From positions 7,721,984 to 7,785,983 of the forward strand of contig NC_092564.1 of assembly GCF_037975245.1 (NCBI RefSeq): a stretch of 64,000 nt of DNA, written 5' to 3'. Within the stretch, counting starts at the first letter, position 1. Every line of letters starts with the position of its first letter. The DNA comes from Apostichopus japonicus (lineage: Eukaryota; Echinodermata; Holothuroidea; Aspidochirotida; Stichopodidae). A program made the position numbers and the translations under genes. The notes under the pieces are model-generated. The model had not been told where the DNA came from. It did no database searches and saw nothing but the letters and a program-made list of their open reading frames with translations. Positions 1-64,000 of the stretch are shown here, piece by piece.

Positions 1-3000
1 CTCCTCCTACCCACCCTTTTACAGTTTACTTCCTTTAACAATATGCCACAGAAGTCATGATGAGAAAAGTACAGCACACTTTAATTGATCTCAACCACTT
101 GCATAATACATCATCACTGTTACCCGTGGCAATGCCCAGCATCGGGCGTGCGGGCAATCCCTATATCCCATGTCAACATGTTTGTGAGGTGTTAACTTAT
201 TTCCTTTGGCAAGGTTTAGTCAGGATTTTAAGTGACTACAACATGCAGTAGTATTTCCTGCTCAAGATAGCTTTGGCAACAAATTTAGCCATTGAGTGCT
301 TCCCTTTCAAAACCATCAGATTCATAAAGTCAACAAGCACCTATATGCTTACATGCTTGTGAGTCTGTAGTCCACTCATCTTCATTGTTTAAATCTCACA
401 TACATCAGCAGAGACTAGAGAGAGAGGTAGCGGTTAAAGACGTTCGTTGTCCGATAATTAGTTGGAAAATTTTGGATTATCAGTAAATACTTTACACCAT
501 GGACTAATAATTCTGCTAGATGTTACCATGAGTGACAGACAAGGTACAACCTTTCTCTTCCTTTTTTTTCTGTTTTTTTTTCTTTCAATTTTCAACTAAT
601 AGAACTTGGCTATTTATTTATTAATCATTGAATTTATATATATGTTTTTTAACTCATGCCACTTGTGTTTAGCTCTTTGTTGTACAGTTTTTCCGTTTGG
701 CTACTGTACGCTGGTCAACAAAATTGAAAAGGAAATTACCTTAATTAATGCTTAAGTTGTACATCATAGGGTAATTGCCTTTGGCTGGCGATATATGTCA
801 ATTTTTGTATTTTAGTTGTAAATATTCTAGGTTGGTTAAAGTCCATGCAGAAAAGCATACAGCTTGCATATATACCAGTGCTTTGGATTTTATTTGAGAG
901 GTGGGAGGGAGGGGCGGCCTCAGAGCTGCATGGTTTTGTATCAATTCTTAAAGATCATAAAAGAAGTTTCTATCAATAGTGTAAGCAACTTCAAAGCCAG
1001 TTACTTGACATTTCCTCAGACATTAGGCACACACTATTCACCACTCAATGCAAATATTAACTTGAAATTAAATTGGCACACACGACAAAATTGTAATCCC
1101 CTCTTGATCAACTAGATCATCACTCAGGTATTATTCTATTTTTATCGCTAACACACATAGTAACAATTTTCTAAGATATCCCTGTTATGAAATATATTGT
1201 AATTCAGTTTTGTTAAATATGAACAGGTACTTTTTATCATAATAAGCTTAAAAAGTTGTGTAACATTACAGCTGTATATGCCTTCAAAGTACTCATGCTT
1301 TAGCATATGACTTGAATTATGAACTTGAAAAATACTAAATCACGCATGGCAGATTACCAATTCCCTCAAGATATGTAATGCATCCCTGTGGGCATCACTA
1401 ATGACCACAAAAATCATGACATTACTGGGTCACTCCCCCCCCCACCCCTCTGCTTTAGATAGATAATATTTTATTATTATTTAACTTGAAAGGTAGGTTT
1501 ATCCCATTTGGCTGAAGTTGTTGAACATTGACAGCTGTGTATCAGTTCATGGTCGCCCTGGTTAGCATCTCTTGTTAAGGCCGCCTGTGTCATTTCTCTG
1601 ATGACAACAATGACATGGATATGGTTTCTATTCATACTTGGTGTCTCTGTCCAGCTTTCAATACTTTACCACCAAGGAAACGGTCTTATAGTTATTGTCT
1701 CATTTTTATCTACCAACACATAAATGTGATTCACATCTTGTCTCGATATGTCAAAGGTCAATCCACTCATCAAAGGGTTCCGAAGAGGCGCCAGTGAAAC
1801 ACAAACAAGAACATTCTTTTGATGTTTCGAATCATTTTCTTTGAAACCTTTTTTTCTCTTCTTTTTTCTTGTATCAGTGAGTTTTTTTAAGATCGGTAAT
1901 GTTTGCCAAAATGGTAGAAATATCTACAAATTTCAAATCTGTTAATATGCTTTGATCAATTTATGGTTCTCTTATAAGAAGTACATAACAGTGAATGTCA
2001 ACAGTTACTGAATGAGAGTTGGGGCTGGGATCAACTAAAGAGTTGTCAAGTTTATGATCAGCATGAGTCATGTCTTAGTTGTATCCAAGGTGGAAGGTGG
2101 CTACAATGTGGTGTAATCCTTGAAAAGTGGGATTTCAAGGGTGTTGGATTTCTAGGTTCCAACCCCTGACATTTACTGTACCAAGGCTTTTCTGCAGCCT
2201 TGATTAGTCTGACAAGTTTCAAAAACAGATGTTCTATAGTGTCGATTTGAATAAATCTTGTTTTCTTTTTATCATGGGTGTTGTGAGTTAACAACAAGAT
2301 GGGATTATGTTGTCATGGTAATTAGCTCATAACAGAGAAGCTAATACAACAGTGGTGACAATCTTCTTTCCTATGGTGAGACGTTACAGTTACATGCATA
2401 CAGTATTTCTTAAATTATTGAGCATTCATTATTTAGAGAACATTATGCAAGTTTGCTTTCAGAGTCATACATGAGAGTATCCCTCCAAATTGTGGGCAAT
2501 TCATAATAAAAATAAAAATTATATAGATTCATATATCGCCACTCCAGGGAACGAGGCGCTTCAAAAAGTGGAAAGCGTCAACATTGAAATGCAGAACAGA
2601 AAAAATGAGTCTTCAGTAAACTCTTAAAAAGTTGAAAGATTAGAACAAGTTTGAAGATGGTCTGGTAACTGATACCAAAGACTTGCAGTGGAGTAAAGTA
2701 AAACGTCTGAATCCGTAAGCCTTCACACTAGGTTTAGGTACGCAGAGGTATGATTTGCTTGGGTAAAGGTAATATGATCATCCTAGTAGTTTCCCCACCC
2801 ACCTTGAAATTCATGGGGAGGGGGGACTAGCTGTTCCCAATGCGGGACTTTGACAATTCGTCTAAATTGGTTAGTAGAAAATGTCAGTGCTCTTACTTTG
2901 TTTGTATTAGACTCTTTAAATTACCATCCACCGACATAATCCCCTTTGAAATACCTCTCCATTCCCCCCCCCCCCTCCCTCCTCAGGTCATTGGTTAATG

Positions 3001-5900
3001 GTGGTTGCAGCTAAGCTTGATACAAAACAAAGCATAAATCGCTGCAATGTCATTTCTAGGACGATACGATATATGGTAGAGACTTCCATCGATATGATCA
3101 GCAAAGATATCCAACCTTCCTCCCTCGGCTACCCATCCCTGCAGTTGTTAGGTAAACTTGGCGGTTTCGCTATTACCTGCCCTTCTTTCAACAGAAATTA
3201 TATCAAGCACACCGCCTTTAACACTACAGTATTATATAAAGCCCATGGGCATTTAAAAGTCCTTTACCCCAACATGTATCTTCTTGGAGGATTAAAGTCG
3301 ATGATTTTGACAACAGGATTGGGTTCACTAGGAGCAGTTATCCAGGTAGACAGAAGGAGATATACAATCCCTTTGATCGGAATGAAAATAAACATAGCTA
3401 TAAAATCTTAGGATTTCATACCACTACGATGACAGACATTTGACGATGTCATAATTTCACCAGTCATAGAAAAGTCCTATCTGTTCTGTAGTGGTACTAC
3501 CCTTTCACTTCCAAGGGCGAAAAAAAATCCTTGTTTTCTTTACGAAGGTGTTTTGTATGCAAAAATCTTAAAATTACAAACAGACCATGGTATGCCATTG
3601 ATAAATAAAATGGGAATATAGAACACTAAGTAAACTTTATCATTTTCGAAGGACTGTGATATAAAACCTGCAGTCATCTGTCACCCAAATGTACAAAGAA
3701 ACTAAACACAGCTTGAGAAATGGCAGAATGGGAGAGAGAAATGGTTGAAAGGGAAGAACGAGAAAGATTGGGGGTATTTGGGGGTGGGATGGGGGTATGT
3801 GGGGGTGGGGTGGGGACATGTGGGGCTGGGGTGGGGTGGGGATGTTGAAAGGGTAGAAAAGGGAGGAGAATGGGAGGGGAAGGAAGGGGAAGGGGTATAA
3901 AGGAGACAGTAACTTTTAAAGTGTAAAATGGTTTTCGATATAGTGTACTTGAGATTCAAAGTTGATTATTTGCATGGCCACTGCATGGTTACTACGTGAG
4001 ACAAAAGCAGATCAATACATAGCTGCTGTAAGTGGGACCTCTGCCTCTTTTTAAGTCAAGTATTGGCCTGGTTTTATTTATGGAAATTGGGACACAGTCA
4101 GTACCAGAGGTATTGCTCGAAGTGATGGCAATGAGGTTTGACCCTAGAATCTTAATGGTCGTCCATTTCCATAGTGGAAGTGCTTAGTGGTCAACGATTT
4201 CTTTCAAAACAGGAAGGTGGGGGACCAAAGGGAAGACTATACTATGATTCCCTAAGCTTCCATCAACCCAGTGATTTCCAAATGAACTTTGATATGACAG
4301 AGATTCAGGAAGACGGATTCTATACTATAAAGTAATGGCCCTTTTAAAGATGAGTGCAAAAGTTAGTAGTTGTAAAGCATTGTAAACATTACCATTACAT
4401 GTATCTTACATGCTCAGCATGGTGTGTTTAATAGTCAGTGATCATTGACTTTAATTTAAGCAAAACTTCATTCTGAATATTGTTCAAATTACTATGAAAA
4501 ATTACAACTCATCAAGCTAAGGTTTCCCTCAACCGTTTCTTCAGAAAGGATCGCTGATTCTTGCACCTAATTCTTATTAACTTCCCTTTTAAATATATAT
4601 TGTTTTTTTGTCTCAGCCTCTTTGCATGACTCTGACATTTTTCACACATATACTGTATATATGCCATCCCAAACAAACACCCTATAACATTGTGCCAATC
4701 TTGCTGCTAATATGCCTCATGATTACTATGTGTGTATATATAATGGCAGCGTATAGAGTGCATATCCCTTTAATTGTGGAAGTCATTTATATCTCCTGTT
4801 TACTGTAGGTTCCTGTTCTCCATTGTTTACTGTAGTATATACTATGTGTATATGTAATGAGTTAGTGTATACATAATGAGTATGTAATAGAGTGCATATC
4901 CCTTTAATTGTGGAAGTCATTTACATCTCCTCTGTTTAATGTAGTTCCCCATAGAAGCTTACTCATTCTTAAGTTGTTTACAATCTTACAAAGGCTACAC
5001 ACAGGGATATTATTATTATTATCTAGCTATCACCTTCCCTAGATCGTACCTGCCATATCTGTACACATGCATAGATAAACTATTAACAGTGTAGTATATA
5101 CAACTATATACACACGTGCACAACAATGATATTTTCACTACTTTCTAACACATGGGAGTGCTTAGATTGTAAAATATGATGCAATCGCTAAATCCTCAAC
5201 ACTGAGTTGTTAGGTTATTAGTCTGATCAACTAACTCACCCTTTTGCACATTTCACATTAAATGATGTAATGAATGTGACACAATGTCAAAGAAAATACT
5301 ACTTTCTTAGTATATGGTGATGTGTATTTCTCCAAATCGCTGGGTTTAATAGTAGTTGTACATTTACTTGGCAACTGCCTCCTAAACTTGAGCAAATGCA
5401 CACTTCGTAACTATGGCAGAAGAGCTGCAATGGACTTGAATATGTGAAAATTAATACAGTATAGAAAGAAAGATGTGTGTAATACCCTGCTCTTTGTTCA
5501 GGTCAAAGGAAATTTGAGGTCTGAAACATTGTAAAGATTATGATTCCAAAAGTGAAGCTTGGATAAAAAAATTCTATTTGTGTACAGTGAGTTCTCATCT
5601 AGACAATCAGACAATATTTAGATTGTCGGATCCACTTTGCTTCAGACTATAGTGATTGTAGATTATGCAGAGCACACCTTCTCATTGTACTCAAATTTTT
5701 AACTGTGTAGAGAAACCAACAATCATGTTTACCATACACTGAAGTACTCACTTTGATGTTTGCTTAATACTTGGAAAATGTAATCCTTTTTTATTACTTT
5801 GTCATACAAACGTTCATTGTTTTTTTTTTGTCTTTTTTTTTGTACAGCCTGATTTCTAGAGCACATCCGTTTACAATACAAATCGTCAGTACAGTGCACT
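1..5900. other. 5' intergenic stretch, no gene recognised
   Basis: I found no reading frame with recognisable protein features and no convincing series of splice-compatible exons in this stretch. It is AT-rich with homopolymer tracts (C runs near 1435 and 2965, a G-rich purine strand at about 3765-3900) and a short tandem duplication near 4.75-4.95 kb. Open frames such as the one at 2998-3411 have no domain I can name. The right end probably holds the promoter or untranslated leader of the DIPK2-like gene that follows. Confidence 0.5.
4754..4946. repeat. Tandem duplication, about 134 bp period
   Basis: The segment starting at 4754 (tagagtgcatatcccttta...) recurs from 4888 with only a few differences over about 60 bp, giving a 134-bp spacing. 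It lies in noncoding sequence with several short TA-rich tracts between the copies. Confidence 0.75.
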
Positions 5901-6070
5901 ATTTTTAAAACCATTTTTGCAGAATTGCTAAGTCTGATCCAAGCATTTTATACTATGAATGCAGTCACTAGTGTTTGTCATAATAATTCACCTACTGCTA
6001 TTTGTTCTATTGTAGGACACTATACACAGGAAGCTGAGCCCATGAAGGAAGCACACATTATCTCATTCAC

Positions 6071-6975
6071 ATGTTTATCCGCCAACCAGCCACACTCTCC
6101 GGGGGATTGGTGAAACCGCTCATGGTGATTATTAAGAGGAGGGGGCAGCGCTACAGGGGGTACGTCAAGATGGGACCGAGGAGACGGAAACAGTTGATTA
6201 CTTTCTTCGCTTTATTCACAATCACGTTACTCGGGATCCAGTTTACCGGACATAGCAACCTCGGCGATGCCGAGGTTCAACTGAGATTCATCAACCCGTC
6301 GCTGCCGAGCGAGAGAACGGAAGACGAACAATTTGACGCTCTGGTCAATTATCCCGATAAGAAATTAGTGATCCACAGAGGAGCTGGGAGACATCTACAA
6401 GAGGAGAGGGATCGCCTGCCAGATGCCATCGTAATGAGGCAGCAGACCCATCTAGTACAAAACTCCAGCAAAATCTTGCCAAATTTAAAAAATAGACAAT
6501 TTAAACTTTTCAGAAACATTGATAAGTTTGAGGTGAAGAAGGATGATGAAAAAGAAACTGGAAGCAGTCTCAATAGCCTCGGTTCACATGTGACGATAAT
6601 ACCGGCACACAGGATACCGCTCTCTTTCCTTAAAATTCACCACTGTCCCGCGTGTTTAGGCATGTCTCTGTGCGATGAATTTATAGCTGGGAATGTGACG
6701 CTATTTCAAAGCCTGGACGACTCACCCCTAGGCGGCCAGTATCCAGGAAGTTGGAACGGTAGAGGAGTTGTTCTTCGTGCTCCCAGTGAGGACCAAGTGG
6801 ACAGTTTTACTTCATTCGTCTGTGCAAATTGGACAAGGGAGGGGCGCTCTGAAAACTGTGACGTCTCTGAGGCGATCATGGAGGGCATACTGTCAAGACT
6901 TGATGCAGATTTGAGTCCTCACGAGTTGAAGCAACTCATATTCTCTCAAGAAGGAAATCCTTTATCAATTATTAG
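6071..6975 (+). CDS. DIPK2A: DIPK2-like coding exon 1 (signal anchor, stem, Cys motif)
   Basis: This exon runs to the donor AG|GTGAGT at 6976 and ends in phase 2 (AG of an Arg codon completed by the next exon). It encodes the signal anchor, a low-similarity charged stem, and the C-x2-C-x5-C motif. It also holds N-glycosylation sequons (NVT, NWT), consistent with a luminal or secreted protein. Three in-frame ATGs (6071, 6122, 6170) precede or start the anchor; I favour 6170 on topology because it puts a short basic head directly before the membrane segment. A possible acceptor (ttctattgtag) ends at about 6015, so an untranslated exon may lie upstream. The base composition here is richer in G and C than the flanks, as expected for a real exon. 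Confidence 0.88.
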
Positions 6976-9900
6976 GTGAGTATAGTCAGATAAGTTTGAA
7001 CTATAAACAAAATTATAATTCACTTTGTTACATAACATTATAATGTCCCAAACGAGTATCTGAAATTTTCAAACGGTAATCCAGAGGAAAGATTAATCTA
7101 TTTTTGTGGTGTATTGCGGGAGGGGGGTGGGGAAAATGAGATGTTGAAGAGAACTGCTTCACATATTTAATAAAAATCCATGAACAATGAATTGGAGTTA
7201 TTGGTGAGGAGTGAGGACTGAAATATATGTGTATATTTTTTGCTTTTTTGAAAGGCAACTAATTGCCAACCATGCAGCTGCCTCCAACCATGCTTGCATA
7301 TTTTCAGTGAAATATTTGGAAGGATTAAAGCTATCCATAATTTTGTCCAAGGAATCACTTTGGGCACAGCTTCTGCTCAAATGAATTCTGCTTCAGAACT
7401 TCCACCTGAGCCCTCTAACCCTTTCTTCCTTGCAACCAATCTACCTTGATGGACTGTTCAGACAGCCAGCACTTCAGTTTTTCCGAAAGTTCTGCATAAA
7501 TGTTCCATTTTTTTTTTTTGTATGTATCAGCTGTCATCAATCAACTTATTTAAACTTATTCTGAGCTAGAAGGACCAAAAAAAAAAAAACTAGGGCGCAA
7601 ACATTTTGGTTCACCATATAGTTATTTCTTTCCTCAAGCATGCAAAGTTAATTTGGCAAGAATTCTAAGAATCTTGCATCCACCATCATTCATAATCCTG
7701 AAATTCCACAGAATGTTTTCTTCTCAGCATGAAAAAAAAATTAAGGAGATTTAAACTGAAAAAACCAAAATGAGTTTTAAAAATGTCTCATGTGCTTAAA
7801 TCTTCTCCTTCATTTTTTCTGGCACCAAAAGGATTTAAAGCGACAATTCCGGAAGCAGATGTGATGTGTGATGTGGAAAAGAAATATTCTACACTGTCAG
7901 TTGAGAAATTCATCTCAATATCTCGTTTCCTTTTCTAGATATGGTTGTTTGTATTTGAAACTGTTTTCTCTCCCCCCCCCCTCCCCCAAGATAAACCCAT
8001 ATCTTACTCCCTGAACTTAATCCTTATAGGAAGGAAGTGAAGAATTTGATTAGATGTTCTTCATATTTCCGAAGTTACTTTTCAAGATACTGTCATTGGT
8101 TTGTTCTCAACATAAGACATCACAATTGGAAATGTGTTGTGTTGTCAATGTTCTCTGCGTTTAGAATTACATCCATATGCAACTACGTCTGTAAAATGAA
8201 TATTGCTTTTCTCAGTGGATAAATCATTTGTACATTATAAAAGAAAGCAAAGACGCATTTCAGCTGGACTTAATTTGTCAGAGTTTCCAGGCTACATTGT
8301 TCCCATATATTATATATTATATTTAATATTGTATTAAATTTAAGTACCATCCCATTGAAATAGGCAGTACGAACTATTACGGCAGGGAATAGTTAATCCG
8401 GCATTGCGTCGCAAAATGCGCAACTTGCTATATACAAGTGTAAACATGTATAGCAGTGTTTTCACACAGAAACCAAAGTAATTTATATGAGACCAAAATC
8501 AGAGCCTTCAGAACTGCTAGACAAACTTTGAACACTAAATTATTCCTCATACTGGACTAGATTTTTTTTCATCCTTGTACTTGTACAAGAGACAGCATTT
8601 ACAGACTTTACGTGAAAATGTCATTTTAGATTCCTCAAGTCTGATGGATGGCACAGGGTAAAAGGCCACATCAATAAGGTTGGAAGGTTGAAGCCAAATA
8701 AACAGACAAATTTTAAAAACAACTCATATTTAAACTGTCATGGAACAACGAAGGACTGGTCGATATGTCCAATGAACCTTATAATGTCACACAAACCTTG
8801 AAAGGACTGGGATGAAATTAATTTCACTTTTTTTTTTTTAAAGCTAACAGCCATCCATGTCTGATATAGGATTTATGAAAATGGCTGGCTTTGCCTGTCA
8901 GTTTGTGAATCAACTGTCCACCTCATGTGGTGATAGGAAATATTAGGTGACAGGACACAGGAATTGCATATCAGGGGGTGATGCTGGTAAAAGGGCTTCA
9001 TGGGGTAAATCTGTTTCACTAATATTTATACATCAGAGTAGGAATCAAACACATTTATATTGTCAAAACTATCTTTGAGAAGTCTAGTATTAAAGATACC
9101 TAAGAGAGGATTTTTGGCAGCAAACTTGCCTTAATCCCGTCTACAATTTGGATGCATTTTACTTTGTCACAAAAAATTACTAAGCAAGGGGTCCAACTTG
9201 GTATGTAGGATATGTTGTGGATATTGTCCCTGACTACTTGTTATGGTAAATATGAAAATTGAAACTATGGATGCATAAGTCTCTTAGCAGTGCAGTTTGC
9301 ATGCTTGACCATTCATATAGTTATGCAAATATAAACAACAAAATCATTCCAAATTTGGTAAAATCTGATTTGCTCATTATATGTGAGAAATTAATGGTCA
9401 TGTAGGGAAAATAAATCCAGGCCGGGAGAGTGTCATGTTTGAGCAACACCCAGTCCAGGTTTTGGTAAACTGGACAGCCATTGTGACACACTCTTAATGC
9501 ATAAATTGTTTGTATCTTTGAAATATTTTCCTTCAAATACAAAAGAACATCTTTTGCTATGTTAGTGTGACAACCTTGTCAAAGCTTCCCACTTATCAAA
9601 ACAAGCATCCACACCTTTACATTACCACACTTTCACAGTATATGTGTTTTACACCCGAGCAAACACACATCATATAAGCATGTCAGTACCTTGTCAACCC
9701 TACCCACGCTTTACAGCGAACGTGTGTTGTAACCTACCACACTTTCATAGCAATTGAAAATAGGATCTGGGCCTCACAGAGCAATGGGAGTCTCTGACCG
9801 CTACTTTTATCTCCAGAAAAGAACTTTGGCACTAATAACTTTGTGGATAAATATTAATATTCTATTCCCTCAAACTGGACACTGCCTGAAGCAATTCTGT

Positions 9901-12900
9901 CAAGTTCAGTTTCTGCTAAAGCGTTCAGATGTAAACACCTGCACAATGCAGGTAAACAGGTTCAGCTGTGCTGGCATGTTTTCATTAAAATTTGAAATTT
10001 CAAGTCACCTCTTAGGTCTAAAAAGATGATGGAAACCAAAATTACCAGCCAGAGAAACTTACCTGAAAGGCATGAACTATAAAATCCCTTGGCCAAAATT
10101 TGATGCTGAACTCTTATCTATCCAGGTTTGCCATAAATTTGTCACAAATACTTACGATCAGGACAGGCAGATGTGGCCGAAGGCCTGGAGATTTTAAAGT
10201 TTTTCAAACTTCATGCCCTAGACAACAGAATTTAACTGTAGCTTGCAGTTGTTCATCTGAAACTTGCAGGAGGGTTCAACGATCCCCAGCATTGTCCACC
10301 AGGGGCAAGGAACAAAGTTATGCGATTTAAGTATCAAACTTTGTGCTACATATATAAATGATCGTAATTGGTTTCCTGCGGATTTGTCCTAAGGGGGTGT
10401 CCTGCTTTGCTAGAGGGACACAGGCACCTGTAAATGCCCTGTCATCTCCGTCTCATATCGTAGCACCACCTCCTACCTTACCACCCCAATTAGAACTATC
10501 TGGCCAAATGCTACTGAACTGAACTAGATATCATTAACATTCATAAGTACTGTAACAATTGAAATCCATCTCTGCTTCCTGAAAACAGTTTGCACAACTG
10601 CCAAACTGCTTTTACATTAGTAGTGTTAATACCACATGTTTTGTCTGGTAAATTACCCTAAACAGGTCACCATGTGATTTTCCCACACATACCCAATGTA
10701 CCCTGCCATATAAACATGGAATATCTAGCCATTCTGACAAGCTGTTAAAGTAAACTCCCACGGTAACAATCGGATATGATTGCTAATTCTGTCTGCAAAA
10801 GTTGACGTTTATGATTGGGGAGTTTTATATATTAACACCATGAACACAGAATTAAACCTGTGTACCAATGATAAAAAATGTGCTGGTAATGCAGTGTTAC
10901 CATGTGTACCACCCACTACAATGTGTTAATAGTATACAAGAAGTAAGGTCCCTGGATCGACACATCTGTTATTTTGCTTCAACAGTTTACAGGCCAAGAA
11001 AAGACAGTCAATAGCCATTTAGGAAAGTTGATAATCCTGTTTGCTATTGACGAGTTATCGATGTATTAAAACCATTAGCCTATGGTAGTCACGTAATGGA
11101 TATTTACGAGTAACAAGCTTACCTGTCTCCTCACAACCTTAGCACCTCGTTCTACGGTGCTTATAAAGTCCTGGTAAAATAATAACTGTGCGCCCTCTAT
11201 GACCGGACCCCCCCGGTCACTGCTCCTCCTTCTCATGAGACCACTCCTTAGAAGTAAGTTTTGGAATAACAATAAAGAGATCTGGAATTTTAGGCAAGCA
11301 GTCAGTGCATACATTTATAGATGGCATACTAAAGAAAATATCTGTTTTTAAAGTTCAACATTACAAGTAATAATTATTATTCTGTAAAGTAACAGACTTT
11401 TCAAAGCAGATCTGATAACCTTACAGTTTGTATCAAATTGTTCAACACATTTTAGTTTGAACTTAACCACATGAATGGTAATTGTCTTGTAACAGTAAAA
11501 GTAACTCTTCGATCACAGCATGCTGCTTTAAGCCATTTAGGGCGGGGGGGGGGGGGGGAAGGGAGGACTTTACCTGCCTGCTTCCATGTACTGTCTTCCT
11601 CCATTGTTTAAAGGCATTGAAGACTCCCACCAAACCGTGTGCCGCCCTCTGAGAAGAATTAACTCTCCGTTGCTTGCAAGTGAAGTTTTTGTCTTGTCGC
11701 TACAAAATGCAGACAGTAATGAAATGTGATACCTTGTTATCTTTAGCAGGACCCTAGCTGTCCATCGCTGCTATGTACACTGTGTTGTGGGTATTGACCT
11801 CAGCCTGTATGTATTGACTGTACACTAGTGTCTAATTACCGACGGTACAGTAGCAAGCTGTGTGTGTATTTTCTGGGATCATGGTGGTGTCTAACACTTC
11901 TGTTACACCTAATTCGAAACTAAGTCAGAGTAGGGGCATCAGACGTTTCTTTGTGCGCGAGATCTTCACTCCCTTTAACATCTTTTGCTTTAATATGAAC
12001 AAACATAAAACTCTTGTCAATACATATACTACTAACATGGAAGTTATACTTGCCTCCATACTGGAGTTTGAATTTTCCTGTCATGACTGTCACGTAAACA
12101 TGTGTTAATTTTTCTCCAAAAGAAAATCATGCAAAGAGACGCAACACCATTGAACGATAATTATATCATTAATTTTGTATCCTAACACAAACAGGATACT
12201 GGTATTAACAGACTTCTTCAGATATCCAATTATGTTACGCTCAAATTTAAACCGATAAATCCAAACAAGGAAGTTATCACGGGACAGAAACTGTGGAGGG
12301 CCGAAACAAAATTTCAGTTACGATGCATTGAATGTGGAGGAGTTCATCAGGTCAAGATACATGTGACTTCTCAGGTTACATGAATGACAAAAAAATGAGG
12401 GTTAATATACCCTGCATATACCCTGATAGGATACATAGTAAATCATTATATATATCTGCTTATAATCGCCGCATATGATTACGGTTGCCCATACAGTATA
12501 TCACTTTAATATCTAAACTAGTACTAAGTTTAGTAGTAACTAAATATGTCCACAGAAAGCTAAGTTATGAATTGCTTGAATATTTTACTTACATAAAAAG
12601 TTTAATAAATAAATTCATCATAATCCAATAGTTGAAACTGGTAATAGCAATTTTACATTGCATGGCATTTGATTGGGTGTAATTGGTTAACATTAACCAC
12701 AGTCATGTCTGATTTACAAGTCCTCCATGGTCTGCCTGGGGCGATTAAATATCTTGCCAAAAACACTAAAAAATACCCAAGATTATCTTTCTGAGGTTGA
12801 CTGTAAAACATGCTTACTGTCAGACTTTGTCATGAAAGTACATGCTGAGTTAAACTGAACAACCAGCTGTACCCCTCAAATCTGGGAATAATTTCCCTCG

Positions 12901-15900
12901 AAAGAAAACCAAAACTGAATCTGTTAAAAATTTCTCAACACTGCTTTTTGAGTTGGATTTTGGGAATTACTGGAAGATTATAGCCTAGGACTGACAGACT
13001 AAGGTTCTTTTCAACTTGCTTTTTCATATACATGGTCAAGGGGAAATAAAATGTTAAGACAGTATATCTTCTAGTCAAATTGCTTAATTAAATGCTCATT
13101 ACCATTAACCCTACTTTATGAAAGAAATTCTGGTAGGGCTTTGACTTTAATAGTCATGATCAGATGCAATCTGCTTTTGGGGGAAATACTTTCAGGAGAC
13201 TTGGTATAAAATTTGATGATCAAAAGCTTTCTGAATTTCTTTTCTTTCCATCAATACTCCCTCCCATTCCTTCTTCACGACCCCACTGTACATAAGTATC
13301 ACTATATCTATAATTTATTAATAATGGTCAAAACATTAATATCAATTGGAAATACAGATCAAACTAAGCTGGCCATTATATTTTGTTATAGGATGTCAAA
13401 CCTTCTGTGTAGATTTTCAAATTGTTCGTAGACGTGAATACCTAACAACCTGTGGTGTTACTTGTTTCATATATAGTTGATGCACACACATCAATAACAT
13501 GATTATTCCTCTGGTATATTTGCCACTTCCTATCAGCACTATCAATAACACATTAAGGGTTTCGGGTCAACAACCTACTAAAATAATACAGAGCAATCAG
13601 TTTCCTTTTGAAGTACGACTTATAACACCGGACGGACGGAGTTGGAAGAAACCTTAGAAAGAAATCTGCTCTTATCGTCAGAGTCTACTGGGACTAATGT
13701 CGTTCCAAAGGAATAAGATGCGTGTCATGGGAAAACCCATTTAGATATATCTCACAAGAATGAAAACAAAATATATCTATTTGCTAACATCATCATTTCC
13801 CATGCATTCGGTGTATCTGTGAAGGCTATACAGACGGCCTTTACCGGTCTGATACAACTGTGTCAAGCTAACAAACTTTTAGAAAGTTTAGACACAGACT
13901 TTCAAATAAGTCATAATTTCAAATTATATGAAAGTTTTTTAAGGACATTTTCTTACTCTCTTTCTTCAACAGACCGACGTCATGTTCTTACGGAAGTTTC
14001 TTCAATCAAGTTAAAAGTCAATACAACATCCACTATCTGAGGTCACCGCATAAATCCCGCAAGATGGCGTCACTCTTATCAACCTTACTATTGGACCCTC
14101 TGCCGGCCATTATGAGGGTATGTCCATAGATTTGGCTATGAATGGAACTTTTCTAAAGAAGCTCCCACCCCCACCCCCCACCCCCATTGCACAAGATTTA
14201 TCATCCAAAATGTATGTTTGTTTTTTTCTTTATCTGATTACCAGTTTTGATGAAAAAATGACAATTGACACTATACCAATCCACCTGCAGTAAAGGACCA
14301 CTCATAACTTATCTGCTTCTCACATTATGAATTTGAATACCAATTTATACTGAATATTGAACACTATTGCCTTTCCCTCTTGACTAATTGCCATTTCAAT
14401 TTTTCTTTTCTAACACAGGTGATTTTTCTTCTTATTTGAAACTTACCTGTGTGTCAATAAAAAAGAATTTAATATTCCCATACCAAACAAAACAATAAAA
14501 CTTTCTATTTGTGTTACATTCCATATGCTACTTGTTTTCCATATTGCCATGGTACTTTTGTTTATCTTCTAGACCTTCAGGTCTCAAGTAGTCAACTTCA
14601 AAAACAAAATAATGTGCCCATTGAGAATGAAGAGCATAGACAGCCTAAAGTCCAGATGTTATTTCCTCATATATATGGCAGACACTTAAATCAATGCAAA
14701 CAACAACCCACTCCAGATGGAGGGGGGGGGGCGGAGGGGAGGGATAATTCTTTATAAAGTTATTTGCTTCCTCATTTTTATGTTGGATAATCTTAGCCAG
14801 TCTGATATCAAATTTAATTTATGGACAGTCTGTATAAGATTGCTTCATAGAGTAACCTTTACAATGACCTGTTCCTCAACTGAGTCATGGATGGCTGTAA
14901 AGTTAGCTCTCATAGCATTACCATGTGTGGTCTTTATAATAACAAAAAATGATAAAACTCTGAAAGGTGATGGCTGTTAGGGTCTTGATATTACCTAAAT
15001 GACTTTTCCCTTGACAATGTGAATACACATAAAGTGCATATGTGTACATTGGTCCTTGTAATGTGTTACAAAGTGCTTGTGTGTACATTTGTCCTTGTAA
15101 TATCATAAAGGGAGGTGCTAGATATGCCAATGCGGTCACAAATCTTCAAAAATTTTAACACTGTAATCTGTCAGTTTCTTGACTCCGGTTGGAATGTCTG
15201 TTTCCATGGTATTTAACAATGTGACAACAATCTTGTTTTCACCGTGACATAGAATGTTCAAGGCATCCTTCACTGAATTGTGTTTTTAACCATGAAGGGA
15301 TAGTTCTTTGCATGTTACTTTATGGAACCATTCAATAGCTGGTTATGCAAACAAAAACAAAAAAGATTTTAAAAAAAAAGGTTGTACACAAAATCAAAAA
15401 TATGTTTCTACTTTGTTGCATTATTGTTACAAAATTTAACTCTTATTAACATAACTTTTCTGTTTCTAATCTCGTCATTAGTTCATAGAAGAAGAAGCTC
15501 CTAGTTTATTACCCTACTTACCAAAGTATCTAGGAGCCTGTGGTCATGTGACTGTGGTAGAAGAGGAGGGGCTGCCGCTCATTAATTTCATCCCTGATAC
15601 GTGGGAGACGAGAGTCGATCTCTCCCTGGAAATCCTGAGTTTCATCGATACCCTTTGGAATGCCAGTAGCAAATGGGCTTTTCTGCTACTGGACTTCAGC
15701 TACAAAAACTTTGTGGTCCTCCCGGATGGACACCTGCAATTAACCACACCGGAGAAACTGCTGGTTATAGACAAAGAATACTTCCAAGGTAAGAAACCTA
15801 TAACAACCAGCAGTGGCGGAGCTAGGGTTATTGGTCAGGTGGGGCGAGAATGGTCTGTAGGGGCGCTTTCGACACTATCTAAGTGGAGCGCCACCACAGG

Positions 15901-18900
15901 TTGGCGCAGAGCGTACAGAAATTTTTTGAGTAAAGATCCCTAGATCGCCGGAAATGACCCTTTCCGGGCCTTGCTAATTTGCAGATAAACGAAGATTAAA
16001 TAGGTGTCAATGCCATTTTGTCAGAAAATTACACCAACAAAATGTGATAAATGTCAATAGGTATTTGAGAGCGCAATAAAAAAGTCAATAATCGCGAATA
16101 GGTACAAAGTGGTAAAAAGCTGAAAAGGGCGCCAGCAGTCCATTTGAGTCCGTCAGGGGGGGCATCCGCCCCCTCTGACTGTATGGACGCTCCGCCACTG
16201 ACAACCAGGCACTTCTGCCTGTCGTTACATGTCCCTAGCAGGCAGTAGCATTGAGGTGTTATATCTTAAACTGAATGTTTTACTTGTACTCTGGTCTAAG
16301 GATGGTTGGGGGAGGGGCTTAATATCCACTCCTTTTATGAATGTAGTTTATACTTTTACCCCTTATGATTACGTAAGCATGTAAACAGCCTAGTATATGT
16401 TAATTGTATTACTATTTCCTAGAGAAACTTCACAACAGTGGTAATGAAATTAACCCACAACAGGAGCTGCCTTACAGTCATAAATAACTTTTTATTCTAT
16501 TTGAATCTACTTCTCACAATATAATCGTCACAGTGTCTCATGACATAAGCTTTATGGCTGTAAAATGTTTAGTCCCCAAACCAAAAATCTGGGGTCATGA
16601 AAATTTACCATACCAAAAGAGCTTTACCATTTTATTTGATGACAGTCATATTCTATGATAAATTTGAATAAGCTTCCTATACTGCATGTATACCAGGACA
16701 ACTGATGGCAATAAATGTTTGTGATTATATCTAAGAAAATCAAAGACCACTGTCTCCTAGGTGTCAGAAAGAACAATAAATTCAAAGCAAATTTCACAAT
16801 ATATATGGTATGACATTTTTCTGACAAAGAGCCTCATATTTCTTTCCATTTTCCACTTTAGATTGTTTGATCTATACTCACACCAATTTAAATATATTTG
16901 TTTGGTGGAGATATTGCCAAAACACATCAATCATTGTCAATTCCCAACACTTTTGCTTGCAGTACCATAGGAGAAATGTCAAGTGCTTGTCCCGGACCTT
17001 GAGTTAATTTACTTCCAACTGTGAACCTGTACCACATCGTTGTAGTCCGTCCAAGAATAGTCACAGAAACAGCTTGAAATAAATCCCTCTCCTCATTGGC
17101 TATAAACACTTGAGATCAACATTGACCTATAAGTACCATCACATGATCCACATGCTTCACTGTTGACATTGGGTTTGTACTTGTAACCATATAGTTTAAG
17201 ACCCAGACACTTTCCTATGCGGCCTATTGCATGATGCACCTGCTTCCTGTAGAACCAAGATATTGCTGGTTGCAATTCATATACTAAATCTACAAAATCA
17301 TGAGCCAACTCCCAATCCCATCCACTGCCCTTACCCCACCCACACAAATTCCCCCCCCCTCGCTCCTCCCCACAAAATGTGGATGGTGTTTTATAATTGT
17401 TAATGCGGAAAAGTAGAAAACGAAAGAAAAAAATACATGGCGTAGATTCAGTCAACATATTGCACTCTACCAACCAAATTAAATACGCACACTTCACAGA
17501 ATACATTTCCATTTCAACATCTATGAATCATTGGTTCCAATTGGCTTGACAGGGGATGTAGGAATGAATGATTTCAACTCCCTTGCCCCATTAACTGTCT
17601 GTCCCTTTACCCTTTATTTATGTGCCCAGCAAACCATGACGACCATGATCAAAGAAATATCTGTGTTTACCCTACATTCACAGAACAGTAGAGAACATCT
17701 CCAGTGATTGTAACAACTGGCATGGGAGATAATTACAGCTTCCCCGTGCAAACAAACAGCTCTTGATGGAATGTCTATTATTAATTTTAATTCTGTTCTA
17801 TTTATTTTTTCCCTCCCTGTGTATAGATGTTCTGAAGACAGAGGTCAACCCTGACCATTTCTTTGTCAGGCCTCCATGCAATAAAATCTGTCTAATAACA
17901 TTCCTGAACCAACTGATATTGACCAATCATACAGAGTGCAGTCTTTCAACGAATCCTCAGCAGTTCATGTACATGATGGCCAGTCATATGCTTCTATCTG
18001 ATCTGTACACGACTAGATCTGTCCGTCTGTTCTCAGAGACAGAACTAATTGATGAAGATCACCCCGGTAAGAAAATAAAACAAGTTGTTGAAAAAACAAA
18101 AGAATTATTAGAAAACTTACATATAGATTTTTTTCCAGGCATGTCTAGAGCCAGATCAGGTCCAGGGAAAAATGTCGCAGCAGGGCCCGAATTTTGATGC
18201 CTTCATTTTCCTTTTAAGTATATTATAAAGATTAGAACATTTAATAATAATAATAATACACCCTTCTTACATACTACAATATTTTTTGCAGTCCTGAGGA
18301 AATCACAACCCTTCAATAACACATTTTCCTTTCAAATCTATGCAAACAAATAAACAAAGAGCAAAAGGGATCACTTTGTGTGACAATTTCGATGGTAAAA
18401 TATTAGAGGATATTTTTCAAACATTGATACAGGATATTTTTCTTGAGCAACTAAATCATCTCAGGTGTGTCAATTTCCTGAGTTCTATGTTTATTTATTG
18501 CATTTAATCTATAAATGAAGAGTAAATACCATCATATTGACCAGAAAATATAGCAATTACACCTAAAGTTTGTCGCTATTTACTTCCTTATTATGATCAT
18601 TGATAAGATGTTGACAGGAAGTTGACAGTAAAAAATACGAATTGGTTCTTAATTATTTGTGCAAAGGTCCCAATATGTCTCATAACTAAGCTCAGTAAGA
18701 CTTAATAGCTAAATATGATTAGTTTCTCTTAGTTAACAAAAATAGATGAAAATGATGAATTTTTAAACCCCAGGAAAAGGATCTGGCAAACTCATTAATT
18801 TCACTGTGTCAATGTAGCTACCACAAATAATTCTTGTAACCTTCCCCCTGTGTCAATATGAAAGATATTAAAAATGATACATGAGCCATAAAACATATGA

Positions 18901-19395
18901 ACTAAATAGCAGACAAACATTTACCTCACTTTCTTGAATAACACTTTCTATTATTAATTCTTCCTTATTGAAACTGATGGATGGTAGACAGATTGTGTAG
19001 CTAGTTAAAATCATGCTGGAAAGATGTTAAGAATTAAATAATTGACAACTTTTATCGCTAATTATGTCCCAATTTTTTTTTTTTTTTTTTTAGGGGGGGG
19101 TATAAACTATTTGGGGTTAATACCAATACACTTGTAAATTTTTATTGAATTTATTATGATTCTTTTATGCACCTTGTTTCTTTCTTCAGGTGGATTACTC
19201 TACAACATCCCAGACAACATGGACGGCAAGTTGTCCCAGCTTCTCTATGAGTGCATGATCGAAACGCAAGGAGGATCCCGAGAAAATGCTATCAAGACAA
19301 TCAAGAGATTACTTCATATTATTAAAAAAGGGTTTGATTTTAAAAGGAAAATAGCTGAAAATAAGAAACGAATATCAGTGGCACAACCAGGATGA
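6071..19395 (+). CDS. DIPK2A: DIPK2A/2B-like divergent protein kinase domain protein (5 exons)
   Basis: Coding exons are join(6071..6975, 13973..14117, 15482..15788, 17827..18066, 19190..19395). They total 1,803 nt (600 aa plus stop) from the first ATG of the open frame, with all four introns GT-AG and phase-compatible (2, 0, 1, 1). The protein opens with a basic stretch and a hydrophobic segment at about residues 41-58 (KQLITFFALFTITLLGIQF), typical of a type II signal anchor. A Cys motif CPACLGMSLC (C192, C195, C201) follows, then the family block KYLGACG (365-371), the kinase-like elements LLLDFSYKNF (D421, N426) and LLVIDKE (D447), and a C-terminal GGLLYNIPDN block. This order is that of the DIPK2 family (human C3orf58/DIPK2A and CXorf36/DIPK2B), secretory-pathway proteins with a divergent kinase fold. 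Human members are about 430 aa, so this one has an extra N-terminal stem of about 100 aa. Starts at 6122 or 6170 (MGPRRRK, 567 aa) are as plausible as 6071. Which of 2A or 2B it corresponds to cannot be decided here; catalytic activity is not shown. Confidence 0.88.
11123..11246 (-). other. Orphan exon-like segment on the opposite strand
   Basis: Read on the minus strand, an acceptor-like TTACTTCTAAG is followed by 124 bp with one open frame (peptide includes SSDRGGPVIEGAQLLFYQDF) and then a strong donor CAG|GTAAGC. The composition is more GC-rich than the surroundings. I do not recognise the peptide and found no partner exons, so this could be an unlinked exon, an exapted transposon piece or chance. 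Confidence 0.25.
11608..11978 (+). mobile_element. TTAA-flanked MITE, copy A
   Basis: The 371-bp element begins TTAA-AGGCATTGAAGA and ends TCTTCACTCCCT-TTAA, so it has about 12-bp imperfect terminal inverted repeats (AGGCATTGAAGA versus AGGGAGTGAAGA) bounded by TTAA on both sides. A second copy at 34851-35213 aligns along its whole length in the same orientation. TTAA target sites are characteristic of piggyBac and Kolobok transposons. The interior has no transposase, so it is non-autonomous. Confidence 0.85.
13973..14117 (+). CDS. DIPK2A: DIPK2-like coding exon 2
   Basis: A polypyrimidine tract and acceptor (ttcttcaacag) end at 13972 and the donor AGG|GTATGT starts at 14118. The 145 bp complete the phase-2 Arg codon and add 48 codons, ending in phase 0, exactly what exons 1 and 3 need. 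The peptide ends MASLLSTLLLDPLPAIMR, which fits the helix that precedes the KYLGACG block in DIPK2 proteins. The exon has no ATG-initiated frame of its own, so it is easy to miss with ORF-based methods. Confidence 0.85.
15482..15788 (+). CDS. DIPK2A: DIPK2-like coding exon 3 (kinase-like core)
   Basis: The acceptor (cgtcattag) ends at 15481 and the donor CAAG|GTAAG starts at 15789; phase 0 in, phase 1 out. It encodes KYLGACG, then WETRVDLSLEIL, LLLDFSYKNF and LLVIDKE. By family analogy D421 and N426 sit where a kinase catalytic loop would have its Asp and Asn, and D447 near the metal-binding position. A 390-bp transposon has inserted only 22 bp downstream of this exon's end, inside the next intron. 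Confidence 0.92.
15811..16200. mobile_element. hAT-type MITE in DIPK2-like intron 3
   Basis: The 390-bp element has perfect 12-bp terminal inverted repeats (CAGTGGCGGAGC ... GCTCCGCCACTG) and a perfect 8-bp target-site duplication ACAACCAG at 15803-15810 and 16201-16208. CA-starting short TIRs with 8-bp duplications are the hallmark of hAT-superfamily elements. There is no transposase inside. It starts at intron position +23, leaving the splice donor intact. The perfect duplication suggests a fairly recent insertion. Confidence 0.92.
17827..18066 (+). CDS. DIPK2A: DIPK2-like coding exon 4
   Basis: The acceptor (ctgtgtatag) ends at 17826 and the donor CCCG|GTAAGA starts at 18067; phase 1 on both sides, 240 bp. 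The peptide contains a Cys (PPCNKIC) and a second Cys (TECSL) in the positions of the Cys-rich C-terminal lobe of DIPK2 proteins, plus an NHT sequon. Translation past the donor hits a stop within about 45 codons, supporting the splice. Confidence 0.88.
19190..19395 (+). CDS. DIPK2A: DIPK2-like terminal coding exon 5
   Basis: The acceptor (tttctttcttcag) ends at 19189; the first two bases complete a Gly codon. The exon encodes GGLLYNIPDN and an amphipathic Lys-rich helix, then stops with TGA at 19393-19395. The GGLL motif followed by a short acidic stretch and a Cys is the recognisable C-terminal signature of this family. Several AATAAA or ATTAAA hexamers lie downstream (for example near 19426, 20027, 21501, 21541), so I cannot fix the 3' end. 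Confidence 0.88.
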
Positions 19396-22300
19396 TATTA
19401 GGCCTACATTTTAAAACTAGAGATTATTAAATTAGCACTGAAATTAAAATTAGTCATTCCACATTGGATTTTAAAATAGATGTCACTAGTAGCCCTGTAA
19501 TGGTTTAAGCATATAAATCTATTGTGTTCAACACATCCCTTGAATTTGTAAACAGTAAAAAGTGTTTGCCAAAACTTGATTGAAGTAAGTGGTGCACAAA
19601 TTTGAAATAACAATGTCTGCCAAAGAGATGCAAAAACAGAAGGCCAAAATTTGCATGTTTTGAAGATATTGATAATTTTGCGTCCGGTTGTACTATTCGC
19701 TGAATAGTTTGTGGGGAAAACATCCCCTCACATTAGTTTTTGTTGTACAACACTTTGTAAAGTGTTCTTGAAAGACCTATACTTGTACCCCGTAACTCTC
19801 AGGGTACAAGCTCCTAAACTAGTTGTGTCCTAAAGTTTATTTGTCAACTAACTTCACAGACGTGACATGTTACGACTTCTTCAATCTTTACCAACGTTAA
19901 CGCTGCACCTTAATTACTTCCACTGCATTCCAGTTAATATTCACCATCTGAAAATTCAATTTCTAAAAATGTTCTCTGTCAGATGATTCAAGTTAAAAAA
20001 ATCCCCATAAAGTGAAATTATTAAACTGAAAATAAATAACAATTTATCTTTAACAATTTTTATTAATTTTTTCGTTGCAAAAATGAAGTATTTGTCTAAT
20101 GCACTTAGGTTCTAAGCTAAGTTTGTAACTAATAGAACAGTAAAAAACAAAAGTGCTTTCCTTCACAAAGGCATTACGGTATGTTGGAGATGTTTTGTCT
20201 AATTTTCATACCCCTCCTGATATCATTTATTAAGTGTTTTCCATTTCATGCAAGTAATTAAAATACCAAAACATCTACACCTATCTCAAAAAATAGTGTT
20301 ATGCTGCCCTTGAAAATATCATTACATGTTTTCCAAATTTTAAGTTAAAATGAGAAAACAATTTTCACAAACACATGTATGCAAATAAATAAGAACATTT
20401 TACAAGTTGTAGGCAACGCAGATGATGATTCAACAGCATAGCAACCAATCTAACTTTTAAAAAGTTTATTTGCTTGAATATATTAATGTTGAAGTAAAAG
20501 ATATGAGAGTGACTGCTTTTCATTTATATATGTTACAAACTGATTCAGGGACCTTCAAAAGGTTACTGTCATTTTGCATTATACGGTACTTAGTCATTTC
20601 TGATATCAACCTATTTACACAAGGTAGTGTGACTATCGTGTAACAGGACTTAGGCATTTATTTATGCCTGAAGTGTAGCGGTGTATGTAAATATTTGTGA
20701 GATGGATTGGAATAATTTTAGCTGCTGTTGTATATTTGTTTCCCAGCAGATCTTTAGGAAACTCTTTCAATTGATCATTTTGTGCAATATCTTTTGGCCT
20801 TACTATTCTTATTTATTTCAAATAAGAATAAACTTTATAGAAAACTTTGCCTTTTATTTTAGGTCTAGCTCAATTTCCATTGTCATGGAGGGTTAATACA
20901 TGAAATGTCAACTACATTTTAAGGGCATCTTATGGATGGTTTCGTTAATGGTTCATCAGTAAAATTTTCCTAATATATAACAAAGTTGAATTTGGAACAT
21001 ATATCAATAGTGGATTGAACTATTGAACTAAGTACAAAATCATACCTGTGAACCATACAAAAGTAATATAATTGTAGTTATTAAAATGACTCACTAAATT
21101 ACTTTATTCAAATAAAACATATCATCTAATATTATTGTTTGGGAAAGTGCTTTGAACTTTTTGTTTTTCTCTGTAATAGAGTGTCAGCAAAATTTTGAAA
21201 TGTAGTTATATGAGATTGTACCATCCCTGATATGCAGGTCCTTATTTGTTTATTCCATGAATGAATTTGTTATGAATTTGGTATGTCTTTGTTGGCTCCA
21301 CCTTCTTGTGATTTCCTGACATGTTCAATATGTTGATTTGATGTAAAGTTTTACACCTGACCTAAACTTGTGAGGTAAAAGATAGAATTAAATTTTTCTT
21401 TGTTATATATTAATAAAAATACATGTATTTCACGCTTACATAATTGATAGGAACCTGTGGTAGCTTTAAATTTAATTTGCACTAAATTCCACAGTTACTG
21501 TAGAAAATAAAAAGTACTAACATTGTGATGATTGTCAAGAAATAAAAGATTATTATATCGTTTGTGATAAAGGGTATTTATTCATAAGAATGCTGCTCAT
21601 ACTTGGCATCTAGGCTTAAGTTAGCTTCAATTCTGTTATAAAATAAACCATCTGATTTAGATGAATGCAATACATCAGTGTAGCCCAGATGTTTGAACAC
21701 CATTACATTTCCAGGGAATAATTTAGTGTTCAAATTATTGGGAGCAGATTTTCAAAGATCTGAATCTTGTCTCTTATAAAATAACCTTGTAATGTTCCTG
21801 TTACACAAGCTGCTTATGGTATGTGCTATATAACTTTGGACATGTGCAACAATTCGACCATTTTCTATAGGCATAGCCTTGCTTTAGTTAGGGTATAGGG
21901 GCCTAGGCCTAACATTTTGCAATGCACTTAAATTATTCCCTGCATTCACAACAAAGTTTGGTTACTGGCATCAGAAAGTTGGTTTAAATAATGATTTTAT
22001 TATGAACAAGATGCAACAATTAGCCTAATAGATTGAACCTCCAACCAACCACATAAATATTTTCAAATAACTTGGTAGCCTAACTTCAGTCACTATCGTT
22101 AAGTTACTGTAGCCTATCGTCAGGCCTTTGGCTGATTTTCCAAATTTAGTTTAAAATGGCACTAATTGCTTACGTGCTTTGAAAATAGTACCTTTGTTGT
22201 TGTCCGTGTATTTTGAAATAACTGAAATTTGATGGTGTAAAATAAACTTTGGAAAGGAAATTGATGTCATCTTAATTCCCATTCAATTTTGATATTCTGT

Positions 22301-22608
22301 GTCGACTTTATCGAACTAACATGTAAACCTGTAGCGTAGGCCTAGCCCAGGCCTTATGTTACTTGTTAGGCTAGCTGCAACAAACAGTTAGACAAGGTGT
22401 TAACTAACGTAGGCCATTGGCCAAGAACTTATATCAGGATTGTGAGATTTAAATACAAGAGACAGAATCAGATCTCAACATAGATCAAGGTTGAGTGTGT
22501 CATAGGCTGACCCTAATACAAAATGTTGCACTTTGGGTACTCCAAGCCACTTCATATTTTCGCTAAAATATCCAAGCCGCTAACTTAGGCCCATGTACAT
22601 GCATAATT

Positions 22609-23096
22609 GCGTTTGACCGAAGATATTCCTTACCTTCGGAAGTGGTAATATACGGAAGCTTAAAAGTGCCATCAACATAAGAAAACTTTGCCCCAATAAG
22701 TCAACATTTTCAGTAACTTGTTTAGATAACAAGATAATATCTTATCAAAAATCAGAAAAATGTTCGATTGCTCAGTTGCATTAACTGTTCGATTGCTCAG
22801 TTGCATTAACAGTTGCGATAACAAGATAATATCTTATCAAATATCAGAAAAATGTTTGATTGATGCTCAGTTGCATTAACTGAGCAATCGAAAAAATTTC
22901 TACAAAATGTTTAATTGACAACTTAACAGATCTCGTCAGTTCAATATTTTTCTGAAAAATGTTCAATTTTCACTTCATACCAACTGAGTAATTGAAAACA
23001 ATTGAAAACAATTATCTGCAAAATGTTGAATTGACTGTTGAATTTTCCTGTAGTTGGCACTTTCAAGCTTCCGTAGTAATATCTTCGGCGTGACGC
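22609..23096. mobile_element. Foldback/MITE-like element with internal repeats
   Basis: The left end (gcgtttgaccgaagatatt ... acggaagcttaaaagtgcca) is the imperfect reverse complement of the right end (ggcactttcaagcttccgt ... aatatcttcggcgtgacgc). This gives inverted arms of roughly 50-70 bp around a 350-bp centre. The centre contains direct and inverted copies of a module with the motif gctcagttgcattaac and of aagataatatcttatc. No coding capacity and no clear target-site duplication were seen. Confidence 0.65.
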
Positions 23097-23583
23097 ACTT
23101 CAAACGCTTACAACACCATGTACCATATAAATTCCCCGTATAACGCCGTCGACTTACAAAACTGAAATATTGTACATTCACAGTACACTGCTAGTTTATG
23201 TATCATGACAATATAGAATTTTGACACATACAGAACTACCATTTTATCTCTCCGCCCCACCGCTCCGTCCATAAAGTGTAACTGGAGATTTTACAATGTG
23301 TTCCAAAGTCAAATAAAACTGGTTATTTTTACATTTTAGCAACAAAAACTCCATTTAAACCTACATTGTGTAAGATTTTTGCAAGAGAGACACAGAGATC
23401 CTAATTCTGTACACACATATACATATGTATACATACACACACATACATAAATAGTTATATATATATATAGTTATATGTTTATATACATACACACATATAT
23501 ATAAATAGTTATAAATATATAGTTATATATATATATATATAGTTATATTTATATATAGTTATATATATATGTGTAGTTATAGA

Positions 23584-23727
23584 ACTTCGAACCTCTGGAC
23601 ATACAATCAGCGTCCATAGCCTAGTGGTTAGGGTGTCCGCATATAAAGCGGGAGGCCCGGGTTCGAATACCTGTGGAGGCTGGAAGTTTTTTCACTGTTC
23701 TTGATTTTCTAACTCATTACGATTTTC

Positions 23728-23769
<42 letters not shown>

Positions 23770-23780
23770 TGTACAATCAT
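23584..23780 (+). repeat. tRNA-derived SINE-like repeat flanked by (TA)n, copy 1
   Basis: The core at 23610-23680 reads like a tRNA: A-box TAGCCTAGTGG, a TCCGC/GCGGA anticodon stem, B-box GGTTCGAATAC, and near-complementary ends. It is followed by a shared non-tRNA tail (AAGTTTTTTCACTGTTCTTG...) and then a (TA)n tract. The same unit with the same 5' and 3' flanking sequence occurs inverted at 47988-48132. The shared tail and TA ends show it is a dispersed repeat with internal pol III boxes, not a functional tRNA gene. Confidence 0.75.
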
Positions 23781-23839
23781 AACACTTGGGTAATACGCCC
23801 ACAATAACAGTTATACAAAGCCAATTTGTACGCATTCAC

Positions 23840-23990
23840 ACACCAGTGCATAACTGTGGTCGAGTGGTACGGAATTCGGTCTGTGACACAAGATTTGGGG
23901 GTTTGATTTCTACCTTCGCCTGAGGATTCCCAAATGGACGAAACCGGTCGTGAAGTTGAATTTTTCTGGTGTGTTGTTCTTAATTTATTT
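23840..23990 (+). repeat. Second tRNA-like SINE fragment
   Basis: This stretch has an A-box-like TGGTCGAGTGG and a B-box-like GGTTTGATTTC about 40 bp apart, followed by an unrelated tail ending in (TA)n. It resembles a Ser/Leu-type tRNA head, but the degraded B-box and tail make it a SINE-like repeat. It lies about 60 bp after the (TA)n tract that ends the preceding SINE. Confidence 0.5.
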
Positions 23991-25434
23991 ACTATATATA
24001 TATATAGTTATAGAGATAGTTATAGTTATAGATACATACACACATGTGCATGTATGTAACTGTGGATGACATCAAACAGGAAAGGAGGGCAGGAGGTATG
24101 GAGGGCAGGACCTACATCACTACATCATCACATGATGACAAAAGACAAACAGTATAAATAACAAATTGCAGAAGATTATGCCGTAAGCTTGATAGACTAT
24201 GTATTTAAACAGCAGGCTTTGTGCAATGTCTGTGAATGATGTATACAATAAAAATAGACAACATTTGCGTAACATTCCCCTGCATATTAAAATATTAGCA
24301 AGGGATTCCTCTAAATGGTCCGAGGAAGTTAAAACTGCAAAATATCAGCATAAAGGTGATAAGAAAGCTTGCATACACTGTGACTTATATTCTGGATATG
24401 CATCAGGCCCGTAGCCAGAACAGGGCTAAGCAGGCCTCCCCCCTCCCCCATGCACGTTACTGGGCACCACAATCATGTATACCAAAATTAAATAAGTTAC
24501 AGGACACTGGTACTGTGCCCCTCCTTAAATTAGTGGTACCCCTCTTTAAATAGTTGGTGTCACCTCCCAACCCAGAATTCCTGGCTACTGTTTGCACATA
24601 GTCATTCAAAATAGAAATGACATCAGCATTAGCATTAGCAAAAACCCTGGTACACCAGATCAAACTAGGAATCAAAGCAACATTTTGGTATGCATCTCTG
24701 ATTTACTCTCCTTCACTAGAGCGTTTCAAGCTCACACTTGTTCAAAAAATTCTATGAGGCCTACCGTTAGTCATTAAATACAAACATGAAAAAATGCAAC
24801 CAATCATATGAATGGCTTTCAAAATGTGTCAAAACAAGTTTGGTGGTTCCTTACATAATGAAAAAATTGCATCTCTTTAAACAAGAAACATATCCAAGTA
24901 AAGCGTACCGTATCAAATATGACAGATCACGAACAAAATTGCACATGAGAGTCTGTTATTTGCCGTCCCTCCACATCCGACACTCTCTCCCTTCCCCACT
25001 GAGTTTCCATTGTAACAATGACATACAAGAAACATATGGCACAGTGAGCAAGTTTACCTGAATGGAAACATCTTAATTGGTAGACTTACGAGTGTGTCAA
25101 GAAGGAAGTGGATTTTCCAATACATGCTTGAAAATGAAAAAATAAATAAATAGGTCATGTTGTCTAATGGAATGTTCTCTTTCATAAGGAAATTACTTTT
25201 GTCGGTTTGAAAACTTTGCAACCCACCCTCTCTACTCTTTCTCTCATATTCCCCATCCCCTAGGTTTTCCTCCCTCCCCATGCCCTCATTTTGCCCTCTC
25301 CCCCCATTCCCTCAATTTTCAAAAGTAAAATCCTACTGACATCAATCAATTCACTTACCTATGTCTATGAGAGAATGCTTTACTAGAACATTCTTACAAA
25401 AAATAAGTGTTAATTGATAAAATTATTTGTTTGT

Positions 25435-25440
25435 TTTATT
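25435..25440 (-). terminator. CENPE: Polyadenylation signal AATAAA for CENPE
   Basis: On the minus strand AATAAA lies about 165 bp downstream of the CENPE stop codon (25606-25608). It is the nearest canonical hexamer I saw in the right orientation. Cleavage position unknown. Confidence 0.5.
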
Positions 25441-25605
25441 TTCAATCAGGTTAAAAAGACCAGGGCTCCTGGTCTCTCCGTGGAAAACATTTCATCATCA
25501 GATGACTAGACAAAACAAAAAACCTTACTTAAATTGTTCAATTTTGTGAGACTATGAGGCTCAAACGAGTCTGTCTTTATCCGACAGGCACTGAGATCCT
25601 TTCCT

Positions 25606-25769
25606 CTATTGTGTGGTACAATTCTCTTGATCTTGTAAGTTCTCTATTTCGGCATCCAGCCAAGCAGCACTCTCTAGTGATGGTTGGTCCTTTCTTACAG
25701 GCTTTTCAGATACATTCGCATTCCTTACCCGTTTGGCTGGTGACTGGTGTACGGCAGGACTATTGTTAT
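25606..25769 (-). CDS. CENPE: CENP-E exon 34, terminal exon with CaaX box
   Basis: The acceptor CTTACATTATGCAG ends at 25770. The 164 bp complete an Asp codon and add 53 codons plus TAG (25606-25608). The sequence is basic then acidic ([20 protein letters not shown] ... ENLQDQEN) and ends Cys-Thr-Thr-Gln. A C-terminal Gln favours farnesyltransferase recognition. Human CENP-E also ends in a Cys-x-Thr-Gln CaaX box and is farnesylated, so this ending independently supports the phase-derived exon choice. Confidence 0.85.
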
Positions 25770-28700
25770 CTGCATAATGTAAGAAAAAGATACTGGAGTC
25801 ATCCCTAAATATAAAACCTCTAGTGTCGATTCCTTTAAGATCCCAAGCCTCGCAATACTGACTATCTACTGGCTAAATGGCAGTGGATTTTACTGTTTGC
25901 TGGTAGATAAAACACAACTAGACCATTTTGCTGCAAGTGCAAATTAATTTGGCTTTTGTATCAACTTCAAGGAAAAATGCATGTGGGAATTTGGTTTAAC
26001 CATTAGATATTTTATGCACTGAGATATTTTAGTAAGTGGTTACAATCCTGAGATTCAAGGCCAGAGAAATAAACACACCTTGACTACAGAAAAGGTTCTG
26101 TATCCTGTACCAATGCTACAAACTTCTTCATTTTTTATCTTGCCCAAACTTTTGGAATCACCTTTCCAATTAGCCCCTGCCGCTTGATGACAATAACGAC
26201 TTCTTCCCAGATTGTTATGCAAAGCAGTTTAATATGCATCAAGGTATATTTGCTACAACAGTCTTGCAGACCTCAGCTAATTATTCATATTTTATTTTGG
26301 AAACATGACAGACCTTCTTGAGCTATTAAAACATCATCTGTTGTGATATGATCCCAAACTGAACAACACCCATTGTGATAGTGTATTTTTGGAAAATGTT
26401 ATCTTAAAAAGACTTCCCTCTTTGTCGTAATTAAAACACAATTTTTGTTATTTTTATGGAAATGCGAAAAAGGCCACACCACATTCAACGAATGAAAGAA
26501 ATGTAAAGAAACAAAGTAACATACAAATTGGATTGTGTTTACTTCATCAAACTTGTGATATGACTGACCTTTAAGGGGTTTTGAGGTAGTAGGGGGGGCA
26601 TCTAGCTTTCTCTTGCCGTGGATGAACTTGCTATATTCTCCCTTCCAGTATTCCTTCTTCTCCTTCATCTCTTCATATTTAGACCTTTGGGTGAGGAAAT
26701 GATAGCTTCAGTTAGAAATTCACAAACTGCCATTTACATGCATTGGTGAGTGAAAGAGGAGTGGGAGGGTGGGTTATCATGTAGGTATCTCATTGCCTTA
26801 TGGTACTCTGAATATTAAGATATGTATTAGCTATGATTAGTCGGTTCCTTAAAGCATTGTTTGTCGCCTACTATTATCATAATTATGCTATGAATTCTGA
26901 ACGGCAATTCTCATAGATTGGGTCGATGTAAGTAGTCTTGGAGGTGAATGGTGGTGGGAGGGGGAGGAGTGAGGGAGGGGGTAAACTAAGGTGGAAGGAG
27001 TGAGAGTGGAGAACAAACCTACGTTCATAGGCAAGATAACATACTAATGTCCGAGTATCAAAACAGATAAATATGTGCTACTTTTTAACAGTTTTCTTAC
27101 ATCAATTAAAACTAGTTTCTGATCCTTACCGTTCTGTTTTGTAAAGTTCCGAGACTTTCTTGAGTTTTTTCTCCACTACGATGTTTTCCTTTTCTAGATG
27201 ATAGTTATGGGATTTGAGATGAAGCACAGCCACTGATGCTATGACTCCGGAACCACAGCTATTGACTGTCAGGAAAGCATACATTTATAAAAGAAGTTAT
27301 CAAAACCATACCACTGATTGAAAGTGGATGCTCTGAAAACAGAGAAATATCTTAACGTTAAGCCAATGCAACACTGTTGGACACTAGTCAATTTGACCGC
27401 TGTTATGTGGAAAATTGTCGACAGTTGGCAGTATGAGAGTGACTGATCAAGATTCTTTCCCATTTGTTTTTAAGTCTTGTCAGTTTTAGTAAGGAAACTC
27501 AAACATGCAGAGTTTTCCCACTTGCATTCAGCAGTGTTCAGCGGGTCATGGCTAAAATTGCCCAGTTGCAAACAAATTTAACCGATCATAAAGAAATAAT
27601 TTTGCATGTCACCTACACTAGCCCTGCTTGTTTACAGAAAATGGCCATTTTTTTGTGCTCATAAGTTGGTCAGTTTGCAGCTTTTTTTTGTAAAACTTGG
27701 AAACTGGTTCTTGAAGACTATCCTAATCTAGATCTGGACAGTTGAGTCGGGTCAGGTTCAGTCTAGCAGTGTGCTTGCATGACTTAACAGAGGGCGGTAT
27801 ACTGCCAAACAAAGTTTCTTGAAGGATATGATTCTCGTTATCTCTTGAACACGACATTTTTTCTCTTCAAAAAATATTCATAAGATGTTACATAACGAAA
27901 AGGCTTAGTGTTTATCCTCAGAATATTTCTTCCAGAGAAAATTGGAATGGATTTTCGTTAGCCTCTCCACAAATTTACTAAGAGAGAACTCAACATAACG
28001 ATCCTGACTCACCCGATGGTCCTGACATATCGTTCATCATTTCGTTGTACTGTTGTAGCTGACGTTTGTGGGATTTCCGTTCAGCTCCTAACTCGTCAAC
28101 CCTAAAGGAAGAGGAACAAGAGAACAAAACTAATTATGTTGCTAATAAAACGCTGGACCTCACAAAGAGTTCCGACGCTATATAGTATCAAGCCTAGAAT
28201 TTCAACAAGTTTAGGCACTTGCTTGATAATGCCAGTACAATCAAACTTTTATTTATAATAATTATATATTATATTTAATATAGAATTCGCACTTGCATAT
28301 CCTTGAATTTATACAAAAGCATATAAATAATATTGCGCCGACATAATTTTTTTTTTTTCTACAGACAAATGGTGAAATCCACTGGTATTTAGACAGTAAA
28401 TAGCCCACAATTCAGTAAATAGCCCACATTTCAAATTAAATTGTGACTATCGTTCTTACAGTGTCACAAGGTCTTCTTTCTTTAAGGTCTTTGGATCAGG
28501 AATATCAGTCACGGTCTGGAGGGAAAATGAACAAAAAATAGTCACAAATTTAATACCTTGATTACAAATAATTATATAAAGTTGATAAAACGATGATACT
28601 TTTGACATTTTTTAATCAAGAAACTTACACTATTAGTGGTTGTAATATCAGTTAGACTGTTCCATACACAATGTTCATATCTCTGTGCTGAGTCCCAAGG

Positions 28701-31700
28701 TAACATGACGTAACATTCAAAACATGGCTCTATTTGTCAGTCGTTCTAGCAACAAGTTCAAAGGTAATTTGTGCCCGACATATATGCATCTTCCATCTCT
28801 GAAACTTCTTATGTGTAGAAATGTACATTAAGAAAGCTGAATTTTTCTTGAAATTTCTCAAATTTCAGGTACAGTATACCCACACTCCCCCCCCCCCCCA
28901 ACCAACCCACCTTATTCCCAAACTCAAGATACATCTTGAGGAAAGAATGATGCAACTTACATCAAAGGATGCCGATCCTTCCATGGTTTCACTACAGATG
29001 CTACCCTGTGATGATGGTACACGACTCTTCTCCAATGTCGTTAGTTTAGACTGTGAGTGTAAAAAAAAACCCAAGATGTACCACATTATGGTCAGTAACA
29101 GACATTTACAAAACTCGGGCAGTAAAGGAGTTAGCATAGCAACTTCCACTGAGGTGTGAGGAAATGGATAAAAGAGAGAATGCAAACGATTCTTAACTAT
29201 TAATCTTTTAACTATGTTGAGCTTCCTACTTGTGAGCTGTTATAGGGCTTTTAGAGTACATCTAGGAGTAAGAGCAATGCATGCAAATGGACAGATACAA
29301 TTTTGGACAGTCACAAATCAGATACAACTTTTGGGAAATCGCAATCAATATTGATAATTAAGTCTGGTTATAGTTTTAACATGTGTAAACATGCAGGTCA
29401 TTCCATACGGGACCCCAGTGTCACAATCTGCTGGGTCGTCTTACCTCAACAAAGGGGCAGTTTTTGGAAAGCCATTTAAGTAACTAAAACAAAAGTATAC
29501 ATGTTTACCCATTCAAACTCAACTATTCAGCTTAAACTCATTTCAGTGGTGTACAACATGTGAAATCTGTCATTTCTGTTCATAAATATGCAGATATGAA
29601 CTTATATCAAACAAATAGTTTCTGTTTCCATGTTCTCCCTTGATTTGTACAAGATTGATACAGACAGTTCAAACAAAGAGCTTAGCTTCTACAAAACTGT
29701 ATCAATAGTGTTAACTTTCTACTTAATTGAAGTCTCTTGCCAAAGAATCCTGTAGGGCAGGCAGTGTTTGATCTTCTCTATTCAACTATTCTCACATGTA
29801 AGGTACTTTAACAAGCTCCATCAATAAGATGGGTTATTATTATTTTTTTTAATTTATTTATTTCAACTTTATTTTAAGAGGGTAGCTCGTTTAGCAATAG
29901 CTAATCTTCCACGAGGCCCTCTGATAAGACATATAATAATATAAAAAGTATGAAAGTTTACATTAATAATGCTTAATAAAATAGTTTAAAAAAAATATAT
30001 ATATTTTTTTTAAAAAGACATATAATAAAAAATAGTTTTTAAAAGACATATCATAATATAAAAAGTATGAAAATTTACGAAGTCATAAATACATTAATAA
30101 TGCTTAATAAAATAGTTTTTAAAAAAATATTTAAAAACGTGTACAGAGTAAAGAAAATTAAGAAATTTGGTAAAAATAAAAGTAACCAGTTAAAATTATG
30201 GGGGATTCTCCCCCCCCCCCCCCAATCCTGATTAGCACATCACACTCACCTGTAATTCCTTGTTGATTCTCTTGGTTTCTGAATGAAGTCGCTTCTCCTC
30301 TATAAGACTTTGATTCAGTCTTTTAAGAGCGGCTGAATCATCCTTCTCTTCTGGTCTTGTGGTTGATTTCATCAATTTGGAAGAGGCTCTCTACAGGACA
30401 ATGGAGAAAAAGGGGAAAAAAAAGTACTGTTGTTTAAAAAATTCGAAATCTGCAACTACTGGTCGAGTCACTGAGATGATCTGATATGAGAATACAGTCC
30501 TTGCTTAAACTGTTGTGCAAACTGAGCTAAACAATGTCAAGAAAACAAACAAACTCAAGTAACTAATGAACGAACTATGAACTATGAACTCAACTATGAA
30601 CTATGAACTCAACTATGAACTCAACTATGAACTAATGAACTCAAAACAAACTCAAGTAACTAATGAAAACATGATTTTAGGAAAGCATTTCAATCCTCTC
30701 ACCACCCATTCCCCCTTCCTTTTCCCCCACCCCCTTCCTTCCACTCCTCTCAAACATCTCCTTACATAGATGCTCTTCTTTCACCTTAGTCAATGCTTTA
30801 ATGTTACATCCTCACATAATTTCAAAGCATTCTTAGTTTAGGTTTACCTCATCTTCCAACTTTGCCAGCAGTGATTCGTTCTTCAGTTTTTCTTCCTTCA
30901 ATAGTTTTCCAGCAATTTCTTGTTCCCTGACAGCAACCTTGTACTTTTTATTAGCAGTTTTACTAATGTCCATCAGCCTTTTTACCTTTGATAAAGCTTG
31001 TTCTTCAAAGCACTTCAATTTTTCCTGAAAAATGAAATGAAAATAAATTATAACAGAAACAATTCTGCTGGTAACAGACATCTGTATCTGGTTTAAGGCA
31101 ACATTTTGTGCTTGATCAACAATTTGACCTAACGTTCTGTCAGTCAGACTATATCTCAAAATAACATTGCAATTGATCGAATTAGGACACCATCTTAGAT
31201 TTGTTTTCAAAAACAAAAGTTAACAAGTGAGTTATTAACAAATTTAATTCATATCTCAACATTCCTTTGTACAAACACTTTGTCATATCGCTATTCTAAA
31301 CTTTTTCGACAGTTACATTTTTGTAAATGAAAGTTGACTAGTCACAATGACCTACATGGAGTCAGGACACAGATTTCAAGTCTCAAAATGGCATCAAAAT
31401 ATTGATCAAATATTCAACGCCAAAACCTTTTTCCTTGCTCAATTTCTGCTTTCTATTCACCAACATTAATGCAACAAAAACTATAATTTTGATACTATAC
31501 ACTTAACAAACACTGTTTCCATGGCAACATAATTTCCCTAAACTCAACTGACATTGACTAAAATTGACTAAAAGTAGATAATTCCAAAAGTTCTTAATGG
31601 CTCCTACAATTAAAAGGAATCCAGACCTTGTCGTAGTCTGTAGAATTTAAAAGATTTTGATTTCTCTGTCAGGCACCTCCAACAAATTTAGGGGCAAGTA

Positions 31701-34700
31701 AGCACATAAATACACAAAGAGGTAAATTGCAGTTAATTTTGTACTATGGCAACATTGTGGCTTCTATTTTCATTAATGCTCATCAGTGCTGACCCAAACT
31801 TTTAGCTAGCTTAAACTGCTAACAATATTCGTAAGTATTATTCCCAAGGTCTTGACCCTTCATATTATACCCAGGTATCGGGAAGTGTAAAACATAGAAA
31901 TAACTGATTCAGTACAAGGAAAATGCTTTGAAGCTTGATAGAAATTGGTTTTTGAAAGTAGAAGCATGTGTGACCATTTTGTCTTTACTATCTAACAAGT
32001 TTGGAGCTCAGCTAACACTGAATGAACACCTTTGCATGTATGGGTATGGACTTACTTCAAGTATAAAAAATTTGTTTTAATCATCAATTTGTATTTCATC
32101 TTACCTCCAATTTAATATTTCTATCAGATAATTCCTGTTTCTCTTCCTGAAGTGATTTCACCTGCACACCATCCACCCGGTTCTGAAAATAAAACAGACA
32201 TTTTACATAAATAAACGGAAGAAGAACAAACCTTCGTACCATTCCATCATCATATTTTGTCAAAAAGATCAAGATTGGTGAGAAGAGATCCCCTTCTTCC
32301 AAATATAATATGCACAGAAAGAAAATCTTTCAAGACTCTCTCTCCGGTATTCTCTGCATCTTTTAATTTACCAGCTACAGCATCTGTCTAAAATCATGCT
32401 CACCTTCATAGCTAAAGTTTCCTCCTGAAATTCCTCCTCTACAACTTTATTGGTTTCATCCAATGAAGCTTGTATGTCATGACTAATTACACAGTATGCA
32501 AGGTGGAGTCCAGGGATAGGGTGTGGAAACGAGATGGGGGGAGGGGGATGGGGCTTCGGTTTTAATAGTGATCACCATCAACTCGAGTTGTCTATACCTC
32601 ATTTACTAGAGCACTTGACTTGTTAACTTGCAGTCACTGGTTTCAGATACCATTTTAAGCCCATAATATAAAAATAATAAATACATAATATTTATGAAAA
32701 CTATAAATATTCTCTCAATATTTCATAAAATTTCAACATCAAGATATACTCATATATTATTTATTCTCTTTCTACAACAATTTATGTCAATTTATGATCA
32801 GCTTCACCTCATTTTGCATTTCGGTCATCAGTTTCTCATTCTTGTTTCGTTCTTCTGTCAATAGTGTTTCGGCTTTCTCCTGTTCCTTGATGGCCTTCTG
32901 GTATTTTTTATTAGCAGTCTGACAACTCGTCATTAACGCCTTCATCTTAGCGATAGCTTCTTCCTCGTAGCTCTTCAATTTTTGCTGCAAATAAAAGCGG
33001 AGGAGAAATTAATTGCCATCGGTAATCTATTCTCCGGAAAAAAAATTGTCAAGGTGACATTCCCAATAATAATGAAGTCTTCTATAAACTCAAGTATGCT
33101 GTTCAGGTGGCAAAATATCTAGAAAAAATTAAGAAACATCCAGAATTTTCTCTCGAGGCGTTAAAACAACATTTAATTGTTGTCTTACCATTTATTAGAC
33201 TCTCAAAATTTCCTGTTTCCTACTTTCCTCATACAGGACCATTTAATATCCTGGGATTTAATGCCTTTCCTAGACAAGTAATTGAGAATACAGCTTTGCG
33301 TACTTTGTATGTACACATAAGTTACCGAAAAAAAGGGAAGAAAATGAAAGTTGGAGAAAACAAAAGATACCTGTAATTCTTCATTGAGTTTCTTTGACTG
33401 TGAATGGAGTTTCTTCTCCTCATCTAAACTTTGAGTCAATGTTTGAAGCTCGTTAGTATCATTCTTGTCATCTTGTCTGGTTTCTAATTGCATCTCTCTC
33501 AATGAGGCTCTCTGTTTTACGAAAAGTGTTGAAAAATAACCAAACAAGTAAGTACAGTTCACCTATTAAGGTGTACAGTATTTGTCCCGAAATATGCTAG
33601 GAAGTCAACTAATGGTTGCTAATGCTCAGATTTTAACAAGTGCTTAATTGTCACCCGAAAAAGCTTACTTAATTAAGACAATTAAATGTCTAGTTGAACT
33701 CTTTTCTATGTCTGGAGGATCATAGTCTCTCGGATTTGGTGGTTTAATAGGAACACGGGGGGGGGGGGGGGGGGTTGTGTCCCCAAATCTCAAAATTTGA
33801 CTTTTTATCTCAAAATTTGGAAATTTTGACAAGTTCTAGTGATTTGAAGCCTGCTAAAATCTGGGGTCAATACAGAGGACCTTTAAAACATGATTCGCTT
33901 TCTCCACTCCGAGCTCAAAAGCTCTTTGACACTTATTTTAACATGTACATCAATTCAGGTGGACAGCATACGTGATGGTGACAGGCCAATGTGAAAGTAG
34001 TATGGGTTTTGCACATGCTTTTACTTGTACAACCAGGTATGTAGTCCGAGTATGTGAAGAAAGACTAGCATTTCAGCCTTCAGAGAGTGCAGTTCAGTAC
34101 ACTCTTCTGGATCTGTACTCCAGCAACAATATTTTTCACAAAGAAATAAAGATTATTTTCTACAATTATATCTATGTCTGGAGTTCCTCATTATCTGCTG
34201 TTCTACCTATTTAATGATTGAGCCCTGAAATAATTGAATAATAAGAATCTGTGACAGTAGACAGTTTTTCACAGTTCTATGTGTACCTTCATCATAATAT
34301 GTGACAGCAGACAGTTTGTCAAATCGTTCTATGCCTACCTACATCAGGATCTGTGACAGTATGCAGCTTGTCACATGAGTGTCTGTGACATACATTCTGC
34401 TCATTCTCATAAGTATTTCTAGAGTACAAAATTCCAAGATCTGTAAATTTACCTCATCCTCTAATTCTGCCTGCAGTTTTTCATTCTTTTCTTTCTCTTC
34501 CCTTAAAAGGTTCTCGGTTGTTTCTCGTTCCTTGAGGGCTTCTTCGTACTTTACATTAGCAGAATTACAATCCTCCATTAAAAGATTCATCTTTGATAAC
34601 ACAGTTTCTTTTCCAGTCTTCAGTGTTTGCTGTAAAATTTGGAAGACATATAGAATAATCAATATTTATCTCCGTATTACATTCCTTTCCTTTCCTTATT

Positions 34701-37700
34701 TGCTTCAAATCAAATCAAATCAAATGGTCATCCATCTTGAAACCAAATCTGTAATGTTTCAGATTAATAATACTGTAACCATGGTGATAGAACTGTCACA
34801 GACTGTTATTTTCAACATACACGATTTGCACAGAATACCACAACTACAGCTTAAAGGCATTGAAGACTAGCCCCAACCGCGTGCCGCGCTCTGAAAAAGT
34901 TTACTTTCCGTTGCTTGCAAGTGAAGTTTTCTTCTTGACGCTACAAAATGCAGACAGTAATGAAACGTGATACCTTTGTTATCTTTTATCTAGACCTGAG
35001 ATGTCCATCGCTGCTATGTACACTGTGTTGTGGGTATTGACAGTAGCTGTACGTATTGACATTACACTAGTCTAATTACCAAGGGTAGCAAGCTGTGTGT
35101 GTATTTTCTCGGATCCATGGTGGTGTCTAACACTTCTGTTACACCTCATACGAAACTAGGTCAGATTACCGGCATGAGACATTTCTTTGTGCGTGAGTCT
35201 TCACACCCTTTAATAAGCATTCAAATAGATGTAGACAAGCTTTCTAACAGTTCCCAGAAAATTCAAATATTTCTCTCTGCTTCTAAACTGGAGATCTTTT
35301 TTGTTCATTGATTTTTGAAGCGGTAGAAAAGGGTGAACTGGTGGGAAAGGGGGGAGGAGATGAGGGGTAAGTACCATAACATAATCCATTAAAAAGAGAC
35401 ACACACCTCTAATTCCTCCTTTTCCTTCAGTGTCTCGAGATGTCTTTCCCTCTCTGTTTCATATTCTTTGTTGATTTGCTCCAAATATTGCACGGCTTGA
35501 TCTAATTTCTCCTGTAGTTCGTTTTCTCGGCTGGTCTCCTCTTGTTGCTTTGCTTGCCTCTGTGGTGAAATAAAAAAATCAATATAAAACATTTATGAAA
35601 ATATTCCTGTAATCTACATTGTACCATAATCTGAGATGTGACTTAAATGGACCAACATATAACAGAACCTTTATATTTCTACTTCATTTCTTTGTACGTT
35701 GTATAAAAATTGGTTTGCTAACAAAAGCTTATGTTATGCAGCTTTTTACGACCGTCCTGGTTAAATAATAGCATAAAAAGAAAAGAGGCTTTGCTGAAAA
35801 TTGTTCACATTTCAAAAACTAGACAATCATTCTTAATTTGGAATAATAATATGATGTGCTAAGAATAAAAACTCAAACAGTGGGTTATTTATGAGGGTCC
35901 ATCTGTCATAAGAATAAGGACTCAAACAGTCAGATAATTATTAGGGTCCATCTGTGCTAAGAATAAGGACTCAAACAGTCAGTTAATTATTAGGGTCCAT
36001 CTGTACTAAGAATAAACACTCAAACAGTCAGTTAAATATTAGGGTCCATCTGTGATAAGAATAAGGACTCAAACAGTCAGTTAATTATTAGGGTCCATCT
36101 GTGCTAAGAATAAGGACTCAAACAGTCAGTTTATTATTAGGGTCCATCTGTATTAAGAATAAGGACTCAAACAGTCAGTTTATTATTAGGGTCCATCTGT
36201 CATAAGAATAAGGACTCAAACAGTCAGTTAATTATTAGGGTCCATCTATGACTTACCTGGAGTTCCTCAATCTCTGCAGTTGCATTCTGCAATTGTTGTT
36301 TCTGATCTTCTAACTCCTCCATCAGTTTAGCGGACGCCGTTTCTGCCTCTTCCTGGAGTCTTATCATCTCGTCGTACTCCTTATTCAGCTGTTCGTATTC
36401 TTTCTCGGATTTATCAAGTTTCTCTTGAAGCTCCTTGCCTGTTGCTTCATACAATTCTACCTCCTGAATTTTCTCCTAGTATTAAGAATGACATTTTGTT
36501 ATTCTTTGAATAAAAATTTGTTTCAATAAAAATTTGGAAAATCATCCAAAAGAATTTTCAACCTTTGCCTTTTTTATTTCAAAGTTAGCAATAATCAACT
36601 AGTTGCACAGACAACTTATTTTGCCTTTTTGTGGGGTGTCAATTATAATTTTCACAAAGTCACATGCTACAGAGACATAAAGTATGTTCCAATAATAGAA
36701 TACCTAAACATAGGTCATCGATCCAAATATTTACCTGTAGTTGATCATTCAACATGGCTGCCTCCTTCTCCAATTTACTTGATTTCTCTTCATAATGACT
36801 AATTAGATCTTGTCTTTCTTTTGTCTCCTGAAAGAGATGATAAAAATAAAACATTAAACTACAAAATGTCAGAGGTGTAGATGAGATCTAACAACACAAA
36901 TATATTTAGTTTATTTCTTCTCTTTTTTTCAAAGTTTTGTTTAATCATAGAGATAAAATTTCTAACTCAAATGTGACAAATCATTAGAAAAAATTAAAAC
37001 CTGAAAATGGTTTAGAAAACTGCTATACAGTGATATCTGGAAAATAAACAAAACTTGAAATGTGTTACTAAACATGTTACAGACGTTAAACATTATTGTC
37101 CATCACTAACACAAACTAATAATGCAAATGTCAGTTCATTCATTAAGATAACTATGAACAATATTAATAATCAAGAAACTAAAATTAAAAGGAAGGGGGG
37201 GGGTGAAGAGGGGAAAGAAACAGTTCTTTAAGTGGTTAATTGTAAAAAGAAGTACATGATTGTATATTAATGTAGTAATTTCAAACATCTTAAAAGTGAC
37301 TTCTACCTGTTCCAAGGACTCCTTTTCCCTTTGTAAGGACGCAATCGTATCAGTAAACTATGACAAAGAAAAAGGTAATAGTAACCATTAATATTAACAT
37401 TAACAAATTGAAAGTTTCAGTGAGGAACTGATGCTGACTGGAGACTACTAGATGCCCTATTGACCATGATAATTAAACAACTCCTTTAATATTCTATACA
37501 TAATTCTCACTAATTCAGTTAATATCCCACACAAAAATGAGGGCTTTCAGATCCAATTAACATTTCACAGGGGTTCTCAATAGCCAGTCCGTGAGCCAGT
37601 TTTTGCCTACGAAAGATTTCATCCTGGCTCCGGAGAAGAGAAACCCGCACCACAATCTTGATTGAGTTAGCCAGGTATGCGAGCCTTTTAGCTTGAGCCC

Positions 37701-40700
37701 TCTACCGGCCTACCATGCACATTGCTCAATCTAGTACAATGAGAGTTTGGGTCACTCTGGCCATTTGTTCCAAACAATTGTTTTTCTCTGGCCCTTCAAA
37801 TGACAATACCTCTGTTGTTTGGGCTATATAAAATAAAGCTATCATCTTCACATCTCAATAACTCTAAAATTTAAATCTAAAAGATGATACAAAAAAAGGA
37901 CGATAAAAAAAACGGCTGGCAAATGAAATCAGCTTACAAAGTCAAATTCATCTTCAGATGTCTTTTGGTTCTGCTCCTTGTTTGCCATCTGCTGTTCGAA
38001 GTTCTCCTCCAGGGTTGTCAGTTTCTGTTTGGCTTCCTCAAGAGCTTCCTGTGTCTTTACGAGTTCCTCTTGAGCATCTATTGACTAAGATGGGGAAGAG
38101 ACAGGAGAAGAAACAAAATTAATGGGGGATTGGAGTCTCACGTTCAAACAACAGAACATAATACATGAATTAAATATAAAAGGCAAGTGAGAGCTCAAAT
38201 TTTATCCTTAGTTTCTTTTAAAGCTGAAATGATTACTGAAAGTTGGAAATTGCACAAGTGTAGCAAGCCATGAGTCAAGGGTTGGAAAAGTAGCTGAATT
38301 TCCCGCCAAAACTATTGCTATCACCAGCAAATTGCATGATATTGTTTGTAAAGCAGACAACCGAGCAGTCCTGATACATTTCAATTGAAAGGAAACTTGA
38401 ACACTTTCCTTCTGGTGTTATATGTTGTTTTTTTTCCTCTTTTATAATTTTTTTCAACCTTCTTTGAATTATTTTCATTATGTTTTTATTTCTATATATT
38501 ATTTTTCAGAATTTTTTTTTTCTAGTGTGGTAAATCTCCCTCCAACCTGGTTCTGTTGGTAACCTAGGTTTTCTACCCTGCCAAGAGTTTTTTTAATTAT
38601 AGTCCTGTATAATCAAAATCACTTTAGAATTGAACAGCACTGACAATTGTTAACAAGCCCCATGAATCATGATTCTTGAAGCTTCAGTCAAAAAAATCTT
38701 GTTGCAAATTTTTTACTGTTAAATTTTTAATTTTGACTTTTAAGGACTCAAGTAACATTTGTTACTCACACAGCTAATGCTTTCTTCAAGGTCCTCCTTA
38801 AGCTGTTTTCTCTCTGCTGTAAGTCTACAGAACATAAGAAGGAAATAGAATACGACAAAACATCAGTTAAGAAGAAAAATGAAAACATAGCCTTGTTGAT
38901 TCCTAAATGCAACTCTGACCAAGAAATTATGACCAATACGTTGATATTAAATTATATCAAACTTTAAACCATTGTTAACGATTGATATAATTGTTGAAAA
39001 CAAATTCCAAGAATTTTTCCCATGATCAAATATAAACACATCAGGCATTCATACTTAAAACAAGTGGTCATATTTTCAAAACACTTGATCCATGTGACCA
39101 GATCAGTTTCGTAGACAAACTTTGGCTATTATTCTTATTTTCTCTTCTAATGTATAATGCAGTGTCTTGCTTTAAATATTACGCTTCAATTGCTTACTTT
39201 TGTCTTAACATATGTATTTTGCAAAGATTTGGAGTATAACTTTCTCTTATATTATACGAATTTTGAAATATCTCAGTTCTCAACAAAAATTGAGAAAACA
39301 AATGCACACTGCATATGACATCATTACCTGTAGTGAAAGAAAAGCAATTAATTGATCTGCATATCCTTCAAAGCTGAAAGAATTATTCTCTCAAAATGAA
39401 TAAAAAATTTAACCTTGAAACATTTTTCTTTGATATTTCCCAGTAACTATTCTGTATTCAGACGTTTCATAATTAGAAAGCCCTGCCCATAAAAGCAAGC
39501 CTGTCAGGAGATAATATCTGTTGTCTTCTGAGAAAAACTAACAACCACCAAAAGAAGAAAACAAGAATAGAAAACAAAACAACAATGAAACTGCTACAGC
39601 AATAAACAAGTCTCTTTATAGTAGCTTTAAAATATGAAAACACTTACTCTTTAATCTGTTTCTCAAGTTGATCCATCGCATTTTCCATTTCTCCGTGAAC
39701 ATTACCGGCCGATCTCAAGGAATCACACTCTTCTTTAGCCAGCTCCAGCTCTAATATTTTACTTTCCAGGTCAAGTCTAAGTTCATCGATAGATCCCTCG
39801 AGGGTAGCCTTGATGGTCTCTCTCTCATTTGCAGCCTCTTCTAACTTCTCCTCTGTTGTTTTCAATTCGCTCTCCATCTTCATCAGTTTCTCTTCCAGTG
39901 TCGTGATCTGTTCCTCTCCTCTCATCTTAACATCCTCTAATTCCTTCTTCTGATGCTCTAACTCTTTCACCTGTTCCTGGTAATCGGCAGCTGCCTTCGT
40001 CAATGATTCCATCTCCTCATCTGCCCTGTCGTCGTTACCTTTCTCTTGCACGATACCTTTCAGTTCCTCAAGGCAGTCTTCAAATTCCTGCTTTTGAATT
40101 TCGGATGCTTCTTGCAATGAGGTAAGGTTTGCATGAGCCGTCTGTAACTCCTCTTGTAGTTTCATCTTAGTGACTGTAAGCTCTTCACTTTCATTTCTCA
40201 GCCTGATGACTTCATCTTCAAGTACATTTTCCTGTTCGCTGACAATCTCATTTTCTCTCTTTCGGTCTTCTTCCCCATTGGAAAGACCACCAGTGAGAGC
40301 TTTCACTTGGTTCAGTTCATCTTTCAACTTCTCTACCTCAACTAAATATTGATCAATTTCTGAACGGGCAGACTCTAACTCCTGTTCTTTTATCGTCAGC
40401 TTTGCCTCGGCATCCGTGAGATCGTTGTTCAAATCCTTGAAAAGTGCAACCTCTTCTTGAAGGACTTCCAGCTCACAACGAGATTCCTCTTCCTTCATCT
40501 TAGCATCCTCTAGTTCCTCCTCCACCCGAGCTAGTTTTGACTTTGCTTCGGCGAGGTCGTCGTTTGTTTTCCTCAGTGTTACTATTTCTTCCCGTAGTTG
40601 CTCCAGTTCTGCCTGGTACCTCTCAGTCTCCCCTCTCAGTCTCTCTGCATCTTCATTCTTGCTAACTTCAGCTGTCACATCCTCCTCATCTTGTTTCCCT

Positions 40701-43700
40701 CTCACCAGTTCCTCTCTCACATTTCTCAGTTCTAGCTCTAACTGTTCGCATCTACTGCTTGATTCTAGAGTCCTTGCACTGTCAGCTTCCAATAGAGTGA
40801 TCTGTCCTTGCAATCTATCAATTTCCTCCCTGTATCTCTCGACCTCCTCCAACAGTTTATGACTCTCCATCGCACCACTCTCGCTATCTTGTCTTACCTC
40901 TACTGCTTTTTCCATCCCTGCCAACTGAGCTTCTAATTCCTCTTCTCTCCTCTCATAGATATCTCTCTGTTCCTCCATCTGTGCCTTGGAAGCCTTTAGC
41001 TCTTCGTCAATCTCCTCCCAAGACTGTTTTGATGCCGTAGATGCAATCTCCATCTCTTCTACCAGACCCTGAAGTCGGTCAATCTCCGACTGCAGACGTT
41101 CTGATCTCTCTTGACCAGTCACCCGTTCTGCTTCCAGCAACTCGGTCAATTCCCTCATCTTCACTTCTGTTTCCTCTTCTTGATTGCTAGCTTTACAATC
41201 TCTCAGAGATTCAAGTTCTGCTCTGGTTGAAGATAATTCTGCTTCCATCCTCCCTAACTCACTCCTTGCTTCATCCAAATCTGATGCTTCTGTTTTTAAG
41301 TTCAGTGCTTCTTCTCGATACCCTGCGAGTTCTCCTCTTAGTTTCTCCATCTCCTCCTCCCTGTTTCTATCTTCATCTTTTTGTGCCTGGATTTCTGCCA
41401 TCAATTCTGTTAGTTTTTCCTCCATCTCAGTCCTTTGACTCTCGAGGGCCTTCTTCCAGGTATCAGCATCTCCCTGTAGTTTTTGGACATTCAGCTCCAT
41501 TGACTCCATTTGTGTCTTGGATGTTGCAATCTCCTGTTCCAACTTCTCTTTAGCAATTCTCTCTTCTGCAAACTCCGCTTGTATTTTGACTTTCTCTTCC
41601 ACATGAGACTCTAAGTCTTTCTTCAGGTTCTCGATCTTGGCTTCTAGTTCCCCCACTTTCTCCGCCTCTGATGATCTTAGCTTTTCCTCTGCCCTTCTCT
41701 GCTCCTCAGCTAATGCTTTCACTGCCTCTAGTTCAGTCTGTGATGCTGTAAATTTCTCTTCCAGCTCTGCAAATGAAATTTTTGATTTCTCAATAACGTC
41801 TTCCAGTTCTCTCTTGGAATTTGTCAACTGAGATAACTCCTCTAGTGTCCTTTCTTCTTTCTCCCGGAGTAACACTGTCTCTGCCATCAATTCTTTCAAT
41901 TTGTTTTCGTTTTCACTCCATTCTGAGGCTGAATCACTCTGGTTGTTCTGTTCATCGTAGGATAGCTGGAGTTGAGAGGTTAGTTCTTTCACTCGCCTCT
42001 CCTGTTTTTCTTTCTCCATGTTATGGAGTATCTCCATCTCAGCTTTAGACTGCTCGGCCGCTTCCACTTCTCCTCTCATGGATGCCACCTCACTTTCCAT
42101 GGCTGAAACTCTGGCCAACAACTCAGCCTGTCAAAATAAACGCATATGAATAATCATGATCACGATATCCTACAAAAAAGTTCCTACAACAATCTAAGGT
42201 CACTGCACTACTTGACTGGCATGACCGTAACCTTGGGCATTGTGATCTTCTGAGCCATTCTAGTAGGTTCTCAAAAACTTCTTTAATGCTCCTTCATGAA
42301 AAACAAAACTTCGCATAAATTGTGTAAAGTCAATGCTCTCTGGAGAGTAGTGATATTTTGGGACACAACAAAGGTGTGAGTGAAATTCATGATAAATATA
42401 TTAAAGTTACAAACAGAAATTATTGCAAGATGGAAATAATGATATTTTGCTCTCAAGGAATCTTTTTTTTTCATATCTGATTCATGAGCTGATAAGTATG
42501 GCTATTTCACTGTCATCACACTTATCCGTGTTTGAAGTTACTTCCAAATACATCAGCATTAAAGTCCCTTTTTAAGAGATATAAATATAATGAAAGGTAA
42601 AAACTGTTACTAATCACATTATCCCTCAATTTGATGGTATTTCTTTACTATTTATAAAAACAGACAACAACAGGTTTTTGGCCAAATAACTCAGCAAGAT
42701 ACTTGGATAGATTCAGACAATCGATCCTGATGTATAGACTCATTTATAGACAATTAATTAATCCTGATGTATAGACTCATGTATAGACAATTGATCCTGA
42801 TGAATAGACTCATGTATAGACAATTGATCCTGATGTATAGACTCATGGTTATACATGTATAGACTCATGTATAGATAATTGATCCTGATGTGTAGACTCA
42901 TGGTTATACATGTATTAGACTCATGTATAGATAATTGATCCTGATGTGTAGACTCATGTATAGACAATTGATCCTGATGTATAGACTCATTTATAGACAA
43001 TTAATTAATCCTGATGTATAGACTCATGTATAGACAATTGATCCTGATGAATAGACTCATGTATAGACAATTGATCCTGATGTATAGACTCATGGTTATA
43101 CATGTATAGACTCATGTATAGATAATTGATCCTGATGTGTAGACTCATGGTTATACATGTATTAGACTCATGTATAGATAATTGATCCTGATGTGTAGAC
43201 TCATGTATAGACAATTGATCCTGATGAATAGACTCATGTATAGACAATTGATCCTGATGTATAGACTCATGGTTATACATGTATAGACTCATGTATAGAT
43301 AATTGATCCTGATATGTAGACTCATGGTTATACATGTATAGACTCATGTATAGATAATTGATCCTGATGGGTAGACTCATGGTTATACATGTATTAGACT
43401 CATGTATAGATAATTGATCCTGATGTGTAGACTCATGTATAGACTCATGTATAGACAATTGATCCTGATGTATCTAGACTCATGTATAGAGCATTGATCC
43501 TGATGTATAGACTCATGCATAGACAATTGATCCTGATGTATAGACTCATGTATAGACTCATGCATAGACAATTGATCCTGATGTATCTAGACTCATGTTA
43601 AGGTGCAGTTCAAATGTCAACATTACAAAAGTTTGCCTTTGAAGGAGAAGATCCTCTTGAGATTGAATTGTCAGGCCTTCCAACCTTTACCTTTACAAAA

Positions 43701-46700
43701 AAACACAGAAAGTTGCTCAAGTCAACCAATGTGACAATTCGTGCAAGTAACCAAAGAATTATTTTTTTAAATGACACACAACTTAATATGAAAGAAATCA
43801 ATGACGTGTTTTGAAAGAATAAAAACATGTGTGTAAGTTTTCTGAAATATACAGGAAGCACTTCGAAATCAGGGAGAATTTGAGAAAAGAATTGATGTAT
43901 TAAGTAAGATTGGATCTTTGGACATCAATAAAGAGACAAATAGCTGCATTACCTCTTCCTTCTTCCACATATTCTTTTCGTCAGCTTCAAATAATTTCAA
44001 TTCCTCAGCTTCTTCTATAACTCTCTTCAAATTTTCCTTTTCTTGCGACATCTCTGTTTTATCGGATTCCCTAAGAAACGTAAGAAATAACAAACAGGAA
44101 TTATGAATTGAAAGGTGGCAGAAGTTGAAATTACCTAAAATTATCTGAACTTTTTTAGCAAAATCCACATTCTCATAGCATTCTGTATATCAAAAGATAT
44201 GAGTTTACATTCAAAAACACGAACAGATCAATCCCCACATTCCTTGCTAACCACTTATTTTCTTCTTACTATTGTGTAATTGAAAAGCAACATAAATCAT
44301 TGTTTATTCATTGCATTAAATTTAAGCCATGTCAGATGTCTTGATTTACCAAACTTCAACGTTGGCAGTCAACATGCAACATGTTGTTGAGTTATGAATA
44401 TTTCAACATGGCTGTTGACATACATGTCCATACAGGAAGACTTTAGACTGACTTTTAGTCTTGAATTGTTGAAATCCAAGAAAAAAAAGAAACAAATTGA
44501 GGATGCTACGTTTCTATGGCGATTTGAGTTTTTAAGGTTTACACCTTTAAAATACACAAAATGTCTGGAATGCTCCTTTAAGGCTTAAACTGACGATAAC
44601 ACAGCTCTTCGGTGTAGTCCTTAACGTTAACATTAAATCATTGTTCTATGAAGTCGAATATACTAACATTCTGCTACATTATCAAAGTCAATTTTGTGTC
44701 TTAATGTCATGTTTTGAGGTACTGCTAGTTCAACATCAACATTTAGCTGTCTAGACATGAATTATGACTTACAACTCTGAGATGATTTGATTCAGATTCA
44801 AGAGTTCAACATTCGTTGTCTTCATCTGTTCTTCCATCTTCTCCTTTTCGCTCATCAATCCTTCGCAGATGGTGAACATCTCTTGAAATTGCTCTTCCTT
44901 GTCCTTTAGCCAAGAAATAAAAAAAGTGCAAATGTCCTTTAGATACAGTGCTTCAAGTAACCTGTAGTAAATGCCATATTGTACTTACTTTAATAAATAT
45001 CCCATACTAGATGGTGGTGACATGTCAGAATTTGCTTTTCTCTTCTCAAAAGATGAAAACTTGGAGAAAATAAAACTACTGTGATAATGTGGTAGCAAGC
45101 TACTTAAAATAAGTGGTATTTAAGCTACTTGCAATGTGCAAACTTTAAGAACTAACGTTTAATTCCTCTAGGTTGCTGGTTTGAGTGGCTACGTGAGTAT
45201 GATCCGCCCATCTCACACCCTTCTGCCTCTTGAGGACAGGTGAAGACTGGACGTTGTTGAAAGCTTCATCGCTGAAAGACACACCTAGAGAAAATAAATA
45301 AAAACCAAGATACAATAGAGAGATTGTTAAATAGTTTCTAGAAGTCAACAGATCACATTGCAGTCAGGCACTTTTTGTCTACACCATCTACGCACCATCA
45401 AATCAGTGAACTACGACTATTTCTACCGATGTTGAGGCATTGAAGTTTGGGTATAAACAACAATATTATGAAGTCATGCAAACCCCTAGGTGTTTAACAT
45501 TTTTCCATCGGTGAAGCCCCTACAGGCAATGAAGACATAAGACATCGATTTCATGCTATCAGCACCACCGAGGTTGAGATACAGGTAAGGAAAGTTTGGG
45601 CTTTCTTTGACAAAGACAGTTACTCTCAGACTTACAGAGAAATAAACGACCTTGATTTTCCTTTTAACTTACCCTCTTTGGAGTCATTTAAGGTATTCAA
45701 ACCCACTGGTGAGCTACTGGGTAGACTCTGAACTTCTTCAGCTGAACCGTCTGACAGTCTTTGGAAAACATTCCTCTTGGGTAAGAAATCATCAGTGAGA
45801 GACGTGTTCATCATTCTTCTCTTCAGAGCCCCCGGACACCAAGTTAATCGTCGTTGCTGATAACACCAAAGGAACCAAGAAAAGTCAGGTTTGTCTTACT
45901 ATTAAATGTATCGGGGAGGGTTGCAGTGTTGAAATAAAATCCAGTTGAGACTACATCAATTAGTATGGATTTGTATCAAGGGCAATGATTACATTCGGTG
46001 TGTTTCCAACGTCTAGTGTTTCAGCACCTCAAACACCTAGATTTAAAAATCTGCCACTGCTAACGACAGCGAGATATGTCACAACATGTCAAAATGTAGT
46101 TCACTAGAATTTAATTTTTTCAACTGGTATTTTACATGTGACTACTACTACTATGAAAAGTTGTCTGGGTGACAAAACATTAAGAACCAAATTATTACTT
46201 CACTCATTAACCCTCTAGGAGCCCTTATTTTGGGTCACTGTCACATTTGCTTGACTTGTTAAAACTTTTCAACCAACCAACAAAAAGAATACTTCAAACA
46301 TCTGTGGTGACACCTCCGCAACAAACTAGCAAAACGTTGTTGCTCTCCTGTGACCAAGTGGTGTACTTTGTAAACATAAACCAGAGCTGTTTGACATGAA
46401 AACAATACACCCTGAATATTTGCAGTAAGAATTAAACAGTCCATATATCATCTCACATTTATAAAACTTGGATAATGGTTGTCAGGTATCATCTGGTGAT
46501 TAAAGCTGAAAGCTTTAGCATAATTGCTGTAAAACTTGCTGCATTTTCATGTCAAACCACCTCCTTGTAGCGTTTTGTATTGTGGAGACATGATTTTTTT
46601 TAGATTTGGTGTTATTTTGTGATTGCATCTGGCAATAGCAAAGTGAATGTCATCAGGGAAATTTAGCTGAATTTTTTTTTTCTTCCTGTATTATTTCAAT

Positions 46701-48170
46701 CATGTATCCACAGAGGAAAATAATATTTCTACCAAAAAAATAGTTGCCTTTTGATGATATTAAACTTACAGAGAACAATAAAAGCTAAGTCAAATATTTG
46801 TATGAACAACAATGTTATAATAGCCTAAGTATAGTGTTTTGAATGATATTTACACTGATGACATCACAAGATCCAACTCCTGTGATCCAATTATTCCTAG
46901 GGTAAGAGAAGGTTTAGCCAATCAAACTAGGTTACATTCAATCATACCATATCTTGAGTTAGTGACAAGATATTGAGATGGGGGTTTTCAACTATCAGTG
47001 TGGAATGTCTATATATTTCTATTCAATATAAATTTCACATTGTCTGTCACCAGATCATCCCATAAATTAAGACCAGAACAGTAAAAAAAAGAAATGGTGG
47101 GTAAAAAAGCGATTCGGAGATTTCACTAACCTTCCTCTTCTCAGATATTGAAACCTCCTGGCCTTTAGGCTTTGAAACCAGGATCATGCTTTCCAACTGT
47201 TGAATCTTTCTCTGTTGGAGGAGCTTTTCTTCTTCAAGTTTGGCAATTCTTTCTTGTTCTTGCACTGTGGGTTGCACCTGTTGTCCTTGTTGATACTAGG
47301 GAGGAAGGAATATAAAAAACAAATATCAGCTCAGATGGGCAATTTGGAATGTTGTTACCAGGGTGACCATTTCCTGTGATAATATATGCAAAAATGACCA
47401 GAGATGACAATAGTGTGTTGTTTCATTGTTGCTTGTGTGCAAACTAAGAATGAAAGGGGTTGGCAAAAGTGAAAATAAACGATCATAAACTTCCAGCGAT
47501 ACGAGGCTGACTGAATCTGTGGTAAAGCGAATAAATGTGAGAATCTGCAAATTAGTTGTAATTATGTATTGATTCCCTCTCTAATTTTGGAAGTCAGAGA
47601 GAGGACCATTAAATTTGAGTCTGGATTTTAGAGACACCTTTATATTTTTCATCAACAACTACAATTGTTGCATTACAAAAGAAAAAAAAAACAAAAAAAG
47701 GAAAACACATTCAGAAAAGGTGAAAAATAAAAGGTTGCTTACAAATTCCAGCTGTGCCTTCAGAGAAGTTATTTCTTTCTGACATCTTTGGATTTGTGCC
47801 TCACCCGTTAGAATCTCATTTATCTCTGGTTTGTTGGTAATTGTTTTTGCTCGACTGGCAAACTGTGGAAATGAGGAAAGGCAAAAGCGTGAAAGTATAT
47901 TTCAGAGTTTCCTTTAAGCCATTTGTTATTTGTCTTCTAAACTTTAAGGAGTTATATATATATATATATAGATATATATATAAATGAAAATCGTAATGAG
48001 TTGGAAAATCAAGAACAGTGAAAAAACTTTCAGCCTCCACCGGGATTCGAACCACGGGCCTTCCGCTCTGTACGCGGACACCCTAACCACTAGGCTATGG
48101 ACGCTGATTGTATGTCCAGAGGTTCGAAACCGGTAAGGAAGGTCGTAATTCCACTGTAGGCGTTTGTCAC

Positions 48171-48213
<43 letters not shown>

Positions 48214-51200
48214 TACAATGTATATATATATATATATATATACATTTGTTGGTTTGTATTTTACCTGTAATGTAGATTCTGTCTGGTCCAGAGATGCTGG
48301 AGTAACGGTGCATACAACGGCTGTCTTAGCGTTACCACCCAGAGCAGACTGGAGGATTCTCGTCAGTTTGGAATCTCTGAAAGGGATAAACTCCGCACCT
48401 GCACTGAGCTTACTGATGACATTGCACAGACTAAAAAGTGAGCGGTTGATGTTCCCGGCTTCCTTAAGGCGTTGACCATGTGCCTTTGTATCATTTGCTC
48501 TTTCTGAACCAGCTAAATCAATAAGATTCTGCCAAAAAGAAATAATGGAATTTGGGGGAAATTAATTATTTGAAGGAAGTAGGTGACAAATATGACATAA
48601 AGTGTTCTTCATTTAAAAAGAAAAATACTGAATCTCTATTTGACCAAGCTCTTTCCCCTCCCTCCCTCTTCCTCCCACACCACACTTCAAAAATCATTCC
48701 ATTTTTCATGAGGTTCCACATTCTTTGTTTAATTTCATGACCTTTTCCAGACGTGGAATTTTTCCATGACTTTCGCATGTTTCCATGACTGTGAACCACA
48801 GAGGGAATGATTCAAAACTTGGTTTACCTAACAGTTAATACATTTCTGATATTTTATGTTCATAGCAGGTGTTTTAAGTTCCTGTTGATTATAACTGTAC
48901 CAGAGTTAAAATCATAAAGATAGGTTATTTACCAACTCAGAACAGTTCACTGCTAAATCCAGAGTTTCGTCATCTCTGCGCTCACGCGATTCAATTATCT
49001 GTAAAATGAAGCAAAAAAGATTCAAAATGGTTACAACTAGTCCTTCAGTTAACAACAAAGTTTACATTATCAAAGCCTACTATACAACCAGTAGAGTAAG
49101 ATTTTTAAATTTATTGGGATATTTTTTTTTTCTGGGTTAGCATGTAGTACTTTGCAGTTTACTGTGACACGATTCACAATTCACCCCCCACTAATCTTTG
49201 TGAGTTAATATTACAGCAACATCAGTCATTATTGTCATGGTTTTTATTGTATCAGACAACCCATACATGGGTCGGATATCACGGTTCACAATTCACCCCC
49301 ATCAATATTTGTGAGTAAATATTACAGCAACATCAGTCATTATTGTTATGGTTTTTATTGTTTCAGACAACACATATATGGGTCGGATTTTCTATAGATT
49401 TCCTATAATAGCCAAAGAATGAACAAAAGGGCAGACCAATTGAAAGTCTCACTAGCCTATACCTGCATTGAGCGATATGCATGATAGGTCCATAGTGAAC
49501 TCTCAGGTCCAAGGCCTTAAGGGTCCACTTACCTGAATAGTAATGTAGGCCACTTTCTTGTGTGGGTTAGAATTAGATTGAAATCTTTGGTGGGTCACCT
49601 ATTGAAATTTTCCTGATGACAGGTTAGCCTTAAGTTATATGCCATATTAAATCTTGTTGAGAGTAATGAATTAGAAAGTATATAATAAATCCACAAAATT
49701 TCTATAAAGCTTGCCAATATTCATTAGAGACTATTTTTTTTCATGCCCTTATGGGCCTTATGTCAAATGCATTATAGTGTAACATTGAAAGTTAACAAAT
49801 GTTGTAATATTGAGTTTGAATTCAATGCTATATAATTGTGCTCTAGTAATGTATCAAATAGTAAAGAGTCAAAAATGTTTTTTAAGAAGAATATTTCTTT
49901 GTCACTTGGCACTCCCTATCAATGAATTGCTAAGGTTGCCAAAGAAAACTTGTAATGTGGGTATCATGACCATCAAAGCATATCAAGTTCTGGATAACAT
50001 TTAATAAACACACTTAATGAAAACTTACCACTTTGAATATGGTGTGAGAGCGGCTACTGTGTTCGTTCATGTTGGTTTGGCCAATGTGTCGATGCTCTGA
50101 AGAAAGAAAAAAACGTTCATGGCTGTTGGCTTCATGTGACAAGAAGCAGAGTAGAATTATTTAAAGCAGTAACAAGCAAAAAAATTATGATTTGGTAAAA
50201 ATCATTTAATGGAAAGGACTGTATTGCAAACAAACATTATCACGGCAAAAACTTACGACAAAACCTCCCTCTCCTATGACAAACTTTAGACAGTTAAGAA
50301 CAAAGGCTAGAAATCTTTATGAAATATAGTTTTCATTCTCTCACCATTTCCTTTTCTCATTAGATCTAGGACTTCGTCCGCATCAGACACGAACGCTTCA
50401 TGTAAATTACTCACATAAACTCTCCTCTGTAAAAGATAAGAAGAAATAATGACCAAACTGAACACATACCATCCAATAGAATGCAACACTGCCAGCAACA
50501 TTGCACATAAAACACAGTAATATGGCAACAGTTAACATTATAGCCACGATATAGCACAGATACAATTTTGCAATCTTGATTTTACAAACAGTCAGTCACC
50601 ATTATAAGGTAAAGTATCTACCATATTACCAAAAAGTGTTGAAATATTAACAAGTAGTTCAGGTTTTCATTAAATACAAATCATATCGTATTCCATCAGA
50701 TGAAAAAGGTTGCCAAAACCAGTTGCTTCAGTATTTTATCTGACTTAGTTAAAAAGAAAAGGAGATAACTGTAATGTGATTGTAATTATTGTGATACTGT
50801 AAAGGTTCCTCAAGCTTTGACATGTGTAATGTCATGAAAATGTACAACATAATTACCAGCAGGTGGGATAAAGTAATTAAAAGTAAACCATATTTTATTG
50901 CTACAGACCTGTTTGTTCTCTCGGATGATAAGCTGTTGCTTCTCTTCGTTCAGGAGGTCATTAATGATTTCATTGTAAATTTCCATGTAACTGACCCTGA
51001 AGAGGAATTCTCTCTCAGGGGTCTGGGAGAAAGAAGGAGATTTGAAGTAAAAGGTTGTAATTATTACAATAAAAGTGAAATTAATAAAGCACCAATCCAG
51101 AATTTTTTTTTTCTTCTCAAGGCACTGTACAAACTAACAATATACAAAGCTAAACGTATGTGTAATATGGACATGGAACAGTCAAAACAAAGTGTAAAAA

Positions 51201-54200
51201 TGAGTCTTCAGGTCTTAGAAAGTGCCAAGGACTGTACTGCTGTATTTTTTTAACTGAAGGGGACCAATAGCACTTTACTGACAGACTAATGCAGCTATAT
51301 ACTTAGATCCAATGCAGCAGTTACCTGAAAGTGACAAGGAAGCTTCTTACAAGTAAAATAATCCATACAACCTACAAAACCCTTCTTCGTCCTCCCCAAA
51401 TTCACTAGTTTGGCAGTAAAATGTAATGGCCATTCAAAGTACTAACTGTATTCATTTGACACCTGCAGAAATCCAGCCATCAACTAAGTCAGGGGTGCAA
51501 TGACCATTATTGTTATGGGGAAAGGGAGGGGGGTGGACTAAGATGGTTTCTGATGTCATCCCAGGGAAGGTTGTTCATCCTCCCCTTTGAGAAATTTTGG
51601 AGGGTACTTAGATACATAATGGTGCAGTTGTAAACATTTGAAACATTGTTGATGAATTTTCAACTGTTTAGATTGTACCGTTATTGACTTAAATGTATTA
51701 CACTAATATTTTTATTTTTGGAATATTTTTAAATCAGTTGGGGGAGGGGGGATGTTTCATTACGCCCCTGACCTCTGTCATTGAAAGTACTGTGTGTACG
51801 TGCAATGTTCTTTAGCTTGAAATGTAACTTTTAATATCTTTTTAACTTTAATTCCAGTTAGAAAAGCACAAAACATGTCAACTATTTATCAAAGTATAAT
51901 AAAATCAACCAAATACCATGAGAATATAACAGATAAATTGCTTTTCCTGGACAATATTCCTTCTCACAAAAATATCAACATAGAACACAGGCCTACTGTA
52001 CCTTAATTAGTAGTGCTAAACTGCTAACAAATGTAGCTACCAAGGTCCACAATATATAATAACAGGAGATATCAAACATTCTATGAAACCACACAGTAGT
52101 GGCTCAATAGTCTGAGATTTGTTTTTTAATTATATCATAACCAAGTAAGCTTGATTTACTTTGGAACTATTGTTATAATAATTACATAAAGTTTGACTTT
52201 CCACTAGTAATTACCGTAATAACCTAGATATTCATTATTTGATAGAACGACTTAACGATTAGACACTAATCATTTACTAGTTCTAGAAAACAGTTCTGGG
52301 ACTCTTCAGTAAAGAAATCAATTAAATCGAACTTACTTTGTCAATGATATCAAAGAGTTCGTCGACTGCTCTGGGGATTATACCTAACTCGTTGGCGTCT
52401 CCCTGCATAGTGTGTGTTTTCCCACTGGATGTCTGACCATATGCAAAGATAGTTCCTGGTGAAATACACAAATAAGTACATGGTTTACAGCACTTGAAAA
52501 AGTTGAAGGGAAAAATAAGTGAAGGTACTGGCATTGATTAAGGTACAAATGTGAAGACAGATCATTAAACAACCATCCGTTTCAAATTTTACATCAATTT
52601 TAACAAACCTAGCAAGTATTATTGAAACTTACATAGCAATTAGTCAAACTAATACTTTTACTAATAGATTTATGAAATGGACTTGATCAAGCATCATTAT
52701 GAATTCGTAATCAATAGTTGCCAGTAGTAGATCCACCCTCCCCTCCAACCCTCCTCACCAACTTTGTCAGAAAAGGCCAATCAGGCCACCAATGTTTTCA
52801 AGTTTTGTTATCATTTGAGCATTTTTAGTCATCTGTAGAGTGTAGACTTAATTATCCAATTCAACCCATCTCACTCACCCAAAATAATTTGTATAGTTAG
52901 AAGCTTCATTGAAGATTTGTTTCAGATGCATTTAAGCTATTATATTAACGAGTTAACCTTTTACAATAAAATATCAGTAAAGCTTCATATAGTTAACCGT
53001 CAAAAGTGAATGGAAACCATGATCACGCGTGTCGTATGTCTGAGGTTGATTTGCAAACATTTAAGAATTGGGGTATACATTGCAATAGAGCCTTTGTTTG
53101 GTTATTTCTTGTAAGCAAATGCCACCCTTGACCACCACCCATCCCCTATATGCAGACGCCAATACCGGCAGGGCGTCACTAAGGTACATATGGTGTGCAG
53201 GTGGAAAAGTGTTACTTTTTTCTTGTTTTGTTCTCTCTGTTTATTTATGGGAGCCCCCTTCGGAATGCTTCCTTTCATAATTTTCCTTGTTGCTTATATA
53301 TATGCCACTTATTTAACTTCTCTGTATTTAAATTGTGAAAAACACAAATAAATGATATGAAGCATCTCTTATTATGGAGCTCTAATACATATCACTTTAC
53401 ACAAGTCTACCTTAACCTACCATCATAACCATTCATTGAAGCTTGAACAATGGGTTGAGCTATCTCTTTGTAAACGACATCTGTAGACTCATTGTGAGCA
53501 AAAACTCTATCTGTTGAATGAAAAGATGTCAAGAAAAAATTGCATATTCACGATCCAACATAGCCAAGAAAATATCCTTACTTGTTACAAAAAAATATGG
53601 AAATCTGAAATTGATGCATCTTCATTGTATGATAGCAGCACCTGCACAAAAAGGTGTATACCTAGATATACGTATGTTAAGAGAAAAACTACTACAATTG
53701 AATATAAACAACTAAGAGCCAGGGTTTCCACATCAATTATTAAATGTATTATATAATCTGACAAGTTTGTCTTTCTTTCTTTTTTTTTCTTTCTTTTTAA
53801 ACTTCTGACATTGTCTTTACATTTTGTTTAAAAGCAAGAACATTGAAACTATTCAGTGATACAGTGCACTGTTGTGACTTTACCTATGATCTAAGCAATC
53901 ATATCATAAATTAGTGCACATATAGGGTTCTAAGCAATCAAATAAATGCACATAGGTTACCTAAATACTTACCAAATATGTATGGCTTTGCTGATTTATT
54001 GGCAGTTTGGCAAATGGAATTTTTGTCCGCTTGCCAGAATATTTGTGAGTTCTCATCATCCTCCCTGAATGGAATGGAAAATGTTATTTGTTAGTAATAA
54101 AGTTAATACTGACAGAAACCTAAAATTAATTATTTCTGTTTGACAATTACACTTTTTGCATTGAAAAGCATTAAAGGATTTGTTATTGCATGTAGCTATT

Positions 54201-54616
54201 TCATGATACATAAAATCATGGATCAGGATGTCTACACAGTAACAAACACTACATGTAATTTTTATGCCAAGGGGTTCCAATTTTGTGTTTCTACGTAATG
54301 TTCTTGTGCTACTAGGGAGTAAAGCAGATGAATCATTTTATTCAAAATAAAATATGCAATAGGCCTTAATACATTCTCTAAATATTTCATTGTAGTCATA
54401 ATCTCTGATAGTTCTCTCATAGTTTCTGATCAGTTAATAATTTGAGAAACACTCAATACCAATATTTAACACTGGGAGACTGTTGAGCAACCACAAGTAA
54501 AATGATTCTTTGATTGATAGATAGATACACTTTTGATCAATCAACAGAGTGAAACAATGTCATTCTTACCTTTTTATCAGGGGACGCACTCTGATGGCTA
54601 CATGTACGTTGTCCAT
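25606..54616 (-). CDS. CENPE: Centromere-associated kinesin CENP-E (kinesin-7), 34 exons, complete
   Basis: Reconstructed coding exons in transcription order: 54616-54570, 54064-53973, 53510-53421, 52455-52337, 51022-50909, 50426-50345, 50096-50029, 48998-48933, 48528-48265, 47862-47743, 47295-47131, 45856-45673, 45284-45157, 44903-44773, 44070-43953, 42127-39648, 38824-38770, 38084-37938, 37357-37307, 36827-36735, 36475-36257, 35559-35407, 34629-34453, 33511-33371, 32984-32808, 32182-32105, 31024-30848, 30390-30250, 29050-28961, 28515-28460, 28101-28013, 27265-27130, 26684-26569, 25769-25606. The total is 6,528 nt, 2,175 aa, and every junction is GT-AG and in phase. CENP-E is a plus-end-directed kinetochore motor for chromosome congression and spindle-checkpoint signalling. 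Evidence: N-terminal motor with P-loop GQTSSGKT (83-90), switch I SSRSH (195-199), switch II DLAGSE (230-235); a very long coiled-coil rod; a C-terminal region with the conserved GSG...LHLKS...LEKE block; and a CaaX end. Human CENP-E is about 2,700 aa, so this rod is shorter. Exon boundaries are my reading of splice sites, not transcript data. Confidence 0.93.
26569..26684 (-). CDS. CENPE: CENP-E exon 33, tail
   Basis: It encodes [20 protein letters not shown] and a basic Pro-rich stretch ([16 protein letters not shown]). The phase-2 entry and phase-1 exit fit the neighbours. The donor AAAG|GTCAGT is somewhat weak. Confidence 0.83.
27130..27265 (-). CDS. CENPE: CENP-E exon 32, conserved C-terminal block
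   Basis: It encodes [19 protein letters not shown] then [24 protein letters not shown]-x-V/I...L-LKS...LEKE pattern is found near the C-terminus of vertebrate CENP-E, making this the best identifier of the tail. The acceptor is TTCCTGACAG (phase 1) and the donor CG|GTAAGG (phase 2). Confidence 0.85.
28013..29050 (-). CDS. CENPE: CENP-E exons 29-31, end of rod
   Basis: Exon 29 (28961-29050) is Ser-rich and non-coiled ([20 protein letters not shown]). Exon 30 (28460-28515) encodes [19 protein letters not shown]. Exon 31 (28013-28101) encodes [20 protein letters not shown] and [10 protein letters not shown]. Phases 0, 0, 2, 1 link them and lead into exon 32. Confidence 0.82.
29940..30120. repeat. 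AT-rich duplicated segment in CENPE intron 28
   Basis: The unit ataaaaagtatgaaa...ttaataatgcttaataaaat occurs at about 29940-29986 and again at 30057-30118, with poly-A/T tracts between. It follows sequence with a short hairpin (gagggtagctc ... gaggccctc), which looks like the 3' end of a degenerate interspersed repeat. No function inferred. Confidence 0.55.
30250..30390 (-). CDS. CENPE: CENP-E exon 28, 47-aa rod module copy 2
   Basis: A 141-bp phase-0/0 exon beginning [15 protein letters not shown] and ending [22 protein letters not shown]. It aligns without gaps to exon 24, and follows exon 27 as exon 24 follows exon 23. Confidence 0.9.
30566..30660. repeat. Short minisatellite (actatga-actca units) in CENPE intron 27
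   Basis: Units of about 9-14 bp (ctatgaact, caactatgaact) repeat about six times. They are flanked by a larger direct repeat, aacaaactcaagtaactaatg, at about 30548 and 30646. Noncoding. Confidence 0.7.
30848..31024 (-). CDS. CENPE: CENP-E exon 27, 59-aa rod module copy 3
   Basis: A 177-bp phase-0/0 exon with [15 protein letters not shown]...[12 protein letters not shown], the third copy of the module in exons 23 and 25. Confidence 0.9.
32105..32182 (-). CDS. CENPE: CENP-E exon 26, short rod exon
   Basis: A 78-bp phase-0/0 exon encoding [20 protein letters not shown] and six more residues. It is heptad-like with no recognised duplicate; flanked by TTATTTTCAG and GTAAGA. Confidence 0.82.
32404..32480 (-). 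pseudogene. CENPE: Degenerate or cryptic CENPE exon
   Basis: On the minus strand an open coil-like stretch ([20 protein letters not shown]) ends at a good donor AAG|GTGAGC at 32404. The only nearby acceptor (TGTGTAATTAG) would enter in the wrong phase and give TGA as the second codon. It sits where a 47-aa module would be expected after exon 25. It may be a decayed duplicate or a stop-introducing alternative exon. Confidence 0.35.
32808..32984 (-). CDS. CENPE: CENP-E exon 25, 59-aa rod module copy 2
   Basis: This 177-bp phase-0/0 exon contains [20 protein letters not shown] and EERNKNEKL. About 30 of 59 positions match exon 27 by eye count. The in-frame partner exon of 47 aa is missing after it; a degenerate exon-like segment sits there instead (32404-32480). 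Confidence 0.9.
33371..33511 (-). CDS. CENPE: CENP-E exon 24, 47-aa rod module copy 1
   Basis: This 141-bp phase-0/0 exon begins [15 protein letters not shown] and ends [21 protein letters not shown]. Exon 28 has the same length and about half identical residues by eye. Confidence 0.9.
34453..34629 (-). CDS. CENPE: CENP-E exon 23, 59-aa rod module copy 1
   Basis: This 177-bp phase-0/0 exon encodes residues 1663-1721. It contains the module core [14 protein letters not shown]...[12 protein letters not shown], shared with exons 25 and 27. It lies between acceptor TTTTACAG and donor GTAAAT. Confidence 0.9.
34851..35213 (+). mobile_element. TTAA-flanked MITE, copy B, in CENPE intron 22
   Basis: This 363-bp copy starts TTAA-AGGCATTGAAGA and ends CCCT-TTAA, and aligns with 11608-11978 across its length, including the internal motif atggtggtgtctaacacttc. 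The orientation is the same as copy A on the plus strand, opposite to CENPE. No transposase. Confidence 0.85.
35407..38824 (-). CDS. CENPE: CENP-E exons 17-22, rod
   Basis: Exons: 38770-38824, 37938-38084, 37307-37357, 36735-36827, 36257-36475, 35407-35559. All encode coiled coil. Exons 21 and 22 share a module: [20 protein letters not shown] versus [20 protein letters not shown], suggesting an old exon duplication. Exon 17 must start at 38824 because the alternative acceptor 8 bp later puts a stop in frame. From exon 18 on every exon is a multiple of three. The 36257 donor directly abuts a 49-bp tandem array. Confidence 0.88.
35861..36252. repeat. 49-bp minisatellite, 8 copies, abutting a splice donor
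   Basis: Eight head-to-tail 49-bp units (aagaataaggactcaaacag ... agggtccatctgt) fill exactly 392 bp with few substitutions; the most diverged is the first unit on the plus strand. Read on the minus (CENPE) strand, the array begins at position +5 of intron 21, so the last bases of the donor consensus belong to the first unit. Confidence 0.95.
39648..42127 (-). CDS. CENPE: CENP-E exon 16, 2.48-kb coiled-coil exon
   Basis: This single exon encodes residues 597-1422, almost entirely Glu/Lys/Leu/Arg-rich heptad sequence with no globular motif. It runs from acceptor TTTGACAG to donor GA|GTAAGTG, phase 0 in and 2 out. It is over nine times longer than any other exon of the gene. Its opposite strand shows several open frames that are only shadows of the biased codon composition. 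Confidence 0.95.
42722..43597. repeat. Minisatellite with higher-order structure in CENPE intron 15
   Basis: The basic unit is about 30-33 bp (gatcctgatgtatagactca + tgtatagacaatt). Variants carrying ggttatacatgta or attaatt insertions recur in a fixed order, and the same variant junction (catttatagac + aattaattaatcc) appears at 42740 and 42988, a 248-bp higher-order period. Minus-strand open frames across it are repeat artefacts. Confidence 0.93.
43953..45856 (-). CDS. CENPE: CENP-E exons 12-15, post-neck linker and coil
   Basis: Exon 12 (45673-45856) encodes [14 protein letters not shown], a basic Trp-containing segment, then Ser/Pro-rich sequence. Exon 13 (45157-45284) repeats the idea with [14 protein letters not shown]. 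These low-complexity stretches with SP and TP sites look like a regulated, non-coiled linker. Exons 14 (44773-44903) and 15 (43953-44070) return to coiled coil. Phases 0, 1, 0, 2, 0 connect exactly. Confidence 0.85.
46510..47060 (+). repeat. Diverged interspersed repeat, copy 1 (CENPE intron 11)
   Basis: Blocks such as tagcgttttgtattgtgg + agacatgattttttt, catgtatccacagagg and caactatcagtgtggaat match, in the same order, a region at about 61870-62410. Divergence is high with indels. No coding content or ends recognised. Confidence 0.55.
47131..47862 (-). CDS. CENPE: CENP-E exons 10-11, neck and first coil
   Basis: Exon 10 (47743-47862, 40 codons) begins [17 protein letters not shown], the kinesin alpha-6/neck-linker region, and turns into a coil with [14 protein letters not shown]. 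Exon 11 (47131-47295, 55 codons) is Gln-rich then heptad-like ([20 protein letters not shown]). Both are phase 0 on each side. Confidence 0.88.
47953..48241. repeat. tRNA-derived SINE-like repeat, copy 2, between (TA)n tracts (CENPE intron 9)
   Basis: The tRNA-like core lies on the minus strand at 48033-48104, with A-box TAGCCTAGTGG and B-box GGTTCGAATCC, both better preserved than in copy 1. Its tail and 5' flank (48105-48132) match copy 1 at 23584-23735. (TA)n runs bound it at 47953-47981 and 48175-48241. It is oriented like CENPE transcription. Confidence 0.78.
48265..48528 (-). CDS. CENPE: CENP-E exon 9, switch II and motor end
   Basis: The 264-bp exon encodes [11 protein letters not shown] (switch II), [38 protein letters not shown] and the final motor strand with [15 protein letters not shown]. 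These are diagnostic kinesin elements in the right order. It is bounded downstream by a (TA)n tract about 20 bp into the intron. Confidence 0.95.
48265..54616 (-). CDS. CENPE: CENP-E kinesin motor domain, exons 1-9
   Basis: Exons 1-9 encode residues 1-314. The start [13 protein letters not shown] matches the first beta-strand of kinesin motors. The ATG at 54614-54616 lies just after an acceptor-like TTTGTTTCTCAG, so an untranslated exon probably exists further upstream. Exons 2 and 3 give the region with [13 protein letters not shown], exon 5 [17 protein letters not shown], exon 6 [13 protein letters not shown]. All expected motor motifs are intact, arguing for an active ATPase. Confidence 0.93.
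49171..49394. repeat. Tandem duplication, 112-bp unit, in CENPE intron 7
   Basis: Two adjacent copies start at 49171 and 49283 (ttcacaattcaccccc ... cagacaac + catacatgggtcgga). They differ at a handful of positions, so the duplication is moderately recent. Confidence 0.9.
50029..50096 (-). CDS. CENPE: CENP-E exon 7, switch I
   Basis: The exon encodes [25 protein letters not shown] is the kinesin switch I nucleotide-sensing motif. Length 68 bp, phase 1 in and 0 out; flanked by TTCTTCAG and GTAAGT. Confidence 0.95.
52337..52455 (-). CDS. CENPE: CENP-E exon 4, ATP-binding P-loop
   Basis: The exon encodes [18 protein letters not shown] followed by [24 protein letters not shown] is the kinesin Walker A motif; K89 is the phosphate-binding lysine by homology. 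It starts in phase 1 and ends in phase 0 (donor AAA|GTAAGT). Confidence 0.95.
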
Positions 54617-54799
54617 TTTACCTGAGAAACAAAAATTAGAAGTGAGTATCTGCCTTTGCAAAACCAAGGACTTTTCTTTTGGTCTTTACAAACATCAAAC
54701 TAAGCATCAAACTTGCCTACTTCTAGCTCAGTAGTAGTACTGCTAGTATAATTCACTCATGAACCACATAGCTACTCACTGTCTGAAGACTGTGCAGTG

Positions 54800-55960
54800 C
54801 GGTCACACTAATTAGCGTCAACTCACGACAACTCAAGACAACAGGCTTAAAATAACATCAAATACCATCAAATACAATTGATGTTATCAGAGTATATCTG
54901 GAAACACGTTTAAAACTGACTGGAACCAGCTTGCATACAGATCTTTCACGGGAAAAAATGTTTTTGTCGTAAAAATCGCCAACTTTTTTCTAACGTTGAA
55001 TTAGACGACGTGATGCTATTGCGCTTGCGCAATGCCATCGGACCGAACCATTATAATATGGGTGGGTTTGTGCTAGGTTTGGAAAGTACCTTGTGTACAG
55101 TGTCGGTAAGGTGGGTTGTCGTAGTAATAAAGCACCAAAGTATGGTGAATGAACTCCAAATCAAATTATTTAATGTTTTAAAATAATGAATACTTCTTAT
55201 TATTTTTCCATTTTAATTTACATATGTTATTATTAATTTTACAGAGTCTTGCTTACTATCATTTTGCCCGGTTTTATTATTCTCTCCGTCAAATCATTGA
55301 ATGTTTTTAAAATAATGAATACTTCTTATTGTTTTTTCATTGTAATTTAAATATGTTATTATCAACTTTACAGAGTCTTGCTTACTATCATTTTGCCTGG
55401 TTTTATTATTCTCTCCGTCAAATCATTGAATGTTTTTAAAATAATGAATACTTCTTATTGTTTTTCCATTGTAATTTACATATGTTACTATCAACTTAAC
55501 AGTCTTGCTTACTATCATTTTGCCCGATTTTATTATTCTCTCCGTCAAATCATTGAATGTTATTAAAATAATGAATACTTATTATTGTTTTATTGCTTAC
55601 TATCATTTTCGCCTTTTGCCAAGTTACCAGTGTGTGGGCACCATTCTCAATTGGAAAATTACACTTACCTGTAGTGTAATGGTTCGGTCCAATGTCATTG
55701 CGCAAGCGCAATGGCATCTTGTCGTCCAATTCAACGTTAGAAAAAAGTTGGCGATTTTTACGACAAAAACATTTTTTCCCGTGAAAGATCTGTATGCAAG
55801 CTGGTTCCAGTCAGTTTTAAACGTGTTTCCAGATATACTCTGATAACATCAATTGTATTTGATGGTATTTGATGTTATTTTAAGCCTGTTGTCTTGAGTT
55901 GTCTTGAGTTGTCTTGAGTTGTCGTGAGTTGTCGTGAGTTGACGCTAATTAGTGTGACCC
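54800..55960. mobile_element. Long-inverted-repeat transposon (non-autonomous) upstream of CENPE
   Basis: The 1,161-bp element has inverted arms of about 260 bp: GGTCACACTAATTAGCGTC on the left and GACGCTAATTAGTGTGACC on the right, continuing inward to aatggttcggtcc. It is flanked by a perfect 8-bp duplication GTGCAGTG (54792-54799 and 55961-55968). The right arm has extra copies of a 10-bp gttgtcttga-type unit. The interior is a 129-bp tandem repeat, with no transposase. An 8-bp duplication fits hAT, Merlin or some MULE elements; the family is not resolved. It lies about 180 bp upstream of the CENPE ATG. Confidence 0.9.
55168..55615. repeat. 129-bp tandem repeat inside the long-inverted-repeat element
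   Basis: The unit contains gtcttgcttactatcatttt, then tattattctctccgtcaaat, then aataatgaatacttcttatt. It starts at about 55241, 55370 and 55499, with a truncated copy at 55591, about 3.4 copies in all. The plus-strand frames across it (55378-55843) only echo the repeat. Confidence 0.92.
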
Positions 55961-57029
55961 GTGCAGTGTGTTGTAGTGAAGACTATTGCAATAACGTTTA
56001 ACAAACTACTAGTACTACCTGCATTGCAATATTATTAGCCTAGGCATATGCTAATTTCATCCAATTATTGCATACCTTAGTTATTCTTTCCTAATCCTAC
56101 CTAGTCGATACTAAGATTCTGTAGGTCCAACAGTTACAGTTGGGCGAAGTAGGCTAGTACTAGTAGTACTACTTCTAGTACTTTATTTACCGGCCGCATA
56201 TGCCTAGCCTATGCCTGTTGTGCATAATGCTAGCCTAACGACAACAACATGGACAATTCAATTTGGAATGTTAACTAGCTCACTTTACTCATTCGAAGCC
56301 TTCGAAATTCGCTAATTTGAAATTTTAAACTGCAAATTTTTCCCTTTCTTCTTCGAGTGAAAGTTTATTGCATCTTATTAACTTCTCTGTCACGCCGTTT
56401 CACGGATTTACGGTAATATCCGCCAATGCTTTCAATAGTACCAACGTTAGTCTAAGGCGACGGATATTTAATTTTTTAAAAATCGGCCAAACGTATCATG
56501 AATATTCAAAGGGTGTACAGGTGTACTAATATTATCAAGTCATTCGTGGAGGTAATGGGTAATGTGGGATATATTTATTTTCACTGTTTCATCGCCGTTT
56601 CGAGTATTTTATCATATGGGAATTTACAACATATTATAAGGGATCGCTAACAACTCAATACTTTGATATGTAGAAACGTAGATAGGTACGGTATAATAAC
56701 CGTCAGTTGAAGTTTCCTAGGCTAAAATTAAAAAGAATACTAAGTGGTGTCGACTACAGCCATCGAAATCATATGTAGATGTTGTTATACACCATGTTCA
56801 TCTTTGGTCAAAATTCTTAAACTATTTTTTTTTATCACCCTGGAGGAAATTTACCTCACTGGGACATCCACACATCTTGTGTGATCATTTAGAATGCATG
56901 AGAACATTTTGGAGAGCAAAGACCTCCTGGAAACTTTTGAAAACGTCTAGCAATTACAGCATGGCTGCTATAATTTAAGGCCTATTAAGAAGGCACGAAA
57001 ACCAAAGAACCTGATCTATTCTCAACCCA

Positions 57030-57956
57030 GTCCCGGCCGCGAAATTATTTTTCCCACTTCGACGCGGCCATATTAGCATAATGGGCGTGGACTATCGGTC
57101 GTTGTTACGGCTTATTGGTCTACGTCACAGACTATGCAGTGATATCTCTCGGGTGTTTGTTTGGGTGCTGAAAGTTCTCAATTAAGTTACATGTCAGGGA
57201 TTCTAGTACACGTACCAGTATAATAAATAGTATAGTACAGAGGGACATTGCTATTTAGTCATAGTTATAGCAGGGAGCTGCTACTCTAACAGTAACAGCT
57301 CCCTGGTTATAGTTAATACAGACGCAAGTGACAACTGTTTAATAAAATGGGTAGAATATTTCAAGTCCGTAACAATACCCAGTAGCGGAAGTAAACTAAT
57401 GATGAAAGCACGTAGGCTCCTTACTGCAGTTTAAAAGGGGGTTCATTTATAAATGAACAAATAATTTAGAATGATGGATAAAACAATATGGGGCACAATA
57501 CAATACATGTATCTTTGTAGGTTTTTAGCATTGAAAGGTCAGTGGGCCTACCTGGTGTAATATGAAGTGTAATAATCAATACCACGGGAGGTTCATTTAT
57601 AACTTTTCCAGACCCTGCTGTCACGGGAGGTTCTTTTCCAAACTTTTCCTGACACGGGAGGTTCATAACACATCTAATAAACAAACACAGTTTGATTTTG
57701 TGATGGAATTTACCTCAAGAGCTCCATAAGACCCGATTGACTGGGAGAAGCAGTCGCACATCATCATGGATCTCATGAAGTCATGTCTTAGGCCTGAGTA
57801 TATTGGGCCTGAGTATATTAGCTGAGTATATAATTAAAGAGCTATATACGTAAGAGCTCGAAGTCGAAGTCACAAACTTGCCGGCCTCTGACGTATTTCA
57901 TAAGCCACGCCCATGTGGCCGCGTCGAAGTGGGAAAAATAATTTCGCGTCCCGGCC
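57030..57956. mobile_element. Inverted-repeat element (MITE-like), about 0.93 kb
   Basis: The left arm GCGAAATTATTTTTCCCACT + TCGACGCGGCCA (from 57039) is matched exactly by its reverse complement ending near 57947. Similarity continues inward to GGGCGTGG and a GGCTTAT...TACGTCA stretch, with an insertion on the left arm. Inside are a perfect palindrome (cagggagctg ... cagctccctg) and three copies of cacgggaggttc. Exact termini and a target duplication were not found. Confidence 0.8.
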
Positions 57957-58249
57957 TTAACGTCGATACTGTAACCGTATGATCTTTAATGATTAATACA
58001 GTTGAATTGAATCATATATATAGTACATAATCTGGTTTTATTTGGAGACTTTCATTGTTAATCCTATTTACGATGTTTAGTTGTGTTCATGGCGGTACTT
58101 TGCTACTACGGTCGTGACTAGCCTTCAACGTCACGTGCTTCTTATCGTTTCAAACGTCACATGCTAAATATCGTGTGTTACGCGTCTACAGGTCAATGCA
58201 TTTACCCTCCATGGTCAGTGTCTGACTCTTCATAGAAATTCAACACACA

Positions 58250-58569
58250 CCGTGTACATGTTGTTGTATGACGCAATCGTGCCATTGCATATTTCGTCAG
58301 TGTATGTCGTCAATGCAGTAAAAATAAATACAGAGCACCATTCGCGGCAACCGGCATTTTTCGTACAAGTACGATTTAGTTTATTCATTTCCAATGAGTC
58401 AGTTGTTGAGCTCTCAACCTACAGTCATGTAATTTTCATTACATATTTCGTGAAGCATCTTTTCTGTGAATTAGATTTCATTGTTTGCCGTTTCATCGCC
58501 AGATCGCCCGCCACCTTCAACTTTGCCATTCTCATCGCTCAAACGCTGTAACATTTTGTGTAGCCAAAG
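58250..58569 (+). promoter_or_regulatory. Possible promoter/untranslated first exon of the right-edge gene
   Basis: This stretch is richer in CpG than its surroundings (cgtcaatgcag, attcgcggcaa, atcgcccgcc) and ends at a good donor, CAAAG|GTATGT, at 58570. The next acceptor downstream, ttatttcctcag at 60266, precedes an ATG exon. I infer a noncoding exon here. No TATA box or other motif confirms it. Confidence 0.3.
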
Positions 58570-58972
58570 GTATGTATAGCCTATACTCCGGTAACGTTGC
58601 TAATCTATGTTAGAAGAACTTAGGTATAGTCATTGGCAATGCCTATATTCGTATTGTGTTTGTGACATTTTGCCTCCGTTCACACTGTCAGATAAGTTAT
58701 TGCCATTAAAGGTTTTAAATTCTTTGAGAGAGTTATGACAATCAATGGTTACATTTCTAACACAGGCTTCTGCCATCCATGGAAACCCTCTCACCCTAAA
58801 AAAAGAAGTGTAGCTAGTAAGCCTAGTATATGCCCCTGCTCTCAACAACTGCACATACTCAACTTAAGTGTATACTCTGTTGTATTTTATGCAGCAAAAT
58901 TGCATCAATAGATCGTCAGCAGTCTTTTAACTGCTCAAATTCATGATCATTTCATTAGAATGTTTAATGTTA

Positions 58973-59253
58973 CAAAGTGGCTATTCTTACGACTGTTCGT
59001 AAGAATAATTTCTTATTACGCATGCGCAGTTGCTATTTCTATGACAGGAGTACTATTTTTTACGACCAGGAGTAACAATAATTTCCGGTTAGGGTTAGTG
59101 TTAGGGTTAGGATTGGGGTTTAGGGTTAAAGTTAGGGTTAGGGTTACCCTTACTGCATGCGCAGTTGCTTTATTTACTTTACTGCGCTTGAATTCGCCTT
59201 TGTCGTAAGAATAGTTAATAAATAATTGTTGCGACGTAAGAATAGCCACGGCC
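58973..59253. mobile_element. Foldback MITE containing telomere-like repeats
   Basis: The arms gtggctattcttacga... and ...tcgtaagaatag / gacgtaagaatagccac form imperfect inverted repeats. A second inner motif, gcatgcgcagttgct, occurs on both sides in direct orientation. A 9-bp direct repeat TTAATGTTA flanks it (58964-58972 and 59254-59262), a plausible target duplication. The centre holds (TTAGGG)-like repeats. Confidence 0.75.
59089..59146 (+). repeat. Interstitial telomere-like TTAGGG repeats
   Basis: About nine imperfect GGGTTA units with variants (TTAGTG, GGATTGGGG, TTAAAG) sit inside the foldback element. They are the vertebrate/echinoderm-type telomere motif, but interstitial and degenerate. 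Confidence 0.85.
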
Positions 59254-60282
59254 TTAATGTTATTCCTTACTGAAGGAAAGTGACTGTAGCACCTAACTAA
59301 CTAGCCAGTAAACTTTCATATCCCAGCTTATGGTTAAGATGACCAGTTTGGCATTTAGTTCAGAGACAGACATTAGGCCTTAAAATAAAATATATATAAC
59401 AATGTGCAAGGAAGGAGGGTAGGGTTTGTATATAGCTTTGAAGCACTGTTTGACTCAACAATCACAACTGGACTATTAAGTGACAAGACTTAAACATGAT
59501 GTTTAAAATTCAGCAATACTAATTGTTGTACAAAACTTATTCAGAAGGTTTTTACATTTTCTAAGACAACATTGATGCAATTAACAGAGATTCAAGTGTT
59601 GAAATTTAATTGCAGATCTAGTGTTATGTAGCAGTGTGCCAGAGTTGTAGTCATTTATATTTAACAGCCAGTAACAATGCATAAGGAAATTGCCTGCTGT
59701 TGACATTTTATCATTGACAAAGCATGATTATATATATTCCTTTGTTCTATAAATCATTACTTATTTACCTTTTCAAATCCTTAGCCAGTTTAATAACTGA
59801 TATCAAATTCTCCATTTCCAAATTGGTAAATTTTAGGAAAGTGTTAAGTGTTAAAGTAATTTCTGATACATGGTGAAATTTAGTGAAAAGTAGCTCATTT
59901 TGTCAACTTTTGTATGATTGACTTGTGGAAGGACTTTTACTAAGGATAGTCATTACAGTCAACGTCCCTACATTCAGTTAACAGGAAGTATTCAAGGACA
60001 GATGAATTTATACACTAAATTTGATACAGTTTAGACACAGTGCCCCTGAAATTTCAGCTTGTTTTGTTTGTGCAATTTTACTGAAGTTGTCTACAACTTT
60101 ACTTCATCTTAGAGGAGTCTCAATAGCAGTGTTAATAACAGTGCAAATCAGGAAGATAAATTTCTGTTCAAAGAACTAAATTCACCATGGTACAGTACTG
60201 ATACTGTCACACATAGAAATGGTGACCCTACTTTTCATAACGTGGCTATTATCATTATTTCCTCAGGAACTATTCAGACCAA

Positions 60283-63200
60283 ATGTCAGGAAACTGGTCA
60301 GATGAAGATGCCCTCATATATCCACAGGTAATGGGACAATTAAGAATTTGACTTCCTTAACTAGTGTATCCCAATCACAGGTATAGGAAGTTTATACAGT
60401 CAACTGACACTGTTGTTTTTTATATTAGTTACAGGATTAAAACCTTCACATGCCTTGTAAATTTGCATCATGTAATATAAGTGCTATTTGAAGAGGTTTC
60501 ATCTTTTTCCACTGTAAGTAATTTTTGGCTTTTGGAAAAACCCAAAATAGAATCCTGTAATAAGGAGGAAATTAGTGATGGGAACAGAGGAATATCTGTC
60601 TCCTTGGTATCTGTTCATTCTGTTGTTAATGTTATTCTCAGTCTTTTCCCTGTTTGAACCCATTCATTTTTTACTGAACTTTGAATGACCCCAGCTGTAC
60701 TGTATGTATATGTAAGCCTAATGTAATACCGTTAAGGGTGACAATATTGCTTTTGTTAAATATGCAACTGAAAATATAGAGACGATTTTAGTGAAGTTTA
60801 TCATTCATTACAAATCTCTGGATCATGTATTGAATGTAGTAGTAATGGCTTGTTCCAGGTATTAAGTTTTATGGTCGATCTGTCAGGTGCTCGTATACCC
60901 ATTCCCACCACATATAGAAGATATATGTCTCATCCTGTAATGTATAAACATGACAGGGATATGCATATCTTTATACTCAACAGTCAGGAAAAGAATGTTA
61001 AGTTTTTTGAGTACGTTTGAGCTCTGAAATGTTGTACTGGCCAACAGGGGAATATATCCCCTTATCACACACAATCTCCTATATATACCACCCTCTGATT
61101 GTTACATTTTTTACCATTTGGCCTTAAACATTGCTGAGAATGAGTAAGAAACTTACAGCTTTTTTTAAATTCTCATAATTGTGGAATTGTATTGAATTTG
61201 TATTGCCCATCATATATTTGCCGTTGATTTTGTATACGGCATTTTTTGCTTTGTCATTGCCAGTGTGTAACAAACAAGCAATGCAATTGTAAACAATGAA
61301 TAGAAAGTCTTTGACGTCATGGTCCGGTTTCACAGAATTCTTTTTCTTTTCCATGATGTAGAACATGATATTTAAAAATTATTGGTCATAGGAGAGAAAA
61401 TGGTGCAAGTGACTAATTTAGAGATCTAGAAATAACTATATGTTATTCAAACAATTTTTAAACACAACTGCAGTACAAAAACAGTGAAAGCTCCCTGCAG
61501 TATTTTTTCATTTTGTAGCACGGTTCTCCTGAAATCAGGTAAAAACATTGTTGCCTCTTATGATCCTCTGTGGCAGCTCCCTGCTCTATTGTACTGTGCA
61601 TAGAATTGCACAATATTACTTACAGTGTTGCACATATCTGTCCTGATGTTGGATGATGAGGTCAAAGATCCTGTTGAGGATGGAATGTTGGGTAAACACA
61701 CTTTGCAGTTTGGTTCTACAGGTATGATGACTCTGCATTTATCTGATACAATAGTACAGTGAGTACAGTGCAGTTAATCACCTTAGCAAGCAGTTACACT
61801 GCTACTTGTTGCAGTGCCCAAGTTTTTTTGCCTGAAAAATACAAGGGATATACCAATGACTGAGGATGGTGGCTTAATTAATACATTAGCTCAAAATTGT
61901 CTGCACTTCAGGTCAAATGCATTGCCTCATAGCATTTTGTACGGCAAAGATATGATTTTTTTCTTTAAGTTTGGTGATATTTTGTCAATTCATCTGGAAA
62001 CCGTAAAGTGAAAGATTTCATCGTGGCATTTGAGCTTAAAAATCTCTTTGTTGTTCCTCATAACATGCAAGTCATTCATCCACAGAGGCAACTAAATACT
62101 TAGAACTACAAAAAAATTGTATGTCTGTGAAATTCTAGCTGCACAGTTATTAAATTTCATCCACTGTGATGATATCATAGACAACCTACAGTACTGTAGG
62201 AATCCAGCATATTCAATGAACCTTGTATCTATCTGCTTTCTTTGTAAAGCACCTTGAGCAGTGACTACTGTCTACCTGATTTGGAGCTATATAAGTCTCA
62301 TTTATAATTATGATTATTATTATCTCAAAATATCAAGATAGGGTTGTCAACTGACAGTGTGGAATATTTTGGTCTTCCATGTAAGTGCCACTATATCTGT
62401 CACCTGATAACCCTTAAAGGGATAGTCAGGATATGGGGATATACATGATATCCCTTATATAGGGATATCCCATTGTGACTGAAACTATACTGGAACTATA
62501 CAGAGTCTTAACTTGTAGGCAATCAGCTGGGACATACACCATACTGTGAATACAAGTTTTGTTTTTCATGATGTAAGAGAAAAGTATTTCAAGCAGAAAT
62601 CAAGGTTTCCTTCAGCTTCAAGAACCACACTAAGAAATATACATGATGATAGTATACAAAAGGAAAAGAAATTATCCCAATTTTTTCAAACTACGTGAAA
62701 ATTTGGACAATGTTCAAAGGAGGGAGGTGTTGCAGCGTGTAAAACGACCTGTGAAATAAAACACGTAACGTTGAATGGTTTCACCAGATTGCGTGTCTGA
62801 TACATGAAAACAGTCATTTGGTTGCAAAGGAAGTGAAACCATGTAGCTGGGTCAAGTGAAGAGTTTCGGTTGACATTTTGTAGTGAATTGCAACTTTCAG
62901 GTAATTTGTGTCACACAGGCTAAAATGCTCATTCTGAACATTGTTTTACCACATAGCGAAACACAATGAGTCTGTTCAATTCTCAGATTTATGAAAAACA
63001 TTAACAACATGACATGAAAGCAATTGGCAGCTCATCAAACCTAACAGGATGGGAATGAAAGTTGCTAAGAAATTTCATTTAATTGGTGGAATGATTGATT
63101 TATTATTATTCTTGCCTTGTCTCAGCTCAAATCATGGACCTTCTCATGATCTTCTTACCTGCCAATGGGCTTAACTGTTATGTAGTATCTATGTACTTTT

Positions 63201-63581
63201 ACCCCTTCAGCTGGTCTGGGTTTTAGGTCACTGCCAATTTGCTCTATCTTTGTAGATCTTGTATTCCAAAGTTCAGTAACTGTGATGCACTATGTGTAAC
63301 TCTCATCTGACCAATGAACCTGTGGGCTCAAATTTTAAAGTTGGCCTGTTTTCAACACATTGTCTTTTAACCTTCTAAGAGCATTCACTTAATTTTCTAG
63401 TTATTATCGTCATTGTTGTCATGGGTCCAACATTGAATTTGGTTGGTAGAACTTGTTCTTTTTTTAATCTACTACTTTATTTTCTCTCTGCCAGATATCA
63501 ACTCACATTGAGGTGACATTTGATGAGATGGAGGTGGATTCTTGGGGTCGCAAGTATCCAACTTACATGATAGAAATTCAG
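60283..63581 (+). CDS. Unidentified gene, first two coding exons (3' incomplete)
   Basis: Exon A: acceptor ttatttcctcag, ATG at 60283, peptide MSGNWSDEDALIYPQ, donor CAG|GTAATG at 60328 (phase 0). Exon B: acceptor ctctctgccag, 63495-63581, peptide STHIEVTFDEMEVDSWGRKY then PTYMIEIQ, donor CAG|GTACAG. The frames join cleanly (45 + 87 nt). The alternating hydrophobic strands with xYxIEI resemble the start of a PX-like or other beta-rich domain, but I cannot name the family. The gene continues past the right edge. Exon A could be open upstream (NYSDQ in frame), so the ATG is provisional. Confidence 0.55.
61870..62410 (+). repeat. Diverged interspersed repeat, copy 2
   Basis: This matches 46510-47060 block by block (for example tagcattttgtacgg + aaagatatgattttttt, catccacagaggcaact, caactgacagtgtggaat). 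Inside the aligned span at 62250-62327 is a segment (caccttgagcagtgactact ... ggagctatataagtctc + attattattat) that looks like the 3' end of a retroposon. It lies in the intron between exons A and B of the unidentified gene. Confidence 0.5.
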
Positions 63582-64000
63582 GTACAGTGCCAGCCACTAT
63601 CAATAACAATACATGATTAAAAATGAACTTAATGATCCAAGAAAGAAATGTGTCAGAAATTACAAGCCCTCCCTAGGTCATGATTTCCATAATTCTTTAA
63701 GTTTAATTTCCATGAAAATTGTACGATACATGTCTTTGAACCATTGTTTTTGTGTCTTGATTCAATAGATACTACTTTTTAATAAGCCTTTTTCATTGTT
63801 AGAGGTTCTGTAATTGTTTGAATTTACTCAAGTCAGTAGATGCTCATTAATGAGTAACAGTCGTCACAGCCTGTTAATCGCTAATCCATTAAAACATTTA
63901 TTTGTGAATATTCATACAAGAAACTCCATGTTACTTAGTAGTAAATCTACTTTCAGCTCATGAATATTAGAATTGTGTTGTCCCTGTCAAGCCTTGTCCC

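Follow-up and report, generated by a model that had tools for sequence, protein, structure and literature searches.

An excerpt of PMC5082667 describes some coiled-coil spacers that keep their length while their sequence diverges, and it is therefore a fair question how long stalks change their length. Within the window (the whole 64-kb stretch of DNA that was analysed) lies a gene for the kinetochore motor CENP-E in which neighbouring exons of the rod resemble one another.

The CENP-E gene and exons 23 to 28

The gene was assigned by sequence comparison to CENP-E (kinesin-7). Its motor (331 aa) was nearer to CENP-E than to any other kinesin of known structure: against the PDB it scored 363.5 bits with 1t5c and 361.2 bits with 6m4i, both CENP-E, compared with 277.5 bits for the best non-CENP-E kinesin (4hna, kinesin-1), and exon 9 alone gave 100.7 and 98.4 bits with CENP-E and 85.4 bits with another kinesin. 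The model terminates in CTTQ, a CaaX box as expected of CENP-E / kinesin-7, and its rod exons, the candidate counterpart of the long discontinuous coiled coil of CENP-E, were coil-like by composition, two modules alone having been folded. A motor domain, a rod of coil-like composition and a C-terminal CaaX box are common to this gene and to CENP-E. For the human protein, PMC10630089 gives the C-terminus as Cys-Lys-Thr-Gln and the farnesyl cysteine as residue 2698; compared with the human protein, the 2151-aa model is shorter despite its duplication. The 34 exons were predicted from sequence alone; joined, they comprise 6456 nt with a single, terminal stop, an open frame that is partly so by construction, since many outer exons were hand-picked to keep it. 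The features are as follows, and each of the exons E23 to E28 is in phase 0-0 and has AG/GT borders.

25606..54616, minus strand: CENP-E gene, 34-exon model, 2151 aa, with the motor encoded at its 5' end and the CaaX box CTTQ at its 3' end
25606..25769, minus strand: last exon of the model, encoding the C-terminal CTTQ
34453..34629, minus strand: E23, copy 1 of the 59-aa module, 177 bp
33371..33511, minus strand: E24, copy 1 of the 47-aa module, 141 bp
32808..32984, minus strand: E25, copy 2 of the 59-aa module, 177 bp
32105..32182, minus strand: E26, 26-aa exon that separates the second and third copies of the 59-aa module, 78 bp
30848..31024, minus strand: E27, copy 3 of the 59-aa module, 177 bp
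30250..30390, minus strand: E28, copy 2 of the 47-aa module, 141 bp

The exon numbers agree with those of the original prediction, which had described three exons of exactly 177 bp (23, 25 and 27) and two of exactly 141 bp (24 and 28); these lengths were exact, and all five exons were in phase 0-0. Because every one of exons 18-29 is in phase 0-0, this symmetry is no special mark of the duplicated exons.

Descent of the 59- and 47-residue exons from common ancestors

The exons aligned end to end without gaps, with starts, stops and phase at the same homologous residue in the five paralogs. In these ungapped alignments, 29 of 59 residues and 113/177 nucleotides were identical between E23 and E25, 29/59 and 116/177 between E23 and E27, 30/59 and 119/177 between E25 and E27, and 24/47 and 98/141 between E24 and E28, a nucleotide identity of 64-70% across the four pairs; the identities that had been counted by eye for 25/27 and 24/28 were exactly reproduced. 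Alignment of both protein and DNA therefore bore out the proposed relationship, and we concluded that E23, E25 and E27, and likewise E24 and E28, are paralogous exons.

Segments of long coiled coils may also come to look alike by convergence on a similar composition, and this reading has some basis here, given that long coils are compositionally biased, that shuffling within heptad positions lifts the null expectation, and that self-matches of up to 107 occur inside the large rod exon. However, the BLOSUM62 ungapped scores of 154 (23/25), 130 (23/27), 155 (25/27) and 120 (24/28) exceeded every one of 20,000 shuffles per pair (maxima of 45-64 for plain shuffles and 84-96 within heptad positions). 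In a comparison of 180,901 pairs of non-overlapping 59-aa windows from 719 aa of the large rod exon, the highest score was 85; with overlap allowed, the best self-match of that exon was 107 (offset 45 residues), itself likely a true repeat. All four focal pairs scored above both values. Among 78 pairs drawn from 13 of the 34 exons, with 300 heptad shuffles each, the four focal pairs reached z values of 11.3-13.0, and the next pair 3.9. When the comparison was restricted to the last 27 codons (or to the length of the shorter exon), the four focal pairs had 0.67-0.72 of their nucleotides in common, and none of the remaining 62 among 66 exon pairs exceeded 0.49. Repeat finding at the DNA level, independent of the exon comparison, matched 30248-30392 with 33369-33513 at 70% identity. 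In addition, conserved residues used the same codon in 21/29, 20/29, 20/30 and 18/24 cases (23/25, 23/27, 25/27 and 24/28), compared with 13.6, 12.2, 13.1 and 10.0 expected from usage (P = 0.0048, 0.0031, 0.0094 and 0.0010, the first three values being non-independent because the 59-aa pairs have sequences in common). Such codon reuse above the usage prediction indicates descent, not convergence, and together with the identical exon borders of the copies it makes coiled-coil convergence barely credible. The similarity is thus well beyond the coiled-coil chance level that would have undermined the original prediction.

The arrangement of the copies was recovered from the protein as a whole. In the 2151-aa sequence, the top three 59-aa offsets (of at least 59) were the exon spacings 191, 106 and 85, and the fourth offset scored 85; in exons 20-29 joined, the same three offsets scored 278, 193 and 179, whereas 100 heptad shuffles gave no score above 104. 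Exons 23-24 matched exons 27-28 as one block, the best 106-aa window scoring 256 at offset 191 and 184 at offset 106, with a best of 89 at any other offset of at least 106.

The duplication is ancient, since the introns no longer align and dS has reached 0.69-1.78. Across the seven introns compared, shared matches did not exceed 27 bp (best E 0.02), and no alignable intron sequence was found. The NG86 method gave dN of 0.32-0.37 for the four pairs, and YN00 gave dN 0.40 and dS 0.78 for 23/27; as the values of 0.69 (24/28) and 0.78 are unsaturated, they bound the age loosely. The copies were confined to the CENP-E locus and formed no dispersed repeat, as judged from searches of the genome for E23, E25 and E28, three of the five duplicated exons, that scored the best candidates only. 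E25 gave 3 matches and E28 gave 2, all within the gene, and E23 gave 5, of which 3 were in the gene and 2 elsewhere at E 1.87 and 5.61; no other genomic copy was found with these queries at E <= 1. Neither protein nor DNA profiles found further copies inside the window (best non-member E 2.4), all Pfam matches of the modules were under the curated cut-offs, and their PDB matches had E values of 0.1-0.83. A scan against viral contigs, covering 229 candidate stretches, returned one 23-residue match (L001), which we took as chance.

Exon 26, the duplicated unit and the length of a step

The original prediction envisaged stalk growth in uniform steps of about 106 residues, but the 59-aa copies are spaced 106 and 85 residues apart, and a 47-aa partner for the middle copy is either absent or no longer recognisable. 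It is conceivable, though we consider it doubtful, that E26 is this partner in shrunken form. The array would then be three clean copies of the 59-47 pair, the middle one shorter by three lost heptads, a history compatible with our preferred explanation. E26 sits where the partner is expected, it carries a KSLQEEK run resembling the QSLxEEK of the 47-aa modules, and its shortfall of 21 aa is exactly three heptads, which leaves both spacings at 7n+1 (a chance of 1 in 7). Against this, its local scores with E24 and E28 (25 and 22) were no better than the shuffle means (25.6 and 23.0), and ungapped from the C-terminal end only 2/26 and 3/26 residues agreed. E26 is thus not recognisably a member of either the 59-aa or the 47-aa family, and, attractive as its position is, its derivation from a cut-down 47-aa exon was unsupported. 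An open intronic stretch with a good donor upstream of E26 (32404-32487), considered as a split or dying middle exon, was also non-significant (27 and 23, p 0.20-0.33).

E22 was likewise considered as an older 47-aa copy. Its score with E28 (48, z 3.9, C-terminally anchored p = 0.004) was not significant, because this p was not even the lowest among the 62 non-focal pairs (E22/E29, 0.0025). Separately, exons 21 and 22 resemble each other weakly over ELQEKLD...NKEY (score 78, z 3.7, p 0.004 in heptad shuffles).

Each step had also been estimated at roughly 16 nm of fully helical coil, which is probably too high. AlphaFold2 predicted E25 as one helix (residues 2-58, pLDDT 95.0) and E28 as a helix over residues 13-46 preceded by a non-helical segment at residues 1-12 (block pLDDT 66, 72, 97, 98, 96). 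Both models are of isolated exons as single chains, built from 3 and 2 sequences, and in such models fraying at the ends is to be expected. A proline stands at residue 13 of E28, the 47-aa copy that was folded and for which the break is predicted, and is absent from E24.

Proposed history and relation to known systems

Of the original interpretation, growth of the rod by duplication of intron-bounded exons is supported by the shared borders and phase and by the block match of 23-24 with 27-28. Part of the CENP-E stalk very likely grew when whole exons were duplicated long ago. The explanation that we favour, with good confidence, is that exons bounded by introns, most simply the 59-aa and 47-aa pair, were duplicated in tandem. 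The duplicated unit was probably the exon pair; since the middle partner cannot be demonstrated, the 59-aa exon may possibly have been duplicated alone at some step. We proposed that unequal crossing-over within introns probably produced the tandem copies, and that at least two events would have given the order 59-47-59-x-59-47, in which x (26 aa) would be either a replacement for the middle 47-aa exon or its remnant, changed beyond recognition. With phase 0 at both ends of all six exons, each unit would have been inserted in frame.

The duplicated exons might instead be alternatives, either mutually exclusive or skipped in frame as cassettes, yielding rod isoforms that differ in sequence or length and not a constantly longer rod. 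The copies are indeed homologous, in tandem, and equal in length and phase, and skipping any one of exons 18-29 would preserve the reading frame. However, the 59-aa copies are non-adjacent, with E24 and E26 between them, such that whole groups would need to be chosen; introns 23-27 are of ordinary size (386-1080 bp) with canonical borders; and the excerpt of a cited paper presents tandem exon duplication as common and mutually exclusive splicing of the copies as not. We consider such alternatives quite unlikely, and in the simplest reading, which assumes inclusion, all six exons would be spliced together. Each full unit of the duplicated array would then lengthen the stalk by two helices, the first of 59 and the second of about 34 residues, with a short break between them, and this break may act as a hinge and absorb a one-residue heptad shift per step, both spacings (106 and 85) being equal to 1 modulo 7.

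This gene shows one likely route to stalk lengthening, in which whole exons were added in frame, bringing a helix and perhaps a break together. Judged from this one genome, stalk length may have evolved in steps. A bolder and rather unlikely generalisation is that CENP-E stalks grow in quantised steps, through 7n+1 exon modules that carry their own helix break and whose gain or loss leaves the adjacent coil undisturbed, and that species differ in tether reach and flexibility by module copy number. Exons 25-28 contribute at most 191 residues of the 2151-aa protein, and any effect on the reach of the motor would be conjectural; removal or addition of the defined modules (59, 47 or 106 residues) could probe whether that reach matters.

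The duplication process is well known and ordinary, and its place in the CENP-E rod is new; we found no description of exon duplication in CENP-E, or of CENP-E exons in echinoderms, in the open-licence literature. In tandem exon duplication, exons are copied in tandem, for example by unequal crossing-over in introns, and here too homologous neighbouring exons have equal length and phase, common borders and diverged introns. Compared with the usual case, the unit here is probably an exon pair, it belongs to a kinetochore motor's stalk, and it has likely added length rather than an alternative isoform. In the myosin rod, skip residues likewise come with repeat lengths of 7n+1, which displace the heptad register by a single residue; in CENP-E, for which only two spacings are available, a predicted non-helical break may lie where the shift occurs. 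The mutually exclusive exons of the arthropod muscle myosin heavy chain are tandem duplicates. They are described in the excerpt of PMC2257972 as related exons within one gene, as in CENP-E here; unlike them, the CENP-E copies are interleaved with other exons and show no sign of exclusion.

Gene model and identity

The minus-strand gene model (25606-54616) was built from splice-site and codon scores and then completed by hand with frame-keeping candidate exons. The predicted gene (34 exons, 6456 nt, 2151 residues) has a single stop, at the very end, and all 33 introns have a GT donor and an AG acceptor; exons 20–29 are more certain than the outer exons. On sequence grounds, we identify the gene as CENP-E, because its 331-aa motor matched both CENP-E sequences in PDB best (363.5 and 361.2 bits, vs. 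277.5 for the best other kinesin) and the C-terminus of the modelled protein, CTTQ, has a cysteine at position −4, the CENP-E ortholog criterion in an excerpt of PMC10630089, which gives the human C-terminus as the CaaX box Cys-Lys-Thr-Gln. Exon 16, a large rod exon (39648-42127), measures 2480 bp vs. 47–264 bp for the other exons in the same model, suggestive of intron loss. Repeats were observed in the following introns of the gene:

35806-36246, tandem array of 49-bp period in the intron separating exons 21 and 22, extending up to the donor site of exon 21 (exon edge 36257)
42715-43598, short tandem repeats at high density within the intron preceding exon 16
42715-42961 and 42962-43208, two identical adjacent 247-bp copies in that intron
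49185-49388, pair of 93-bp direct repeats (91% identity, starts 111 bp apart) within the intron preceding exon 8

Paralogous exons of the rod

Exons 23–28 (E23–E28), numbered in this model as in the original prediction, are of phase 0-0 in six of six cases. The paralogous 177-bp exons (E23, E25 and E27, encoding a 59-aa module) and 141-bp exons (E24 and E28, encoding a 47-aa module) reported there were confirmed in detail; E26 has 78 bp. Invariant positions number 22 across the three 59-aa copies and 24 between the two 47-aa copies.

Table. Comparison of paralogous exons (pair; identical residues; identical nucleotides; BLOSUM62 score; same codon at conserved residues; same codon expected)
23/25; 29/59; 113/177; 154; 21/29; 13.6
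23/27; 29/59; 116/177; 130; 20/29; 12.2
25/27; 30/59; 119/177; 155; 20/30; 13.1
24/28; 24/47; 98/141; 120; 18/24; 10.0

Similarity no better than that of random coil was the alternative raised with the original prediction; the scores of 120–155 exceeded all shuffle maxima, which per pair were 45–64 in 20,000 plain shuffles and 84–96 in shuffles within heptad positions. In a set of 78 pairs drawn from 13 exons out of 34, with the large one excluded, these four reached z of 11.3–13.0, and the next pair 3.9. When the whole protein was compared over 59 residues at offsets of at least 59, the top three offsets (191, 106, and 85, scoring 163, 160, and 155) were the exact exon spacings, and the fourth, 241, scored 85. 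Within a 719-aa part of the large rod exon, 59-aa windows paired without overlap (180,901 pairs) scored 85 at best. The same codon was used in excess at conserved residues (binomial P 0.0094 to 0.0010), which is not predicted by convergence of coil segments, and convergence was rejected.

With overlap permitted, the large rod exon gave a self-match of 107 at a 45-residue offset, probably a repeat of its own. At 40166-40981 (minus strand), self-similarity at this offset scored 145 over 227 residues (46/227 identical), vs. maxima of 62–105 in 12 heptad-shuffled controls; this may point to a second way in which the rod grew, one not involving introns.

Genome searches covered E26 and three of the five paralogous exons; only the best candidates were scored, so weak copies could escape. 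Among these, E28 had two matches and E25 three, all within the CENP-E gene, E23 had three there and two others (E 1.87 and 5.61), and E26 matched itself only.

Age and arrangement of the duplications

The duplications are old, because dS was 0.69–1.78 in the four pairs (NG86; dN 0.32–0.37) and matches among the seven introns compared were at most 27 bases long (best E 0.02). YN00 gave dS 0.78 and dN 0.40 for 23/27, and dS exceeded dN in every pair. Since the paralogous exons align gap-free and agree at both borders, the breakpoints would most simply lie inside introns. The top 106-aa window, at offset 191, matched E23-E24 to E27-E28 with a score of 256; with offsets 191 and 106 set aside, the maximum for any offset ≥106 was 89. 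The 23/27 and 24/28 identities (49% and 51%) are alike, as one event would give. The three 59-aa pairs are about equidistant.

In a clean three-fold 59-47 array, E25 would be followed by a 47-aa exon; the only exon separating it from E27 is the 26-aa E26. The local scores of E26 against E24 (25) and E28 (22) lie at the shuffle means (25.6 and 23.0), and alignment from the C-terminal end leaves it with 2/26 and 3/26 residues in common with them. The proposed uniform 106-aa step was not upheld, the 59-aa copies being spaced by 106 and 85. Relative to the 47-aa module, E26 is 21 residues, or three heptads, short; therefore, both spacings equal 7n+1. This is weak evidence, since it would occur by chance in one case of seven. 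As this spacing predicts, E25 shows a one-position shift in hydrophobic register relative to E23; the best a/d register lies in the same internal frame in each 59-aa copy (11, 12, and 11 core residues). A one-residue insertion in the heptad pattern leads to local deformation, according to an excerpt of PMC5082667.

In intron 25, 32404-32487 (minus strand) is an open coil-like stretch with a good splice donor and, by eye, no frame-keeping acceptor. It is possibly a dead exon; its likeness to the 47-aa module was not significant.

Predicted structure of a step

AlphaFold2 predicted a single helix for the 59-aa module (isolated E25 with two relatives; residues 2–58, mean pLDDT 95.0). For the 47-aa module (isolated E28 with E24), residues 1–12 were non-helical and 13–46 helical (block pLDDT 66, 72, 97, 98, and 96). 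The low-confidence first 20 residues contain TRPEEKDD in E28 and TRQDDKND in E24, and the predicted break is less sure in E24 because the proline is present in E28 only. One step may thus be better seen as helix, break, helix, with at most about 13.8 nm of predicted helix (93 residues × 0.1485 nm), in place of the 16 nm of unbroken coil originally estimated. Rod growth by duplication was supported by the homology, the borders, and the E23-E24/E27-E28 block; step size and helicity were corrected. Evolution of stalk length across species in steps of about 106 aa would be a wider hypothesis, and in transcripts the copies may be all included, skipped, or mutually exclusive.

No account of exon duplication in CENP-E, or of CENP-E exons in echinoderms, was found in the open-licence papers searched. 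An excerpt of PMC10630089, citing Kim et al. 2008, describes the CENP-E coil as discontinuous and about 230 nm long. The duplication of CENP-E rod exons illustrates a known process well, in a protein whose length may matter.
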